Below are positions 1 through 64,000 of a stretch of 64,000 bases of DNA, piece after piece. The notes under the pieces are model-generated. The model was not told the DNA's origin and searched no databases. It worked only from the letters and a program-made list of their open reading frames with translations. Origin of the DNA: Arenibacterium halophilum (GTDB taxonomy: Bacteria; Pseudomonadota; Alphaproteobacteria; Rhodobacterales; Rhodobacteraceae). The stretch is from NCBI RefSeq assembly GCF_005938225.1, contig NZ_VCPC01000007.1, positions 1-64,000 of the forward strand, given 5' to 3'. The position numbers and the translations under genes were made by a program. Position 1 is the stretch's first letter; the number at the start of each line of letters is the position of its first letter.

Positions 1-468
1 GGCGAGAACGCCGAGTTCATGCGCCAATACCTCAGCGGCGAGCTGGAGCTTGAGTTCAACCCGCAGGGCACCCTGGCCGAGCGCATGCGTGCTGGCGGTT
101 GCGGCATCCCTGGCTTCTACACCAAGACCGGTGTCGGCACCGTGATCGCCGAAGGCAAGGAAGTAAAAACCTGGGGCGGCGAGGACTACATCCTTGAGGA
201 AGGCATTTTTGCCGACCTTTCGATCGTCAAAGCATGGAAGGCCGACGACACCGGCAACCTCGTCTTCCGCAAGACCGCGCGCAACTTCAATCCGCCGGCC
301 GCCATGTGCGGACGTGTCTGTGTCGCAGAGGTGGAAGAGATCGTGCCGCGCGGCAGCCTCGACCCCGACAATATCCACCTGCCCGGTATCTATGTGCACC
401 GGATCGTGCAGGGCGCGCATGAAAAACGCATCGAACAACGAACCACGCGCAAGCGGGAGGACGCATAA
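1..468 (+). CDS. pcaI: 3-oxoadipate CoA-transferase subunit A (3' part)
   Basis: The frame is open from the first base of the window, so the gene begins upstream; about 155 C-terminal residues are visible. It resembles subunit A of 3-oxoacid CoA-transferases: a GCGIPGFYTKTGVGT segment, then TWGGEDYILEE and the RKTARNFNPP region. With subunit B it transfers CoA from succinyl-CoA to 3-oxoadipate, the penultimate step of the beta-ketoadipate pathway for aromatic compounds, in the cytoplasm. Its stop overlaps the start of the next gene by one base, which fits translational coupling. The pca assignment rather than acetoacetate transferase rests on the downstream pcaD and pcaB genes. Confidence 0.88.
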   Translation, partial: GENAEFMRQYLSGELELEFNPQGTLAERMRAGGCGIPGFYTKTGVGTVIAEGKEVKTWGGEDYILEEGIFADLSIVKAWKADDTGNLVFRKTARNFNPPAAMCGRVCVAEVEEIVPRGSLDPDNIHLPGIYVHRIVQGAHEKRIEQRTTRKREDA

Positions 469-1106
469 TGCAGAGTGAAGTCAAAGGTTGGGACCGCAAC
501 CAGATGGCCGCCCGTGCGGCTCAGGAACTCGAAGACGGAATGTATGTGAATCTCGGCATCGGCATCCCGACGCTGGTCGCCAATTACGTCGGCGACAAGG
601 ACATCACTCTTCAGTCAGAAAACGGCATGCTGGGCATGGGCCCCTTCCCCTTTGAGGGCGAGGAAGACCCCGATCTGATCAACGCTGGCAAACAGACCAT
701 CACCGAACTGGCGCGCACGTCCTATTTCGACAGTGCGACCTCCTTCGGCATGATCCGCGGCGGCAAGATCGCGGCGGCCGTGCTGGGTGCCATGGAAGTG
801 GCCGAAAACGGCGACCTGGCGAACTGGATGATCCCCGGAAAGCTGGTCAAGGGCATGGGCGGCGCCATGGATCTTGTCGCAGGCGTAGGCCGCGTCATCG
901 TCGTGATGGACCACACCAACAAACATGGCGAGTCAAAGGTGCTCAAGGAATGTACCCTGCCCCTCACCGGAAAAGGTGTCGTCGATCTGATCATCACGAA
1001 TCTTGGAGTCCTCGAGGTGGAGCACAAGGGCCTTCACATCGTCGAACTCGCCCCCGGCGTGACTCGCGAAGACATGATCGCAGCGACCGAGGCAACCATT
1101 GTCTGA
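468..1106 (+). CDS. pcaJ: 3-oxoadipate CoA-transferase subunit B
   Basis: The product has 212 residues, the usual length for subunit B of class I CoA-transferases. The conserved SENGMLG motif near residue 49 carries the catalytic glutamate that forms the CoA thioester intermediate. The start ATG overlaps the stop of pcaI and the stop overlaps the start of pcaD (TGATG), so the four pca genes are one operon. The partner is the product of the gene ending at 468. A ScoB-type acetoacetate transferase would look alike in sequence; context with pcaD and pcaB favours 3-oxoadipate. Confidence 0.9.
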   Translation: MQSEVKGWDRNQMAARAAQELEDGMYVNLGIGIPTLVANYVGDKDITLQSENGMLGMGPFPFEGEEDPDLINAGKQTITELARTSYFDSATSFGMIRGGKIAAAVLGAMEVAENGDLANWMIPGKLVKGMGGAMDLVAGVGRVIVVMDHTNKHGESKVLKECTLPLTGKGVVDLIITNLGVLEVEHKGLHIVELAPGVTREDMIAATEATIV

Positions 1107-1891
1107 TGTCTGACTTTCTGACGATCCAGGGCCGCGTGCACCATTTCGACCTGCGCCCAGGGACCGCGCGCGTGCCGATCGTGTTTGTCAACTCGCTTGG
1201 CACCGATCTGCGCATCTGGGACCGCGTGATTGCCGCCCTCCCTGCAGAGTGGACCGTTCTGACCTATGACAAATCCGGGCATGGCCTGTCTCAGGGCGGC
1301 GCGCGAACCATGGAAGAATTCGCATCCGATCTTGCGGCACTGATGGACGCAAATTCTCTTGAAGGCGCAATGGTCTGCGGTGTGTCTGTGGGTGGCATGA
1401 TCGCACAGGCGTTGGCAGCGTCCCGGTCGGACCTGGTCGCTGGATTGGTGCTCTGCAACACCGCACATCGGATCGGCACGCCAGAGAGTTGGGAGGAGAG
1501 GATCGCCGCGCTGGACACCACCGGCCTGGAGGCGATGGCTGACGGCATCATCGAACGCTGGTTCTCGCCAACCTTCCGCCGCGATCATCCGCAGGCGACA
1601 GCCGGGTACCGGATGATGCTGGCCCGCACCCCGTTGGCAGGCTATCGCGCGGTCTGTGCGGCCATCCGGGACGCGGACCTCACGGAGGCGACGCAGCGCC
1701 TCACCTGTCCGACGCTCTGCGTCGCGGGGACTGACGATCGGGCAACCCCGCCCGATCTCGTTCAGGCATTGTCGCAGCTTATCCCCACTGCAGGTTTCAC
1801 CTGCTACGACAATGTGGGCCACCTGCCCTGCATTGAGGCCCCTGATAGGCTCGCACGGGACATCCAGACCCATATGGCGGCCCTGCCATGA
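1106..1891 (+). CDS. pcaD: 3-oxoadipate enol-lactonase, alpha/beta hydrolase
   Basis: This 261-residue alpha/beta hydrolase opens 3-oxoadipate enol-lactone to 3-oxoadipate. The nucleophile elbow GVSVGG is at about residues 91-96, with the oxyanion segment VFVNSLGTDLRIW near the N terminus and a GTDDRATPP acid-loop and NVGHLPCIE histidine region near the C terminus, completing a Ser-Asp-His triad. An in-frame extension upstream to 950 exists but lies inside pcaJ; the ATG at 1106 overlapping the pcaJ stop is the natural start. The stop overlaps the pcaB start. Confidence 0.9.
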   Translation: MSDFLTIQGRVHHFDLRPGTARVPIVFVNSLGTDLRIWDRVIAALPAEWTVLTYDKSGHGLSQGGARTMEEFASDLAALMDANSLEGAMVCGVSVGGMIAQALAASRSDLVAGLVLCNTAHRIGTPESWEERIAALDTTGLEAMADGIIERWFSPTFRRDHPQATAGYRMMLARTPLAGYRAVCAAIRDADLTEATQRLTCPTLCVAGTDDRATPPDLVQALSQLIPTAGFTCYDNVGHLPCIEAPDRLARDIQTHMAALP

Positions 1892-2940
1892 TCTCGGTGT
1901 TCGAACACCCATGGCTGGGTGGGCTGTTTGGGGATGACGAGGCTGCCGCCCTCTGGTCGCCAGAGGCGCAATTGGATCATTTCCGCGCATTCGAAGCGGC
2001 CCTCGCACGTGCGCTGGAGCAGAGCGGACTGGTTCCGTCAGGGCACGGAGCGGCGGCGGCCTCGGTCATCGAGACCGCAGATATCGACCTGCAAGGCCTC
2101 GCACGGGGTACTGGTACCGATGGCTTGCCAATCCCAAATCTGGTCAAGCAACTGCGCGCTGTGGCAGGCGATTATCGTGCCGCCGTTCACACCGGAGCCA
2201 CCTCGCAGGATGTCATGGATACCGCGCTCTCGCTAACGCTAAAAACCTTGACCGACCTGTTGCAACTCCGGTTGAAAGAGCTCGATGCAACGCTTGGCGG
2301 ACTGACTCAAACCCAAGGCACAAACGCCCTGATGGGCCGCACTCGTATGCAGGCTGCCCTGCCCATCACCGTCGCGGATCGCCTTGCGTCCTGGCGGCAA
2401 CCGCTGGCATCCCATGTCGCCGCTCTGGAGGGCTTGCGGCCACAAGTTGAGCGATTGCAGCTTGGTGGCGCAGTCGGAACGCGTGGCGATTTCGGTGAAG
2501 CGGGGCCACAAATTGCCGCGCAGATCGCAAAGGAACTTACGCTTATCGATGGCCCTGTGTGGCACACGGACCGCTCGGGCGTTGCGGCCTATGCCGGTTG
2601 CCTGTCGCTGATCACTGGCAGCCTTGGCAAGATCGGACAGGACGTGGCGCTGATGGCGCAACAGGGCATCGACGATGTCACGCTGACGGTAGGCGGTGGC
2701 TCCTCGGCCATGCCGCATAAGTCCAATCCAGTTCTGGCAGAGCTTCTGATGACGCTGGCGCGTTTCAACGCGACCCAGCTTTCAGGGGTGCATCACGCGC
2801 TGGTGCATGAACAGGAACGCTCCGGTGCGGCATGGATGCTCGAATGGATGATCTTGCCGCAGATGTCTGTAACAACCGCCCGCGCGCTCACAGCCTCACA
2901 GGCATTATGCGCGCAAATCAGAGCTGTTGGGAAGGCATGA
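1888..2940 (+). CDS. pcaB: 3-carboxy-cis,cis-muconate cycloisomerase
   Basis: The 350-residue protein belongs to the fumarase/aspartase superfamily. It shows the three conserved blocks: TGATSQDVMDT near residue 92, a GGAVGTR block near residue 192, and the signature GGGSSAMPHKSNP around residues 270-282 that contains the catalytic serine loop. It converts 3-carboxy-cis,cis-muconate to gamma-carboxymuconolactone in protocatechuate breakdown. The ATG overlaps the pcaD stop (ATGA). It is the last gene of the operon; pcaC, pcaH and pcaG are not downstream, where plasmid-type genes start instead. The length is that of the shorter alphaproteobacterial form. Confidence 0.92.
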   Translation: MISVFEHPWLGGLFGDDEAAALWSPEAQLDHFRAFEAALARALEQSGLVPSGHGAAAASVIETADIDLQGLARGTGTDGLPIPNLVKQLRAVAGDYRAAVHTGATSQDVMDTALSLTLKTLTDLLQLRLKELDATLGGLTQTQGTNALMGRTRMQAALPITVADRLASWRQPLASHVAALEGLRPQVERLQLGGAVGTRGDFGEAGPQIAAQIAKELTLIDGPVWHTDRSGVAAYAGCLSLITGSLGKIGQDVALMAQQGIDDVTLTVGGGSSAMPHKSNPVLAELLMTLARFNATQLSGVHHALVHEQERSGAAWMLEWMILPQMSVTTARALTASQALCAQIRAVGKA

Positions 2941-3023
2941 AACAAACTAAATTTCAAACCCTATGCGGGTATCGAGAGTTTACACAAAAAGCATCCAGGC
3001 CGAATAAAGAGCCAGAGAAAGGG

Positions 3024-3042
3024 AAGCCCGGGTGCCGGGCTT
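3024..3042 (+). other. GC-rich hairpin upstream of the ParB-like gene
   Basis: AAGCCCGG, loop GTG, CCGGGCTT: a perfect 8-bp stem in the 153-base gap between pcaB and the ParB-like gene. It has no T-run, so it is more likely a leader or mRNA-stabilising hairpin than a simple terminator. Similar hairpins precede other genes of this block. Confidence 0.5.
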
Positions 3043-3093
3043 GAAAGGATAGAGAGAGCCTCATCCGGGTCCGGCGTGACAAGGAACCTGACC

Positions 3094-5265
3094 ATGGCCA
3101 AGACCACGACCCGACCGAAACCTGCCACGGCGAAGAAAACCGAAGCGACAGGATCGGCAACGCCTGACGGCGCTGCCGACATCCGGATGATCCCGCTCGA
3201 CCAGCTGGAGCCGAGCCCCCTCAACGTTCGTAGAGTCGCGACAAGCGCCAGCGACGACGCCGAGCTTCTTGCCAGCATCCGCGAGACCGGTATCAAGCAG
3301 AACCTGGTGGTACATGCGCTGTCTGAGACACGGTTTGCCGTCGATGCGGGCGGTCGCCGCCTCAAGGCACTGAAGCAACTCTCCGAGGACGGCGTCATCC
3401 CCGTCGAACATCCTGTGCCCTGCCTCGTCGAGGATGAGCGCAACGCCATCCTCACCTCCGCCACAGAAAACCTCCAGCGTGCGGCGATGCACCCGGCGGA
3501 CCAGTTCGAGGCTTTCGACAAGATGATCGGCGAGGGCCGCAGCGAGGACGAGATCGCGCTGAAGTTCGGCGTCTCCGTCGACCTCGTTCGCCGACGCTTG
3601 AAACTCGCCCGCGTGGCTCCCGAGATCATCGAGCAGTTTCGCGTGGGCGACCTGACCCTCGAATGCGTGATGGCCTTTACGTTGACTGACGATCACGATC
3701 GCCAACTGGCGGTCTGGAACGCGGTGAAGGGCGGCTATCACATCCATCCCCAGAGCATCAAACGCCAGCTGACCGAGACGGCGCATTCGGCGAACTCAGG
3801 CCTCGGGCGCTTTGTCGGCATCGAGGCCTATGAGGCGGCGGGCGGTGTTCTGCTGCGCGATCTCTTCGATGATCGTGCCAGCGCCCATATGGAGAACCCC
3901 GAGCTCCTGGAGCGTCTCGCCATCGAGAAGCTGCAGGCTGCGGCCAAACCCTTCGAGGCGGCTTGGAAATGGGTCGAGGTGCATCTTTCGGTGGACTACG
4001 GCGCGTTTCGCAGTTTCGGGCGGATTTATCCGCAGGACATAGCGCCCGACCCGGGCCTGCTTGCCGAAGAGGAACGTCTGATCGCGCGCGAGGAAGAACT
4101 GGCGGCGCAGAATGACGGCGAGGATTGGACCGACGTCGAAACTGAGGAATACTACGCCATCGAGCCGCGCCTTCGCGAGATCGAGGCCCTTCAGCGCGAA
4201 CGGCAAGCTTACGCAGACGAAGATCGCGCTATCGCCGGTGTCGTTCTGACCATCGGTCATGATGGGGTGTTGCGCGTCGAGAAAGGCCTCGTGCGACCCG
4301 AGGATATTCCAGCCGCGCCCGAACCGGACGATACCACCGCAGATGCGGATGGCGCCCCCTCCCCTGCCCGCCCACAGGTGACGCCGCCGACCTCCTCTAC
4401 GCCGTTGCCGAGCTCCGACCCGGCCGCGACATTGCGAAAGGCCGACGGAATTTCGGCGAGCCTCGCCGACGATCTGCGGGCAACCCGTCAGCACATCCTG
4501 CGGGCGCATCTGGCGGCGGATTTCGAGGTGGCGTTCGACGCGATGCTCTATGCGCTCTGCGAACAGGCTTTAGGGCGGTCCTACACCAACGAGGCGCTCG
4601 ACATCTCGATCCGTCCCTTCCAGGCGCAGAACCGCGAGGTGCTGCATACAGATACGGTCGCCCAGAAGATGCTCGAGGCGCTGGAACAGGACCTCGCCAC
4701 CGACTGGATGAAGCTGGAGAAACCCGATGACTTCCGGGCAATGTCAGCGCTGCCGATCGAAGACAAACAGGCGCTTTTCGCCTGGGCGACGGGTCTGGCG
4801 GTCAAGCCACAGCTCTCCTCCGACAATCGGCCTTCCCCGATCATCGAGGAGATTGGCGCGCGGCTGGATGTCGATGTGGCGGCTTGCTGGCGCCCGACTG
4901 CTCAGAATTACTGGGGTCGGGTAAACAAAGGCCATGCAGTAGCCATGGCGCGCAAGCTGATCGGCGACGACTACGCCGAGGAGCGCAATCGCGAGCGAAA
5001 GGGCGATATCGCGGCCGCGATGGAGCGGGCGTTCGCGGAAACAGCCAGCGAGACGGAAGGTTTCGACGCGGCGACGGTCGCTAGGACGACGCGTTGGCTG
5101 CCCGAGGGGATGGTGTTTGCCGGTGCGACGGAGGCCGACGCCAAAATGACTGGCGATGCGCCCGAGGCCGAGGAAGGCGACGTGCCCGCGGCAGATCCTC
5201 TGGCCGAGGTGGAGAGCGATGAACCATCGTCCTTGCCCGCATTTCTCAGCGGGGATGCGGCCTGA
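3094..5265 (+). CDS. large ParB/Spo0J-like protein with N-terminal ParB nuclease domain
   Basis: The product has 723 residues. Residues about 28-125 form a ParB N-terminal domain: PLDQLEPSPLNVRR, then VDAGGRRLKALKQL and the TENLQRAAMHPADQFEAF box typical of ParB. A helix-turn-helix follows at about 149-177 (EIALKFGVSVDLVRRRLKLA). The long acidic C-terminal part has no recognised domain. I chose the ATG at 3094 over a GTG at 3076 because AAGGA lies at the right distance before it. It is not the partition ParB of this replicon (repB at 18447 is). Large ParB proteins of this kind usually travel with plasmid accessory and anti-restriction genes, as here. Confidence 0.8.
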   Translation: MAKTTTRPKPATAKKTEATGSATPDGAADIRMIPLDQLEPSPLNVRRVATSASDDAELLASIRETGIKQNLVVHALSETRFAVDAGGRRLKALKQLSEDGVIPVEHPVPCLVEDERNAILTSATENLQRAAMHPADQFEAFDKMIGEGRSEDEIALKFGVSVDLVRRRLKLARVAPEIIEQFRVGDLTLECVMAFTLTDDHDRQLAVWNAVKGGYHIHPQSIKRQLTETAHSANSGLGRFVGIEAYEAAGGVLLRDLFDDRASAHMENPELLERLAIEKLQAAAKPFEAAWKWVEVHLSVDYGAFRSFGRIYPQDIAPDPGLLAEEERLIAREEELAAQNDGEDWTDVETEEYYAIEPRLREIEALQRERQAYADEDRAIAGVVLTIGHDGVLRVEKGLVRPEDIPAAPEPDDTTADADGAPSPARPQVTPPTSSTPLPSSDPAATLRKADGISASLADDLRATRQHILRAHLAADFEVAFDAMLYALCEQALGRSYTNEALDISIRPFQAQNREVLHTDTVAQKMLEALEQDLATDWMKLEKPDDFRAMSALPIEDKQALFAWATGLAVKPQLSSDNRPSPIIEEIGARLDVDVAACWRPTAQNYWGRVNKGHAVAMARKLIGDDYAEERNRERKGDIAAAMERAFAETASETEGFDAATVARTTRWLPEGMVFAGATEADAKMTGDAPEAEEGDVPAADPLAEVESDEPSSLPAFLSGDAA

Positions 5266-5301
5266 CGAAGCAAGCACCGGTCCGATTACCACATGAGCCC
5301 T

Positions 5302-5332
5302 GGGCCGTCCTCACATCGAGGGCGGCCCTTTC
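5302..5332 (+). terminator. hairpin plus short T-run after the ParB-like gene
   Basis: An 11-bp stem (GGGCCGTCCTC against GAGGGCGGCCC, one G-T pair) with a 5-base loop is followed by TTTCC. It lies 37 bases after the ParB-like stop and about 60 bases before the DUF3768 start. A near-copy with the same architecture lies at 5799-5828. Confidence 0.55.
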
Positions 5333-5391
5333 CGGCTGACGGGTTGCCTACAGCCGATATCGGATCGGCTGGCCCGTCCCGGAGATATCCC

Positions 5392-5772
5392 ATGACCACC
5401 GCACTCGATCTCGATCCCGTCCAGGAAGCCGCACGCATCGCTGCGCAGAACGATGCGTTTCGACGTTCCATCCTCGGCACTACCCCTGTCGCGGATGCCC
5501 CGCAGGGCCAGTTCGTGATGACACGCGGCGTCGCGGCGCTTGGCCCCGACGCCCAACTGGAGCTCACCCGCCGCGTTGCCGCCTTCGACGCTTTCAATGC
5601 CGACAGCGACCCGCAAGGATGGCACGAGATGGGCGTCATCGACCTCGAAGGCACGACGGTCTGGTTCAAACTCGACCTCTATGACGTCGACTACACGTAT
5701 GGGTCGCCAGAGCCCTCTGATCCTGCGCAGTCGCGCCGGGTTCTGACCCTGCTTCTGCCGTCGGAATACTGA
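5392..5772 (+). CDS. DUF3768 family protein
   Basis: This 126-residue protein matches what I recall of DUF3768: an N-terminal helix (ARIAAQNDAFRRS), a TRGV segment, and a C-terminal VWFKLDLYDVDYTYGSPEP region ending in RRVLTLLLPSEY. Function is unknown; the family is common on alphaproteobacterial plasmids and genomic islands. The ATG at 5392 follows a GGAG; 33 codons of open frame upstream contain a hairpin and are unlikely to be translated. It sits in a run of small unknown genes between the ParB-like and helicase genes. Confidence 0.75.
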   Translation: MTTALDLDPVQEAARIAAQNDAFRRSILGTTPVADAPQGQFVMTRGVAALGPDAQLELTRRVAAFDAFNADSDPQGWHEMGVIDLEGTTVWFKLDLYDVDYTYGSPEPSDPAQSRRVLTLLLPSEY

Positions 5773-5798
5773 CGGCTCCAATCCCCACTAACCGCCCC

Positions 5799-5828
5799 GG
5801 ATCGCCCTTGCACAAAGGGCGGTCCTTT
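5799..5828 (+). terminator. hairpin plus short T-run after the DUF3768 gene
   Basis: GGATCGCCCTT pairs with AAGGGCGGTCC over 11 bp (one T-G pair) around loop GCACA, followed by TTTC. The sequence from the 3' arm onward (5816-5842) matches 5319-5345 at 24 of 27 bases, so the two inter-gene hairpins are related copies. Confidence 0.55.
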
Positions 5829-5888
5829 CGGGCTGGCGGGTTCCAAAGGGCGCGATGATCGCGCCTTGCCTGCCGCCGGAGACCAAAG

Positions 5889-6185
5889 ATGGCCAAGACA
5901 CTCGAGTACCAGATCACCCTCTATCCCGCACATCGCGATGGCGCCTTCGTCGTCACCCAGTTCCAGATGATGGGGAGCTACCCCGAAAAGCGCATCCAGG
6001 CCGCGGGCATGGATGACCTGGTCGACAAGGTGACGCAGTTCGCAATGGAGCATGGCGAGAGCTGCAGCGCTTCGGTGCGTTGTCTCGCCCCGCGCAAACC
6101 GCCTGGGTTCAAGCGCGCGACCGAGAACCTCTATTTCAACCTGGTTGACCGGACGGCTGAGAAACGCGGCGACGCCGCGGCCTGA
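5889..6185 (+). CDS. conserved-type hypothetical protein, 98 aa
   Basis: I do not recognise the family. The product is a small, mixed alpha/beta-looking protein with no membrane segment or signal peptide. It begins MAKTLEYQITLYP and has a central helix (MDDLVDKVTQFAMEHGE). The ATG follows a GGAG within CCGGAGACCAAAG. Codon use matches its neighbours, and the gene lies between DUF3768 and DUF6878 genes on the same strand, so it belongs to the same accessory set. Confidence 0.6.
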   Translation: MAKTLEYQITLYPAHRDGAFVVTQFQMMGSYPEKRIQAAGMDDLVDKVTQFAMEHGESCSASVRCLAPRKPPGFKRATENLYFNLVDRTAEKRGDAAA

Positions 6186-6268
6186 AGCCCCCCACAGGAA
6201 ACCTCCGGGGCGCGCGGCCTCGCGTAGCGGTCGCCCTCCCCTTCCCTCAATTCCAAAGGATCAAAGAC

Positions 6269-6652
6269 ATGACACAAGTGAATGATTTCTACGCGCAGAT
6301 GCTCGAATCTCAGAGACGTGCTGCAGAACAGCGGGTCGAGACCCGCGCCGCCCTTCTCTCCGAGTTGCGCGCCCTCGGCGTGACGAACATCGAGGTGCAA
6401 TACGAAGGCTACGGCGATTCCGGCAATGTCGAGGACGTTGTCGTGACGCCTGACACGATCACCCTCACGGAAGAGCTACGGCGGCGTGTCGAGGACTTTG
6501 GCTGGGATTTTGCCTATGCGCTCAGCCCCGGATTCGAGAACAACGAAGGCGGCTATGGCGAACTGACTTGGGCGCTCGAGGCGGACAAGATCGATGTCAG
6601 CCACTCGAACCGCTATATCGAGACCAACACCACCGAACATGAGGGGCACTGA
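6269..6652 (+). CDS. DUF6878-like protein
   Basis: The 127-residue product has an N-terminal helix rich in R and E, then a GVTNIEVQYEGYGDSGNVE segment and a C-terminal acidic tail. This GYGDSG...VE pattern is what I remember of DUF6878. Function is unknown. It starts two codons before the end of no neighbour but its stop is immediately followed by the next start (one base apart at 6654), so the two are co-translated. The family name is from memory and should be confirmed by profile search. Confidence 0.6.
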   Translation: MTQVNDFYAQMLESQRRAAEQRVETRAALLSELRALGVTNIEVQYEGYGDSGNVEDVVVTPDTITLTEELRRRVEDFGWDFAYALSPGFENNEGGYGELTWALEADKIDVSHSNRYIETNTTEHEGH

Positions 6653-6653
6653 C

Positions 6654-7130
6654 ATGGCACATCCCCTCCACCACGCAGAAAGCTCAGCTCGCCGTTTTGG
6701 CGGTGTGCCAGAGGATTACCAGCATGTGCATGACTGGTTTGACTCATCAAAAGAGCACCTAGGTCTCTTTGTTCACAGAGCCCAAAAACATCATACAGTC
6801 GGGATCTATGATGCCGAACGTCACTTCGGCCACAGCCTGACCAACAGCGCGGGCCGGGTCGTCCCGATCCGCTGGATCGGTGAGCAACATGTGCGCGAGG
6901 ACTGCCAGGGGCGTATCCCGTCGCTTGCGGACTGGCTCGGGCGCATTCAGCCGGAACCATGGATGGCCAATGGCCGGATCGACAATGACCCGACACAGAT
7001 CGGCAGCGATCCTCGCGCAGTTTGGGTCGCAGCGGTCTCCAATCACCAGACCATTCTCGGCTTCGAGGATTGGCTGCTGAAGGTCTCGGTCGAGCACGTC
7101 CAGCATCGCGAGAACCGCGCCGCCGCCTGA
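6654..7130 (+). CDS. DUF6915-like protein
   Basis: This 158-residue soluble protein has the pattern HHAESSARRFGG, then HDWFDSSKEH, a conserved ITNS-like segment (HSLTNSAGRVVPIRWIG) and GEQHVREDCQGRIPSLADWL with a PEPWM box. That combination is what I recall of DUF6915. The function is unknown. An upstream in-frame extension to 6594 overlaps the previous gene and is not needed; the ATG at 6654 directly follows its stop. The WHxxx-rich histidines suggest metal binding, which is only inference. Confidence 0.6.
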   Translation: MAHPLHHAESSARRFGGVPEDYQHVHDWFDSSKEHLGLFVHRAQKHHTVGIYDAERHFGHSLTNSAGRVVPIRWIGEQHVREDCQGRIPSLADWLGRIQPEPWMANGRIDNDPTQIGSDPRAVWVAAVSNHQTILGFEDWLLKVSVEHVQHRENRAAA

Positions 7131-7236
7131 TCCATGGGGGCAATGACGCCAACGCCCCTCGGAAAGCACTCTGATCGATCCGCTCGAGCCACTACCGGCC
7201 GGGCGGGTCGATTTCGTTTCAAGAAAGGACATCGAT

Positions 7237-7878
7237 ATGCACGACCCTGTCTATGAGGAGGCCCACCGCGGCCACACCATCAAGATCTACCACGACCCCG
7301 ACGCTGAGAGCCCGCGGGAGTGGTCCAACCTCGGCACGCTGATTTGTTGGCACCGCCGATACCGCCTGGGTGACAGCCACTCCTTCGACAGCCCCGAGGC
7401 GTTCTTGCGCGATCTCGCCGGCATCTCGGAGCAGCGTGACCTCTCGATGGATCGCCTCCAGGAACGCGCCGAGCGTAACGCCATCCTGTTGCCCGTCTTT
7501 CTCTACGATCATTCCGGCCTCGCGATGAACACGATCGGGTTCCATTGCCCGTGGGATTCCGGCCAGGTCGGTTACATCTACGTGACGCTCGAAGCGGTTC
7601 GGAAAGAATTCGGCGTGAAACGCGTCACCAAGGCACGGCGCGAAAAGGCCGAAGACATCCTGCGCGGTGAAATCGTTAGCTACGATACCTATCTTGGCGG
7701 GCGGGTCTACGGCTATGTCATCGAGCATAACGGCGAGGAGCTCGACGCCTGCTGGGGTTTCTTCGGGCATTATGAGCTGGACTGCCTGTTCGAGGCGCGA
7801 GCATTTGTAGACCATCTTATTTTGAGAGAGGTACACAGACCCGCCGCCGAACAAGGCGCAAGTCCACCCCCGAGTTGA
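7237..7878 (+). CDS. hypothetical protein, 213 aa, plasmid accessory type
   Basis: I do not recognise a named domain. The protein starts MHDPVYEEAHRGHTIKIYHD, a phrase I associate with uncharacterised plasmid and phage genes of alphaproteobacteria, and continues with WHRRYRLGD and a YVTLEAVRKEFGVKRVTKA segment. There is no signal peptide or membrane helix. The start has AAGGA eight bases before it. The last codons run close to the following ParD gene. It completes the string of small genes that starts at 5392. Confidence 0.6.
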   Translation: MHDPVYEEAHRGHTIKIYHDPDAESPREWSNLGTLICWHRRYRLGDSHSFDSPEAFLRDLAGISEQRDLSMDRLQERAERNAILLPVFLYDHSGLAMNTIGFHCPWDSGQVGYIYVTLEAVRKEFGVKRVTKARREKAEDILRGEIVSYDTYLGGRVYGYVIEHNGEELDACWGFFGHYELDCLFEARAFVDHLILREVHRPAAEQGASPPPS

Positions 7879-7928
7879 AACGCGCGCAATACTCATATAT
7901 CTTATCTATGCATATTTTGGAGATGAGC

Positions 7929-8180
7929 ATGGCAAGCACAAGCGTGACACTTGGCCCCCATTGGGATGAATTCATCGCCCTGATGCTTAAGGAGGGGCGT
8001 TACGGGTCAACCAGCGAGTTGATCCGTGCCTCTCTGCGCCTGATGGAGGAGCAGGAAGGTCAGCGCGCGCGTCTTCGGGTTGCGTTGATGGAAGGCAAGC
8101 GCTCGGGCGACGCCGGACCGCTTGATATGGATGCGATCAAGCGCGAGGCGCGGAGCCGGTCCGGCGCTTCTGATGCGTGA
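7929..8180 (+). CDS. parD: ParD-family antitoxin
   Basis: The 83-residue protein has the ParD ribbon-helix-helix N terminus (STSVTLGPHWDEFIALML...GRYGSTSELIRASLRLMEEQE) and a flexible C-terminal tail that would wrap the toxin. I chose the ATG at 7929 because GGAG lies six bases before it; the ATG at 7923 has no room for a ribosome-binding site. The end overlaps the ParE start by eight bases, typical of type II toxin-antitoxin operons. It neutralises ParE and, by family knowledge, represses the operon. Confidence 0.88.
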   Translation: MASTSVTLGPHWDEFIALMLKEGRYGSTSELIRASLRLMEEQEGQRARLRVALMEGKRSGDAGPLDMDAIKREARSRSGASDA

Positions 8181-8472
8181 AATCCATCACTCCGAGGCGG
8201 CAAAATCCGATCTCGTCGACATCTGGATCGAGACATATCGACAGTGGGGCGAGGCGCAGGCGGATCGCTATCTCGACGACATCGAGCATGCCCTGAAGGG
8301 GCTGATCGCCAACCCCCAATTGGGGTCTGACTGTTCCGATCTTTTGCAGGGTGCACGCAAATTGATCACGGGTCGGCACCTCGTTTTCTACGAGGTGGAT
8401 ACGGATAGAATTTTCGTAATCCGGGTCCTGCATCAATCCATGGACGTGCCGCGACATTTGCGGCCGTCCTGA
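8173..8472 (+). CDS. parE: ParE/RelE-superfamily toxin
   Basis: The 99-residue product shows the ParE pattern: EIHHSEAAKSDLVDIWIETYRQWGE..., then a central RKLITGRHLVFYEVD strand pair and IFVIRVLHQSMDVPRHL at the end. ParE toxins poison DNA gyrase. The partner antitoxin is the overlapping upstream gene. The longer open frame to 8122 lies within parD and is rejected. The module probably stabilises the plasmid by post-segregational killing. Confidence 0.87.
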   Translation: MREIHHSEAAKSDLVDIWIETYRQWGEAQADRYLDDIEHALKGLIANPQLGSDCSDLLQGARKLITGRHLVFYEVDTDRIFVIRVLHQSMDVPRHLRPS

Positions 8473-8522
8473 CACCGGACCATTCCAATCGGGGCTTTGC
8501 CATGAAAGAGCGAAAGGCAGGG

Positions 8523-8543
8523 CGGGAGGGGTGACCCCTCCCG
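8523..8543 (+). other. hairpin in leader of the helicase gene
   Basis: CGGGAGGGG, loop TGA, CCCCTCCCG: a perfect 9-bp stem in the 125-base gap before the strawberry-notch gene, with no T-run. It resembles in position the hairpin before the ParB-like gene; both are followed by a GAGAGAG stretch. Confidence 0.45.
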
Positions 8544-8597
8544 GGTGAGAGAGTGCGCGCGGGGCTTGGGGCCAACCCTCAAACCCGGAGATTGCCG

Positions 8598-11500
8598 ATG
8601 AACGCTCACCCCCATTCCGTTCCGCTTGCGCCCGAGGCCGAGCCCCCTGCCCTGCCGGATACCTCGCGCTTCGCCCACAACCTGATCCAGGCTGGAACTG
8701 CCCTCGTCCCCTTGTTCGAGGCGGGAAAGCCCATCGACGCCGCCGCTCTTCGCGCCGCGATGGGGGAGGCCTTCGGCGCCAGCGACACCAGCGGCGCCTG
8801 GGTCTGGAAGGACGCCTATGAGGCGACCGAGATCGCGCAGATCCTGATGCTTTCGCGCTACGGCGCATTGATGCAGCGCCAGGCCGCCTCACCGCAGGCC
8901 TTCCTCACCATGATCGAGCGCCTCGCCAGTCTGGCCCCGTCCCACACGCGGCGCTCGGAAGACAGCGTCCGTCTGCAACAATTCTCGACCCCTCTGCCCC
9001 TTGCGGCCATCGTGGCCCAGGCGGCGGGGTTCCGCGCTGAAGATCTGGTGCTCGAGCCCTCTGCCGGCACCGGCATGCTGGCGATCTTCGCCCGGATTGC
9101 AGGCGCTCGACTGGCGCTGAATGAACTCGCCGACTCCCGCCGGGCCTTGCTGGGACATCTGTTCCCGGAGGCTGTCCTGTCTGATCACGACGCCGCGGCG
9201 ATCGACGACCGCCTCGACCGGTCGATTTCGCCCTCGGTCATCGTGATGAACCCACCCTTCTCCGCGGCCAACCATGTCGAGGGCCGGTTTCGGCAGGCGA
9301 CCAGCCAGCATGTGCTTTCCGCCCTGGCGCGCCTCGCGCCGGGTGGGCGGCTTGTCGTCATTACGGGCGAGAGCTTCCGCCCCTCTTTGAGCAGCTTCCA
9401 ACCGACGTTCCAGCGGATCACCTCAAGTGCCGATGTGGTGTTTTCCGCCGCCATCAACGGCAAGGTCTTCGCGCGGCATGGCACCACGATCGACACGCGG
9501 CTCACGGTGATCGACAAGCGCGCGGCGGGCGAACCAGAGAACGCACCGGTCGATATTGAGGCCGCCTATCATCCGATCTGCGCGACCACAGCCGATCTCC
9601 TCTGCGCGGTGCTGACCCATTGCCCGGAGCGGTGCAGCCCTCCGTCCTGCCCCACCAGCGCGGCATTGGCTGTGCCGAACCACCAGACCCGCACCAACCT
9701 GCATGCCCTGCGTAATGCCGCCCGCCAGGAAACCCGCGCCCTCGCCGTGGAGCGCGCCAAGCACCCGTTTGACGACATCGAGACGGCACCGCTCGACTAC
9801 CTGCCGAAAGTCTGGAGCGAACCCGACGGCACGCTGCAGGACACGGTCTACGAGGCCTATGACCTTCAGGCGATCCGGATCGACGGCGCAGCGGAGCATC
9901 CGACCGCACTTGTCCAATCCGCCGCCATGGCATCGGTCCCGCCGCCCGTGCCGACCTATCGTCCCATCCTGCCGAAGAGCCTTGTGGCGGACGGCCTTCT
10001 CTCCGCGCCGCAGCTCGAAAGCGTCATCTATGCGGGTAATGCCCACGAGACGCATCTCAAAGGCTGGTTCAAGCACAGCGAGATCGAAGGCCAGTTAATG
10101 GCGGCTTCCGAGGGTGACGAAAGTGCCTTTCGCCTGCGCAAGGGCTGGTTCCTCGGCGATGGCACGGGTTGCGGCAAGGGGCGGCAGGTCGCGGGCATCA
10201 TCCTCGACAATTGGCTGCAGGGTCGCCGCCGGGCGGTCTGGGTGTCAAAGAGCGACAAGCTCATCGAAGATGCGCGGCGCGACTGGATGGCGCTCGGCGG
10301 GCGCGAAAGCGATATCGTGCCGCTCTCGAAGTTCCGCCAGGGCAGCGACATCCGCCTGCCCGAGGGTATCCTCTTCGTCACCTACGCGACGCTGCGTTCG
10401 GCGGAACGCGAGGGCAAGGCCTCCCGCCTTGAGCAGGTGACGTCCTGGCTCGCGGACGGGTTCGATGGGGTGATCGCTTTCGATGAAAGCCACGCCATGG
10501 CGAATGCCGCCGGAGAAAAGTCCGACCGCGGTGACAGACGCGCGTCCCAGCAAGGTCTTGCCGGACTCGCTCTGCAGAACGCCATTCCGGATGCGCGGGT
10601 TCTCTATGTCTCGGCCACCGGGGCGACGGTCGTCGGCAATCTCGCCTATGCCTCCCGTCTTGGTCTCTGGGGTACCGGGGATTTCCCCTTCGTGACGCGG
10701 GCCGAATTTGTCGCCGCGATGGAGGCCGGGGGCATTGCTGCCATGGAGATGATCTCGCGCGATCTGAAGGCGCTTGGTCTATATCTCGCGCGGTCCCTCT
10801 CCTATGCCGGGGTCGAATACGAGATGCTGGTGCATGAGCTCTCACCCGCACAGGTCGCGATCTATGACAGCTACGCCGATGCGTATCAGATCATCCACAC
10901 CAACCTTGAAGCAGCCCTTCAAGCGTCTGGCATTGCCTCCGAGACCGGCACCTTGAACGCCCAGGCGAAATCCGCCGCGCGGTCTGCCTTCGAGAGTAAC
11001 AAGCAGCGCTTCTTCAACCATCTCATCACCGCCATGAAGTGCCCCTCGCTGATCCGTGCCATCGAGGCGGACCTGGCGGCAGGCCATTCGGCGGTGATCC
11101 AGGTGGTGTCGACCAGCGAGGCGGTGATGGAGCGCCGGCTCGAGGATATCCCGTCGTCGGAGTGGGACGACCTGCAGGTCGATTTTACGCCGAGGGAGAA
11201 CATCATGGACTACCTGATGCACAGCTTCCCGACGCAGCTTTTCGAGCCCTACACCGACGAGAATGGCGATCTGCGCTCGCGCCCCGCCCTCGATGGCGCT
11301 GGCAACCCGATTATCTGCCGAGAGGCGGAGCGGCGGCGGGAAGATCTGATCGAACATCTTGGGGCGCTGGCCCCGGTGCAGGGCGCGCTCGACCAGATCC
11401 TCTGGCATTTCGGCGGGGAGGCTGTGGCCGAGGTCACCGGACGCAAACGCCGCATCGTGAAGACGCGTGAGGGGCGGCTCAAGGTCGAGAACCGACCTGC

Positions 11501-12995
11501 CTCCTCCAACCTCGGAGAAACCCAAGCCTTCATGGATGATGCCAAGCGCATCCTGATCTTTTCCGATGCCGGTGGGACAGGGCGCAGCTATCACGCCGAT
11601 CTCGGGGCAAAGAACCAGCGCTTGCGCGTGCATTACCTGCTTGAGCCCGGCTGGAAGGCCGACAACGCGATCCAGGGGCTCGGGCGCACCAATCGCACCA
11701 ATCAGGCGCAGCCGCCGCTCTTCCGCCCCGTCGCCACAGACGTGAAGGGGGAGAAGCGGTTCCTCTCCACCATCGCCCGCCGCCTCGACACGCTTGGTGC
11801 CATCACCAAGGGGCAACGCGAGACCGGCGGTCAGAACATGTTCCGCGCCGAGGACAACCTCGAGAGTCCCTATGCCCGGGCGGCGCTGCGGCAGTTCTTC
11901 TACAAGCTGCGCGCAGGCAAGATCGAGGCCTGCTCTTACGCCAGGTTCCAGGAGATGACCGGGCTGACGCTGGATGAGGCGGATGGCACCATGAAAGAAA
12001 ACCTGCCGCCGATTCAGCAGTTCCTGAACCGCTGCCTCGCGCTCCGCATCGACATGCAGGACGCGATCTTCGAGGCCTTCGGCGGGTTCCTTTCGGCCAT
12101 CATCGAGGACGCGCGTCAGGCAGGCACGCTGGATGTCGGCCTTGAGACCCTGCGCGCCGAGAAGTTCGAGATTGTTGATCGCAAGGTCATCTTCGAGCAT
12201 GAGGCGACGGGGGCAACAGCCACTGCGCTGACCGTGGAGCGTACCGATCGCAACGATCCGCTCACTCTGCCCAGGGTCAAAGCCATCTGCGCCGATACAA
12301 AAGGCTCGACGCTCTGTTGGAACAAGACCTCCAAACGCGCGGCGCTGATGGTGAAGGCGTCGGCTTTCATGGATGAGGACGGCGTGCCGATCCTGCGGGT
12401 GAAGCTCCTGCGGCCCATGGCGACGGAGATCCTCGCCCTCACCGAGTTTTCGAAATCGCACTGGGAAGAGATCGATGATGCGATGTTCGAGCAGCTCTGG
12501 CAGGCCGAGGTCCAGGCAGTGCCGGAGTTCACGACCTCGAAGATCACGCTGATCTGCGGCCTCCTTCTGCCGATCTGGGACCGGCTGCCCGCCGACAACA
12601 TGCGCATCTATCGCCTCCAGACCGAGGACGGGGAGCGCGCAATCGGTCGCTTGGTCAGCCAGGCGCAGCTTCTCAGTGTCTATGCGCGGCTCGGACTCGA
12701 TTGTCAGATCGAGATGACGCCGCAGGAGGTTTTCGCAGCGGTCATGGACGCGAGGACGACCCTGGGCCTGCTCGGCGGCTACCAGCTGCGCCGGTCACTG
12801 GTCATGGGTCAGCCGAGGCTTGAACTCATCGGCGCGTCGGGCGCGGCCCTGCCCGGTCTGAAGGCCTTGGGCTGTTTCACCGAGGTGATCCAATGGAAAA
12901 CGCGGGTATTCATCCCTGTGGACAGCATTGACGTGCTGGCGCGGGTTCTCGCGGAGTATCCTGTTGGCGCCAGTGCAGCGGGGGCCGCCGCATGA
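8598..12995 (+). CDS. methyltransferase-strawberry notch helicase fusion protein
   Basis: The product has 1465 residues. Around residues 152-160 LEPSAGTGML is a SAM-binding motif I and around 217 NPPF is the motif IV of N6-adenine-type methyltransferases. A strawberry-notch type SF2 helicase follows: GDGTGCGKGR (about 519, Walker A), FDESHAM (about 627, Walker B) and GLGRTNRTNQ (about 1027, motif VI). The C-terminal 400 residues hold the strawberry-notch C domain. Such fusions are known from plasmids and phages as polyvalent, probably anti-restriction, proteins (Iyer, Aravind and co-workers). The ATG at 8598 has GGAG eight bases upstream. The stop overlaps the next start (ATGA). Confidence 0.85.
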   Translation: MNAHPHSVPLAPEAEPPALPDTSRFAHNLIQAGTALVPLFEAGKPIDAAALRAAMGEAFGASDTSGAWVWKDAYEATEIAQILMLSRYGALMQRQAASPQAFLTMIERLASLAPSHTRRSEDSVRLQQFSTPLPLAAIVAQAAGFRAEDLVLEPSAGTGMLAIFARIAGARLALNELADSRRALLGHLFPEAVLSDHDAAAIDDRLDRSISPSVIVMNPPFSAANHVEGRFRQATSQHVLSALARLAPGGRLVVITGESFRPSLSSFQPTFQRITSSADVVFSAAINGKVFARHGTTIDTRLTVIDKRAAGEPENAPVDIEAAYHPICATTADLLCAVLTHCPERCSPPSCPTSAALAVPNHQTRTNLHALRNAARQETRALAVERAKHPFDDIETAPLDYLPKVWSEPDGTLQDTVYEAYDLQAIRIDGAAEHPTALVQSAAMASVPPPVPTYRPILPKSLVADGLLSAPQLESVIYAGNAHETHLKGWFKHSEIEGQLMAASEGDESAFRLRKGWFLGDGTGCGKGRQVAGIILDNWLQGRRRAVWVSKSDKLIEDARRDWMALGGRESDIVPLSKFRQGSDIRLPEGILFVTYATLRSAEREGKASRLEQVTSWLADGFDGVIAFDESHAMANAAGEKSDRGDRRASQQGLAGLALQNAIPDARVLYVSATGATVVGNLAYASRLGLWGTGDFPFVTRAEFVAAMEAGGIAAMEMISRDLKALGLYLARSLSYAGVEYEMLVHELSPAQVAIYDSYADAYQIIHTNLEAALQASGIASETGTLNAQAKSAARSAFESNKQRFFNHLITAMKCPSLIRAIEADLAAGHSAVIQVVSTSEAVMERRLEDIPSSEWDDLQVDFTPRENIMDYLMHSFPTQLFEPYTDENGDLRSRPALDGAGNPIICREAERRREDLIEHLGALAPVQGALDQILWHFGGEAVAEVTGRKRRIVKTREGRLKVENRPASSNLGETQAFMDDAKRILIFSDAGGTGRSYHADLGAKNQRLRVHYLLEPGWKADNAIQGLGRTNRTNQAQPPLFRPVATDVKGEKRFLSTIARRLDTLGAITKGQRETGGQNMFRAEDNLESPYARAALRQFFYKLRAGKIEACSYARFQEMTGLTLDEADGTMKENLPPIQQFLNRCLALRIDMQDAIFEAFGGFLSAIIEDARQAGTLDVGLETLRAEKFEIVDRKVIFEHEATGATATALTVERTDRNDPLTLPRVKAICADTKGSTLCWNKTSKRAALMVKASAFMDEDGVPILRVKLLRPMATEILALTEFSKSHWEEIDDAMFEQLWQAEVQAVPEFTTSKITLICGLLLPIWDRLPADNMRIYRLQTEDGERAIGRLVSQAQLLSVYARLGLDCQIEMTPQEVFAAVMDARTTLGLLGGYQLRRSLVMGQPRLELIGASGAALPGLKALGCFTEVIQWKTRVFIPVDSIDVLARVLAEYPVGASAAGAAA

Positions 12996-14038
12996 GTGCG
13001 CGGCGCAGTATCGCGGACCTCTCGGCCGATCTGGCAGACCGGGCCGAGAGTTTCTGTCGCCAGTATTTCCCCGAGGGGTGCAAGCAGGGCAACTATTGGC
13101 AGGTTGGCGATACCTCGGGCGCAAAGGGGCAGAGTCTCGCCATCCGGCTCGAGGCGGAAGGCGGGCGCAAGGCCGGGTCCTGGCAGGATTTCGCGACGGG
13201 GCAATATGGCGACCTGATCGACCTGCTGCATGAACGGCTTGGGTCGGTCACGCTCAAAGAGACGCTTAGGGAGGCCCGGTCTTTCCTCGGCGAGGCCCCC
13301 TGCCCTGTCGTATCTCGTGAAACCCAAAGGGCTGAGCGCCCGGATGTGGACTCAAGCAAACGTATCGCGCAGGCGCGAAAACTCTTTGCCGTTGGCAAGC
13401 CGGTGCTTGGCACCCTGGCAGCCACCTATCTGCAGGGGCGCGGGATCACACGGCTTGGACCTGCCCTCCGTTATCACCCGCGGGTCTTCCTGCGGCAGGG
13501 CGAGGACGATCTCGATCCGCCGCAAAAATCCCCTGCCCTGCTGGCGAAGATCACCGACAATCGGGGCCAGATCACCGGATGCGCGCGCACCTATCTCGAC
13601 CCGTCCACCGGCGGTTTGGCTGTGATCGAGAGCCCGAAACGGATCCTCGGGCAGCTGCACGGCCATGCCATCCGCTTCTGGTCCGGCTCATCTCGCAGCG
13701 ATCTCATCGTCGGAGAAGGTCTCGAGAACACCCTCTCGGTTGGCACGGCTCTCCCCGAGTTCGATCTCGCCTCCTGTCTCACTGCCACCCATCTTGGTCT
13801 CTTCATTCCGCCGCCGGGGATCAAGCGCATCTGGATCGCGCGGGACAATGACGAAGTTGGACGGAACGCATCAATGAGATTGCGTAACCAACTGGAATCG
13901 CTTGGAATGGCCTGTGGCGAACTCGTGCCGCGTTTGGGCGATTTCAACGACGATCTGCGGGCATTTGGCAGAGATGCGCTGCGCCGGTCCCTGTTAGAGG
14001 CCATGAAAGCACAAGGTCTGGAGATCGAGGACGGGTGA
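12992..14038 (+). CDS. Toprim-domain protein (plasmid primase-like, DUF7146 type)
   Basis: The 348-residue protein starts with a primase-like zinc-finger-free N-terminal domain (ESFCRQYFPEGCKQGNYWQVGD, QDFATGQYGDLIDLL) seen in plasmid DNA-primase/helicase-like proteins. From about residue 235 there is a Toprim domain: LIVGEGLENTLS supplies the conserved glutamate and IWIARDNDEVG the DxD motif. It may make primers or process DNA on the entering or replicating plasmid. The start overlaps the helicase gene stop by four bases, so the two proteins are co-expressed and likely act together. Confidence 0.82.
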   Translation: MSARRSIADLSADLADRAESFCRQYFPEGCKQGNYWQVGDTSGAKGQSLAIRLEAEGGRKAGSWQDFATGQYGDLIDLLHERLGSVTLKETLREARSFLGEAPCPVVSRETQRAERPDVDSSKRIAQARKLFAVGKPVLGTLAATYLQGRGITRLGPALRYHPRVFLRQGEDDLDPPQKSPALLAKITDNRGQITGCARTYLDPSTGGLAVIESPKRILGQLHGHAIRFWSGSSRSDLIVGEGLENTLSVGTALPEFDLASCLTATHLGLFIPPPGIKRIWIARDNDEVGRNASMRLRNQLESLGMACGELVPRLGDFNDDLRAFGRDALRRSLLEAMKAQGLEIEDG

Positions 14039-14336
14039 CCGCCAACTTCCTCAGCGAAGTTTGAAAGGGCAAAGGTTCCGTGGGTTAGATCTGATCCCGT
14101 TTGGACTAGGGGAGCGATGGACCAGCGGGTCGGAGCAGAGTGCTCCTCGCCCGGGCAGCAATGCGCCCCGCACCAGAAAATTCCCCTGAGCCTTCGGCTC
14201 ATTCCTCGCGGGAGCAATTTTCCGGCCCGCGGCGCATTCTCCGCTGCGCTCCGATCCTGACGGATGCGGCCCGGTCGCCGCCGGTCCTGTTATCGCCCCA
14301 TCCAAATCGGGTCAGATCAAACAGAGGAACCAGACA
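14039..14336. other. non-coding leader with repeated element (copy A)
   Basis: There is no credible gene in this gap. It contains GAGCCTTCGGCTC, a hairpin inside a larger inverted AAAATT...AATTTT structure. The stretch 14176-14279 resembles 16383-16480 in order and sequence of short blocks (TTCCCCTG, TCATTCC, GAGCAA, CCGGC, TCTCCGCTGCGCT). Both copies lie just before a DUF gene of this plasmid block. Confidence 0.5.
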
Positions 14337-15248
14337 ATGCCCCATCAGACAGATATCCAAGAGGAAACCGGCGTGACCTCCGCCATCCTCGACCACCTGG
14401 CACTTCACGGCGCGACCCCCGGGCCCGGCGAGACCGATCATCGCCCCCTGCCCCAGCCCGACGAAGTCCAACTCGCCATGGCGACGCTCTTTGACACCAC
14501 CATCGGCCTCCTCACGGGCAGCCAGTTGGAAGACAATCTCGAAGAGATGCTCTGGTCCCTCACCTCGATCTTCCATCGTCGGCTCACCCATATCCAGAAG
14601 CTTCTCGACGACAACGAATTCGAAGTCCGGGAAAGTCTGGCCATCCAGGACGGCTCCGAGGTCGCCTCGGTCGAACTCGAGCGCCTCCAGATGATCGGGC
14701 TCAAACTCTGGGACCATCGCGACGCCTTCGAGCAGATGCGCGATCTGGCCGTGGACCACTTCTCGGCCGCCACCGGGTCTCCCTGGCTCCCCCGCACCGG
14801 ATCCAAGGTCTCGCATCGCGGCCTCACCTCTGCCGTGGTGGACAGCCGGGCCTATCTCTCGGCCAAGCGCCGCAAGGAGACCGAGGTGCACTGCCCTGAA
14901 GGCACGCGGATCGCCTTCTCGGGCGGAGACTATCAGGCCTACGATCTGATCTGGTCCGTCCTCGATGCCACCCACGCCAAGTATCCCGACATGGTGCTGC
15001 TGCACGGTGGCACGCCCAAAGGTGCCGAGATGATCGCGGCCCGCTGGGCAGATACCCGTGGCGTCACCCAGGTGGTCTTCAAGCCCGACTGGAAGAGCCA
15101 CGGCAAGGCAGCTCCCTTCAAGCGCAACGACAAGATGCTCGAGACCATGCCGCAGGGTCTGATCGCCACCCCCGGTTCGGGCATAACCGAGAACATCGTC
15201 GACAAGGCCCGCAAGCTCGGGATTCGCATCAAGAGGATCGGGGCTTAG
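14337..15248 (+). CDS. DUF2493 (SLOG-superfamily) protein
   Basis: The 303-residue product carries at its C terminus (about residues 180-300) the DUF2493 domain of the SLOG superfamily: TRIAFSGGDYQAYDLIW, a LLHGGTPKGAEMIAARWAD nucleotide-binding loop, FKPDWKSHGKAAPFKRN and a final IATPGSGITENI. SLOG domains bind or process nucleotides or their derivatives. The N-terminal 180 residues are helical and unassigned. The ATG follows AGAGGAACCAGACA. It faces the HigA-like gene tail to tail. Confidence 0.83.
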   Translation: MPHQTDIQEETGVTSAILDHLALHGATPGPGETDHRPLPQPDEVQLAMATLFDTTIGLLTGSQLEDNLEEMLWSLTSIFHRRLTHIQKLLDDNEFEVRESLAIQDGSEVASVELERLQMIGLKLWDHRDAFEQMRDLAVDHFSAATGSPWLPRTGSKVSHRGLTSAVVDSRAYLSAKRRKETEVHCPEGTRIAFSGGDYQAYDLIWSVLDATHAKYPDMVLLHGGTPKGAEMIAARWADTRGVTQVVFKPDWKSHGKAAPFKRNDKMLETMPQGLIATPGSGITENIVDKARKLGIRIKRIGA

Positions 15249-15256
15249 GCCCCGGT

Positions 15257-15550
15257 TCACGCGCCGCGCAAGAGATCCTGCACAACGGAAGGCTTCTTGG
15301 CAATCAGGGCCAGCAGAACCTGTGCCGGGCCTGTCGGCTGCCGGCGCCCGTGTTCCCAGTTCAGCAGCGTGCCTTTCGCGACGCCAATGCTCTTGGCGAA
15401 CTCCGCCTGGGACAGGCCCGTCCGTTGCCGGACTTCGGCGACATCGACTTCCGCGACGAAAACTTCATGGACCTTCGCGCCGGCCAAGTCGCCATCTGCG
15501 AAGGCTAGCGCCTCCTCCAGCCCCTTGGTGATGGATTCGAATGCACTCAT
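15257..15550 (-). CDS. XRE-type antitoxin (NadS/HigA-like)
   Basis: This 97-residue protein has a helix-turn-helix at about residues 42-75 (RTGLSQAEFAKSIGVAKGTLLNWEHGRRQPTGPA), as in NadS/HigA antitoxins. It lies downstream of its toxin, the order usual for HigBA, and its ATG overlaps the toxin stop by four bases. It probably binds the toxin and represses the operon promoter near 15900. Confidence 0.82.
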   Translation of the reverse strand: MSAFESITKGLEEALAFADGDLAGAKVHEVFVAEVDVAEVRQRTGLSQAEFAKSIGVAKGTLLNWEHGRRQPTGPAQVLLALIAKKPSVVQDLLRGA

Positions 15551-15900
15551 GTTGCGTCTCCATATTTTGCGACAAGCTCCTTGCTCATCTCTACCGCCGC
15601 GGCCTGCTCAGACTTCGACAGGTTGGCTTTCTCATTCTTGGCAAAGACCGTAATCAGAAAGATCGGCATATGGGTCCCGCCAAAGACATACACCGTCCTG
15701 AAGCCGCCGCTCTTGCCGCTCCCCTCTCTCGGGATGCGGACCTTCCGAAGTCTGCCGCCAAGAGAAACGCCAGCTTCCGGATTGGCGGCGATGAAGTCGA
15801 TCGCGGCTTCGCGCTCAGGGTCCAACATGATTGCCTTGGCGCGCCTCTGGAATTCGGGCAGTTCGATCACTGTCTGTAATCGCGTCAATGTCAGTTCCAT
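15547..15900 (-). CDS. RelE/HigB-like toxin (NadS partner)
   Basis: The 117-residue product shows the HigB-2/RelE pattern: ELPEFQRRAKAIMLDPEREAA...FIAANPEAGVSLGG, then RKVRIPREGSGKSGGFRTVYVF and IFLITVFAKNEKANLSKSE. By family it would cleave mRNA at the ribosome. The ATG at 15900 is chosen for family length, but it lies inside a good -10 hexamer (15898-15903), so a start at the GTG at 15870 is possible. Upstream ATGs at 15939 and further are in the promoter region. Confidence 0.8.
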   Translation of the reverse strand: MELTLTRLQTVIELPEFQRRAKAIMLDPEREAAIDFIAANPEAGVSLGGRLRKVRIPREGSGKSGGFRTVYVFGGTHMPIFLITVFAKNEKANLSKSEQAAAVEMSKELVAKYGDAT

Positions 15901-15926
15901 ATAGGTTTCGGCTGCATATGTGTCAA
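15898..15926 (-). promoter_or_regulatory. candidate promoter of the HigBA-like operon
   Basis: On the minus strand TTGACA (15926-15921) and TATATG (15903-15898) are separated by exactly 17 bases, a strong sigma-70-like match. The -10 box contains the annotated ATG, so transcripts from it would be leaderless or would use a later start. Confidence 0.5.
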
Positions 15927-16035
15927 TGACGTATAGCATGGGCACTGGAAGGGCAAGCCGGCGACGGTTGCCAGAGCTAGGCAGTATGCCCTGTCCGTTG
16001 GTAGCGGCGGCCCTTGGCCAAATATCCTGTCGCAT

Positions 16036-16382
16036 TTTCTGACCAAACCAAACAGCCGGGCTGTCATTTCGGGCGATTGGATGGTTGCGGTGTCTCGTGG
16101 CGACCCGGCCTTTGGTTCGATGCTCTGTTCGCCTTGAGCACTCATCTGCATCGTGGGTGCTTCAGCAAAGACAATCGGCACGGTAGTGACCCTGGGGGAT
16201 GCGACTTTGACGTATGGACTATGTCTAGTCTCCGGTGAGTTAGAAAAGAGCCAAGGCCCTCGCGGCATTCTCCCTCAGCTGTTCACCCACCTTCATTCGC
16301 GGCCACCGCACTTTTCCCGGTGTCTGAGTTGCATGACATGCTGGTCGCAGATGTCGTCCCGTCCACAAAGGTTGTCGCCGAT
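16036..16382. other. non-coding gap upstream of DUF736
   Basis: I see no recognisable gene here. An open frame running through 16153 into DUF736 has no family resemblance before the DUF736 start and is not supported by a ribosome-binding site. The second half of the gap (from 16383) holds a repeated leader element. Confidence 0.4.
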
Positions 16383-16480
16383 CTTTTTCCCCTGCCCCTG
16401 CGGGTCATTCCGCGCGGAGCAAAAAGACCGGCGCCTGCCCCTCTCCGCTGCGCTTCGCCTTCGGTGTGGCCGGGCCTTGG
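16383..16480. repeat. repeated leader element (copy B)
   Basis: This stretch shares ordered blocks with 14176-14279 (TTCCCCTG, TCATTCC, GAGCAA, CCGGC, TCTCCGCTGCGCT) and, like that copy, lies upstream of a plasmid DUF gene. Role unknown. Confidence 0.45.
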
Positions 16481-16527
16481 CCAGCTGCAAGGTGACCATC
16501 ATTGCAACGCAAACAAGGAGAAGAGCA

Positions 16528-16866
16528 ATGACTACGAACTGCATCAAATTCACCAGCGCCGACATCGAAACCGCCAAGGGCGTCGGCTCCATCTCGACCC
16601 TGACCTTCGACCTCGACATCACGGTCGAACCCGTCGCGAGCTCGAACCCGATGGCCCCCACGCACCGCGTCCTCGGCCGCTCCCCGCGCGGCAAGCTGGT
16701 CGAGTGTGGCGGCATCTGGAAGAAGCAGAACAAGGAGACCGGCGCCGATTACTACACGCTGACCATCCGCGACCACGGCTTCAACGCCAACCTCGGGAAG
16801 GCCGCGAACCAGGACGATCTGTCCCTGCAGGCCGTCATCCCCTGGGGTCCCAAAGACGCCGCCTAA
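16528..16866 (+). CDS. DUF736 family protein
   Basis: The 112-residue protein matches DUF736, a family of small plasmid-encoded proteins of alphaproteobacteria: an internal NPMAPTHRVLGRSPRGKLVECGGIW core followed by a GADYYTLTIRDHGFNANLGKAA strand-rich part. Function is unknown; the fold has been likened to single-strand DNA-binding proteins, which I cannot verify here. The ATG at 16528 is preceded by AAGGAG at eight bases. A strong terminator follows, so the gene is monocistronic or last in its unit. Confidence 0.82.
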   Translation: MTTNCIKFTSADIETAKGVGSISTLTFDLDITVEPVASSNPMAPTHRVLGRSPRGKLVECGGIWKKQNKETGADYYTLTIRDHGFNANLGKAANQDDLSLQAVIPWGPKDAA

Positions 16867-16873
16867 GCCAAGG

Positions 16874-16902
16874 GCCAGACCGCTTCGGCGGTCTGGCTTT
16901 TT
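16874..16902 (+). terminator. rho-independent terminator after DUF736
   Basis: A perfect 10-bp stem GCCAGACCGC / GCGGTCTGGC with the stable tetraloop TTCG is followed by TTTTT. It separates DUF736 from the repABC region. Confidence 0.92.
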
Positions 16903-16915
16903 CTCGTTTCGAGGT

Positions 16916-16933
16916 TTTTGCACGCGTGCAAAA
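16916..16933. promoter_or_regulatory. parS: parS-like 18-bp palindrome upstream of repA
   Basis: TTTTGCACGCGTGCAAAA is a perfect palindrome. The same 18 bases occur at 19213-19230 inside repB. Its inner 16 bases fit the spacing of the repABC parS pattern GTTNNNNGCNNNNAAC except for the outermost pair. It is a likely binding site for the RepB protein. Confidence 0.75.
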
Positions 16934-17009
16934 TCAACTCGGCGGCTCAGGTTGCTGTCCGTATTTTCAATCGGTGTAGCCCATATTGTGCGCCGGAAAT
17001 CCTGTAGGC

Positions 17010-17024
17010 GTACAATATCTGTAC
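17010..17024. promoter_or_regulatory. inverted repeat in repA promoter region
   Basis: GTACA and TGTAC flank ATATC, 70 bases before the repA start. It overlaps a TACAAT that could be a -10 box, though no -35 at the right distance is clear. It may be the operator for RepA/RepB autoregulation. Confidence 0.4.
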
Positions 17025-17094
17025 ATTTCCTCAAAAACCGTGCTATTTACAACTCGGAGCGATTCCTTGAGAGAGTCGAAATGAGAGCGGTGTA

Positions 17095-18450
17095 ATGGGC
17101 GGCAGTATAGAACAGTTCCTTCAAGAGCTCGAGCGGGGCCTTGGCCGGACCATGGTCTCGGTCAACAAGGAGTTGACGATGCGTGAGCGCATCAAGCGCT
17201 CTTGGTCGATGCGCCAATGTGCTCGCTTCCTGAACATTAGCCATCAGCATCTGACGAAGTTCGCTAAGGACAATGAGGATTTTCCTGCCGGCAAACATGT
17301 AGGGCGCGAGCGTGTTTTCACCCTGACGGAGCTGATGCACATCCGGGCTTTGATGGCTGCCTCAGCAAAGCGGCCTGAGCATTTTCTTGCTTGGCGCAAA
17401 CTCGACGATCCTTTGCCCATCATTTCATTTGCAAGTCAGAAAGGTGGAACTGCGAAGTCGCTTAGTGCTGCGCACTTCGCTCAGTACCTGAGCCTGCACT
17501 ACGGCATGCGAGTCGGCGTCATGGACGCTGACCCCCAGAGCACGATCACGCTGTACTTTGTCGGCGGCGAAGAAATGCCAACTTTGCCAGATGACGAAAC
17601 TCCGACGATGGTTGACTTCGCGGGGCTGTTTCAGACCGACGAGTCCATCCCTTACACTGACTATGATGCGGAGACGCTTGACGGGTTCTTCAAGAAAACC
17701 TCCTGGCCGGGCGTGCGGCTAGTACCTGCGCATGGCGAAACCTCCGAAGGCGAAATTCAGATCGCGAGGTTGTTGCGAGCGGGCACCCCGGAAAAGCGGT
17801 TCTACAGGTTTCTAAGAGATTCCATAGATCGTTGGAAAGAGGGGCATCCACCGGTCACCCGTCCAAATGAGCTTGTGAGCAACGGTAAGGTCGACCAAGC
17901 GAAGCTTGAAAGTGCCCTTAACGAGACCTTGGACTGCATCATTATCGACTATCAGCCTGCGCTGACACTGTTCCAGCTGAACAATGTGATGGCGTCTACT
18001 TCGTTGATTATCCCGCAGACGATGAAGGGGTTCGACATTGCGACCTTGTCCACCTTTGTGACTGGTCTCCTCTCCATGCTGCGCCACATTTTCGCGACGG
18101 ATCGGATCGATATGGGCGGTGCGGCGCATATGCTGTTGCCCACGATCGTTCAGAGAACAAATGAGCAAGATCTCACACAGGTCGGCAACCTGCTCGAAAA
18201 CTGCCCAGATGAGGTGCTGCCGGTATTCTATCTTCGCTCCGATGCTATTTCGAACGCGTCGGACGTTTATCAGTCCGTCTACGAGTACGACCCAGATACG
18301 CCAGGCAAGCGAAAAGGCATCAACAGGTTCATCGAGAATGCTGACGCAGTGAATGACGCCATCGTCTCACGCCTCTGGCCTGGTCTTGAGCGTGGCTATG
18401 CCGAGGATTGGATGCAAAACTTCTACAATTTCGAGGAGGAAGCCGAATGA
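17095..18450 (+). CDS. repA: RepA, ParA-type plasmid partition ATPase
   Basis: The 451-residue product is the ParA-like member of a repABC cassette. Residues about 35-95 form an N-terminal winged-helix region (MRQCARFLNISHQHLTKF). The deviant Walker A is SQKGGTAKS near residue 114, with alanine where glycine is usual, followed by GVMDADPQ (Walker A') and DCIIIDYQPALT (Walker B). It segregates the plasmid together with RepB and parS and, by family knowledge, represses the operon. The first ATG is used; starts at 17152 or 17179 cannot be excluded as no strong ribosome-binding site is seen. The stop overlaps repB. Confidence 0.9.
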   Translation: MGGSIEQFLQELERGLGRTMVSVNKELTMRERIKRSWSMRQCARFLNISHQHLTKFAKDNEDFPAGKHVGRERVFTLTELMHIRALMAASAKRPEHFLAWRKLDDPLPIISFASQKGGTAKSLSAAHFAQYLSLHYGMRVGVMDADPQSTITLYFVGGEEMPTLPDDETPTMVDFAGLFQTDESIPYTDYDAETLDGFFKKTSWPGVRLVPAHGETSEGEIQIARLLRAGTPEKRFYRFLRDSIDRWKEGHPPVTRPNELVSNGKVDQAKLESALNETLDCIIIDYQPALTLFQLNNVMASTSLIIPQTMKGFDIATLSTFVTGLLSMLRHIFATDRIDMGGAAHMLLPTIVQRTNEQDLTQVGNLLENCPDEVLPVFYLRSDAISNASDVYQSVYEYDPDTPGKRKGINRFIENADAVNDAIVSRLWPGLERGYAEDWMQNFYNFEEEAE

Positions 18451-19490
18451 AGCGAACATTGAGCAGCTCGGTCCTCAAGAAAAAGTCTGCGCGCCCAGAT
18501 GAGGATGTGTCTGCGGCTCCTGGATCTGGTGCAAGCGAACAGGTCCACGAAGACGAAGCGAAACTGGTTGGTGGGGTTAAGCCAAGACTGGGCGGCTCTG
18601 GCAGTGCTTGGAAGGCCGGAGCACTTTCAGACGCCAGCCAGATGCTTCACGTTGAGCGCGCACAGGTCGTGGAGCGCATTCTCGCGGGTCGACATGAGTT
18701 GCAGATTGATCCGTCTCAGATTGTGGACGTGATTGGATCGGACCGGCGTGAAGATTGGCGCGACCAAGAGGCATTCGAGAAGCTCAAAGAGAGTATCGAG
18801 AAGAATGGTCAAGATACGCCCATTCATGTTCGGCCAGCGGATCCTGACTGGCGACCGGATGAACGTGAGCCCGAGAACGTAGAAGGCGTGACATTCCAGT
18901 TGATCGTGGGTCGGCGACGCCATGCGATCCTTGAAGCTTTGGGATTGCCTGTCCGAGCCATTCTGGTTCCACAATCCCATCGGGGTTCCCGTGAAGAGCA
19001 GTTCGAGATGCTATTCATGCGCTTCCGGGAGAATGAGGAACGTGAAAACCTGAGCGCTTTCGAGCGTCTGGTTTCGATAGGCGAAATGTTCGAGCGGCTA
19101 CAAGACGCCAAACCGGACGAGAAGATAACTGCAACCGAGTTCGCCAAGCGTGTGGGTGTCCATAACAGCGCGGTATCACGTGGTCGCGCTGTCTATGCGG
19201 CTAGAGGTGAGATTTTGCACGCGTGCAAAAATGTCTACGATCTCAGCCATCGTGACCTAGAAAAGGTTCTTGGCGACCTGACTGAAAAGCCGTCCAAGCC
19301 TGCAAAAAAGAAATCGCAGAGCCCAAAGAAACTCACGGTACAGCGCAAAATCGGTTCGCGGAAATTGAGTGTTACAGGGCAGGGCGGGAAGCTCTCAGTC
19401 GCTGCCACGGGGCTAACATTGGACGAGGACATTCTCAAAGGTTTGAGTGATGTCATCGCTGAGTACTTGGAGAAACACGGATCGAAGTAA
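18447..19490 (+). CDS. repB: RepB, ParB-type centromere-binding protein
   Basis: The 347-residue product starts at an ATG overlapping the repA stop (ATGA). The ParB domain spans about 80-200 (IDPSQIVDVIGSD, VGRRRHAILEALGL, FRENEERENLSAFERL) and a helix-turn-helix lies near 226-250 (TEFAKRVGVHNSAVSRGRAV). The C terminus is basic and serine-rich. It binds parS sites and spreads or clamps on DNA to load RepA. One of the two parS-like palindromes lies within its own coding sequence at 19213, where it encodes LHACKN. Confidence 0.9.
   Translation: MKRTLSSSVLKKKSARPDEDVSAAPGSGASEQVHEDEAKLVGGVKPRLGGSGSAWKAGALSDASQMLHVERAQVVERILAGRHELQIDPSQIVDVIGSDRREDWRDQEAFEKLKESIEKNGQDTPIHVRPADPDWRPDEREPENVEGVTFQLIVGRRRHAILEALGLPVRAILVPQSHRGSREEQFEMLFMRFRENEERENLSAFERLVSIGEMFERLQDAKPDEKITATEFAKRVGVHNSAVSRGRAVYAARGEILHACKNVYDLSHRDLEKVLGDLTEKPSKPAKKKSQSPKKLTVQRKIGSRKLSVTGQGGKLSVAATGLTLDEDILKGLSDVIAEYLEKHGSK
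19213..19230. promoter_or_regulatory. parS: parS-like 18-bp palindrome inside repB
   Basis: This is an exact second copy of the perfect palindrome at 16916-16933, embedded in repB codons. The flanking bases differ, so identity is limited to the 18-bp site. Confidence 0.75.
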
Positions 19491-19569
19491 GAGGCAGGAG
19501 CCGCGGAGACGGTGGTCTTCGATCCAAACGAGGTAAGAAACAGGAGCGGATATGCTTTGAGATAACGGC

Positions 19570-19624
19570 AAAAGAAAAGCCCCCAAGCTGAGGGCCTGAG
19601 AGCTTATCAAGATTAGTTTGGTCG
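19570..19624 (-). ncRNA. repABC antisense counter-transcribed RNA (ctRNA, incA)
   Basis: On the minus strand of the repB-repC gap, a promoter (TTGACA at 19658-19653, TATCTT at 19635-19630, spacer 17) would start transcription near 19623. About 50 bases on, a hairpin (GCCCTC...GGGGGC, 19579-19595) is followed by TTTTCTTT. Position, orientation, size and terminator match the ctRNA of repABC plasmids, which blocks RepC synthesis and causes incompatibility. Confidence 0.82.
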
Positions 19625-19629
19625 CTATC

Positions 19630-19658
19630 AAGATAGTTCTCCGGCGAATCACTGTCAA
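19630..19658 (-). promoter_or_regulatory. promoter of the ctRNA
   Basis: TTGACA, 17 bases, TATCTT on the minus strand; a consensus -35 box, as expected for a constitutively strong copy-control RNA. Confidence 0.78.
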
Positions 19659-19724
19659 CAGCAACGCTCCTGAGCGAAAGGGATTCTTTTGCCCTCCATC
19701 AAGCAGAGGAGGCGAGAACTATCC

Positions 19725-21005
19725 ATGAAACATACAGGTTGGCGCAAGCCGACACCGGGTCTTGGCATTGCAGAGCAGCTTGCCCAAGCCGGTGAACAGG
19801 TAGCTGTACCCAAAACACGGGCCTTCGTGGCCGTGAAACGGGTAGGGGCCTACATTGGCCTCAAGGCCGGAGACATGATGCTCCTCGACACGCTCGGGGC
19901 CTTCACCCAGGCCCAGGACTGGGAGGAGGGGCAACGCCCGATCGTATGGGCGTCAAATGCCTATCTGATGGAGCAGACGGGGTTTTCGCTCTCCGCGCTC
20001 AAGCGCCATGCACGGCGCCTGGCCGAGATCGGCGTGATCTCCTTCCAGGACAGCCCCAACGGCAAGCGCTGGGGCCGCAGGGACGCCGAGGGGCGCATCG
20101 TAGAGGCCTATGGCTTCGATCTGTCGCCTCTGTCGGCGCGCGTCGAGGAGTTCGAGGAGCTCCATGCCGAATTGCAGGCCGAACGTGAGCTCTGCCAACG
20201 CCTGAAGCGCCAGATCACCGTGGCACGCCGCATGATCCGCGCGCGGATCGAGGCGGCCGTCAGCAGCGCGCTGCGCGGGCCCTGGACGCAGTTCACTGGG
20301 CTCTTCGAGGAGCTTCTGGACCGGCTTCCGCGACGCCATGAAGCGTCCGAGCAGCTCGCCCGACTGCTGACCTGGTTCAAAGAACTTCAGGAACGCGTCG
20401 AAGCGGCCTATCTCAAGGCAACAGAGAACGTCCAACCTGTGGAAAATACGCTTGAATCCAATGAACAAGTTCCTGAGAAGACTCAAGAAATGAACCCCAG
20501 GGAGGTCATTTCTGACCCCCATATACTAATTACAAACCAACTTGATCCTGTAACTAGTAATTCCTCAGAAAATGAGGAAGTCGCGGCCGTGGTGCCCAAT
20601 GCTCAACCCGAAGATCAGGTTGATAGGGAGCTGGAAGAATGGGTTGCCGACGTGCGCAAGAAGCGCGCCGCGCTGGATCTGCCCACCGTAATGCAGGCCT
20701 GTCCGGAATTCGCGTCCTGGGCCCGCAATATGGGCGGGTTCCTGAAAGATTGGGGCGATCTGCACCGGGTTGCTGGTCAACTGAGGCCGATGATTGGGGT
20801 ATCCGAGCATGCCTGGAACGTGGCGCAGGACCGATTGGGCAAACAGGTGGCGACAGCAGCGCTGGCGCTTGTATTCGAGAAGCATTGCGCAGGCGAAGTT
20901 TCGTCGCCGGGCGGCTATCTGCGCGGTATGGTCGAGAAGGCCGGGGCAGGGGAGCTGCACCTCGAACGCAGCTTCTATGGCAGGCTCAGTGGGCAAGCCG
21001 CGTGA
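19725..21005 (+). CDS. repC: RepC, replication initiator
   Basis: The 426-residue product is the RepC initiator, found only in alphaproteobacterial repABC replicons. The N-terminal part (GWRKPTPGLG, VPKTRAFVAVKRVGAYIGLK, WASNAYLMEQTGFSLSALKRHARRLAE) is the conserved winged-helix DNA-binding domain; the C terminus ends in VSSPGGYLRGMVEKA. RepC acts mainly in cis at an origin within its own gene. The ATG at 19725 has GAGGAGG upstream at a rather long distance; a TTG at 19689 is less likely. Translation is probably controlled by the ctRNA just upstream. Confidence 0.9.
   Translation: MKHTGWRKPTPGLGIAEQLAQAGEQVAVPKTRAFVAVKRVGAYIGLKAGDMMLLDTLGAFTQAQDWEEGQRPIVWASNAYLMEQTGFSLSALKRHARRLAEIGVISFQDSPNGKRWGRRDAEGRIVEAYGFDLSPLSARVEEFEELHAELQAERELCQRLKRQITVARRMIRARIEAAVSSALRGPWTQFTGLFEELLDRLPRRHEASEQLARLLTWFKELQERVEAAYLKATENVQPVENTLESNEQVPEKTQEMNPREVISDPHILITNQLDPVTSNSSENEEVAAVVPNAQPEDQVDRELEEWVADVRKKRAALDLPTVMQACPEFASWARNMGGFLKDWGDLHRVAGQLRPMIGVSEHAWNVAQDRLGKQVATAALALVFEKHCAGEVSSPGGYLRGMVEKAGAGELHLERSFYGRLSGQAA
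20440..20580. other. A+T-rich segment within repC, probable oriV
   Basis: Within an otherwise G+C-rich gene this stretch drops sharply in G+C (for example ATATACTAATTACAAACC at 20521). In studied repABC plasmids the origin lies in the A+T-rich middle of repC. I infer that this is the unwinding region. Confidence 0.6.
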
Positions 21006-21009
21006 GTTG

Positions 21010-21044
21010 TTGATCAAAAAGGGTCGTTGGCATATATTGCCAAC
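21010..21044 (+). promoter_or_regulatory. promoter and operator of the second ParDE operon
   Basis: TTGATC (21010-21015) and TATATT (21033-21038) are 17 bases apart. The -10 box sits inside a perfect inverted repeat, GTTGGCA and TGCCAAC around TATAT (21026-21044). This is the expected layout for autorepression by the ParD dimer. Confidence 0.7.
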
Positions 21045-21060
21045 AAAGGAGAGCCGATAG

Positions 21061-21318
21061 ATGGTTACGCGCAATGTCGTTCTGACCGAAACCCAGGACC
21101 AACTGGTGCAGGCGTTAGTGGCGTCCGGACGTTACCAGAACGTCAGCGAGGCGATGCGCGCGGGGCTTCGTCTGCTGGAGCAAGAAGAAGCTCAACTCGC
21201 CGGTATCCGGCAGGGGTTGTTCGAGGGATTGGCGCAAGCAAAGGCGGGTGAGTTCGCCGAAGGCAGCGGAGAAGACGCGATCCGGCGGGCCTTTCGACAA
21301 GCGCGCGCGACTTCATGA
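21061..21318 (+). CDS. parD: ParD-family antitoxin (second copy)
   Basis: The 85-residue protein has a ribbon-helix-helix N terminus (RNVVLTETQDQLVQALVASGRYQNVSEAMRAGLRLLEQEE) and an acidic C-terminal toxin-binding tail. AAGGAGAG precedes the ATG. The operon promoter is overlapped by a perfect inverted repeat that the protein may bind. The stop overlaps the parE start by four bases. It differs in sequence from the ParD at 7929, so the two modules are probably not cross-neutralising. Confidence 0.88.
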   Translation: MVTRNVVLTETQDQLVQALVASGRYQNVSEAMRAGLRLLEQEEAQLAGIRQGLFEGLAQAKAGEFAEGSGEDAIRRAFRQARATS

Positions 21319-21650
21319 GCCGATCCCTTCGGCTGACGCGCCGCACTGAGGCCAGCTTGGTCGAAATCGCTAAGTGGACGATCGAAAAATTCGGGCTCAA
21401 GCAGGCTGAACTCTATGAGAACGAGGTGCTCACCCGCTGTCAGGCAATCCTGAACGGTCAAGCGCATAGCCGAAGCTGTGCGGTCTTGATCGATGATGCG
21501 GCCGATCTGCGGTTCGCCAGGGCAGGGGAGCATTTCCTGGTCTTCCTGGATCAGCCTGACGAGGTCATCATCGTTGATATCCTGCATTCTCGCAGTGACC
21601 TTCCGCGCCATGTCGCGGCATTGGCAGCCCTGAAAAATGTAGAGCTATAG
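21315..21650 (+). CDS. parE: ParE-family toxin (second copy)
   Basis: The 111-residue product is a ParE/RelE-superfamily toxin: RLTRRTEASLVEIAKWTIEKFGLKQAE, then a core strand and DEVIIVDILHSRSDLPRHV at the C terminus. It pairs with the overlapping upstream antitoxin. The 3' end overlaps the convergent recombinase gene by six bases. Placed next to repC it is well positioned as a plasmid addiction module. Confidence 0.88.
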   Translation: MSRSLRLTRRTEASLVEIAKWTIEKFGLKQAELYENEVLTRCQAILNGQAHSRSCAVLIDDAADLRFARAGEHFLVFLDQPDEVIIVDILHSRSDLPRHVAALAALKNVEL

Positions 21651-22754
21651 CCCGGCGGCCTTGGTCAGGTTCACCCGGAACCGGTCGCGCCGGCGCTGGT
21701 AGCGGCGGGTCATCTCGGCCGAGGCATGCCCAAGCTGCTTCTGAACGTAGCGCTCGTCGACTTCTGCCGAACTGGCGAGCCCGGCGCGAAGCGAGTGGCC
21801 GGAAAACAGCGCCAGGCGTTCCTTTTCTGGCAACTCGGAACGGATGCCGGCATCCAGGACGGTGCGTTTGATCAGGCGCGCGACATGTTTGTCGTTCAGT
21901 CTGGTTTCGGAGGCTCGTTTGCCATCCCGTGAGGTGCCAACGAAGACCGGACCGAAGTCGATCTTCGCAAAGTGCAGCCATTGCTCGAGCGCATGCACGG
22001 GGCAGGTCTGATCCTTGGAGCCGCGGCCGATCTCAACCTCGCGCCAGCCGGTCTTGGCATTAAGCGTGAGGAGGGCACCTTTCTCCATGATCTCGATCCA
22101 GCCACCGGAGTCGGGCGTATCGTCCTTGTGCACGTCGAGACTGACGATTTCCGAGCGGCGCATACCCCCGGCATAGCCGATGAGCAGAATCGCACGATCC
22201 CGTAGCCCGCGCAGGTCGTATGGCAGGGTGGCGACCATCGCGAGGATGTCCTCGGCCAGGATCGCCTCCTTCTGCACCGGCGGGCGCGCATGTTTGCGCT
22301 TGATCCCGGCCAGCACTGTGGCGATGTGCCGGTTCTTGCGATCGAGGGAAAAGCCGCGCTGCGCGTAGTTCCAGGCGAGGCCCGACAGGCGGCGGTCGAT
22401 GGTTGAGACGGAGAGGGCAGGGGAGGGGCCCGACCCGGAGGCAAGATCCGTCAGGTATAGCCCGATCAGCTCAGGCGCGGGGGGCAGGGGCTCTGCGCCT
22501 TTCATCCGGCACCAGCGCGCGAAATGCGCCCAGTCTTTTGCATAGGCCTTCAGCGTGTTGTCCGACGCCGCCGCGCGCGCATAGTCGCGGGCGGTGTCGA
22601 CCAGCTGATCGAGCGTGCCTGAGCCCGCTACAAAGGACGGAAGGCTCAAAGCCTCGCCGTCAGGACGATCTCTCTCGTTGTCCTCATTGGACGAAGGCCC
22701 GATTGGCACGTCTGAGCTCGATTTCTCGGTGTTTTCTGACATGCCGCTGAGCAT
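21645..22754 (-). CDS. tyrosine recombinase / site-specific integrase
   Basis: The protein (369 residues from the ATG at 22754) is a tyrosine recombinase. An N-terminal SAM-like core-binding domain (DNTLKAYAKDWAHFARWC) is followed by the catalytic domain with the arginine in GGMRRSEIVSLD, GHSLRAGLAS (His-x-x-Arg), QLGHAS and the tyrosine in TRRYQRRRDRF. The frame continues upstream to a TTG at 22778, but that start would lie inside an inverted repeat. Next to repC such enzymes often resolve plasmid multimers; integration is an alternative. Confidence 0.87.
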   Translation of the reverse strand: MLSGMSENTEKSSSDVPIGPSSNEDNERDRPDGEALSLPSFVAGSGTLDQLVDTARDYARAAASDNTLKAYAKDWAHFARWCRMKGAEPLPPAPELIGLYLTDLASGSGPSPALSVSTIDRRLSGLAWNYAQRGFSLDRKNRHIATVLAGIKRKHARPPVQKEAILAEDILAMVATLPYDLRGLRDRAILLIGYAGGMRRSEIVSLDVHKDDTPDSGGWIEIMEKGALLTLNAKTGWREVEIGRGSKDQTCPVHALEQWLHFAKIDFGPVFVGTSRDGKRASETRLNDKHVARLIKRTVLDAGIRSELPEKERLALFSGHSLRAGLASSAEVDERYVQKQLGHASAEMTRRYQRRRDRFRVNLTKAAGL

Positions 22755-22762
22755 ATTCTTAT

Positions 22763-22791
22763 ATGTCCGATAATGCAAATTTATTGGACAT
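22763..22791. promoter_or_regulatory. recombination-site-like inverted repeat at the recombinase gene
   Basis: ATGTCCGATAA (22763-22773) and TTATTGGACAT (22781-22791) are inverted repeats matching at 10 of 11 positions around the 7-base TGCAAAT. Arm and spacer lengths are those of tyrosine recombinase core sites (dif, loxP-like). It lies nine bases before the recombinase ATG. An operator for autoregulation is the alternative. Confidence 0.6.
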
Positions 22792-22867
22792 TACCGAGAG
22801 CGGAAAGCCGGGGCGGTTATCTCGCTATTTTCTGGAATAAAGCGCCGCGCAAGTCTAGGCTTCAGGC

Positions 22868-23752
22868 ATGACTTTTGCCCGGCCGGATCACATCAGCAAC
22901 CTCGAAACGCTACCCCGGATGCCGTCCTGGGTCACCTCCGCGCGTGCTGAAACCCTTGAAGATGTTGCGTTTTTGTCGGGCGCGGCGCTGAACCACCTGT
23001 ATCTTGTGTTGGGACGCGAGGACGTGCCCCAAGCCTTGTTGCGGGACCGGCTCGCGCTGCGCGCAGCGGAGGCCTGTGTCGCGTTTTCCGGGCGCCTGGA
23101 GAGAGCAGGGGATCTGCGCGACGCGGTGCATTTGTTGCGCTCTGGCGATCTGCCGGGACCGGCTGGCGAGACCTGCCTCGCCTGGCGGCGCGCGGTGGAG
23201 CGGCCAGTGTCGACCAAGGCTCTGGGTCGAGCCTTGCCGGCCTCCGAGTCGGGCAAGATCGCGATGTGGCTCAATGCAGGGAAGGGGGCGCCGGTGACTC
23301 GGGCCGCGATGGTGCTGGAGGCGGTGCTGACGGAGGCGCCACGCGCTGACGTAGCTTCGCTGGTCATCGCGGATGCGGCTCTCGCCCAAACATTCGGTTG
23401 GGATCATCTCGTGCCGTTGTTGGCCGCGGGTCTGAAACGTGCCGACCTGCGCAAGCAGGGCGACGATTTGCGTCTCGCCTGTCATCGGGCACTCATCTTA
23501 TCGGCGGTCGAGGCTGTGCGTCTCTCCGCCGACCTCGCGCGTCGGGCGGCACACCTGAAAGCCGTCGCGCCGAAGCTGCGGGCCAAAGGGGGCGGCGGCG
23601 CGGTCGAGATGTTCCTGACCCGCGATGCCGTCGCTCCCTCGGCGCTACCCCTGCCGGATCGAGCCGCGCGGCGGCTCTGCGACCGGCTGGTCGAGCTCGG
23701 CGCGGTGCGCGAGATGACCGGGCGCGACACCTTCCGGCTCTACGGGCTGTAG
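22868..23752 (+). CDS. DUF1403 family protein
   Basis: The 294-residue, alanine-rich, mainly helical protein matches what I know of DUF1403, seen on alphaproteobacterial plasmids near repABC and scpB-like genes. Markers are PSWVTSARAETLEDVAFLSGAAL, EACVAFSGRLE and the C-terminal RAARRLCDRLVELGAVREMTGRDTFRLYGL. There is no signal peptide or membrane helix. It diverges from the recombinase and is separated from the ScpB gene by only two bases, so the two are an operon. Function unknown; a DNA-segregation role is a guess from the partner. Confidence 0.82.
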   Translation: MTFARPDHISNLETLPRMPSWVTSARAETLEDVAFLSGAALNHLYLVLGREDVPQALLRDRLALRAAEACVAFSGRLERAGDLRDAVHLLRSGDLPGPAGETCLAWRRAVERPVSTKALGRALPASESGKIAMWLNAGKGAPVTRAAMVLEAVLTEAPRADVASLVIADAALAQTFGWDHLVPLLAAGLKRADLRKQGDDLRLACHRALILSAVEAVRLSADLARRAAHLKAVAPKLRAKGGGGAVEMFLTRDAVAPSALPLPDRAARRLCDRLVELGAVREMTGRDTFRLYGL

Positions 23753-23754
23753 CG

Positions 23755-24348
23755 ATGGCGAAGGATCGCTCTGACCCTGATTTGGATTGCGAGCTGCCCG
23801 ACCTGCCGCCAGAGTTGCGCTGGCGGGAATGGATGCGCCGGATCGAGGCGGTGCTCTTCGCCTCTGCCTCCCCCGTGCCGCGTGAAGATCTTGCCCGCGT
23901 CGTGGGGCAGGGGGCGTCGGTCGACCTGCTTGTCGAGGACCTTGCCGCCGATCTGGAGGGACGGGCCTTCGAGATTGTACAAGTCGCCGGTGGCTGGATG
24001 TTCCGGACGCGGGTTACCTATGCACCTGCGATCCGCGCCGCGGCGGATGTCGAGGATCAGCTACTCGATCTGAGCGAATTCGACGTCGCGGTTCTCGCTG
24101 CCATCGCCTACCATCAGCCGATCACGCGCGATGGGCTGAAGGATATCTTTGGCAAGGAGATCAGCCGCGATCTGATCGGGCGGCTGCATGCGCGCGACTT
24201 GATCGGGACTGGGCCACGATCGCCACGCCGCGGTGCGCCCTATACCTTCGTCACCACGAAGCAGTTCCTGGTTGCCTTCGGATTGGAGAGTCTGCGCGAT
24301 CTTCCCGATCGGGAGCTGCTGGTGGATGCTGGGGTAACAAGCTCATAG
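23755..24348 (+). CDS. scpB: ScpB-like segregation and condensation protein
   Basis: The 197-residue protein resembles ScpB, the winged-helix (kite) subunit of SMC-ScpAB: RRIEAVLFASASPVPREDLARVVG, a FEIVQVAGGWMFRTR strand pair, SEFDVAVLAAIAYHQPITRDGLKDIFGKEIS (second winged helix) and GAPYTFVTTKQFLVAFGL. No SMC or ScpA gene lies nearby, so it is a plasmid paralogue that may act with the host condensin or on its own with DUF1403. The ATG is two bases after the DUF1403 stop. Its end abuts a tRNA-like remnant. Confidence 0.85.
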   Translation: MAKDRSDPDLDCELPDLPPELRWREWMRRIEAVLFASASPVPREDLARVVGQGASVDLLVEDLAADLEGRAFEIVQVAGGWMFRTRVTYAPAIRAAADVEDQLLDLSEFDVAVLAAIAYHQPITRDGLKDIFGKEISRDLIGRLHARDLIGTGPRSPRRGAPYTFVTTKQFLVAFGLESLRDLPDRELLVDAGVTSS

Positions 24349-24386
24349 CCAAAGGATTGCAGGTTCACATCCTTCCCCCGCAACAA
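24341..24386 (+). pseudogene. degenerate 3' half of a tRNA-Met (CAT), copy 1
   Basis: GCTCATAGCC resembles the anticodon arm of initiator tRNA-Met with CAT at 24344-24346. 24359-24386 matches the T-arm, acceptor strand and CCA end of alphaproteobacterial tRNA-fMet, as I remember it, at about 25 of 28 positions (CCCCCGCAAC present). There is no 5' half. It overlaps the 3' end of scpB. Such 3' fragments are usual integration-site remnants. Confidence 0.6.
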
Positions 24387-24475
24387 ATTATCTCGAGAAA
24401 CCAAATTAATTTCAGTGGCTTGGTGAGCGACGAGAATTTGTTGTTAATTCGGCTCTATCAATATCAATGACTTAG

Positions 24476-24504
24476 ACCCGTAGGTTCAAATCAACTCGCA
24501 ACCA
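24476..24504 (+). pseudogene. degenerate tRNA-Met 3' end, copy 2
   Basis: GTAGGTTCAAATC followed by CTCGCAACCA resembles the same T-arm and CCA end, more decayed than copy 1, about 120 bases downstream in the same orientation. On its own it would be weak; the tandem arrangement makes it worth recording. Confidence 0.4.
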
Positions 24505-24786
24505 ACTGTGACGGAGTAGAGCAGCGCCGAATCGGCGTCGCTTTCGTGATTGATCGTAGCGATTTAGTTACAATTTCGGTGGACTAAAGAATTTCCTGTG
24601 CAGCGTGTGTTCAGATTTCGATCTCGTGATCTCGTGCCTGCTTCGACAGTCTTGTTTATCCGCTGCCGAGCGACACCGCGGGTCACTCGGCTAGAGACTA
24701 GACAGCCTTCACGGCGAGGAAGATGTGACGTAGGGAAAGCAAGCCTTAAGGCGGCTCAGCTCATCGTGTGGGACGTCCACAAGCGA
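24505..24786. other. gap with no recognised content
   Basis: Base composition is lower in G+C than the flanks. A 79-codon open frame at 24598-24837 has no ribosome-binding site, no family features and overlaps the small minus-strand gene, so I do not call it. Confidence 0.4.
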
Positions 24787-24921
24787 TTAATTCTTCTTGT
24801 GCTCGCCAAGACTGGTCAAAGGTTTGCCCTTTGTTAAGTCGGTTGCTGCGACGACCTTTTCCTTCACCTTTTTGGGCTTCTTCGCTTCTCTATTACCGCG
24901 CTTCTTGTCACCTTTTGACAC
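24787..24921 (-). CDS. small lysine-rich protein, 44 aa (paralogue of 46738-46869)
   Basis: From a GTG with a perfect AGGAGG seven bases upstream, the frame encodes a 44-residue, very basic protein beginning MSKGDKKRGNREAKKPKK and ending LTSLGEHKKN. It shares the pattern KG...RG..E.KKPK with the 43-residue protein at 46738-46869. Similar tiny proteins are annotated in alphaproteobacterial genomes without a function. It lies downstream of groEL on the same strand, beyond a GC hairpin. The composition suggests nucleic-acid binding or a disordered protein, which is inference. Confidence 0.75.
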   Translation of the reverse strand: MSKGDKKRGNREAKKPKKVKEKVVAATDLTKGKPLTSLGEHKKN

Positions 24922-24994
24922 GTTAGATCCTCCTGATCCATATTTCTGTTTCTGATGCCGTTCTCGTCTTTGGTCTTCGTCAGATTGCGATTTG

Positions 24995-25029
24995 GCGCCC
25001 CACGGGCCCTGCCCGTTAGAAGTGGGCGC
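24995..25029 (-). terminator. GC hairpin after groEL
   Basis: Nested inverted repeats, GCGCCC...GGGCGC outside and ACGGGC...GCCCGT inside, lie directly after the groEL stop on the minus strand. There is no T-run, so it may stabilise the groESL mRNA or act with Rho. Confidence 0.5.
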
Positions 25030-26667
25030 TCACATCATCCCGCCCATACCACCCATGTCGGACATTTCGGTACCGGCCCCTGCTTTCTCAGGCTTTTGCG
25101 CGACCATCGCTTCGGTCGTGATCAATAGCCCAGCGATCGATGCGGCGTTTTCGAGTGCGATCCGGACGACTTTCGTCGGATCAATGACACCGGCCTTCAG
25201 CATGTCGACGTACTCCTCGGCCTGCGCGTCGAAACCGAAGCTCCGGCTGTCGTTCTCGATGACCTTGCCAACAATGACCGATCCGTCGACCCCGGCATTT
25301 TCGGCAATCTGGCGCAGCGGTGCCTGGATCGCGCGGCGGACGATCTTGATCCCGGCATCTTGGTCGCCGTTCTCGCCCGTCAGCGTCGCCAGCACCTTGC
25401 CAGCGTGAACCAGGGCCACGCCGCCACCGGGCACGACACCTTCCTGAACCGCAGCGCGAGTAGCATTGAGCGCATCGTCGACGCGGTCCTTGCGCTCTTT
25501 CACCTCGATCTCGGTTGCCCCGCCGACCCGGATCACGGCGATTCCTCCGGCAAGCTTGGCCAGCCGTTCCTGCAGCTTCTCCTTGTCGTAGTCCGAAGTG
25601 GTTTCCTCGATCTGCGCGCGAATCTGTGTGACGCGCGCCGCGATCGCATCCTTGTCGCCGGCACCGTCGATGATCGTCGTGTCATCCTTTGTGATCGTGA
25701 CCTTTCTGGCGGACCCGAGCATGTCCATGGTGACATTCTCCAGCTTGGTGCCCATTTCCACGGAAATCACCTGACCGCCCGTCAGCACGGCGATGTCTTC
25801 CATCATCGCCTTGCGGCGATCCCCGAAGCCCGGTGCCTTGACGGCCGCCACCTTCAATCCGCCGCGCAGCTTGTTGACGACCAGCGTCGCCAGCGCCTCG
25901 CCTTCGATATCCTCGGCCACGATCAGCAGTTGCTTCTCGGCCTGGATCACGGCCTCCAGCAACGGCACCATTGAGGCGAGCGAGGTCAACTTCTTCTCGT
26001 GAAGCAGGACGACGCAGTCATCCAGCTCGACGACCATCTTCTGGGCGTTCGTGATGAAGTAGGGACTCAAATAGCCGCGGTCGAACTGCATGCCTTCGAC
26101 CACTTCGGTCTCGGTCTCCAACCCTTTGTTTTCCTCGACGGTGATCACGCCTTCCTTGCCGACCTTGGCCATCGCGTCGGCGATCTGCCGACCGATCTCG
26201 ACTTCGCCATTGGCCGAAATGGCGCCGACCTTGGCAATCTCGTCGCTATCGCCCACAGGTCGGGACATGGTCTTGATCTCGGCCACAACCGCAGCGACGG
26301 CTTTGTCGATGCCGCGCTTGAGATCCATCGGGTTCATGCCGGCCGCAACCGACTTCATGCCTTCCCGGACAATCGCATGGGCGAGTACGGTTGCAGTGGT
26401 GGTTCCGTCGCCGGCCTCGTCGTTCGTACGCTGCGCGACCTCCTTGACCATCTGGGCGCCCATATTCTCGAAATGGTCCGACAGCTCGATCTCCTTTGCG
26501 ACGGTCACACCGTCCTTGGTGATGCGCGGTGCACCCCAGGATTTATCGAGAATGACGTTTCGACCCTTGGGGCCGAGTGTGATTTTGACGGCATTTGCCA
26601 GCGTGTTGATGCCTTTCAGCATTCGGTCGCGGGCATCGGTACTGAAGCGAACTTCCTTGACGGACAT
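25030..26667 (-). CDS. groEL: chaperonin GroEL (60 kDa)
   Basis: The 545-residue product is a full-length group I chaperonin. It has the [29 protein letters not shown]... equatorial domain with the ATP-site [10 protein letters not shown] loop near residue 87, an intact apical domain ([19 protein letters not shown]), the VVPGGGVAL signature near residue 410 and the C-terminal GGMGGMM tail. With GroES it folds cytoplasmic proteins in an ATP-driven cage. It follows groES by 44 bases. As a plasmid copy it is likely additional to a chromosomal groEL, which multi-chaperonin alphaproteobacteria often have. Confidence 0.97.
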
Positions 26668-26711
26668 GATGTGAATTCCTGAGACTGAGGTTGATGTGAA
26701 AGATTTCGGGC

Positions 26712-26999
26712 TCAGGCGATCACGCCGAGAATGTCGCTCTCCTTCATGATCAGGAGGTCTTCGCCATCAAGTTTGATCTCTGAGCCGGACCATTTTCCGA
26801 ACAGGATCCGGTCGCCGGCTTTGATGTCCATCGGGATGCGCTCGCCGTCCTCGCGCCTTCCCCCGGCACCAATGGAGACGACTTCGCCTTCTTTAGGCTT
26901 CTCCTTGGCGGTATCGGGAATGATGAGGCCGCCCTTGGTCGTCTCGTCGCCTTCAATGCGGCGAACGAGGACCCGGTCGTGGAGGGGAGTGAATGACAT
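26712..26999 (-). CDS. groES: co-chaperonin GroES (10 kDa)
   Basis: The 95-residue protein has the GroES features: [33 protein letters not shown] with the mobile loop, and a C-terminal [14 protein letters not shown]. The ATG at 26999 has AAGGAG eight bases upstream; the 27 extra upstream codons are not plausible. It forms the lid of the GroEL cage. I found no CIRCE element (HrcA site) upstream, so control may be by another system. Confidence 0.96.
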
Positions 27000-27131
27000 C
27001 GACGTGCTCCTTGTCGCGGATTGTCGGGCGTAAGTGCCTTGTTCGAATGCCCGGCTCCGATGCGCGCAAGGCGGCGACAACCTGGTGGGGCTATTCTTCG
27101 AGATTGCGGATCAGACCGCCGCGGTATTGCA

Positions 27132-27368
27132 TCACGGGCGTCGAACGGAGTTCCCTCCAGCTATGATCGAATTGATCATTTCGGCGACGGCCCGGTGCCT
27201 TTCCATTTCGAGTTCGGTGCCAACGACATTCTCATGGGTCGCCGCGGCGTCGCGAAGAACCCCCACGATCTCGTGCTCCGGCAGCACCCCGCGATCGTTC
27301 AAGGCAAGCAGGAGCGCTTCGCAGATTGACAGGGCGGCCTGGCCTGCATGTTCGCTCGCGGTCGACAT
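27132..27368 (-). CDS. small hypothetical protein, 78 aa
   Basis: I do not recognise a named family. The product is helical (GQAALSICEALLLALNDRGVLPEHEIVGVLRDAAATHE) and reads like a conserved alphaproteobacterial small protein. The ATG at 27368 follows AAGGAAGGGA. It lies upstream of groES on the same strand with a 130-base gap, so it could be part of a groESL transcript. It diverges from the Crp/Fnr gene at 27519. Confidence 0.6.
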   Translation of the reverse strand: MSTASEHAGQAALSICEALLLALNDRGVLPEHEIVGVLRDAAATHENVVGTELEMERHRAVAEMINSIIAGGNSVRRP

Positions 27369-27518
27369 CTGGCGTCCCTTCCTTGGCATCGTGATCCCCG
27401 TGGAAGGCGAGTTTCAGATACATCCGTACTTCTCGCAGGAAGTGCTCTATGCTGGACTGATCCAGAGCAGTGTCCGGACCGATTTCCGCTCCTGGGTCAC
27501 GGCACGCCGGGAGCCTTC

Positions 27519-28253
27519 ATGACATCAGCCGAACACAGCCCCCTGACACGCAAGCTCTCCGCCTTCGTCGCCCTGTCGGAGGTCGAGCTGGCCGTGCTTG
27601 AACGACTGCATGAGCGTCGTCGCTCATTCGTCGCGGGGCGTGACATGGTGCATCAGGGGCAGTCGGCTCAAGCCGCGTACATTCTGTCGTCGGGTTGGGT
27701 CTGTTCCTACAAGCTCCAGGCCGACGGGACGCGGCAGATCGTGGATTTCCAAGTGCCGGGGGATTTTCTGGGATTGCGCAGCGTCCTGTTGCGCACGTCG
27801 GATCACAGCTTCGAACCCATCGTTGACATCGAGGCCGCCGAAGTGCTGGCGAGCGACCTTATCGATGCCTTCGCGCGGACGCCGCGCCTCGCGACCGCCA
27901 TACTCTGGGCAGCGTCAAGGGACGAAGCGATGGTCGTGGAGCATCTGGTCGGGATCGGTCGGCGTGATGCGGACGCCCGAATGGCGCATTTCCTGCTCGA
28001 ACTGGGATCGAGGCTTGCGCTGGTTGGAATAGGCAGCAGGGAAGGATTCGACTGCCCTCTGACGCAATACCACCTCGCCGATACGCTGGGGTTGAGCGCG
28101 GTCCATGTGAACCGCGTCCTGCGGCAGCTTCGCGAGAGTGGACTGGTCACCTTTCGGGACGGCCGCGTTACGTTTCACGACTATGGCGGGTTGGTGGAAC
28201 TTGCCGAGTTCGATCCGGAATATCTGGACCAGACTGGGCCGCTACTGAAATGA
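27519..28253 (+). CDS. Crp/Fnr-family transcriptional regulator
   Basis: The 244-residue protein has an N-terminal cyclic-nucleotide-binding-like beta-roll (residues about 25-140: MVHQGQSAQAAYILSSGWVCSYK, FQVPGDFLGLRSVLL) and a C-terminal Crp-type helix-turn-helix (about 170-230: LTQYHLADTLGLSAVHVNRVLRQLRESGLVTF). It lacks the N-terminal cysteine cluster of oxygen-sensing FNR. The ATG at 27519 begins the recognisable domain; a longer frame to 27348 would overlap the divergent gene. It may regulate the surrounding stress genes, which is inference from position. Confidence 0.88.
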   Translation: MTSAEHSPLTRKLSAFVALSEVELAVLERLHERRRSFVAGRDMVHQGQSAQAAYILSSGWVCSYKLQADGTRQIVDFQVPGDFLGLRSVLLRTSDHSFEPIVDIEAAEVLASDLIDAFARTPRLATAILWAASRDEAMVVEHLVGIGRRDADARMAHFLLELGSRLALVGIGSREGFDCPLTQYHLADTLGLSAVHVNRVLRQLRESGLVTFRDGRVTFHDYGGLVELAEFDPEYLDQTGPLLK

Positions 28254-28255
28254 GA

Positions 28256-28286
28256 GGGCCGCCCTCCCTTGCTCGGCAGGCGGCCC
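28256..28286. terminator. GC-rich inverted repeat between convergent genes
   Basis: GGGCCGCC (28256-28263) and GGCGGCCC (28279-28286) form an 8-bp stem between the Crp/Fnr gene and the convergent small gene, so it could serve both. Confidence 0.55.
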
Positions 28287-28311
28287 CAGTGTTCACGTCA
28301 GACGCCGGAGG

Positions 28312-28500
28312 TTACGCGAGGGCGTGGGTCGCCGCATCGAGTTCCTTGTTGGTCTCGGCGTCGTTCTTCGCGGTGTTGGCCTTCTCGGCTGCTTGGTAGT
28401 GCTTCAGCGCCGCATCCTTCTTCGGACCAGCGGGCGCCTTGTCCCATGCGGCCTTCACGGAGGTCATCTTTTCGGCGGTCTTGTTCTGTTCGGGAGTCAT
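28312..28500 (-). CDS. small alanine/lysine-rich protein, 62 aa
   Basis: The 62-residue product (MTPEQNKTAEKMTSVKAAWD...) is helical and charged: KKDAALKHYQAAEKANTAKNDAETNKELDAATHALA. No named domain is recognised. The ATG at 28500 follows AAAGGA. A long stem-loop (28524-28590) precedes it in the probable 5' leader. The composition resembles small stress-induced or hydrophilin-like proteins. Confidence 0.65.
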   Translation of the reverse strand: MTPEQNKTAEKMTSVKAAWDKAPAGPKKDAALKHYQAAEKANTAKNDAETNKELDAATHALA

Positions 28501-28523
28501 TGGGATTGTCCTTTCTGGACGCT

Positions 28524-28590
28524 CCGAGAATAAGAAGCGTGTCGACATGCCGTCCTTTTTGGGATCGGCACGCCCACACGCTTCTCGGGT
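28524..28590 (-). promoter_or_regulatory. long structured leader upstream of the 62-aa gene
   Basis: Perfect 10-bp arms AGAAGCGTGT (28533-28542) and ACACGCTTCT (28576-28585) enclose a second inverted pair (TGCCG...CGGCA around AAAAA) and are extended by CCGAG/CTCGG outside. On the minus strand this would fold into one long hairpin ending about 25 bases before the ATG. Confidence 0.55.
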
Positions 28591-28711
28591 ACTCGGAAAA
28601 ATGCACCACCGAATGTTCGGCGGCACGTCTCACCTAAACGGAGTCGGCGCCCCGCCGCACTGACGCAGGTTAGCCCCGACGCCTGCGGCAGGTCGATTAC
28701 CTCTGCGCTTG

Positions 28712-29125
28712 TCAAGCCACCGAAGTTTGCTGATGGGAAATCCTCAGCCATCTGTCGTTATCGTTGAGGTAGGTAGAGGCACAGAGGGCCTTGTAGATCG
28801 GCACATCGGGTTTTTCTGCCGAGACGCGATAGGTGAGAATGGCGATATCACGACACCGGGTGACGCGCCGCTCGGCCATCGAGACGGACCGCCAGCCGGT
28901 TCTCTGTTGAAGATGGGTCCAGATTTGGTCGCCCTGGAGGATCCCGGGCGGATAGGGGAAGACCATGACGGCGTTGGTCGCAGTCGTTGCCCGCGCGTTG
29001 TCGGCGCCACTGGTCCAGAAGTGTTCCTCCATTTCCCAGAGAACGCCCTGTTCGCGCGGCGATAGCGTGCCGGACTTGTGTGCCGCATGTGCCGGTCTGC
29101 CCATGGTTGCGGTTGAGACGGTCAT
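28712..29125 (-). CDS. NTF2/SnoaL-like (DUF4440-type) protein
   Basis: The 137-residue product has the NTF2-like pattern: an N-terminal helix (WEMEEHFWTSGADNARATTATNAVMVFPYPPGILQGDQI), SVSMAERRVTRCRDIAILTYRVSAE and a final strand ending DRWLRISHQQT. The cone-shaped fold binds small molecules; the substrate is unknown. The start overlaps the stop of the upstream membrane-protein gene (ATGA), so they are an operon. Confidence 0.72.
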   Translation of the reverse strand: MTVSTATMGRPAHAAHKSGTLSPREQGVLWEMEEHFWTSGADNARATTATNAVMVFPYPPGILQGDQIWTHLQQRTGWRSVSMAERRVTRCRDIAILTYRVSAEKPDVPIYKALCASTYLNDNDRWLRISHQQTSVA

Positions 29126-29547
29126 TCGCCTGACCCCGACCCGCCAACCATGAACATCTGAAACAGTACGAAGATGATCGCGAGCACCGCCCAGATCGCT
29201 CCGCTTGTTCCCGGGCGGCCATCGGCCACCGTCGAGGCAGCGCGCTGCAGGGCACCTGACGTCGGTCCTTCGGGAAGCAGCTGGCTCAGGTCTCGTGCAA
29301 TCCTGCCGTGATCGCTGGCGAGCGCAGGAACGTCCCGAAATCGGGCAAGAAGCGTTCCCAAGCGTGCCCGCGCGGCGTCGCGCCCCAGCGTGACCAGTTC
29401 AGCTGTTTCATTCCATGGATCGAGGCCAAGCCGCGCGAGCGTGGAGAGCACAGTCACGGCATAGCCGTTCCGGTCCTCGCCGACCGACGCATAGAGAAAC
29501 CGATCGAACTCGGGCGGGTGCGGGTTGAGAACATTGGGGTCGGCCAT
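29122..29547 (-). CDS. hypothetical protein with C-terminal membrane anchor, 141 aa
   Basis: The cytoplasmic part (residues 1-110) has ALDPW-like helix content (FDRFLYASVGEDRNGYAVTVLSTLARLGLDPWNETAELV); the C terminus is one transmembrane helix (AIWAVLAIIFVLFQMFMVGG). There is no signal peptide, so it is tail-anchored with the N terminus inside. AAAGGA precedes the ATG at 29547. It is the first gene of a two-gene unit with the NTF2-like protein. The family is not recognised, though related genes occur in similar stress islands. Confidence 0.65.
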   Translation of the reverse strand: MADPNVLNPHPPEFDRFLYASVGEDRNGYAVTVLSTLARLGLDPWNETAELVTLGRDAARARLGTLLARFRDVPALASDHGRIARDLSQLLPEGPTSGALQRAASTVADGRPGTSGAIWAVLAIIFVLFQMFMVGGSGSGE

Positions 29548-29818
29548 TGCCAATCCTTTCAAGGTTTGCAGGAACGCAGATCGCCCCCGTTTCCCAAAGG
29601 ATACGCGCAGGGCGGTCTCCCCGCCCTTACACAGGTCAGTGCGGACGACTGCCCACTCGGGAAGGTAGCCGGTTCGGTGCCCAAGACTAACATGCGTCAG
29701 CACCAGTCGGACGATCCCGAGGTACAAGACACTAAATCGTTCGACTGGTCCGTCCCGGACTCCAAGGGGCCGTCAACAGTGGTGAGCGACGGATCTGCCA
29801 ACATCGCGGAGACCAGGG

Positions 29819-30133
29819 ATGAACATGCGGTCGACCAGATCGACGGTGACATTTTCGAACCCGTTCGCGTTGCCGGGATACCCAGGCAATTTGCCCCCGG
29901 GCGACTACGAGGTTCTTGTCGAAGAAGAGCTTCTACAAGGGCTCAGCTTCGAGGCGTATCGCCGGACCGCGACCTACCTGACGGTGCGCGGAAGGGGCGG
30001 TCATGCGGGACGGACAGAGTTACGGGCGATTTCCGACAGCGACCTGAAAGAGGCGCTGAGCCGGGATCGGGCCGCGACTGAGAAGAACAATCACGGCGAG
30101 GCGGCGCCTTCTCCGCAGGAGGACTTGAAATGA
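29819..30133 (+). CDS. hypothetical protein, 104 aa (paralogue of 32009-32500)
   Basis: No named family is recognised. The N-terminal core FSNPFALPGYPGNLPPGDYEV parallels FSRPFTVPGFDEMLPAGTYDI of the 163-residue protein at 32009, so the two are paralogues with a shared small beta-rich domain. A GGAG lies upstream of the ATG. It diverges from the tail-anchored protein gene and its stop overlaps the next start by four bases. Confidence 0.68.
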   Translation: MNMRSTRSTVTFSNPFALPGYPGNLPPGDYEVLVEEELLQGLSFEAYRRTATYLTVRGRGGHAGRTELRAISDSDLKEALSRDRAATEKNNHGEAAPSPQEDLK

Positions 30134-30516
30134 ATACTCCCGAATGGCTCAAGCCCGGCATCTATGGTGCGGTGATCGGTGCGGTTTTCGTCGGCGTGGT
30201 CGGTTTTACCTGGGGCGGCTGGGTGACCGGCGGAACCGCGCATGACAGGGCAATGGCGATGTCCCAGGACGATGTCGTCGCTTCCATGGTGCCGGTCTGC
30301 CTTGAGATGGCACAGTCTGACCCAGCACGGGCCGAAAAGCTTGAAACGATCCGGGCCGCCTCGACCTATCAGCGGCGCGATGCCCTGATGGAGGCGGGCT
30401 GGGCGACGGTGCCTGGAACAGATGCTCCGAACCGCGATATCGCGCAGGCCTGCCTCGCAGCCCTTGATGTTGACTCGTTGCCGGAGCGCCCGGAAAGCGC
30501 GGTCGATGAAGGATGA
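30130..30516 (+). CDS. membrane-anchored hypothetical protein, 128 aa
   Basis: One N-terminal transmembrane helix (GIYGAVIGAVFVGVVGFTWGGW) is followed by a soluble domain of about 90 residues with two cysteines (VPVCLEMAQ, AQACLAALD) and a helix AEKLETIRAASTYQRRDALMEAGWA. The helix could be an uncleaved signal anchor placing the domain in the periplasm. It overlaps both neighbours by four bases (ATGA), so it is translationally coupled within a three-gene unit. Function unknown; the family seems conserved in alphaproteobacteria. Confidence 0.68.
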   Translation: MNTPEWLKPGIYGAVIGAVFVGVVGFTWGGWVTGGTAHDRAMAMSQDDVVASMVPVCLEMAQSDPARAEKLETIRAASTYQRRDALMEAGWATVPGTDAPNRDIAQACLAALDVDSLPERPESAVDEG

Positions 30517-30986
30517 ACCGCGCCATGCCGATAGCTTCACCCGAGACCACCGACCTCGAACGGCGTGTGCTGGCTCATGAACGGATCCTGCAAGCTCTGA
30601 TCGCCTACATGGCCCGTACCGAGCCGCGTTTCGTGGACCACCTTCGAGAACGCTTCGTCGAGCCGATGAGTATGGCCAGGCACGAACACGACCACCGCGA
30701 AACCGACGACTACGCGGCAGAATTCATTCGCGCCGTGATGCTCCTCGGAGAAGTGCGCGTGCCAAAGGCGAAGGAGCCGGAAATGACCGACATGAAACCC
30801 GTGCCGCCGAAAAGCAGAGGAGCACAAGATTCTTCCATGAACCGGCCGACGCAGCGCAGTGGGGTTCAGGTGAGCGAAAGAAACGGCATCTGGGAAGTGC
30901 AGGTCGACGGCAAGTTCCGCGGCGACTACCACCAGAAGGAACATGCTCTTGCCGCTGCGGCCTTGCACAAATTGTCGCCCCGATGA
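30513..30986 (+). CDS. hypothetical protein with DUF2188-like C terminus, 157 aa
   Basis: The N-terminal half is helical (LERRVLAHERILQALIAYM); a low-complexity linker follows; the C-terminal 45 residues (VSERNGIWEVQVDGKFRGDY, then KEHALAAAALHKL) look like a DUF2188-type small beta-alpha domain. The ATG overlaps the stop of the membrane protein gene. It is cytoplasmic, with no signal peptide. Role unknown. Confidence 0.62.
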   Translation: MNRAMPIASPETTDLERRVLAHERILQALIAYMARTEPRFVDHLRERFVEPMSMARHEHDHRETDDYAAEFIRAVMLLGEVRVPKAKEPEMTDMKPVPPKSRGAQDSSMNRPTQRSGVQVSERNGIWEVQVDGKFRGDYHQKEHALAAAALHKLSPR

Positions 30987-31180
30987 CCGTTAGTACTCAT
31001 CCGACAGTCCCACAGGACTTCTCGATCCAGGTGGCCGAGAACGAAGGCATGCCATCGAGATCGAACTCCAGAGGCTCCCCGCCACTGCCCGCTCGACGGT
31101 TGAACGGAACGCTGACGCTAGGGTTATCGAAGACCCGCGCGGCAACCCGCGGACTCTGGTCCGTCAAGGAGAAAGCGGCG

Positions 31181-31858
31181 ATGAGGCAACCTCTGGCGAG
31201 CCTGATTGCGACTACGGCAGCTATGGCCGGTGTGATCGCGTCATTCGCCTTCCCCGTGCTTGCGCAGGATGGCATCTTCCGCGACACGGGCCAGCCTGAT
31301 CCCACGATGCCCGGCGCGCGGCAGCACGCGGTTCAGGATCCTCCTTTCGAGACGCTCGTGTTTTTGCAGGGCAGCCGGTATTGCGACACCGACCTTCTGT
31401 CGGAGGAGGCGTGGCGCCTTTTCGAGACCACGGACCCCGGATGGTCACGCGTCCAGGCGATCTGCGATTTCGTGCATGGGCATGTCCGTTTCGACTATAT
31501 GCAGGCGAATGCGACCCGCACAGCCTCTCAGACGCTTGCCGGCCGGGCCGGTGTGTGCCGTGATTTTGCGCATCTCGCCATCGCCTTCTGCCGATGCATG
31601 AACATTCCGGCCCGCTACTGCACGGGCTATCTGAGCGATATTGGCGAGCCCGAGCCCTATCCGCCCGGAGATTTCGCGGCCTGGATGGAAGTCTTTCTCG
31701 AGGGTCGCTGGTGGGTCTTCGATCCGCGCAACAACACACGGCGCACCGCGAGGATCCTGATCGCGCGCGGCCGGGATGCCGCGGATGTGCCTTTGACGCA
31801 GACCTTCGGGCCAAGCACGCTGTTGGAGTTCCGGGTCTGGACCGATCAATTGACCTGA
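31181..31858 (+). CDS. secreted transglutaminase-like cysteine protease-fold protein
   Basis: The 225-residue product begins with a signal peptide (MRQPLASLIATTAAMAGVIA..., cleavage after PVLAQ) and has the transglutaminase-like triad: Cys in AGVCRDFAHLAIAF, His or polar position in FAAWMEVFLEGRWW and Asp in VFDPRNN. Related cytoplasmic proteins are longer, with an N-terminal beta-sandwich that is missing here. AAGGAG lies nine bases before the ATG at 31181. The open frame extends upstream to 30983, but the signal peptide sets the start. Substrate unknown; the family includes peptidases and amide hydrolases. Confidence 0.78.
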   Translation: MRQPLASLIATTAAMAGVIASFAFPVLAQDGIFRDTGQPDPTMPGARQHAVQDPPFETLVFLQGSRYCDTDLLSEEAWRLFETTDPGWSRVQAICDFVHGHVRFDYMQANATRTASQTLAGRAGVCRDFAHLAIAFCRCMNIPARYCTGYLSDIGEPEPYPPGDFAAWMEVFLEGRWWVFDPRNNTRRTARILIARGRDAADVPLTQTFGPSTLLEFRVWTDQLT

Positions 31859-32008
31859 TCGGGCCTCAATCCAAGTGGTCGGCCATCAGGCGATCACGGC
31901 TCTGATCCTCTCTGAGGCGAGGCTCTGGATTTGCAGGTCTTCCAACGCAGGGGAGGCCGCTGGCGGAACATGAGATCACCGAATTGACCGTAAACAAGGA
32001 GGACGCAG

Positions 32009-32500
32009 ATGGAACACCCCAAACTAAAGAGCGTTGCGGTGTTTTCGAGACCGTTCACTGTCCCGGGCTTTGACGAAATGCTGCCGGCCGGAACCTATGA
32101 CATCGAAACCGAGCTGAGTGCGCCGCCCGATGACCGCAACCCCGATGCCTGGAAGGCCTCGGTTCTGGTAAATCTGCATCCGCGAACTTCACATCCTGGG
32201 CTGTCAAGGACCTTGATGGTTTCTCTGGCCGACCTCGATGCGGCCCAGGCAAAAGACGAACTTACCGGGAAAGAACTCACGGAGTTCTTCCTCGAAGAGA
32301 TGTTGGCCGACCCGATGGTGCAGCTGGTTATGCAGGCCGACGGTGTCTCTGAAGTGCAGCTTCGGCATCTCTACTCAGGCAAACGTTCGTCTGAGGTCGG
32401 CTCTGATACCGTGACACCCATCCGTGAAGCTAGAACTCCGCAGGACAAGTCTGCGATTCAGGCTGCGGAGAACGAAGGAATGCCGCCGCGGTCAAATTGA
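32009..32500 (+). CDS. hypothetical protein, 163 aa (paralogue of 29819-30133)
   Basis: The protein shares the FSxPFxxPGxxxxLPxGxY core with the one at 29819 and adds a helical middle (DLDAAQAKDELTGKELTEFFLEEMLADP) and a C-terminal tail ending AAENEGMPPRSN. That tail recurs in degenerate form at 31000-31060. A perfect AAGGAGG lies before the ATG. No known domain, signal peptide or membrane segment is seen. Confidence 0.68.
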   Translation: MEHPKLKSVAVFSRPFTVPGFDEMLPAGTYDIETELSAPPDDRNPDAWKASVLVNLHPRTSHPGLSRTLMVSLADLDAAQAKDELTGKELTEFFLEEMLADPMVQLVMQADGVSEVQLRHLYSGKRSSEVGSDTVTPIREARTPQDKSAIQAAENEGMPPRSN

Positions 32501-32582
32501 GCCGCGCGCCGTAGTACGCACGCCGACACTTCGGCTCCCGGTCTCCCCCGAGTTGGCCGTGCTAGAAAAAGAGGAAAACACC

Positions 32583-33653
32583 ATGACTGATCATGAGGAT
32601 GACAGCCCAGAAGATCGAGGTCCTTGGAACACCCGACAGAAGCGTGCTCCACCAGAGATCGATGCTATTCTCCGCCAGGGTCGCGAACGCATGGGTGGCC
32701 TGTTGCCAGGTGGGCTGCCGCCCGCCAAGAGCATCGCGGTGGTGGGGGCCGTTGCTTTCTTCGCAGTTGTCGCCTGGTCGTCCTACTACACGGTTCCGAG
32801 TGACTCCGTTGCAGTCGTCCAGCGATTTGGAAAATACACCGCTGAGGTTCCGCCGGGGCTTCACTTCAAATTTCCGCTTGGAATCGATGTGGTCACTCTG
32901 GTTCCCGTGAAACGTCAGCTGAAACAGGAATTCGGCTTCACAACGCCGGGCGCGAGTGACCCGTTTCAAAGTCCGGTCGATGGCCGTCGCGAAACCGAGA
33001 TGGTAACCGGCGATCTGAACGCCGCTCTCGTGGAGTGGGTGGTGCAATACCGGATTTCGGAGCCGCTGAAATTCCTCTTCGAGGTGCGTCAGCCGGGCGC
33101 GACGCTTCGTTATGTTTCCGAGTCTGTTATGCGTGAGGTGGTTGGCGACCGCACGGTCGACGAGGTCATCACCATAGGCCGACAGGAGATCGAAAGCGAA
33201 GCTCTTCTGAAGATGCAGGCGCTGACGACCAAGTACGCGATGGGGATCAGCATCGATCAGGTGCAGCTCAAGAACATCAACCCGCCCGAACCGGTTCAGG
33301 CCTCCTTCAATGAGGTTAATCAGGCCCAGCAGGAGAAGGAGCGCCTGATCAACGAAGCGCGTCGCGAATACAACAAAGTCATTCCACTGGCCGAGGGCGA
33401 GAAAGACCAGCGCATCCGCGAGGCCGATGGCTATCGCCTGAAACGCATAAACGAGGCTGAAGGCGACGCCGCACGGTTCACCGCGCTTCTGGCCGAATAC
33501 GTGAAGGCGCCCGAAGTCACGAGACGGCGCATCTATATCGAGACCCTGCAGGATGTGCTGCCAGGGATCGGGTCGAAGATCATCGTCGATGGCTCGACCG
33601 CGAGCATTCTCCCGCTTCTGACGCTCGACCGGGCCCGGGAGGATCAACCATGA
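32583..33653 (+). CDS. hflK: HflK, FtsH protease modulator
   Basis: The 356-residue protein has a short cytoplasmic N terminus, one transmembrane helix (SIAVVGAVAFFAVVAWSSYY, about residues 46-65) and an SPFH/band-7 domain (SVAVVQRFGKYTAEVPPGLHFKFPLG), then a coiled-coil region with ARREYNKVIPLAEGEKDQRI, all as in HflK. With HflC it forms a large periplasm-facing cage that controls FtsH access to membrane substrates. It overlaps hflC by four bases (ATGA). The ATG at 32583 follows GAGGAA. Confidence 0.93.
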   Translation: MTDHEDDSPEDRGPWNTRQKRAPPEIDAILRQGRERMGGLLPGGLPPAKSIAVVGAVAFFAVVAWSSYYTVPSDSVAVVQRFGKYTAEVPPGLHFKFPLGIDVVTLVPVKRQLKQEFGFTTPGASDPFQSPVDGRRETEMVTGDLNAALVEWVVQYRISEPLKFLFEVRQPGATLRYVSESVMREVVGDRTVDEVITIGRQEIESEALLKMQALTTKYAMGISIDQVQLKNINPPEPVQASFNEVNQAQQEKERLINEARREYNKVIPLAEGEKDQRIREADGYRLKRINEAEGDAARFTALLAEYVKAPEVTRRRIYIETLQDVLPGIGSKIIVDGSTASILPLLTLDRAREDQP

Positions 33654-34669
33654 AGTTGAAATCTGGCATTCTTGCAGGTCTCGCCTTTGCGGTTGTCGTG
33701 ACCGCCCCGGGCGCCTTCTACACCGTTGGCGAGGTCGAACAGGCGATCATTACGCAATTCGGCAAACCCGTTGGAGAACCGATCACGACAGCCGGCCTCA
33801 AGCTGAAACTCCCCTTTATTCAGGAGGTCAATCGGATCGATCGCCGGGTTCTCGAGTGGGACGGCAACCCTTCGGACATGCCAACCAAGGATAAGCTCTA
33901 TATATCCGTGGACTTGTTCGCCCGTTGGAAAATTACAGATCCGTTGCAGTATTTCCTGCGCCTGCGCGACGAGCGCAGCGCGCAATCGCGGCTCGACGAC
34001 ATTCTGGGCAGCGAGACCCGCAATGCCGTCGCCAAGCACGAGCTGATCGAGATCATTCGAACAACGAAAGGCAGGGTGCCGCTGCGGGACACGCTCCTGA
34101 CGGATGAAGAGCGCGCGCAGGACATCGGTGCGCTGGTCCCCATACAAAAGGGCCGGGCAATGGTGGAGCAGGAGATCTTCGCGGCTGCCGCAGAGAAGGT
34201 CCGTGTCTTCGGGATAGAACTCCTCGACATCCGCTTCAAGCGGATCAACTACAACGAAAGCGTGCGTCCGAAGATCTATGATCGCATGATCTCGGAGCGA
34301 CGACAGATCGCCGAGCGTTTCCTGTCCGAAGGCAATGGCGAAGCCGCGCGTATCCGCGGCAACCGCGTGCGCGACCTGAACAAGATCCAATCCGAAGCCT
34401 ACCGGGAGGTGGAAGAAATCCGGGGCCTGGCAGATGCCTCGGCGGCGGACATCTATGCAAGAGCCTACAACATCACTCCCGAGGCCGCTGAATTCTACGC
34501 GTTCACGCGAACCATGCAGGCCTACAAGGATATGATCTCGGGCGGAACGACACTTGTTCTCACGACCGACAGCGATCTCTTCGGATACCTGAGGGCAATG
34601 GAAGGAGAAACGTCAGGCACAGGGGCTGACCCTGCCCGTGCAGGGGCCGAAGCGTTGGTCGAACGATGA
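33650..34669 (+). CDS. hflC: HflC, FtsH protease modulator
   Basis: The 339-residue product has an N-terminal membrane anchor (GILAGLAFAVVVTAPGAFY) and an SPFH domain (VGEVEQAIITQFGKPVGEPI, VLEWDGNPSDMPTKDKLYISVD), plus the RRQIAERFLSEGNGEAARIRGNR segment typical of HflC. It is the obligate partner of HflK. The C-terminal extension after SDLFGYLRAM is short and non-conserved. No ftsH gene is in the window, so the complex must use a host FtsH or one encoded elsewhere. Confidence 0.93.
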   Translation: MKLKSGILAGLAFAVVVTAPGAFYTVGEVEQAIITQFGKPVGEPITTAGLKLKLPFIQEVNRIDRRVLEWDGNPSDMPTKDKLYISVDLFARWKITDPLQYFLRLRDERSAQSRLDDILGSETRNAVAKHELIEIIRTTKGRVPLRDTLLTDEERAQDIGALVPIQKGRAMVEQEIFAAAAEKVRVFGIELLDIRFKRINYNESVRPKIYDRMISERRQIAERFLSEGNGEAARIRGNRVRDLNKIQSEAYREVEEIRGLADASAADIYARAYNITPEAAEFYAFTRTMQAYKDMISGGTTLVLTTDSDLFGYLRAMEGETSGTGADPARAGAEALVER

Positions 34670-34688
34670 TACCAGGGAGACAATAGCG

Positions 34689-35000
34689 ATGACCGACGAT
34701 CCGGTTGACCTCGATACAAGGCGAAGCGCCGAAGGCCGGATCGCGGCCGACATCCGGCGACACTCCCTGAAGGATTTCGAAGCCGATCAAAGAGCGCTCC
34801 GTTTGCGGCAGGAAGAACTTGAAGTACAGCTCCTCGCCCAACCTGCCGCCAACTGGCACGAGGCAGCGCTCAAAGCGCAGTATCTGATACGGCGCTACTC
34901 GGAAACCGCCGAAGCCAGTGATGCCCGGCGACAGGAACTCATCGAGCGCACGCTTGGTGATCTGGCACGGCTGATCGAAGAGGATGGGGCAGGTCAATGA
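34689..35000 (+). CDS. hypothetical helical protein, 103 aa
   Basis: This small protein is almost entirely charged helix (QRALRLRQEELEVQLLAQPAANWHEAALKAQYLIRRYSE) and could form a coiled coil. It lies 19 bases after hflC on the same strand with GGGAGA before its ATG, so it is probably co-transcribed with hflKC. I recognise no family, but similar short genes follow hflKC-type cassettes in stress islands. Confidence 0.65.
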   Translation: MTDDPVDLDTRRSAEGRIAADIRRHSLKDFEADQRALRLRQEELEVQLLAQPAANWHEAALKAQYLIRRYSETAEASDARRQELIERTLGDLARLIEEDGAGQ

Positions 35001-35161
35001 CCAAGCTCGTGGATCAGGACAATGGGCCTGCGCGGGCCATCGACGATGTACCGAAAGAACATCTCTGACTCAATTGCGGCACTCCGCTTCCGAGCGAAGG
35101 TTTCTTGCTATAGCTCTTGACTCTTCTGGGACCATCCAAGACGGCGCCTTCATCACTTGTC

Positions 35162-36943
35162 TCAGAAAGGAAAGAACACCGGAATTGTCAGAACTGCGGC
35201 GGCTCCCACGATGATGTTCATAGGAAGGCCGATCTTAATGAAGTCCGTGAACTTGTAGTTGCCCGCACCATAGACCAGTGTGTTGGTCTGATAGCCGATC
35301 GGGGTCGCGAAGCTTGCGCTCGCTCCGAACATGACTGCGACAACGAAGGGGCGCGGATCAACCCCGATCTGGACCGCCAGTCCGATCGCCAGAGGGGTCA
35401 CGACGACCGCGACCGCACTGTTGGTGACCGCCTCCGTCAAGGTCGAAGCGAGCAGATAGACCGCGGCCAGGGCGATGATCGGGGGCATGTCCGCAAGCGG
35501 CGGGGCAATGGCACCGACGATCAAGGCAATCGCGCCCGAGTGCTGCAGCCCCGCACCGACCACCAGCATCGAGAAGATCAGAACGAGCACGCCCGCGTCG
35601 ATGGAACTCCAGGCCTCATCGTTGTCGATGCAGCGCAGGACGAGGATGAAGGCCACGGCGACGAGGGAAACAAGGCTGATGTCCGCCACACCGATGGCGG
35701 CCAGGGCCACCACCGCAAACAGCGCCGCAAGCGCGAGCGGGGCCTTGCCGCGTCGAAAGGGGCGCCCTCCGGCCATCGTGACGCCAGCCAGGTCCCCGGC
35801 CTCGATCAGGCGGTCGTAGCTTTCGTCGGTTCCCTCCAGTAGCAGTTTGTCCGCTGGTCTGAGGAGCGTGGTCGAGAGGTCGGGGCCAAGGCTTTCCCCA
35901 TGGCGATGTGCGCCCAGGACACGCATGCCATACCTGAACCCGATGGTCAGTTGCGCGATCCGTACACCGCGGCTGCGATGCGATAGTGTGACGATCGCCT
36001 CTGCGACTGTGGTTTCTACGTTTTCCCTGGCTGTCGGTCCTTGACGCAGTCCGACATCCCATCCTTTCCTGTTTCTTAGCGTCAGAAGTTCGGAGGTTCG
36101 GATGACCGCGATCAGCCGGTCTCCAGCGACGAGGATGTGATCGAGCACATCGTCACGCCTAACCTCTGCACCGGAACGTATTCCGACCACCGTCACTCCC
36201 GGACGGGTCAGATCGTCGATATCGCCCAAGGAGTGGCCCAGCCCCCAGTAATCATCCTTTGGGCGCAACTCGGTCAGGAAATCCGCCTCACCTGCCGCAC
36301 CCAGATCCGTCTGATCCTTGCGGTTGGGAAGCAGAAGCGGTCCGAGTAGCAGCAGGGTCAATCCGCCGGTAGCCGCGGCCGCCAGACCGACCGGTGTGAT
36401 TTCCAGAATTGAGAAGGGCGCCAGCCCGATCTCTCTGGCAACGCCATCGACCAGCAGATTGGTCGAGGTTCCGATCAGCGTGCAGGTCCCGCCGAGCACC
36501 GCCATGTAAGAGAGCGGGATCAACAGACGCGTCGCTGCGACGCCGAGGCTTTGGGCCAGTCGTATGGCGACCGGGATCAGTACCAGCACGACAGGTGTGT
36601 TGTTCATGAGCGCCGAGGCCACGAGGGTCGAAGCCAGAAACACGCCGGTAGCCGCAATGGGACGCTGGCCGGCGGCGGCGACGACACGATTTGCCAGTGC
36701 ATCGAGCAGCCCGGTGCGCACGAGGGCGCCGCTGAGGATAAACATCGCGGCGATCGTGATCGGTGCGGGATTCGAAAAAACCGACAGAACAGTGTCTTGA
36801 GGCACCAGTCCAAAAACGACAAACAATGCCGCGACCGCTGCGGCCGTCACCTCGGGGGCGAACCGCTCGTAAAGGAAACCTGCGAAGAGAACCAAGAGAA
36901 GCGCGAGCGCAAGATAAGGCTCATAGGGGATCAGATGTGTCAT
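35162..36943 (-). CDS. SLC13-family permease with two RCK_C domains
   Basis: The 593-residue protein has about twelve membrane helices in two halves (YLALALLLVLFAGFLYERF...; SALMNNTPVVLVLIPVAI with the conserved NNTP loop; later TEAVTNSAVAVVVTPLAI) around a central soluble part of about 150 residues holding two TrkA-C (RCK_C) units (VTVVGIRSGAEVRRDDVLDHIL). This is the DASS/ArsB-like permease type found in CitT/YbhI relatives and in sulfur- or anion-transport genes. Substrate cannot be read from sequence. The ATG at 36943 follows GGAGAA; the open frame upstream is not coding. Confidence 0.85.
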   Translation of the reverse strand: MTHLIPYEPYLALALLLVLFAGFLYERFAPEVTAAAVAALFVVFGLVPQDTVLSVFSNPAPITIAAMFILSGALVRTGLLDALANRVVAAAGQRPIAATGVFLASTLVASALMNNTPVVLVLIPVAIRLAQSLGVAATRLLIPLSYMAVLGGTCTLIGTSTNLLVDGVAREIGLAPFSILEITPVGLAAAATGGLTLLLLGPLLLPNRKDQTDLGAAGEADFLTELRPKDDYWGLGHSLGDIDDLTRPGVTVVGIRSGAEVRRDDVLDHILVAGDRLIAVIRTSELLTLRNRKGWDVGLRQGPTARENVETTVAEAIVTLSHRSRGVRIAQLTIGFRYGMRVLGAHRHGESLGPDLSTTLLRPADKLLLEGTDESYDRLIEAGDLAGVTMAGGRPFRRGKAPLALAALFAVVALAAIGVADISLVSLVAVAFILVLRCIDNDEAWSSIDAGVLVLIFSMLVVGAGLQHSGAIALIVGAIAPPLADMPPIIALAAVYLLASTLTEAVTNSAVAVVVTPLAIGLAVQIGVDPRPFVVAVMFGASASFATPIGYQTNTLVYGAGNYKFTDFIKIGLPMNIIVGAAAVLTIPVFFPF

Positions 36944-37077
36944 TCCGGGTTCTCCAGTGGATTGACGGCGGAGGAGGTTCTGACGTCGCGCAATATGTGG
37001 TCCGTCGTTCTGGCTCTGCTCCAAAAACCGGCGCAGGGCGCTCCTGGATCGGCTGCCACGGATCGGATTTGCAGCAG

Positions 37078-37950
37078 TCATTGTTTGATTGCCGCGTGGC
37101 GCACCTCTACCGTCAAGCTTAGCAGAGCGTTTCCCGGCCCCGTGAAGCTCCCGGCGACCGGGACGACCTGATGAATGCCGCGGGCTACGGCGACGGGAAT
37201 GAGGTTCTTTGATCCGACGCTTTGGTTCGTCGGGTCGAACGCGACCCACCCGGCACCGGGAATGAAGACTTCGGCCCAAGCATGGGTAGAACCCGCCCCT
37301 TCGGACCCGACAAGGCGCGTTTCGGGATCAAAGAGGTAGCCGGAAACGATGCGGACCCCGAAGCTGAGCATGCGCGCGGCTTCGGCAAACAACACCGCAA
37401 AGTCACGGCATGAGCCCCAACCGCGGGAAAGTGTTTCCAGCGGCGACTGTGTCCCTTCCATCTCTCGCCCCTGATATGCGATCTGCGTCGACACCCCGTT
37501 GGCGATATCCTTGAGCAGAGACAACGTATCCGTGGGGCGCTTAAGGATGAAGGCCTCGACCCAGCTGGAAAACTTGCCGTCAGGGTCGGGATATTGTGGT
37601 GCCGTCAGGGCGCCGAGGTCGGCCCAATCGTCGCCTGAATAAAGGAAGGGAAAGCTGATTGCCTCCGCCGCTATGGCGAATACCGGCCAGACCGCGGCGG
37701 TCAGATCGACCGTTGCACGGCTTTCGATGATCAGATGGTCGCTTGGCTGATTAAACTGTGCCGTGGCGACCGCATTGCCCGCAACGTCATGGGCCCAGGT
37801 GATATCGGCATGGGGCGTGAGGGTGATCTCATGCGACACCAGCCGCAGGTCCCGGGCTTCGCGCGGGCGCAGCATCATCCGATGAGGTCCAAGCAGAACG
37901 GGTTCGCCGTAGCGGTATTCGGTCTTGTGATAGGTCGTCAGCGTGGTCAC
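37078..37950 (-). CDS. transglutaminase family protein
   Basis: The 290-residue protein starts with the bacterial transglutaminase N-terminal beta-sandwich ([38 protein letters not shown]) and contains the catalytic triad: Cys in [12 protein letters not shown], His in [10 protein letters not shown], Asp in WVAFDPTNQ. No signal peptide is present. It is the full-length type, unlike the secreted short form at 31181. It lies between the permease and the glucan synthase on the same strand. Related proteins are protease-like or act on peptides; the substrate is not known. Confidence 0.87.
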
Positions 37951-38022
37951 GTTAGGTGCCTTTCGGCTGCAATGCGGTCACCCGGCGTCGGGTCGATTGA
38001 GTGGCGACGGTTGGTCAAGCGG

Positions 38023-41000
38023 TCAGTCGGGCGGGATCGGGAGCGCAGAACTGTCGATTTCGGCTGCCGTCTCGGTCGACACAAGGGGGCCGAGAGCCAG
38101 GTTCAGGTCGTGAGATCCGCCGTCGAGCGGCAGGAACACCACAGGCCCGGCCATAATGGGGTGGCCATCCAGCGTCGCCCTCGGATGATCCGCTCTCTCG
38201 ATCTGGACCCTGCACGACGTGCCCGCCACCCTCAGCGTCATGGAAAACCCCGGCCAGTCGGGTGGTATGGTGGGGGCGATCCGCAGGTGGTCGCCGGTCC
38301 GGGTCACGCCGAGGATGCCTTCGACGGCCGCGCGGTGCATCCACGCGGCCGAGCCCGTGTACCAGCTCCAGCCGCCGCGTCCGATATGCGGTGCAACGGA
38401 ATAGACATCGGCGGCCACGGCGTAGGGTTCTGTCCTGTAGCGCTGTACGTCCTCAGGCGTCCGGGCGTGATTGATCGGATTGAGCATCGCGAAAAGCTCC
38501 GCAGCGCGCGCTCCATTCCCCAGTTGCGCCCAGGCCAGAATGGCCCACATCGCGGCATGGCTGTACTGCCCGCCATTCTCGCGCAGCCCCGGCGGATAGC
38601 CGGCGATGTAGCCCGGATCCTGCGAGCCCGAGTCGGGACCGATCCCGAAGGGCGGCGTGAACAGCCGCGCCAGATCGTTTTCGCGATCGACCAGAAGGCT
38701 GTCGACGGACTCCATCGCGCGCCGCGCGCGGTCGGGATCTGCCTGTCCGGACAACACCGCCCAGCTTTGCGGGATCGAGTCGATGCAACAGGCCGGAGAG
38801 CCGGCCGCTCCCAGCCATGTTCCGTCATCGAAGGTCGCGCGGCGGTACCAGTCCCCATCCCAGGCATGGGTCTCCATGGAGAGGCGCAGCGTTTCGGCCT
38901 GCTCGCGCCAGCGCTGTGCCCGAGCCGGATCGCGCTTTTCCGCAAGCGGCACGAAGGCGCCGAGCGTCTGCAGCAGCAGCCAGCCCAGCCAGACGCTTTC
39001 GCCGCGGCCGGCGGCGCCGACGCGGTTCATCCCGTCGTTCCAGTCACCACTGCCGATGAGCGGCAGGCCGTGCCGCCCGGTCGGGCTTAGTGCCCGGTCC
39101 AGCCCCAGGGCGCAGTGATCGAAGAGCGACGCGCCGAGGTCCGCATCGTCGGGCAGGAAGAACGCGTCGTGCTCGGTCTCTCCGAGGCGATGTCCTTCGA
39201 GGAAGGGCACCTGTTCGTCCAGTATCGCCCTATCGCCCGTACTCGTCACATAGGCGGCGACAGCATGACCGAGCCAAACGCAATCGTCGGAAATACGCGT
39301 CCGCACCCCCTGGCCGGTGTGCGGCAGCCACCAGTGCTGCACATCGCCTTCCGGGAACTGGCGGGCGGCGACCCGCAGCAGATGCGCGCGGGTGCGGTCG
39401 GGGCGCGTCAGCATGAAGGCCATGTTGTCCTGCAGCTGGTCGCGGAACCCGTAGGCGCCGCTTGCCTGGTAGAAGGCCGCACGCGCCTCGATCCGGCAGG
39501 CGAGCGCCTGATAGGGCAGCCAGCCGTTGACCATGATATCCATCGCCCGGTCCGGCGTCTCGATCCGGAGATCGCCCAGCGTGTCGTCCCAATAGGTCTG
39601 TACTGCGGCCAGTTCGGCCTGCATGTCGGCGGACCGCAGCTTTCTCAGCAGGGGCACGACCGCCGCCGCGTCTGCGCATTGGCCGAGGAGATGGACGAGC
39701 TCAATGCTCTCGCCAGGGGCCAGGGTCAGGGTCTTCATCATCGCGAGGCAGGGATCGAGCCCCGCTCCGACCCGCCCCGACATGACGGCGCCCCGGCGTA
39801 GTGCGGCGGGATCGGCATGGCTGCCGCCCGAGCCCAGAAATTCGGTGCGATCTCCTGTCCAGGCCTCGGCCGGACCGGAAGGCGCGCTGAGCGCCGCGAA
39901 CATCACCCGGCCGGGAAAGGCGGTGTTCCACGGACTCTGAACCAGAAGCGCGCCGGTTTCCGGCTCGTGCGAGGTCACGAGGAACGGGGCCGAGGCGGCG
40001 CGCGATTGACCCATGACGGGTTCGCTATAGGCGACGACGCTCAACCTCCGGGGCTGCGTCCCGTTATTGCGCAGGAACAGCCGCGAGACCCTGACCGGAT
40101 CGGCGCGCGGCACGAACTGGACCAATTCGCAGTCGATGCCATTCGCCTGGTGCTCGAACCGGCTGTAGCCGAAGCCGTGGCGCACGATGTGCGGACCGGC
40201 CCCTGCAGAAAGCGGCAGAGGGCGCGCAGTCGGTGAAAACAACACGCCGCTGTCGTCGTCTCGGATGTAGATTGCCTCGCCCGGAGGGTCTGCCACAGCA
40301 TCATTGGACCAGGGCGTTAGCTGGTTGTCGCGGCTGTTCTCGGCCCAGGTAAAACCGCTGCCGCTGGCCGACACCTGGAATCCGAAGTCCGGATTGGCGA
40401 TCACGTTGATCCATGGGGCAGGCGTGCTGTCCGGTGGGCCAAGGCGGATGACATATTCTCGTCCCTCCCGGTCGAACCCGCCTGTGCCATTGTAGAACTC
40501 GAGGTTCGGGCGGTCGGATGGCGGCCTGGCCTCGTCCCGCTGCGGGGCGGTTCTGTCACGTCTGTTCGCGCGCAGTCGGAGCGCATTGGCGGGTTGCGGG
40601 GTGGGGCCAATCTGTCGCGTGTCTGCGGTCATGGTGTCAGCCGTAACAGGATCGGCAAGAAGGGCGTCGAGCTGTTCGCCGATCATGCCGCGCCGGGCCA
40701 GCATCACAACCCGCGCCGCAGCCAGGAGAAGCGCTCGCGTATCTGGTGCGATCAGGTCGGAGCGCAGCGCAAACACGGCGCCCCGGGCCGGTCGCGTGTC
40801 GTCGCCGGGACGGGAATGGCTGCTGCGCAAGGCGATGTCGATGGCGGTCTGCAGATCCTTGACATAGGAGGCCGGGTGCTCGTTGAGGATCACCAGATCG
40901 ACCGCAAGCTGCCTTCCCAGCCAGTACTCATGGGCCTGTAGCAAGGCACGAACCTGTCCGATATCGGCGGGATCGTCGATGCGCAGCACCACGATCGGCA

Positions 41001-44000
41001 AATCGCCGGAAATCGCGAGCGGCCAAAGGCCGGATTGACGTCCGGCGCCCCGTAACAAGGTGGCAGACGGCAGGCGGAATCGGCGATCATGATAGAGGAC
41101 AGGGGCGGCGAGGCGTTGGAAGTCGGCGGCTTCGGTCGGCGAGATGCCTAGATGGCGCAGTTGCACCTGAGCCTGGGTCCAGGCCAGGGTCCGTGCGCGG
41201 TCATAGGCGCTGCGGTCGTGATGCCGGTCGATCAGATCCATCAGCGCTTCGCGGCTGTCGGCAGCCACCATCCAGACCAGGATCCGTGCGGTGCGCCCAG
41301 GCGCGATCAGGAGCCGGTTGCGCAGTGCGAAAACCGGATCCAACACCGTGCCCGTGGTTCCGGCGAGAGGCGCCGGATCGGTTATGGCGCGCGGCTGGGC
41401 CTGGTCATGATCGCGGCCGAAAGCGCCGTTGCGATCACTGTCATATTGCAGCGGCGCGACGGTCGTCCCCTCGACCACGGAGAACTGCGCCACCCAGATT
41501 TCCGGTTCCTCCGGGCTGCGCCGCCTGCGCCATGCAATCAACGCGCCGTATTCGGGCAGGAACTCGGTCTGAACGAACATCCGCGAGAAGGCCGGGTGCG
41601 CCTGCTCGGAGGCCGGATCCGCCAGCGTCAATTCGACGTAGGAGGTTACATCCAGTTCCCGGGGTTTGCGCCCGCCATTGGTCACCGACAGGCGTCGCAC
41701 CTCCGCATCCGCCTCGCCCGAGACGAGAATATCCAGCACCGCTTCGAGCTGGCCGGTCCGGGCGGTGAAGGTCGCGTGATCCTCGAAGAACTGCACGTCC
41801 TGCGCGTCGGCGGTATCAGGCGCGCCAGGTCCGAACCTCTGGTCAGAGCCGTCCGAGAGATTCCGGATGTGGAGGATGGCGCCATGCGGATCCCGGGTCG
41901 CGTCCTCGCGCCAGCGGGTGAGCGCAATATCGCCCCAGCGGCTGTAACTCCCGCCCGTGGCGGTCAGCATAACCGCGTAGCGTCCATTCGACATGAGATG
42001 GGTGACCGGGGGGCCGCCCGGGCGGCCGGCAATCCGGCGGCCCCGGTCCGCTTCGGACGGCGTCGGACCGCCGGGCCTGGCGTCCTCAAGCGGCGGCAAG
42101 GCGCGGTCGATATCGCGCGGCAGCCGTTCCTGGAGCAGCAGTTCGCTGGCATGGATCATCGGTTCATGGTGGAACCTCTGGCGCATCAGGCCGCCGGTCA
42201 GGGCGTTGGCGATGGCCACGATGGTCATCCCCTGATGATGGGCCATGTAGCTTTGCACCACGGCAACGCGGCGGCCCGGCAGCACACGGTCGGGGGTGAA
42301 GTCGAGTGCTTCATAGAAGCCACAGAGCCCAAGCCCACCTATAGCCTCCAGGTCCTCGTAGTTCCGCCGTGCAGCACCGGGATTCAGCATCGCGGCCAGC
42401 CCGGTCGCATAGGGCGCGATCACCAGATCCCCGGCAAGTCCGCGCTTGAGCCCAAGCCCGGGCACACCGAAGGTGGAATACTGGTAGTTGAAATCCACAT
42501 CCCGTGCGTTGAAGCCGGATTCCGAAATGCCCCAAGGGACGCCTTGCGCCCGTCCGTAGGCGATCTGTCTCTCGACGACCAGTCGACAGGTGTGACCCAG
42601 CTGACCGCCTTCGGGTTCTTGCATCACCAGTCCAGGCATCAGGTATTCGAACATCGAGCCGGCCCAGGAGACGAGAACGGCGCCGCCACGGGTTGCGGTG
42701 ACCGTCCGCCCCAGACGGAACCAGTGACGTAGCGGCAGATCCTGTTTGGCGACGGCGAAGAGACTGGCCAGACGCGCCTCGGAGGCCAGGAGGTCATAGC
42801 AGGACGGATCGAGACTGTTCTCGTGGACCGAGTAGCCGATGGACAGCAGCTTGCGCTCGGGGTCGAGCAGGAAGCCGAAATCCATGTCCACTGCGAGCCC
42901 GCGGGCCTGCGCCCCCAGCCGACGCAATTCCGCGGCCAGAGCGGCATGGTCGGCCTCAGTTGACGCGGCATCTGTCGCGGCTTCGGCCAAGCCGGCGCGA
43001 AGCAAGGACAGCCATCGGGGCGCATGCGGGGGCATAGCCGCCGGAGGCGGAGTGGCGTGTTCGGCCTTGGCCGCCAGGCGTTGCAGGAAGGGCCAGTTCA
43101 CTTCAGCCTGTTTCAGGCCATCGCGCAGCGATCCGATCGCCTCGGAGCAGGAGTCACTGAGCGGGGACATTAACCGCTCTGCGTCACGCTCCACCAGGTC
43201 AAGAAGATCGGTCAGCCCCTGAGATCTCTGACGTGGCGTCGCGCCGGAATGCGCGGCCCAGTCCTCGCAGGCGTTGGCCAGTGCGATCAGGTGGCCGGCC
43301 AGATTGCCGCTGTCCACCGACGAGACATAGGGCGGGTCGAGAACCCTGCCGTCTCGCGTGTCGTACCAGTTGTAGAAATGCCCCTTTACCCGCGGCAGCG
43401 CTTGCATCGTGCCAAGGGTCGCGGCAATCCGGCTGGCCGCCTGACGCAGGCCGATCCAGCCGAAATCGCGGGCTGTGACAGTGGACAGAAGATAAAGCCC
43501 CATATTTGTGGGCGAAGTTCTGTGCGCGAGCGTCGCGTGTGGCTGCTCCTGAAAGTTGTCGGGGGGCAGATGGCTGTCTTCTGGCGTGACGAAGGTCTCG
43601 AAATAGTGCCATGTCCTGCGTGCGATCAGGCGCAGTTCCTGGGCGTCCTGCGGGGTAAGGGCGGCGTCGGGTTGTGCGCGGGAAGGCTGACTGACCCGAA
43701 AGGCGATGAGCGGCGCGGCAAGCCAGAGGGCTGCAAAGGGCAGGATCAGGGGGAGCGCACCGGGGGCGGCCAAGCCGGCCAGGCCTGTGGTCGACAGTCC
43801 CAGCAGGATCCCCGGCGCCATGGCACGGGAAAATCCCCGCAGATCGGGGCGCGGAGCGGCCGAGACCGAGGCCGCCGTGGTCCATTCCAGGAGATGCCGC
43901 CGTGAAACCGTCAATCGCCAGAGTGTGCGGGCGATGGCATCGAGCGCGCGCCAGGCGGCGTCGGCGAGAAAGCTGACCGCCAGCCCGGTTTGCAGCACGG

Positions 44001-46641
44001 CAAGCGACAGGTCTTCCTGCATCAGGCGCAGGTGGTTGCCCATGTGAAGGCGGCGCTGATGCGGAACTGCGGAAAGGGCTGCGTGCAGGAAAGCGGGCAG
44101 GCTCATGGCGACCAGCGCAAGAGCCGTCGCCAGCAAGGCCGCCGGGCCAGGCAGAAGCCACCCCAGTGTCAACAGGACAAGCGTGGCCGGGGCCAACAAC
44201 GAGCGGCGCAACGTGTCCAGCACCTTGACCCGTCCCAGCGCGCCCAGCCCGCCTTCCCGGCCAAGCCAGGGCAGGAGTTGCCAGTCGCCGCGACACCAGC
44301 GATGGATGCGCCGCGCAGCGAGGTCCTGTCGGTCGGGGAAGGACTCGATTAGTTCCACGTCCGAGACGAGCCCGGCCCGGGCGAAGATGCCTTCAAGCAG
44401 GTCATGGCTGAGAAGGGCGTTTTCGGGCACGCGCCCGGCCATCGCCGCCTGGAAGACATCGACGTCGTAGATGCCCTTGCCGGTAAAGGAGCCCTCGCCG
44501 AAGAGATCCTGATAGACGTCCGACGCAGCAGCAGCATATGGATCCATCCCGCCCGGACCCGAGGTCGCGCGCTGAAATGCCGTGCCGTGCCGTTCCGGTG
44601 TCAGGGCGGGGGTGATCCTCGGCTGTAGAATGGCGTGACCGGCACTGACCCGGCTGAGGGCCGTATCGAAGATCGGCTGGTTCAGCGGGTGCGCCATCTT
44701 GCCGATCAGCCGCAAGGCCGCGTCACGCGGCATCCGGGTGTCGGAATCGAGCGTCAGGACGTAGCGCACCCCGGGGGGCACGGCCGGCACATGACCGTCT
44801 GCCGTGCGGTATTCGGTATCATCAGCACCGCGCAACAGACGGTTGAGTTCGTGCAGCTTGCCGCGCTTGCGTTCCCATCCCATCCAAATCTGTTCGGCGG
44901 CGTTGTAACGGCGGTCACGATGCAGGTGCAGAAAGCGGGCACCGGCGGGACCCGCGCCGTAGATCCGGTTCAGTCGGGCAATCTCGTCGTCGATCAAGGC
45001 AACCAGCGGCGCATCCTCCGGCATGTGCTGTCTGGGGGCGTCCAGCCCATCGGTCAGGATGGCAAAGGTCACGTCGCCTTGGGCGCCCGAGAGATAATGA
45101 ACCTCCAGCCCTTCGAGCTGTTCGCTCAGGTCTGCGCCATTTGTCAGCATTGTCGGAACAACCACGAGCGTGCGCAGTGAAGACGGCACGCCGCTCTCAA
45201 GCGCCAGTCCCGGCAGTGCCGTGGCAGGTACGGTCCAGGCCACCATGCGATCAACGATAAGTTGAGCGACGGCACTGGCCGGGATGACCGCTGCGAGAAA
45301 CCAGAGCGCGAGCACAGTCCACGACGCGGATGGGCCGGAAAGGGCCACCAGACTCCATGCGCTCAGCGCGAGCAGCCCAAGAGTGACACAAAGAATGCTG
45401 CCAAGGTATCCTGCGAGACCGGGTCGGACCTGCGGGCGATGCCGTCCCCTGTAACGATAGCCGATCTGGCGCTCGAAGGCCGCCCGGCCCTCGGCGAGGA
45501 GATGCCAGCCCGGATCGCTCCTGCGCAGGATTTCCGCCTCGGAAATCAGGTCGCCATCCGCTTCCGGCGCAGCCCCCGCCGTCGCCAGCACCTGCTCGGC
45601 CAGATCCAATTCGCTGTAGTCACTGTGACGAGCGAGATCCTCGAGGGCATCGCGATAGAGGTTGCGGCTGGCGAAATCCATCGCGGAAAATCCCGGATGC
45701 TCCCGCAGCTTCGCATCGACCAGGCTGACACTTTCAAAGAGCTCTGGCCAGTCCGTCTCTGCGATCGTGCGCAGGCTGGTGATGACGTTTCGAACCGTGA
45801 CGTTCGAGGCGCCCTGACGCTCCTGTGCATGCCGGACCGCCAGGTCGACATTCGACCCCTGCTTGGCCAGCCGATCCTCCAGCCAGCCGATGGCCGGGGT
45901 CGTGACAGGGTCGCAGTCGCGTAGCCGTTTCGCCAACTGGGCGGCAAAGATCTCAGAAAGTGGCTCGGACGCGCCAATATCTGCAGGCATCCCGGTCTGG
46001 TCGGCCTCCAGGAGCCGATCTGCAAGGGTATCCGCCGAGAGGCGCATCCTGTGACCGAAGGTGATCTGGTCGGCCAACCGCCGCAGGTTTTCCAGAAGGA
46101 CGAGGCGGAGCGTTATCGGAACCGCCCAGAGCTCCCCTATGGTCAGGGGCTGGAACTGATGATAGGCGCGCAGAAAGCGGGACAGTGCGGGGGCGTCGAG
46201 ATGGCTGTCCGTATGGGCGACATAGGCCCAGATCAATTCGAACACTCGCGGATAGCCGTGAAACGGCCCTTGGGCGAGTTTCGGCAGAAGCCTGTAGTAG
46301 CTGGGCGGCAAATCCGTACGGCAGTCGCGCACCTGCGCCTCGACCCTGTGAAAATTGTCCACCAGCCATTGGGCGGCGGGGACAATAGGTTTTCCCGACG
46401 CCAACTCTGAGAGACAGGCCTTGCGAGTGGCCCTCAGAGCCGTCGCATTGTCGTCCAGTCGCTGGCGCAGTGATGCGACACGCGGTGAAGAGGCGCAGAT
46501 ACGCTGCACCTCGGCCAGGCTGGCGGCGTGTTGCTCCAGCCTTTCGATACCGAAAAGCTCCGCGCGCACCGGCGCGACGCTCTTCCAGGGTGAGGTGCGG
46601 GTGCCGCGGAGGTTGAGTCGAGGTAGCGTCCAGGCCCTCAT
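38023..46641 (-). CDS. ndvB: cyclic beta-1,2-glucan synthase (NdvB/ChvB-like), 2872 aa
   Basis: This giant protein has the full architecture of cyclic beta-glucan synthases. It has an N-terminal helical part, membrane helices around residues 410-460, a family GT84 glycosyltransferase domain with TLDSDTRMPRDA near 630 and RRIHRWCRGDW, further membrane helices about 780-1010, then a glucoamylase-like part and a C-terminal GH94 phosphorylase-like domain with SGDWNDGMNRVG near 2530. It makes periplasmic cyclic glucans from UDP-glucose at the inner membrane, important for osmotic adaptation and host interaction. The ATG at 46641 has AGGA upstream. The frame is intact throughout. Confidence 0.9.
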   Translation of the reverse strand: MRAWTLPRLNLRGTRTSPWKSVAPVRAELFGIERLEQHAASLAEVQRICASSPRVASLRQRLDDNATALRATRKACLSELASGKPIVPAAQWLVDNFHRVEAQVRDCRTDLPPSYYRLLPKLAQGPFHGYPRVFELIWAYVAHTDSHLDAPALSRFLRAYHQFQPLTIGELWAVPITLRLVLLENLRRLADQITFGHRMRLSADTLADRLLEADQTGMPADIGASEPLSEIFAAQLAKRLRDCDPVTTPAIGWLEDRLAKQGSNVDLAVRHAQERQGASNVTVRNVITSLRTIAETDWPELFESVSLVDAKLREHPGFSAMDFASRNLYRDALEDLARHSDYSELDLAEQVLATAGAAPEADGDLISEAEILRRSDPGWHLLAEGRAAFERQIGYRYRGRHRPQVRPGLAGYLGSILCVTLGLLALSAWSLVALSGPSASWTVLALWFLAAVIPASAVAQLIVDRMVAWTVPATALPGLALESGVPSSLRTLVVVPTMLTNGADLSEQLEGLEVHYLSGAQGDVTFAILTDGLDAPRQHMPEDAPLVALIDDEIARLNRIYGAGPAGARFLHLHRDRRYNAAEQIWMGWERKRGKLHELNRLLRGADDTEYRTADGHVPAVPPGVRYVLTLDSDTRMPRDAALRLIGKMAHPLNQPIFDTALSRVSAGHAILQPRITPALTPERHGTAFQRATSGPGGMDPYAAAASDVYQDLFGEGSFTGKGIYDVDVFQAAMAGRVPENALLSHDLLEGIFARAGLVSDVELIESFPDRQDLAARRIHRWCRGDWQLLPWLGREGGLGALGRVKVLDTLRRSLLAPATLVLLTLGWLLPGPAALLATALALVAMSLPAFLHAALSAVPHQRRLHMGNHLRLMQEDLSLAVLQTGLAVSFLADAAWRALDAIARTLWRLTVSRRHLLEWTTAASVSAAPRPDLRGFSRAMAPGILLGLSTTGLAGLAAPGALPLILPFAALWLAAPLIAFRVSQPSRAQPDAALTPQDAQELRLIARRTWHYFETFVTPEDSHLPPDNFQEQPHATLAHRTSPTNMGLYLLSTVTARDFGWIGLRQAASRIAATLGTMQALPRVKGHFYNWYDTRDGRVLDPPYVSSVDSGNLAGHLIALANACEDWAAHSGATPRQRSQGLTDLLDLVERDAERLMSPLSDSCSEAIGSLRDGLKQAEVNWPFLQRLAAKAEHATPPPAAMPPHAPRWLSLLRAGLAEAATDAASTEADHAALAAELRRLGAQARGLAVDMDFGFLLDPERKLLSIGYSVHENSLDPSCYDLLASEARLASLFAVAKQDLPLRHWFRLGRTVTATRGGAVLVSWAGSMFEYLMPGLVMQEPEGGQLGHTCRLVVERQIAYGRAQGVPWGISESGFNARDVDFNYQYSTFGVPGLGLKRGLAGDLVIAPYATGLAAMLNPGAARRNYEDLEAIGGLGLCGFYEALDFTPDRVLPGRRVAVVQSYMAHHQGMTIVAIANALTGGLMRQRFHHEPMIHASELLLQERLPRDIDRALPPLEDARPGGPTPSEADRGRRIAGRPGGPPVTHLMSNGRYAVMLTATGGSYSRWGDIALTRWREDATRDPHGAILHIRNLSDGSDQRFGPGAPDTADAQDVQFFEDHATFTARTGQLEAVLDILVSGEADAEVRRLSVTNGGRKPRELDVTSYVELTLADPASEQAHPAFSRMFVQTEFLPEYGALIAWRRRRSPEEPEIWVAQFSVVEGTTVAPLQYDSDRNGAFGRDHDQAQPRAITDPAPLAGTTGTVLDPVFALRNRLLIAPGRTARILVWMVAADSREALMDLIDRHHDRSAYDRARTLAWTQAQVQLRHLGISPTEAADFQRLAAPVLYHDRRFRLPSATLLRGAGRQSGLWPLAISGDLPIVVLRIDDPADIGQVRALLQAHEYWLGRQLAVDLVILNEHPASYVKDLQTAIDIALRSSHSRPGDDTRPARGAVFALRSDLIAPDTRALLLAAARVVMLARRGMIGEQLDALLADPVTADTMTADTRQIGPTPQPANALRLRANRRDRTAPQRDEARPPSDRPNLEFYNGTGGFDREGREYVIRLGPPDSTPAPWINVIANPDFGFQVSASGSGFTWAENSRDNQLTPWSNDAVADPPGEAIYIRDDDSGVLFSPTARPLPLSAGAGPHIVRHGFGYSRFEHQANGIDCELVQFVPRADPVRVSRLFLRNNGTQPRRLSVVAYSEPVMGQSRAASAPFLVTSHEPETGALLVQSPWNTAFPGRVMFAALSAPSGPAEAWTGDRTEFLGSGGSHADPAALRRGAVMSGRVGAGLDPCLAMMKTLTLAPGESIELVHLLGQCADAAAVVPLLRKLRSADMQAELAAVQTYWDDTLGDLRIETPDRAMDIMVNGWLPYQALACRIEARAAFYQASGAYGFRDQLQDNMAFMLTRPDRTRAHLLRVAARQFPEGDVQHWWLPHTGQGVRTRISDDCVWLGHAVAAYVTSTGDRAILDEQVPFLEGHRLGETEHDAFFLPDDADLGASLFDHCALGLDRALSPTGRHGLPLIGSGDWNDGMNRVGAAGRGESVWLGWLLLQTLGAFVPLAEKRDPARAQRWREQAETLRLSMETHAWDGDWYRRATFDDGTWLGAAGSPACCIDSIPQSWAVLSGQADPDRARRAMESVDSLLVDRENDLARLFTPPFGIGPDSGSQDPGYIAGYPPGLRENGGQYSHAAMWAILAWAQLGNGARAAELFAMLNPINHARTPEDVQRYRTEPYAVAADVYSVAPHIGRGGWSWYTGSAAWMHRAAVEGILGVTRTGDHLRIAPTIPPDWPGFSMTLRVAGTSCRVQIERADHPRATLDGHPIMAGPVVFLPLDGGSHDLNLALGPLVSTETAAEIDSSALPIPPD

Positions 46642-46737
46642 GCTAGAATCCTGTCGGCAAGCGGGCAATTTTTCCGACTTGCCGCATGGATGCACGCTCT
46701 GCGGCCAGGCCCAGGCGATCACACAAGAAGAGTTGGG

Positions 46738-46869
46738 TCAGGCCTTTTTCCCCTTCGGCTTTGTGTCGATCGTCAGGCCCTTGCTGAAGGAGGGCGCCGG
46801 AACCGGTTCAGCCTTCTTCTGCTTCGGCTTCTTGTCTTCTCGGCCGCGACGGCTTTTGCCCTTCGCCAT
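46738..46869 (-). CDS. small lysine-rich protein, 43 aa (paralogue of 24787-24921)
   Basis: A 43-residue basic protein reading MAKGKSRRGREDKKPKQKKA at its N terminus and ending DTKPKGKKA, with AGGAG upstream of the ATG. It shares the KG...RG.E.KKPK pattern with the 44-residue protein at 24787. The two lie at opposite ends of the stress island and on the same strand. It precedes ndvB on that strand by 96 bases. Function unknown. Confidence 0.75.
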   Translation of the reverse strand: MAKGKSRRGREDKKPKQKKAEPVPAPSFSKGLTIDTKPKGKKA

Positions 46870-47159
46870 GGTGTTCTCCTAAGTGGCTTGTGTACGTGGA
46901 AAATTCTCTCGCCTCGATGAGGCGAAGACCGCATGCGTCGCGGGCTAGGATTCCGAGGGCCACGCAGGTCCGCATCGGTGCAATTTGAGAGTATCGCCGA
47001 GGTCGGCCGCTTCCATGCTGATCCAGATCAGCGTTCAACGAGGAGTTTTTCTGCTGCGTGTTCCTCTCGCAGCGAGACCGGTTTTCAGTCGTGCCGAATT
47101 ACCGGGGTGGGGAAATCGGCCTGGCGCATGTCGCCTCCGGCGGACGGTCGTCACGATCA
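46870..47159. other. non-coding region and decayed sequence
   Basis: No supported gene. A hairpin CGCCTCGATGAGGCG is at about 46909. The part above 47100 may be the decayed C terminus of the interrupted AbiEii-like gene, but I cannot read a frame with confidence. Confidence 0.35.
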
Positions 47160-47510
47160 CTGCGGCCAATTTCGTTCCCGGGCCGCCCCTGAACGCAGAA
47201 GACATGGATCGCCGTGGCCTTCTCCCAAAAGGTTCGTTCGGCATGCATCACGCGCGGTGTCGCGGTCGGAAAGGTCACGCCCTCGATCAGCCCGTTCGCG
47301 TCTCAGGCGACGCCCCGCAGGCGCGCCGGTTCGCCCGTCGACCTCGCGCCGAATTCCAGCATGACGCTGGGGGCGACATAGCCTGAGCCAGAAAAGGCGG
47401 CCTCGTAATCGATGAAAAGCTTGTCGCCATCTGTCCGTGTCGAGGCGGGGAGCCCCTGCGCTGCAATGGCGTCTTGAATCAAGGGCTGCGTCGTTTCGAC
47501 GACCCATTTC
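47160..47510 (-). pseudogene. AbiEii/AbiGii-like nucleotidyltransferase remnant
   Basis: Reading the minus strand from the IS edge gives ...KWVVETTQPLIQDAIAAQG, then DKLFIDYEAAFSGSGYV, VMLEFGARSTGEP, an in-frame TGA, and PTATPRVMHAERTFWEKATA. This is the typical middle and later part of AbiEii/AbiGii nucleotidyltransferase toxins, with a stop at about 47304-47302 and loss of frame after about 47165. The 5' end is cut off by the IS6-family element. It is not a copy of the intact AbiEii gene at 48394, whose sequence differs. Confidence 0.7.
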
Positions 47511-48326
47511 GGTTCCGTCGCAGATTTTTTCTGAATGCGGAATAGCTCAGCCGCAGGGCAGACTTATGCTGCGAGCCCGGCGAAGATCTGGAAAGCCGTT
47601 TCCCCGTTGGCCAGGATCTGCCCCTTGCGGATCATGTGAGCCGTCTCGATCCCGGCGATGGTGGCTGCGGCCGAGTGAACGGCCTTGAACCCCATCATCG
47701 GGCCGGTAATCCGCTTGATGAAGCGGTGATCCTGCTCGACAATGTTGTTCAGGTATTTGACCTGCCGGATTTCTATGGTGCGACCGCTGCCGGTGAATTT
47801 CAGGATCGTGTTCACCGCCTGAAGCCCTCCCAGATTGGCACCACTTTTGTCTATGACGACGCGCTCGGGCACGCCATTGGCGCTTATCGCCCGCCTGAAG
47901 AAGCTCCGCGCGGCGAGCAGATCGCGCCGCTCGGAGAGCATGAAGTCTAGAGTTTGGCCGTCACGATCCACAGCGCGGTAGAGATAGGTCCAACGGCCCT
48001 TCACCTTGATGTATGTCTCGTCCATCCGCCAGGATGGGGCGGTCCGCCGCTTCTTCGCTTGCGCCCGAGCTGCGATCAGCGGAGCGAACTTTACCACCCA
48101 ACGGTTCAGCGTGGCATGGTCGACCTTCACCTCACGTTCGGCTAGGATCTCCTCCAGGTCGCGGTAGGAAACGGCGTAGCGGAGGTAGAAAAAGACCGCG
48201 TGCAGGATCACCGATTTCGGATAATGCACGCCCTTGAACTCGATCACGCCAATCGCCTCTCACCAACTCCCTTACAACGCTGGAATATCATGCGCGCCCC
48301 GAAAGTCGAAAGTTTGCGACAGTACC
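47511..48326 (-). mobile_element. IS6-family insertion sequence, about 816 bp
   Basis: The transposase gene is flanked by imperfect terminal repeats: GGTTCCGTCGCAGA reading inward from 47511 and GGTACTGTCGCAAA reading inward from 48326 (11 of 14 identical). The length is normal for IS6/IS26-type elements. The 8 bases outside the ends differ (CCCATTTC, AAAAAAGG), so there is no target duplication; this fits a deletion or recombination after insertion. Confidence 0.75.
47564..48247 (-). CDS. IS6-family transposase
   Basis: The 227-residue DDE transposase has the N-terminal helix-turn-helix-like region (YAVSYRDLEEILAEREVKVDHATLNRWV) and the triad: D in WRMDETYIKVKGRW, D in VVIDKSGAN and E in VEQDHRFIKR followed by the K/R residue. 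The frame is intact, so the element may be active. It would move by replicative transposition and form cointegrates, typical of IS6-family elements. Confidence 0.92.
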   Translation of the reverse strand: MIEFKGVHYPKSVILHAVFFYLRYAVSYRDLEEILAEREVKVDHATLNRWVVKFAPLIAARAQAKKRRTAPSWRMDETYIKVKGRWTYLYRAVDRDGQTLDFMLSERRDLLAARSFFRRAISANGVPERVVIDKSGANLGGLQAVNTILKFTGSGRTIEIRQVKYLNNIVEQDHRFIKRITGPMMGFKAVHSAAATIAGIETAHMIRKGQILANGETAFQIFAGLAA

Positions 48327-48380
48327 AAAAAAGGTCACAAGGCATTCTTCGTAGTCGGGGTCGTTCTCGAAATCAGTCAT
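48327..48380 (-). pseudogene. 5' stub of an unknown gene cut by the IS
   Basis: An ATG 13 bases after the AbiEii stop begins a frame MTDFENDPDYEECLVTFF that runs straight into the IS end at 48326. It reads like the start of a third gene of the AbiE operon, now truncated. It does not match the fragment on the other side of the IS. Confidence 0.45.
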
Positions 48381-48393
48381 CCCTGATCCATCT

Positions 48394-49317
48394 TCAGCCG
48401 AGGAGCTTCTCCAGCTCTTCCCCTTGGGCGGAATGCTTCTTGGGGTTTTCTGCTGTCAGCTTGTTCACGTTGATGAGCTTCCATCGGACCGCTGGAAGCT
48501 CGGCCGCTTGAGGGCGGTCGATCGCGTCGAAGTCCGGATCGCCGTCATGCAGGGTTCGCAGAAACCTCTTCGCGCCCTCATCCAAGCGGGATTGGATATC
48601 ACCGATCAGGCGGTCGCGCGTTGAGACCAATTCCGCAAGGTCGACCGCTCCCTTCGTCATGCCCTCGAATTCCCGGGCATAGGGCTGATCCAGATCGATC
48701 AGGTTTGGGTTCAGAAGTTCGTGCGGCGGGCGGGGTGAACTCGCAACGTAGATCAGAAAAGTGCGGAACAACTCGTCCGTGAAGCCTTCATTCTCGTAGA
48801 GCAGCTTGACGTCGTAAAGGTCTCGCGGATGCTGGCGATCAAGGGCCGCATGGAGCTTGCCGCCGAACAAATCCTCGAAGGATACGATGTTCATCGTCGC
48901 ATATCCGAACGCCTCCTCGACGGCTTCGGAGACTTCGCGTTGTTCCGGATCATGCACGACGCCCCGGGTGACGGGGGAAGTTTCGATCTTGATTTCGGCT
49001 GTGCCGAGGCGGGCGAGCGCACGCGTGGCGCCGCCGCCACCGCCGGCAATGCGCTGCGCTTTGGCGCCGGTGATTCCGCTTTCGATGGCGGCGGCAATCC
49101 GGTCCATCGCGTCGTTGATCTCGACGAGGCTTTCGGCGCGGTCCTTGACAGGCAGATAGGTCAAATCGATATCGACCGAGAGGCGCGGAAGGTCGCGATA
49201 GAAGAGGTTGATGGCCGTCCCACCCTTGAGCGCAAATATTTTCTCCTTTGCGACATACGGCAGTATCCGCACGAGCAGCGCCACTTGGGCGGCATAGTCC
49301 TCACGCGCCATGACCAC
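48394..49317 (-). CDS. abiEii: AbiEii-type nucleotidyltransferase toxin
   Basis: The 307-residue product has the nucleotidyltransferase motif FALKGGTAINLFYRDLPRLSVDIDL (GG...D.D) of the AbiEii/DUF1814 family, and SFEDLFGGKLHAALDRQHPRDLYDVKLL, a conserved region of the family. AbiEii transfers nucleotides to RNA and blocks growth when the antitoxin fails; AbiE systems give abortive phage immunity. It overlaps the antitoxin gene upstream by 17 bases (or 11 if the second ATG at 49311 is used). Confidence 0.87.
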   Translation of the reverse strand: MVMAREDYAAQVALLVRILPYVAKEKIFALKGGTAINLFYRDLPRLSVDIDLTYLPVKDRAESLVEINDAMDRIAAAIESGITGAKAQRIAGGGGGATRALARLGTAEIKIETSPVTRGVVHDPEQREVSEAVEEAFGYATMNIVSFEDLFGGKLHAALDRQHPRDLYDVKLLYENEGFTDELFRTFLIYVASSPRPPHELLNPNLIDLDQPYAREFEGMTKGAVDLAELVSTRDRLIGDIQSRLDEGAKRFLRTLHDGDPDFDAIDRPQAAELPAVRWKLINVNKLTAENPKKHSAQGEELEKLLG

Positions 49318-50140
49318 GTTCCTTTCCTACAAACTCTTCGGGCACCATGATCCTGTAGCGCGGATGTATCTTGCCGCCTTTGACCAATGCGCGATCGCCG
49401 CTGCCGAGGTCGAACTCTTCCGGATCGAGTCGCTTGCGCCAGGCATGGTCGTGGCGGTCGGCGAACACGAAGAACAGGCGTTTGACCTTGATCTTCTTGC
49501 AACTTCTGAGCAGTGCCGAGAGGGTTCTTGGGCGCAACGTCGTCAGGCTTTCGAACACCATGTCGAGGTTGTGAAAGCTCTCCGGATCCGGCAACTCGTC
49601 CAGCGCCTCAAAGATCGCGCGTTCCGGCGAGGACATCACCAGTTTCCAGTCCCATGGCAGGGACGATGCTGTCTCGTTGAGATTATTTCGCGCGTCATTG
49701 ACGCCAAACTCTGGATCGGAGAACAGCGATACGCTGCGTGTGCGGAGTTCGGCGTTGAGCGGCAGCTTTTCGAGCCAGTTGGGAATTTTTGACCCGTAGA
49801 GCCAGACTGTGCTCTTGTCGCCGAGTGAGAGATAGTGCGCATAGCCTTGCAGGTCCAATGCCGTCGCCCCCCCGACATGGACAGGGTAGTGCATGACGTG
49901 CTGGAGCGAGAGCAGGCAGGTCTTCCAATCGAGCGTATTCGTGGTGGCGCTGCCTGGTGAGGGACGGCGGAAGACGCCGCGTCCAAGGCGTTCTAGCCAG
50001 CCGCGTTGGACATAGGCGTACGACGAACGCCGGCCTATCCCGTGGTGCTCCAGCCAGGCGGAGTCCACGAGGAACCCCGTGGGGACAGCCTCAAGAAGGC
50101 TCTTTAGTTTTTCGTGTTCTTGTCCACTCATGGGCGACAT
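49301..50140 (-). CDS. abiEi: AbiEi-family antitoxin / transcriptional regulator
   Basis: The 279-residue protein begins with a winged-helix region (LKSLLEAVPTGFLVDSAWLEHHGIGRRSSYAYVQRGWLERLGRGVFRR) and a HVGGATALDLQGYAHYL core, as in AbiEi antitoxins. The middle and C terminus (SSPERAIFEALDELPD) also fit. It represses the operon and counters AbiEii. Two ATGs three codons apart (50140, 50131) are possible starts. Gene order antitoxin-toxin is the standard one. Confidence 0.86.
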   Translation of the reverse strand: MSPMSGQEHEKLKSLLEAVPTGFLVDSAWLEHHGIGRRSSYAYVQRGWLERLGRGVFRRPSPGSATTNTLDWKTCLLSLQHVMHYPVHVGGATALDLQGYAHYLSLGDKSTVWLYGSKIPNWLEKLPLNAELRTRSVSLFSDPEFGVNDARNNLNETASSLPWDWKLVMSSPERAIFEALDELPDPESFHNLDMVFESLTTLRPRTLSALLRSCKKIKVKRLFFVFADRHDHAWRKRLDPEEFDLGSGDRALVKGGKIHPRYRIMVPEEFVGKERGHGA

Positions 50141-50377
50141 AATGATGTATTTTTAAAGATGCCGCCACTTGTTTCTGTGATAACCTGTGAGATAGTCCGT
50201 CAAGGATCGACAAATTCTGGAATTTTCAAAGAGACTGGTGGTTGTCAGCTCTGAAGCTCACCAGCAAAGCAGGGCGTGGATGCCCTCGGAGGGCTGAGAA
50301 GACATCCGGCCATTCGGATCGAACAGTCGAAGCTATGTGCCCCTGTCGAAGCCGCTGCGCCAAACCAGAGTCAGGTT

Positions 50378-50980
50378 TCACTTTCGATTGTGGCGTTCTT
50401 TTGCCCATACAAACATCGCACCGACGGCAGCATTGGCTTGCTGCACGCTGAACACTTCCGGTTCGAACGCGCCCGCCCATTGCTTTGTATCGCGATGTTC
50501 CGGGTGGTGTTTGTCGGTCAGCGCGTCGAGAAACTCTTCGTAAGAGTAGGGTCCTCCACAGTCCTCTGGCGGGCAGGCTCGCTCTCCGTCAACACAGGCG
50601 GGAAAGTCCAGATCTGGTCTTCCGGTTGGTTTGCTAATCTTCTCAACGGTGACGAGATGCCGCCAGCCATCGCCGAAATCATAAGTGTATGTGAACTGAC
50701 TGCCTTTCTTGACCAGCTTTCCAAGAGTAAACCTCTTCTCGTCCTTCCGCCCATCGGTAGGGTCCCAGCTGTCGTCACTTTCGTCGCGGGCCTCGAACCT
50801 GTCTTCGCCAATCTCGAACTCATGCAAATGATAGTCTTGCCAAGGCATAGCGCCCTGGAGAACGGAATGCAGGATGTCCAAGCTGATGTCATTCGGCACG
50901 AGGATACGGCGCCAGATGGGTGGTTTGATGCCAACCAGTTCGATTTTCAGCTCAATCAAAGTGTGTTCCGCCTGTCTCAA
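50378..50980 (-). CDS. plasmid pRiA4b ORF-3 family protein
   Basis: The 200-residue protein has all marks of the pRiA4b ORF-3 family: ELKIELVGIKPPIWRRILVP, the LHSVLQGAMPWQDYHLHEFEIG block, YDFGDGWRHLVTVEKI and a cysteine motif ERACPPEDCGGPYSYEEFLDAL. Function is unknown; genes of this family are scattered on plasmids and islands. It lies between the AbiE pair and the five-gene defence cassette and is transcribed away from the cassette. The start at 50980 shares a spacer with the divergent TerB-type gene. Confidence 0.85.
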   Translation of the reverse strand: MRQAEHTLIELKIELVGIKPPIWRRILVPNDISLDILHSVLQGAMPWQDYHLHEFEIGEDRFEARDESDDSWDPTDGRKDEKRFTLGKLVKKGSQFTYTYDFGDGWRHLVTVEKISKPTGRPDLDFPACVDGERACPPEDCGGPYSYEEFLDALTDKHHPEHRDTKQWAGAFEPEVFSVQQANAAVGAMFVWAKERHNRK

Positions 50981-51375
50981 TGGCCCTGCCGTTGAAGTAA
51001 CTTTTGATTTTTAAGTTGAAGCATTCAAGGGGAACATTGGCCCCTCCTGCCCTTTGGCCAGGACCGCGCCCTACTCGGTCGGCTGCGCGCAGCCGCCCTC
51101 CCCGAGCTGAAACGCCGCCTCTCCCTGCGACGTGCCGCTGGCCCGGCCGTCTCCTCCGGAGCCAGCCCGACCAGCCGTCGCATGGTCGTGGCAACGCTTC
51201 ATCTCGGCCGTTCCGGTTACGGTCACTGGGGCGGGGGTGTGCCCTCAACGGTGCGAACAGATGTATGTGGCCATCGGCCCAATCAAGCATAATGCATGGG
51301 AAGTGCTTCAACCATGACGTTAGTCGTTGCAAAGATGGCTGTGCAAAATAGTGTGGTTCGGAGAGGGTTCCGATA
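50981..51375. other. intergenic region upstream of the five-gene cassette
   Basis: This 395-base gap separates two divergent genes and must hold the cassette promoter. A G+C-rich part (about 51037-51265) keeps an open plus-strand frame without start or family likeness, possibly a gene relic. Near 51260-51375 the sequence becomes A+T-richer, fitting a promoter, but I cannot assign -35/-10 boxes with confidence. Confidence 0.4.
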
Positions 51376-53904
51376 ATGTCTTCAATAATCAAGTTTTTCC
51401 GAATTACATTCTTTCTCGTCCTATATTTTTTCTTATGCATGGTCGTGGTGACCACAATGCTTCAGGGTTGGCCGATTGGCGGCCAGATGTTGTTTGCATT
51501 TGGTGTTCCCGTCATTCTGGTCTGGTGGCAAGAAAAACGGAGATCGCGGAAAGTCGCTGCAAAGGCGCAAGCTGAGGGGAGTTCCGAAAATCTACCCCCC
51601 CGACCTGAGCCGGTGCCGCGCCCAAGTGCCTACGACAAGCGTATCGAGCGTGAGCGCGAACGAACTCGCGAAGCCAACGCGTCCATACAGCCGGCTGCCG
51701 TGCAGGCTTACTCCCCACCAAAGCAGGACTACGCTGAAATCGTTCGGGCTGGAAAGTCTGCGGCGCCGGCACTTGCCGCGGCCGCTGAACGAAATCAGCC
51801 CTCGCGAATGGCATCGAGCGTATCGTCCCGACCAACGAAAAGCGGGTGGGTCCCGTCTAGCGAAACAGCTAGCGTGGCCGGCCGCAACATCGGCGGGATG
51901 GTCTATGTCGGCACGCCCCCCTTGCTGAACACCTACGGGTATCGTGACAAATGCCGAGCCTATATCGATCCGTCCCTGTCGGTCGCGCGCTCTGGAGCCG
52001 ACAAAGCTGGAGAAGGTATGCCCTACTGGCCTGGGTACTCGGATATCTCACCTCAGTGCCGGGCGACCTACCTCGACTGGTTGGCCAGCGGGCGAAACGA
52101 TGCCTCCTACAACCCCGGCTACATGTTCCTGTACTTCTACGGGCTAGAGCGTCGCTTCTTCGTTGATCAGTCCAATGAAGACGCAAAGGATATCGTCCAG
52201 GAAGTTCGGCGGCTGCAGTCACTTTACCCTGACAACCACTCCGTCAGGCGCTATTTGGGTGAGTTCCTCGACATAGCGATGCTTGCCGAAACCGACCTCG
52301 ACGCTATCGAGCCAATTTTCGAGAAACAGGGCTGGGAAATTCCGTTCTCACTCAAATACGCAATCGGAGGTCGGATCGACAAAGGCGAGAACCTTACAGC
52401 TGACTGGTTGCTGAGTTGGTTCATCTGCCATCCCGAAACAAATCTGAGAACTCCCGCGACGCGGTGCCGTGACGAGTTCGTCGTTCTTTTCCGTATGCGG
52501 TTTGATCGGCGTTTTCCTGATGGGCTCAAAGTAACCAAACCCCGGAAATCACTCACGGCATCCTATCGAGCCGCTTCCAGCGAGTTTCAGGGGTCCGCCA
52601 ACCCAACCGTCGACGGCAAGCCGATCCCGGATATTTCCGGCCTGCGCAAGCCGGTCGAGATTGCCCAGGAGTTGGCTGACGAGGTGATGAACGATCTCGA
52701 CAAGCTCAGTCGCTTCCTGGGCCGAAATCCTGATGGTCGCGGAAGCGTGGAAGCGCATGCCTTGCTGCCCTCTGAACTATGGGATGTTTTCCCATCAGAG
52801 GAAATGGACCGCTTGAAGTCTTGGGCAAGCGATATCGTCGATCGCGGGGGATTGGCGCCGCTTGAGGAGGTGATCGGGCGTCTGGAGGGAGAAACGAATG
52901 AGAAGATCGGGAAACGGCAGATGACAGGAGCGGCCGACGCGCTCGCTCGCCTTGGTTTCGGTCTGGCGCCCGACCCTAGGTTTGCGCTCCGGTCGCCCAA
53001 GGCGGAGGAGCCTGTTGTGCTGTTTCGACTGGGCGAACCCATCGAAAGACTGGAGGAAGTTTCCGACAGCTATCGAAGCGCCTTGATCGAATTGGCACTT
53101 GGGTCGTTCGTCGCCCATGCGGATGGTCGCATCGCGGAGCCTGAACGCAGGGCGTTGGAAGAGCAAATTGCTGCCGCGTCCCTCAGCGATCAGGAACGCT
53201 GCAGGCTGCGTGCAAACCTTGAATGGTTCCTGGCCGTGCCACCGGACATGACGCTTCTGCGGCGCAAACTGAAGGAGGTGGGCCAAGACAGCCAGGCCGC
53301 TATGCGGGCAGCGCTGGTCGGTGCAGCACATGCCGATGGCATTATTCACTCCGACGAAGTCGCAAGCATTGAGAAGATCTACAAGGCTTTGGGCCTTGAT
53401 CCTGCGCTAGCCTACTCCGACCTGCATGCTGGCGAAGTTGCGGATGGTCCTCGCACTGTTCGTGCGTCGCAACCGGGTCGCCCGGGCGAAGCGATACCCG
53501 CGCTTGAAAAGGCCAGCGGACCCAAACTCGACGCTTCGCGGATCGCAGCAATCCGTTCGGACACCGAGCGCGTGTCGTCCGTACTCGGTCAGATTTTCGA
53601 TGTCGAAGAGGAAGAAAACAGTGCCTCCGGGCCTGCCAGCCAAAGCCAGCTGGCAGGGCTTGACCAGAAACACGGCGCCCTTGTCCTCGAACTTCTGACT
53701 CGGGAGCATTGGTCTGAGACCGAGCTCGAGACGATCTGCGCCTCGCATGGCTTGATGGCGTCCGGGGCTTTGGAAGTCGTGAATGAATGGGCTTTTGAAT
53801 CCTACGATGAAGCGCTTCTCGACGAGTATGATGGATATGACGTGTCTCTGGAGATTGCGGAGGCGGTAAGAGAAAAGATGAGTGTGGAGGGCAGGGATGT
53901 CTAA
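51376..53904 (+). CDS. sngA: membrane-anchored TerB-domain protein (SngA-like)
   Basis: The 842-residue protein has two N-terminal hydrophobic helices (about residues 5-28 and 36-52: FFRITFFLVLYFFLCMVVVT, MLFAFGVPVILVWW), a basic Pro/Arg linker, a TerB-N region starting about 175 (GGMVYVGTPPLLNTYG), a TerB-like helical domain about 565-670 with its acidic metal-site pattern (FVAHADGRIAEPE and AAHADGIIHSDE), and a C-terminal TerB-C-like end. TerB-N/TerB/TerB-C proteins were linked to DNA-processing stress systems by Anantharaman and colleagues, and a TerB protein is the first gene of Shango. The stop overlaps the next start by eight bases. Confidence 0.83.
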   Translation: MSSIIKFFRITFFLVLYFFLCMVVVTTMLQGWPIGGQMLFAFGVPVILVWWQEKRRSRKVAAKAQAEGSSENLPPRPEPVPRPSAYDKRIERERERTREANASIQPAAVQAYSPPKQDYAEIVRAGKSAAPALAAAAERNQPSRMASSVSSRPTKSGWVPSSETASVAGRNIGGMVYVGTPPLLNTYGYRDKCRAYIDPSLSVARSGADKAGEGMPYWPGYSDISPQCRATYLDWLASGRNDASYNPGYMFLYFYGLERRFFVDQSNEDAKDIVQEVRRLQSLYPDNHSVRRYLGEFLDIAMLAETDLDAIEPIFEKQGWEIPFSLKYAIGGRIDKGENLTADWLLSWFICHPETNLRTPATRCRDEFVVLFRMRFDRRFPDGLKVTKPRKSLTASYRAASSEFQGSANPTVDGKPIPDISGLRKPVEIAQELADEVMNDLDKLSRFLGRNPDGRGSVEAHALLPSELWDVFPSEEMDRLKSWASDIVDRGGLAPLEEVIGRLEGETNEKIGKRQMTGAADALARLGFGLAPDPRFALRSPKAEEPVVLFRLGEPIERLEEVSDSYRSALIELALGSFVAHADGRIAEPERRALEEQIAAASLSDQERCRLRANLEWFLAVPPDMTLLRRKLKEVGQDSQAAMRAALVGAAHADGIIHSDEVASIEKIYKALGLDPALAYSDLHAGEVADGPRTVRASQPGRPGEAIPALEKASGPKLDASRIAAIRSDTERVSSVLGQIFDVEEEENSASGPASQSQLAGLDQKHGALVLELLTREHWSETELETICASHGLMASGALEVVNEWAFESYDEALLDEYDGYDVSLEIAEAVREKMSVEGRDV

Positions 53905-55204
53905 GTTGAAACCACGTGAACGCGATGCAATCGTACAGGCGCTTCGGGCCGGGGTCGTGCCCAAGCTCGGTTTGCGCCATATTCAGGTTGGCCGCGTCCG
54001 AGAGATTGAAGAGCTCGTCAAGGACATGGACCGGATATCCGATGGCGGATCGGCGATCCGGTTCATCATCGGGGAATACGGATCGGGCAAGACGTTCTTC
54101 ATGAACCTGATCCGCCTCGTGGCTCTGGAGAAAGGATTGGTCGTGATGTTTGCGGATCTGGCGCCAGATCGGCGCATTCACGCGACCGGCGGACAAGCTC
54201 GGGGGCTGTATGCCGAGATGGCCCGAAACCTCTCGACGCGGACAAAGCCCGATGGTGGGGCATTGGCCAGCGTGGTGGAGCGTTTTGTCAGCCAGGCTCA
54301 CCGAGACGCTGAAGAACGGGATTTGCCAACAGGGTCTGTCATCCGTGAACGCCTTGGCCACTTCGAAGAACTTACCGGGGGGTTTGAGTTCGCTGAAGTC
54401 ATCCGTCGATATTGGGAAGGCCATGAAACAGGCGACGACGAGCTGAAATCCGCAGCCCTGAGATGGCTGCGCGGTGAATTCGCGACACGCACCGACGCGC
54501 GCAAAGCACTTGGTGTGCGAACGATCATCGACGACGCCAGTGTCTATGACCATCTGAAGCTTATGTCGGCATTCGTGTGCGAGGCCGGGTATAAAGGATT
54601 GCTGGTCGGCCTCGACGAGATGGTGAACCTCTACAAGCTCACCTCGTCGCAGGCCCGCAATGCAAACTACGAACAGATCCTCCGGATCCTGAATGATGTG
54701 CTGCAAGGTAGTGCCGAGAACCTCGGATTCCTCATGGGCGGGACCCCGGAGTTTCTGATGAACACCCGTCGAGGGCTCTACAGTTATGAAGCCCTCCAGT
54801 CGCGTTTGGCCGAGAACACCTTCGCGCGAGAGGGATTGATCGACCTTTCAGGACCGGTTGTCCGGCTGGCCAGTCTGACCCCTGAAGACCTCTTCGTTCT
54901 TTTGGCCAATGTCCGGCGGATCATGCAGGAGGATGCCGGAGCTTTACCGGACGACGCGCTCGAGGCCTTCATGGCGCATTGCTCGGACCGGATCGGTGAA
55001 GCTTACTTCCGCACGCCGCGCAACACGGTGACCGCATTCGTGAACTTGCTTTCCGTGCTTGAGCAAAACCCCGGTGTCGAGTGGAGCGATCTGATCGAAA
55101 AGATCGAAGTTTCCGAAGACCTCGGCGAAGACATGACCGAGGTAGACGAGTCGACTGGCGCACAAGACCCCGGTGACGATGACCTGATCAGCTTCAAGCT
55201 CTGA
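53897..55204 (+). CDS. sngB: BrxD-like ATP-binding protein (SngB-like)
   Basis: The 435-residue product is a P-loop ATPase of the BrxD/DUF2791 type: Walker A FIIGEYGSGKTFFMN near residue 58, Walker B GLLVGLDEMVNLYK near 235, and a sensor region FLMGGTPEFL. The N terminus (LRAGVVPKLGLRHIQVGR) is typical of this family, known from BREX types with BrxD and from Shango. It probably loads or regulates the helicase encoded next. The ATG at 53897 with GGAGG upstream replaces a longer frame; it overlaps the TerB gene. Six bases separate it from the helicase gene. Confidence 0.86.
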   Translation: MSKLKPRERDAIVQALRAGVVPKLGLRHIQVGRVREIEELVKDMDRISDGGSAIRFIIGEYGSGKTFFMNLIRLVALEKGLVVMFADLAPDRRIHATGGQARGLYAEMARNLSTRTKPDGGALASVVERFVSQAHRDAEERDLPTGSVIRERLGHFEELTGGFEFAEVIRRYWEGHETGDDELKSAALRWLRGEFATRTDARKALGVRTIIDDASVYDHLKLMSAFVCEAGYKGLLVGLDEMVNLYKLTSSQARNANYEQILRILNDVLQGSAENLGFLMGGTPEFLMNTRRGLYSYEALQSRLAENTFAREGLIDLSGPVVRLASLTPEDLFVLLANVRRIMQEDAGALPDDALEAFMAHCSDRIGEAYFRTPRNTVTAFVNLLSVLEQNPGVEWSDLIEKIEVSEDLGEDMTEVDESTGAQDPGDDDLISFKL

Positions 55205-55209
55205 CGCTG

Positions 55210-57387
55210 ATGAGCAGTGCGTTCGACAAACTGGCGAGGCCTGTGCAGAAATGGATACGCCAGCAAGGATGGCGCGAACTTCGCGACATCCAGGCGCGAT
55301 CCATCCGGACGATCTGCGAGACCAATGCCGATTTGATCGTCGCGGCTTCGACGGCGGGCGGAAAGACCGAGGCGGCGTTTCTGCCGTTGATTTCACAGGT
55401 GCTTGACGAGCCGTCGGGCGGCACCGGTTTCGACCTGCTCTACATCGGTCCGCTGAAAGCCTTGATCACGGACCAGGCCATGCGGCTGGAGGGCATCTGC
55501 CAGGAAGCAGAGCTTCCGGTTGTTCCCTGGCACGGGGATGTCTCGCAATCGATCAAGACGCGCGCGTTGAAATCTCCAAAAGGGATCCTGCTGATAACCC
55601 CAGAGTCCCTTGAAGCGCTTTTCATTCGTCGCGGTTTGGAAATTGCCCGCCTATTTGGGGCCACGCGGGCGGTCGTGATCGACGAACTGCATACGGTTCT
55701 GGATAGCGAACGCGGTGTCCAGCTTCGTTCACTGCTCACAAGGCTCGAGCTCGCGATAAAGCGCCCAATCCGTCGGATAGGTCTGTCAGCTACGCTAGGC
55801 GACATGGACCTCGCCAAGGCCTATCTTCGCCCTGACGCAGCAAGCTCTGTCCAGCTGATCGAAGCAGATGGCGGCGAGGCAGAATTGAAGCTTCAGCTTC
55901 GCGGCTACCTCTCAGGCGATGAGGATGAAAACAGCCCATCCGCAACGGACGCGATAGCAGCCCATCTGTTCAAACACCTTCGAGGCAGTGACAACCTGGT
56001 CTTCGCCGGAGCGCGCCAACGGGTCGAGATTTACGCAGATCGGTTGCGGGAGCTTTGCGAACGGGAGCACCTGCCACAGGAATTCTATCCCCACCACGCG
56101 AGCCTCTCCCGAGAACACCGTGACTTCGTAGAACGGCGCTTAAAGGATCCTGCCAAACCGACGACCGCCGTTTGCACGTCGACGCTCGAGCTTGGAATCG
56201 ACATCGGTGACGTGACTTGCGTGGCTCAAATTGGCGCGCCATTCAGCGTCGCGGCGTTGCGACAACGGCTTGGCCGGTCAGGCCGGCGTGAAGGACAACC
56301 GGCCATTCTCAGGCAGTACGCTGTCGAAGCCAAGTTGACGCCGGAGAGTAGCTTCGTGGATCGTCTTCGCCTCGGCCTGATCAGGTCCATCGCGATGATA
56401 GACCTGCTGCTGGAAGGTTGGTGCGAACCACCAAAACCGCAAGCCCTTCACCTTTCGACGCTCGTCCATCAGATTCTATCAGTTATTGCGCAGCGCGGCG
56501 GTGCGTCTGCAAGCGCGGTCTACAACGTCCTTTGCCGCGAAGGCCCTTTTCGAAAGGTCACAACCGAAATATTCGCAGATGTATTGCGTGCGATCGGTCA
56601 TCCTGAAACCAGCTTGATCGAACAAGCCGCAAGTGGGCTGTTACTCTTGGGACCGACAGGCGAAAAGCTGGTTGAGCATTACAGCTTCTATGCCGTGTTC
56701 CAGACACCTGAAGAATTCCGTTTGGTTGCAGAGGGGCGGGATCTTGGAACCCTACCAATCGACAATGTTCTTGCTCCCGGGATGCTGCTGATTTTTTCTG
56801 GTAGGCGTTGGGTGGTTCAAGAAATCCATGATCGTGAAAAGGTCATCGTCGTCAAACCCGCGAAGGCTGGTGTGCCTCCCGTCTTCGGTGGCGACGCAGG
56901 AGACATTCATGACAAGGTAATTGACCGAATGTTCGAAGTGCTCGAGGGGAATGCCAGTCCGGTCTATATGGACTCTGTTTCCTTGACGATGCTGGAGGAA
57001 GCGCGTGCTCAGTATCAACTGCTAGGATTTCGGAACGAGAATATCCTCTCTCTCGGCGAGCACACATCAATCATCGCAACGCGGGTCGGAACGGTGAAGA
57101 CGTCGACTCTCGCGCTCGCACTCAGAAGTGAAGGGTTTTCAGTCGAGCAGCACGACGGGTTTCTGATTGTAGAGGCCGGGGACGAAACACCCGATCTTCG
57201 ATCGGCGCTGGAAGAAATTGGATCCGGCGCACCCGTCGATTTGTTCGCAGGCGCAGGCAATCTGATATCAGAGAAGTTCCATCAATTTCTTACTATCGAA
57301 CTTTTGGTTCGGGACGCTGAATCCTCAAAGCTTTCGACACAAGCACTTCCCGATTTGGTCAAAGCTATTCTTCAAAAAGGAACTTGA
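55210..57387 (+). CDS. sngC: Lhr-like DEAD/DEAH-box helicase (SngC-like)
   Basis: The 725-residue protein is an SF2 helicase: Q-motif-like QARSIRTI, Walker A AASTAGGKTEAAF near residue 43, DELHTV near 155 (motif II), SAT (motif III), TSTLELGIDIGDV and QRLGRSGRREGQ near 350 (motifs V-VI). A winged-helix and Lhr-core-like C-terminal part follows. It matches helicases paired with BrxD-like ATPases in BREX (BrxHII/BrxHI) and the third gene of Shango. It would unwind or translocate on DNA of an invader. The next gene begins three bases after the stop. Confidence 0.86.
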   Translation: MSSAFDKLARPVQKWIRQQGWRELRDIQARSIRTICETNADLIVAASTAGGKTEAAFLPLISQVLDEPSGGTGFDLLYIGPLKALITDQAMRLEGICQEAELPVVPWHGDVSQSIKTRALKSPKGILLITPESLEALFIRRGLEIARLFGATRAVVIDELHTVLDSERGVQLRSLLTRLELAIKRPIRRIGLSATLGDMDLAKAYLRPDAASSVQLIEADGGEAELKLQLRGYLSGDEDENSPSATDAIAAHLFKHLRGSDNLVFAGARQRVEIYADRLRELCEREHLPQEFYPHHASLSREHRDFVERRLKDPAKPTTAVCTSTLELGIDIGDVTCVAQIGAPFSVAALRQRLGRSGRREGQPAILRQYAVEAKLTPESSFVDRLRLGLIRSIAMIDLLLEGWCEPPKPQALHLSTLVHQILSVIAQRGGASASAVYNVLCREGPFRKVTTEIFADVLRAIGHPETSLIEQAASGLLLLGPTGEKLVEHYSFYAVFQTPEEFRLVAEGRDLGTLPIDNVLAPGMLLIFSGRRWVVQEIHDREKVIVVKPAKAGVPPVFGGDAGDIHDKVIDRMFEVLEGNASPVYMDSVSLTMLEEARAQYQLLGFRNENILSLGEHTSIIATRVGTVKTSTLALALRSEGFSVEQHDGFLIVEAGDETPDLRSALEEIGSGAPVDLFAGAGNLISEKFHQFLTIELLVRDAESSKLSTQALPDLVKAILQKGT

Positions 57388-57389
57388 AG

Positions 57390-60044
57390 ATGTCCACGAC
57401 GTGCCGGTCCACGCTAATTGTCTATGGACGACACGCAATGCGGGAGGCCCGCCTTGTGGCAGCCCGCAGCGGTCAACATGGCCTCCAGATCATGTCATTC
57501 GAACAAGCCGCGGTGCGGCTCGCGGGCGGTTTCGCCCGCGCAATCGACGAAGAAAGCCTGCGCGCGGCGATCCAGACGGTCCTCCCTGAAACACCGATGG
57601 GCGAATTGGAAGATATCAAGATGCTGCCGGGCATGATCGGCGCGGCCGCCGACACACTGCACAAGGCGTGGCGAGCCGATATCGATCTCGCTTCCCGGTC
57701 AGATGATCATCCAAGGCTTGAAGCCATCGCTCGCCTGGAGGCCGCTGTCCTTGCCGAACTTCCGAGCGGAATGATGCGTCCGGTCGATATTGTAGCCGCA
57801 GCCATCAGCCGGATCACACATGCACCCGCCATATTCGGCTCGATGGAAATCGTCGGACTGACCGAACTGTCTCCCTGCTGGCGGCCTCTCTTGAAGGCGC
57901 TCTCCGAGCATATCCCCATGCAATGGTCGTCAGGTCCTCGCCCTGTCCCGGTCTGGCTCAAGGAAAGCGGCGTTGCTGTCGCTCGAGGCGATGCTGAGGC
58001 GCCGACCATTCGATCCGTTAGTGCCGCGACCGCTTACCATGAGGCAGTCGAGACGCTGCGTTGGGTGCGGTCGCTGCTCGCGTCGGGCGTATCGCCCGCC
58101 GACATTGCCATCGCCACCGCGTCGCCGGCCGACTACGACGATCACTTTCTCGCGCTGCGCGCCGATGCCAATACCGATCTGCATTTCGTCCATGGCATCC
58201 CGGCCGTCACGACACGTGACGGACAAGCGGCAGCGGCACTCGCCGACATCATCGTGCGCGGGCTCTCACAGTCGCGCCTGCGCCGTCTCGTCGCCCTGTG
58301 CCGGGATTCTGCACCTCTGGCGTCCCTTCCCGATGGCTGGATGCGTGTCCTTCCAAGCGATGCACCCTTGTCAATGCCATCCGCCTGGAACCAACTGCTG
58401 GCGCGCCTCGCGCCGGACGACTGGCCCGACGGCATGGATCACGCCCCGGTGCTGCGTGCTGCGGTCGATCTGCTGGCAAAGGGGCCGGATGCGGCACAGG
58501 AAATCGGTGAAGCCTTCCTCAATGACCGGGCATTGTCCATCTGGCGCAAAGCCCTTTTGGCAGGACCCGCCGGAGCGATCGACAGCACGCTAGAATCATT
58601 GAAACAGGATGACGGGCTCGAGGCCTGCGTCTCCGTGGCCTGGATGCCGGCCAGTGCCCTGGCCGCGTCGCCGCGCCGCTTCGTTCGGCTTATCGGTCTC
58701 AATTCCTCCCGCTGGCCACGCGGGATTGCCGAAGATCGGCTGATCCCGGACCACATCATTCAAACGGACGAGCTCGACCCGCTTCCCGTTAATCTGGCAG
58801 ATCGCCGTGACTTTGAGACGATCCTCGCCACTACGGGCAGCGACGTCGTCCTCTCCCGCGCCCGACGCGACAGCGACGGCCGACTGCTCGGTCGCAGCCC
58901 CCTCCTCGCTACCTATGACGAGGAAGCCTATCTACGGCGCAACGCCGTTCCCACCCATGCCTTCAGTGAAACCGACCGGCTTATGGCGCGGCCGCAGGAA
59001 TTCGCCGCCGATCCCCAGGCATTGAGTGCGCGTTCCTGCTGGCGCGATTGGCGCATGGCCGATGTGACAGCTCATGATGGCCTGGTCAGGGCGGATCATC
59101 CTTTGATTCTAGCGATCCTCGCGCGGACCCAGTCGGCGAGCTCGCTCAAAACACTGCTGCGCAGCCCCCTCAATTTCCTCTGGCGCTATGCGCTCGGTTG
59201 GAAATCCCCGCAAGGCAGTGCCGAGCCGCTCGTGCTTGACGCCCTGCAAACCGGCGACCTCATCCATCTGGTGCTCGACCGCGCCCTGCGAAACCTCGAA
59301 GCAATGGGCGGCCTGGCGTCCGCCGACAGGGCTACCATTCAGGCTGCGGTGGATGAAGCTGCTGGTGCGGTGGCTGCCGAATGGGAAAGCGAGCGGCCCG
59401 TTCCGCCCGCTGTTATCTGGGGCCGCACGCTCGGGGACGCTCGCGCTCTTGCCGGACAGGCGCTTGCCTATGGCAATGACCATCTGCCGGGCAGCCGATC
59501 CTTTGGCGAAGTCCCGTTCGGCGGGGCCGCGCCCAAGTCGGACGCGGCATTGCCCTGGGACGCCAGTGATCCGGTCATTATCCCCGACACCGGATTTCAC
59601 ATTGCCGGCTACATCGACCGGCTCGACATAGCTGATGACGGCAGCCGGGCGCTCGTGCGCGACTACAAGACCGGCAAGCCGCCCAAAGGCGATATCCGTG
59701 TGAACGGCGGCCGCGAACTTCAGCGTTGCCTTTATGCCTTCGCCGTCAAGGCGCTCTTGGGCGACCACATCGCGATCAGCGCTTCGCTGCTCTATCCGCG
59801 TGAGCCGCTAGATCTCCAACTCGACGATCCGGACACCGTTCTGGCGGATATCAAGGCTTATCTGCAGGCGGCGAGGACCGCGTTTGCCAACGGCGCTGCT
59901 TTGCTCGGGCCGGATACAGGAAGCGACTACGACGATCTCGCTTTTGCCCTGCCGGCAAACGCAGGCGCCACCTACTGCAAACGCAAGCAAGCCGCCGCGA
60001 CCGAGCGGCTCAGCGCGGTCGTGCCGATCTGGGAGGCAGAATGA
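57390..60044 (+). CDS. AddB-like PD-(D/E)XK nuclease protein
   Basis: The 884-residue product has an inactivated-helicase-like N-terminal body (MSFEQAAVRLAGGFARAID..., STAATAY-type YHEAVETLRWVRSLLASG) and a C-terminal RecB-type nuclease domain from about residue 587 (LLRSPLNFLWRYALGW, GYIDRLDIADDG near 739, VRDYKTGKPP near 757, then ELQRCLYAFAVKA). This is the organisation of AddB, second subunit of the AddAB helicase-nuclease. AAGGA precedes the ATG at 57390; a TTG at 57384 is an alternative. Its stop overlaps the AddA-like start. It is unlikely to be the housekeeping addB, being in a defence operon on a plasmid. Confidence 0.83.
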   Translation: MSTTCRSTLIVYGRHAMREARLVAARSGQHGLQIMSFEQAAVRLAGGFARAIDEESLRAAIQTVLPETPMGELEDIKMLPGMIGAAADTLHKAWRADIDLASRSDDHPRLEAIARLEAAVLAELPSGMMRPVDIVAAAISRITHAPAIFGSMEIVGLTELSPCWRPLLKALSEHIPMQWSSGPRPVPVWLKESGVAVARGDAEAPTIRSVSAATAYHEAVETLRWVRSLLASGVSPADIAIATASPADYDDHFLALRADANTDLHFVHGIPAVTTRDGQAAAALADIIVRGLSQSRLRRLVALCRDSAPLASLPDGWMRVLPSDAPLSMPSAWNQLLARLAPDDWPDGMDHAPVLRAAVDLLAKGPDAAQEIGEAFLNDRALSIWRKALLAGPAGAIDSTLESLKQDDGLEACVSVAWMPASALAASPRRFVRLIGLNSSRWPRGIAEDRLIPDHIIQTDELDPLPVNLADRRDFETILATTGSDVVLSRARRDSDGRLLGRSPLLATYDEEAYLRRNAVPTHAFSETDRLMARPQEFAADPQALSARSCWRDWRMADVTAHDGLVRADHPLILAILARTQSASSLKTLLRSPLNFLWRYALGWKSPQGSAEPLVLDALQTGDLIHLVLDRALRNLEAMGGLASADRATIQAAVDEAAGAVAAEWESERPVPPAVIWGRTLGDARALAGQALAYGNDHLPGSRSFGEVPFGGAAPKSDAALPWDASDPVIIPDTGFHIAGYIDRLDIADDGSRALVRDYKTGKPPKGDIRVNGGRELQRCLYAFAVKALLGDHIAISASLLYPREPLDLQLDDPDTVLADIKAYLQAARTAFANGAALLGPDTGSDYDDLAFALPANAGATYCKRKQAAATERLSAVVPIWEAE

Positions 60045-63000
60045 TGAGCAGCGTGAAAGTTCTGAACGATGACGGCGCCCGGCATGACGCTATCAGCTGT
60101 CACGACCGGTCCATCTTGGTTGAAGCTGGCGCGGGATCGGGCAAGACCGCCGTCATGGCTGGCAGGATCGCTGTCATGCTAGCGCAGGGTGTCGCGCCAA
60201 GTTCCATTGCTGCGGTCACGTTTACCGAACTGGCGGCCAGCGAACTTCTCTTGCGCGTTCGGGACTTCGTCGAAGATCTCGCCGCCGGCCACATCGCACC
60301 GGAGCTCCGCGTTGGCCTACCGGGGGGCCTGTCTGTAACGCAGCGCGAAAATCTGGTTTCAGCCAGCACGGCGATCGACGAAATCACCTGCTCGACCATC
60401 CACGGCTTCTGTCAGCGATTGATCAAGCCCTACCCGGCGGAAGCGGATATCGATCCGGGCGCAGCGGTCATCGATCGCAACCAGGCCGATCTCAACTTCC
60501 TCGAAATCGTCGATGGCTGGCTGCGCCAGCGATTGTCTGGCGATCAGGGCGGTGTCCTGGCCGAAATGGTGCTGCATAACCCGGGAGAGACCGTCGCTCT
60601 GATGCACAAGATCGCCGAAGCCCTCCGGCGGTCGAGGAATCTGGTCGCACCGGAGGCGATGCCTTTTGCAGGTCACCTGCAAGCCTTCCGGCAGGCAACC
60701 GACGAACTTTCGGCCTTTATGCAAAGCGCCGGCGTCCACGAGCCGGAAACGGAGATCTTCGCCGCGCGCTTTTCTGAAATGGCGGCCACCCTTCCATCCA
60801 TTGCAGATGGTTCCACGCCTGCCGGGCTCGTCGGGCTGCTGGTTGCACGCCCGCATCCCGATCTCACGACTGGGGCGGGCAGCTTTTACGCCTACCGCAA
60901 GAAGGGCAAATGGGCAGCGGCGGCAAAGCAGGCAGGGCTGTCCAAGGCAGACGGCGACAGGCTGAATGATACGGCCAGCGACCTGTATGAGGCGTGCTGT
61001 GCCGCGTGGACCGCGTTGCTCCAGGCGGTTTCCGGCCAGGTCCTTACGACATTGATCGACGAAGCACGCACAATCCTCGTGCGCTACCGAAAGCACAAGC
61101 GCGCCAGCGCCCAACTCGATTTCGATGATCTCATCTACGCCGCGCGCGACCTGTTGCGCGACAATGAAACTGTGCGACAGGCACTCGGCCAGCGGTATTC
61201 AAAGGTCTTGGTCGACGAGTTTCAGGACACCGACCCGCTCCAGGCCGAAATCTTCTGGCGTCTATGCGGTGATCCCGGTGATGATCCGCAGGACTGGACG
61301 CGCTTCCGGATCCGTCCGGGCGCACTCTTCTTGGTTGGCGACCCCAAGCAGGCAATCTATCGCTTCCGCGGCGCGGATGTCGGCGCTTACGTTCAGGCCC
61401 GCAACGCCTTCTCGACGCAGGACGCGGACGGCCTCGTCTCGATCTCGACCAATTTCCGTTCCTGTGCCTCGATCCTCACTTTCGTCAACGATCGGTTCGA
61501 GGCTGTTCTATCGGCCGATAGCCAACCCGGCTTCACCGCGCTCGATCCCTTCCACGACGATCCGGAAGACGGCGTCTGCGTCGCGGCGATCGATATCGCG
61601 GTCGCTGACGAGAAAGGCAAGGCCAGCGCCGAGCAACGACGCGACGCCGAAGCCGAAGCGGTGGCTGAACTTTGCGCACGCTTGATCGGCAGTCATCCGG
61701 TCCAGGATCGCAAAGCCGGTGCACGACGCCCCTGCCAGCCGGGCGACATCGCCTTGCTCGCCCCGACTGGCGCGGAGCTCTGGCGCTATGAAGAAGCCCT
61801 TGAGCGCCGGGGCATCCCAGTCGCAACCCAGGCCGGCAAAGGCCTGTTTCGCCGGCAGGAAGTACAGGACCTCATCGCGATCACGCGGGTTCTCGCCGAT
61901 CGTCGTGATACGCTGGCGCTCGGCGCATTGCTGCGCGGCCCGCTTGTCGGGCTCAGCGAAGAGGAGCTCCTGGACATCGTCTGGGCGCTTCCGCGTTCGG
62001 AAAAAGAACCCGACCGGATCCCGCGGCTCGACCTCGGCGTCGACCCCGCGGCAATAGCGCATCCGCTGGCGCGCGCTGTGATCGATCGGCTGCAAGCGCT
62101 CCAGAAACGCGCCAACAGCACGACACCGCACGATCTTCTTTCGCAGGCCGTCGACGTCCTTCGGGTACGCCCCGTTCTTCTGGAACGGCATCGCGGTCAG
62201 GCAGAACGAGCGCTTGCCAATGTCGATCTCTATCTCAGCCTGGCCACCGGCTTTGCAGTACGCGGTTTGCGCGCCTTTTCCGAGGCGATGACGGCGGCGT
62301 GGACGGATGAGGCCCGCGCGGTGGAAGGTCGACCAGATGCGCAGGAAGAAGCCGTCGCCCTCTATACAATGCACGCTGCAAAGGGCCTTGAATGGCCGGT
62401 CGTCATCCCCATCAACACCATGACAGGGGTGATGGCTCCTGATAGCGCCGTGACCGATCGCCAGACTGATACCTTCTACTGCCCGGTTCTGGGTGTCCCT
62501 CCGTCTGGTTACGACGCGGCGCGGCAGGCCGAGAAGGATGAACTGGACCGCGAGCGGGTCCGGCTCTGGTATGTCGCGGCAACTCGCGCCCGGGAACTCT
62601 TGGTCTTGCCACGGCTTGACGTAGCGCCGTCGAAATCAGCCTGGATCGGCCTGGTGGACCTGTCCCTGACAAATCTCCCTCACTTCGACGTGTCGCATCT
62701 GCCGCTCGACCCGATCGCGGTGACAGGCGATGCCGCAAACGACCAGACACGGGAGAGTTTCGCCACTGAGGCCGGTGCGATTGCCGAAAGGCAGATGCAC
62801 CTGACCTGGCTTGCGCCGAGCCGCGACGAGACGGCGACGGGTTCGGTGCTTCAGGAAGAAGAACCGGACATCTGGGCCGTTTCGACTGATTCTCCGGCGC
62901 CAGAAACCGAAACGCCCGCCTCCATCCAGGGCGGACGCGAGCGTGGACTGATCCTTCACAAGCTCATGGAAGAAGTCCTGACAGGGGAATGCGACGAGGT

Positions 63001-63427
63001 CGGCGCGGCGCTCACCGCGCGTGCCACTGACCTCATCCATGCGCTCAGCGAGGAGCCTTCCTCCGATCCGGCGAACGGGCTTTCGCCTGAGGAACTGGCC
63101 GGTTGCGTGACGCGAACGCTGGCCTTGTCGGAGGTGGCGGCCTTGCGTCCCTCATTGCTCGCTGAATTTCCGGTCTATGCCTTTCAGCAAGAGGATGCCG
63201 CGCTGGTTGCGACGGCGGGCATCGCGGACGCGCTTACGGTTGGTCCGGAAGGTCGGCCAGCCGTCGTGATCGACTGGAAGAGCGACGTGAATCCAGCCCA
63301 GGAGACGCTTGATCACTATTGGGCTCAGGTGCGTGCTTATCTCGACATGACCGGCGCCGAACGGGGCCTGATCGTTCTGATGACGGACGGGACGGTGATC
63401 ACCGTCTTACGCTCACGCTCTCCTTAG
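60041..63427 (+). CDS. AddA-like UvrD helicase with C-terminal nuclease
   Basis: The 1128-residue product is an SF1 helicase-nuclease: Walker A VEAGAGSGKTAVMAGRI near residue 27, LVDEFQDTDPLQ near 390, VGDPKQAIYRFRGAD near 432, NFRSCASIL, MHAAKGLEWPVVI near 778, and VAATRARELLVL near 845. The C terminus has a RecB-type nuclease domain with ALVATAGIADALTV and VIDWKSDVNP near 1076 and HYWAQVRAYL. All motifs appear intact. With the upstream AddB-like protein it should form a DNA-end-processing machine. It is the last gene of the cassette. Confidence 0.88.
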   Translation: MMSSVKVLNDDGARHDAISCHDRSILVEAGAGSGKTAVMAGRIAVMLAQGVAPSSIAAVTFTELAASELLLRVRDFVEDLAAGHIAPELRVGLPGGLSVTQRENLVSASTAIDEITCSTIHGFCQRLIKPYPAEADIDPGAAVIDRNQADLNFLEIVDGWLRQRLSGDQGGVLAEMVLHNPGETVALMHKIAEALRRSRNLVAPEAMPFAGHLQAFRQATDELSAFMQSAGVHEPETEIFAARFSEMAATLPSIADGSTPAGLVGLLVARPHPDLTTGAGSFYAYRKKGKWAAAAKQAGLSKADGDRLNDTASDLYEACCAAWTALLQAVSGQVLTTLIDEARTILVRYRKHKRASAQLDFDDLIYAARDLLRDNETVRQALGQRYSKVLVDEFQDTDPLQAEIFWRLCGDPGDDPQDWTRFRIRPGALFLVGDPKQAIYRFRGADVGAYVQARNAFSTQDADGLVSISTNFRSCASILTFVNDRFEAVLSADSQPGFTALDPFHDDPEDGVCVAAIDIAVADEKGKASAEQRRDAEAEAVAELCARLIGSHPVQDRKAGARRPCQPGDIALLAPTGAELWRYEEALERRGIPVATQAGKGLFRRQEVQDLIAITRVLADRRDTLALGALLRGPLVGLSEEELLDIVWALPRSEKEPDRIPRLDLGVDPAAIAHPLARAVIDRLQALQKRANSTTPHDLLSQAVDVLRVRPVLLERHRGQAERALANVDLYLSLATGFAVRGLRAFSEAMTAAWTDEARAVEGRPDAQEEAVALYTMHAAKGLEWPVVIPINTMTGVMAPDSAVTDRQTDTFYCPVLGVPPSGYDAARQAEKDELDRERVRLWYVAATRARELLVLPRLDVAPSKSAWIGLVDLSLTNLPHFDVSHLPLDPIAVTGDAANDQTRESFATEAGAIAERQMHLTWLAPSRDETATGSVLQEEEPDIWAVSTDSPAPETETPASIQGGRERGLILHKLMEEVLTGECDEVGAALTARATDLIHALSEEPSSDPANGLSPEELAGCVTRTLALSEVAALRPSLLAEFPVYAFQQEDAALVATAGIADALTVGPEGRPAVVIDWKSDVNPAQETLDHYWAQVRAYLDMTGAERGLIVLMTDGTVITVLRSRSP

Positions 63428-63515
63428 GCCCCGTAATTCACGTAGGGAACATTTCACCCGCCCTAATTCGCTTCTTAGTTGCAACTGGTTCTCGTGTTTG
63501 GGCATTTTCAGCAAA

Positions 63516-63965
63516 CTACGCCGCCAGAATGTCAACGGACCCGCTCAAATCTCGGGGATCGATCAGATTGTCTTCGTCGCTGCCGGAGCTGTTGAAGGTG
63601 TAGAGAGACGATACTCGTTGACCATCCCATGTGTAGCGGAAGTGCTCTCCCTGCACAGCGCGTTCAAGCACGTTGCCGTCCAGTACACAGATCCGTGTGC
63701 CGCTTGGTCGTTCATGGGATCGAAAGAGAACCCCAGAGAGTTCCTCCGATTTGGCTCGATCAACGAGTCCCTTGCCTAGCTCGCGTCGCTCGTCCTGCGT
63801 GAGATCTGCGGGTAGGCCTTGGGCATCGAGAAACGACCCGCGGACCCGTCTACTGAGCATCCTCATGTCCAAGCCGATCGGCACCTCCTTCGTCCGCAAA
63901 AGGAAGCGCTCCCTTTTTGCCACAGAGACCGCGAGCGCTGTTTGTTTGTCCTGCGACATCTCCAA
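63516..63965 (-). CDS. hypothetical protein at the window edge
   Basis: About 149 residues are readable from a TTG at 63965 (ATG at 63959), and the frame stays open to the right edge, so the gene may start outside the window. The sequence has an N-terminal basic stretch (VAKRERFLLRTKEVP), an acidic ELGKGLVDRAKSEEL helix and a C-terminal GSDEDNLIDPRDLSG. No family is recognised. It is convergent with the defence cassette. Confidence 0.5.
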   Translation of the reverse strand: MEMSQDKQTALAVSVAKRERFLLRTKEVPIGLDMRMLSRRVRGSFLDAQGLPADLTQDERRELGKGLVDRAKSEELSGVLFRSHERPSGTRICVLDGNVLERAVQGEHFRYTWDGQRVSSLYTFNSSGSDEDNLIDPRDLSGSVDILAA

Positions 63966-64000
63966 ACAGCGGACGATTGGACCAAAGAACCAGCTACCCT

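Follow-up and report, generated by a model that had tools for sequence, protein, structure and literature searches.

Two old paralogs in a plasmid island belong to an uncharacterised family of lysine-rich small proteins centred on Alphaproteobacteria

Sra (bS22/RpsV) of Escherichia coli is a small basic protein that associates with the ribosome in stationary phase. As for the larger genes considered here, the chvB gene of pKLC102 is already known (PMC3731849). Literature searches on the island described below, or on multiple groESL copies in this group, returned nothing on the island, and a paper on the small proteome of Sinorhizobium (PMC10117765) makes no mention of groEL. Here we describe two lysine-rich small open reading frames (smORFs), P0002 and P0003, found in a plasmid island within a window of 64,000 nucleotides, the whole stretch of DNA that was analysed. 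Both are preceded by a strong Shine-Dalgarno sequence:

24921-24787, minus strand: P0002, lysine-rich small protein of 44 aa, groEL-linked subfamily, GTG start
24929..24934, minus strand: Shine-Dalgarno sequence of P0002, AGGAGG, 7 nt 5' of the GTG
46869-46738, minus strand: P0003, lysine-rich small protein of 43 aa, NdvB-linked subfamily, ATG start
46876..46880, minus strand: Shine-Dalgarno sequence of P0003, AGGAG, 6 nt 5' of the ATG

The translations are VSKGDKKRGNREAKKPKKVKEKVVAATDLTKGKPLTSLGEHKKN (P0002, 44 aa) and MAKGKSRRGREDKKPKQKKAEPVPAPSFSKGLTIDTKPKGKKA (P0003, 43 aa), and the motif M-x-KG...RG-x-RE-x-KKPK is common to both. An earlier note on this DNA had described two small genes with strong ribosome-binding sites and a common pattern, lying on the same strand at the two ends of a block; we found the open reading frames, the Shine-Dalgarno sites and the motif, and could add the strand, which is minus for both. 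Within the window the placing also holds, with P0002 after groEL and P0003 before a glucan synthase gene. Among the 395 start-to-stop frames of 40-50 aa in the window, only P0002 and P0003 have 12 or more lysines, and they are likewise the only ones to contain RE.KKPK; neither kind of ORF occurred in 20 simulated windows (Markov, same dinucleotide frequencies).

To the left of the island lies a plasmid backbone with a ParA-like AAA protein and repABC-like replication genes (window positions 17095-22778; repB and repC were assigned by eye), together with a ParD/ParE pair at 21061-21650 and a tyrosine recombinase on the minus strand at 21645-22778. Just outside the right end, an AbiEii toxin/AbiEi antitoxin pair (48394-50140, minus strand; Pfam PF08843 and PF11459) adjoins an IS240-type transposase at 47564-48247. 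Further on, genes for a TerB_N/TerB/TerB_C protein and, after it, a BrxC/BrxD-type ATPase (51376-55204, plus strand) resemble the beginning of an operon of the defence type.

In a pairwise alignment P0002 and P0003 are identical at 15 of 32 positions (single-comparison E 4e-6), and the P0003 sequence alone, used as a query, reached P0002 at only E 0.19. A family profile built from 15 sequences matched both over the whole protein in a search of their own genome, with E 5.1e-20 for P0003 and 1.9e-18 for P0002, each of which was itself a row of the profile. This homology by a single profile bears out the earlier proposal that the two are paralogous; the same search found no third copy in the genome up to E 1.

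Several observations indicate that these frames are genes. Relatives of P0003 found by tblastn against plasmids are on those of Paracoccus zhejiangensis (98% identity), Alloyangia pacifica (90%) and Roseibium aggregatum (79%), and those of P0002 are on plasmids of Phaeobacter porticola (86%), Roseovarius indicus (79%) and Paracoccus aminovorans (77%). Across 32 P0002-type genes, mean pN was 0.06 and mean pS 0.41 (ratio of sums 0.15); most of these genes were fetched by a sequence pattern, and we therefore calculated the ratio separately for codons outside the pattern, where it was 0.21. Four P0003-type genes gave 0.20. A Shine-Dalgarno-like sequence precedes 105 of 108 family ORFs, a generous count in that short cores such as GGAG were accepted. 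The earlier note had named a lack of reading-frame conservation in related genomes as grounds for refutation; the frames are conserved under purifying selection. Because pN/pS is low in both types, we conclude from the sequence comparisons that P0002 and P0003 are conserved protein-coding genes.

The two are old paralogs of one uncharacterised small-protein family (about 40-50 aa), defined here by the KG..RG.RE.KKPK box and centred on Alphaproteobacteria. Profile searches found 55 places in 49 of the 198 genomes of a Rhodobacterales-family set, and matches in 62 of 398 Pseudomonadota genomes, 57 of them Alphaproteobacteria. A pattern scan of species genomes listed at least 69 more loci, and the family is larger than that list. 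Members have a conserved N-terminal box, K-G-x(1-3)-R-[GS]-[NG]-[RK]-E-x-[KR]-K-P-K, followed by a variable lysine-rich tail. In a varied alignment K2, R10, E11, K14, P15 and K16 are invariant; RE.KKPK was the selection criterion for the pattern-fetched rows, which conserves this core by construction, and the rows from tblastn and the profile survey were not so selected.

Databases hold these proteins without a name. Neither Pfam nor NCBIfam returned a match up to E 10 for P0002 and P0003, or up to E 0.1 for 24 members. The profile matched no PDB chain up to E 10, and therefore no member is present among ribosome structures under a recognisable sequence. Annotated members in RefSeq are called 'hypothetical protein', a Roseibium copy carries no annotation at all, and the motif strings appear in none of the papers searched. 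WP_096740492.1, WP_268238483.1, WP_096804700.1, WP_343504257.1 and WP_013368425.1 belong to the same family, all without an assigned family or function. Like P0002, the RefSeq members on Phaeobacter and Roseovarius plasmids lie 3' of groEL; like P0003, those on Paracoccus, Alloyangia and Ketogulonicigenium plasmids lie 5' of a glucan-synthase gene. Close relatives adjoin extra chaperonin genes or a gene for a cyclic-glucan synthase in many bacteria from the sea and from soil. Because the family is widespread and under selection, its lack of a Pfam or NCBIfam entry is a gap in annotation.

What might such proteins do? P0002 and P0003 have net charges of +10 and +11, a pI over 10, and only 5-7 V/I/L/M/F residues among 43-44, leaving no hydrophobic core. 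A charge-hydropathy plot places both far on the disordered side, and AlphaFold2, run with 24 aligned members, predicted no secondary structure (mean pLDDT 64, pTM 0.12). They are thus very likely disordered polycations, in agreement with the earlier description of them as unstructured. Given the charge, predicted disorder and scarcity of hydrophobic residues, polyanion binding is the most likely activity of the family, and composition makes nucleic-acid binding plausible. Our best guess, held at somewhat less than even odds, is that P0002 and P0003 bind RNA, the ribosome or DNA under stress. The explanation we favour, at a probability of roughly 0.4, is that they are old paralogs that bind to RNA as free polycations under stress, with ribosomal RNA or the ribosome as the most plausible target. 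P0002 would be translated from a strong ribosome-binding site of its own on the message of an accessory chaperonin, and the message of a glucan synthase would yield P0003, both when the stress genes of the plasmid are expressed. The free protein would then bind through the KG..RG.RE.KKPK box and the lysine tail, and the bound protein may protect RNA or the ribosome, or tune translation, under stress. RNA or the ribosome seems to us a likelier target than DNA, given a short, sharp conserved box and a setting in protein quality control.

It is the neighbouring genes that suggest induction by stress. No EcfG promoters were found 5' of family members, and RpoH-like promoters were found 5' of 4 of 101 (0.15 expected) in one of three patterns, a count that a second scoring did not confirm. 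None was found 5' of groES or ORF85 of the island.

Two other readings start from the same composition. If P0002 and P0003 were small histone-like polycations, the KKPK unit and lysine-rich tail would coat plasmid or chromosomal DNA under stress. The net charge suits such a role, and lysine/proline-rich composition resembles the tails of H1-type histones; however, the proteins carry only one or a few KKPK units with no repeat, and an N-terminal box with an invariant glutamate suggests a more specific contact, so that we consider this role unlikely. The proteins could instead be disordered protectants that shield proteins or membranes from aggregation and have no nucleic-acid target, which would fit the predicted disorder and the neighbouring genes, given that GroESL, HflK/HflC and glucan synthase serve protein quality or the envelope. 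A protectant role is nonetheless improbable: a pure protectant would not need so sharply conserved a box, and 43 aa is short.

A further alternative comes from the genes next to P0002, which form a module in the order Crp, then ORF85-groES-groEL-smORF, with a spacer of about 106 nt before the smORF:

24922..25029, minus strand: groEL-P0002 spacer, 108 nt
25030..26667, minus strand: groEL, accessory copy, 77% identical to the genome's other GroEL
26712..26999, minus strand: groES
27132..27368, minus strand: ORF85, small conserved protein of 78 aa, no Pfam match
27522..28253, plus strand: Crp/Fnr-type regulator, divergent from ORF85, start codon not fixed

Across 37 fetched loci (30 distinct spacers), the gap between groEL and the smORF is 91-118 nt, mostly 105-110. 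Single spacer sequences fold, but a hairpin as a conserved RNA element was rejected (RNAalifold -1.3 kcal/mol, 4 pairs), and covariation in the named helix was no higher than in shuffles; a hairpin in the groEL-P0002 spacer is possible, without covariation support.

ORF85, as uncharacterised as the smORF, is nearly always first in the groESL-smORF row. In relatives it lies directly 5' of groES-groEL-smORF or of the smORF alone, the latter at no fewer than six island loci with no groESL between (L032, L051, L069, L082, L093, L117). Three Ruegeria loci (L086, L090, L091) have an intact ORF85-Crp pair 3' of groEL, in inverted order, and a second, broken or diverged ORF85 5' of groEL. A remote likeness to ORF85 in a gene adjoining a Pelagibacterium family member (L094) was not confirmed by profile search.

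We searched the 198 genomes with the island GroEL and compared the best 16 loci with the next 14; these loci are related by descent, and the counts are not independent. A family member sits beside groESL for 15 of the 16 GroELs most like that of the island: the smORF is 3' of groEL in 11 (the island's own, G024, G172, G070, G136, G004, G075, G044, G164, G106 and G051) and 5' of groES in four (G049, G094, G140 and, as a broken copy, G013), leaving G101 with no member nearby. None of the next 14 fetched loci, whose GroELs are about 78-80% identical and housekeeping-like, has an adjacent member. In the family tree each of the two orders has its own place, so the link to groEL arose at least twice or was reshuffled. 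Across the Rhodobacterales-family survey, 15 of 55 members are beside groEL and 40 are away from it. Other neighbours of the family vary, and include RF3, a MatE transporter, a GMC oxidoreductase, a murein endopeptidase and HNH. Thus the tie to chaperonin genes that the earlier note had suggested looking for in other genomes is real and recurrent among the closest GroELs but is not general, and the family does not strictly co-occur with groESL.

These counts bear on whether P0002 is a disordered accessory factor of the plasmid GroESL, acting as adaptor, regulator or obligate client. Many loci keep it at almost the same distance 3' of groEL, another subclade has the second order smORF-groES-groEL (L157-L159, with a broken copy at L156), and the 14 next-ranked, housekeeping-like groEL loci that were fetched have no family member beside them, all of which speaks for such a partnership. 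However, most members live away from groEL, the ORF85-smORF pair persists where groESL is missing, P0003 accompanies a glucan synthase, and the sequence lacks a mobile loop of the GroES kind and is very poor in hydrophobic residues. Partnership with the chaperonin is possible, at low odds, but would leave the wider family unexplained. Because most members are away from groEL, we conclude that the protein is not chaperonin-specific; since their neighbours also vary, its function is probably general, and the many members beside unrelated genes fit a target that is general and not a single partner enzyme.

P0003 lies at the edge of a different module:

35162..36916, minus strand: SLC13-type permease
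37078..37950, minus strand: transglutaminase-like protein
38023..46722, minus strand: large NdvB/ChvB-like cyclic-glucan synthase with Glycoamylase and GH94 domains, likely ATG at about 46641

The P0003 type is found 5' of NdvB/ChvB-like genes on plasmids of P. zhejiangensis (two plasmids), Alloyangia, Roseibium and Ketogulonicigenium, likewise in Devosia, and 0.7 kb 5' of the glucan-synthase gene in Ancylobacter. It is absent 5' of nine other plasmid glucan synthases examined, including that of pKLC102, and 5' of the 12 glucan-synthase genes in other genomes of the family survey. Glucan synthases of this type occur in 116 plasmid records, including Pantoea, Klebsiella, Escherichia and Pseudomonas. 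A Crp/Fnr regulator lies close to the glucan synthase on pKLC102 (L190) and on a Paraburkholderia plasmid, as in the island.

A maximum-likelihood tree of 98 rows and 44 columns, in which many forks are open, places P0003 in a supported clade of NdvB-linked plasmid proteins (99/97) and P0002 among groEL-linked proteins. That P0002 and P0003 are a duplication bounding the island, as the ends of a composite element, is hardly credible and is refuted despite their position at the block's two ends, since those ends share no repeats of at least 24 nt, the tree separates the two types, and each module occurs without the other on other plasmids. The 'two ends' are thus the outer edges of two separate modules that happen to lie oppositely, and their symmetric placing, remarked on in the earlier note, has no special significance for the island.

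Binding of RNA or the ribosome under stress, our preferred reading, could be extended to a scheme in which mobile accessory groESL operons have taken up members of a disordered alphaproteobacterial family more than once, in two gene orders, and the protein works there with the accessory chaperonin; that the whole of this scheme would hold seems rather unlikely. The groESL linkage offers a concrete setting in which to ask what the third, small gene in a mobile chaperonin operon does.

Among known ribosome-associated proteins, bTHX begins with MGKGD..RRG, which resembles the MGKGD..RGN of some family members; the rest of bTHX is absent from them. We rejected kinship, because a pairwise E of 0.059 that rests on low-complexity letters is not evidence of homology. 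Sra of E. coli is similar to P0002 and P0003 in size, charge and stress-linked setting; the likeness would be one of kind and not of descent. If ribosome binding proves true, a small stress factor from Alphaproteobacteria would join a field that rests mostly on work in enterobacteria.
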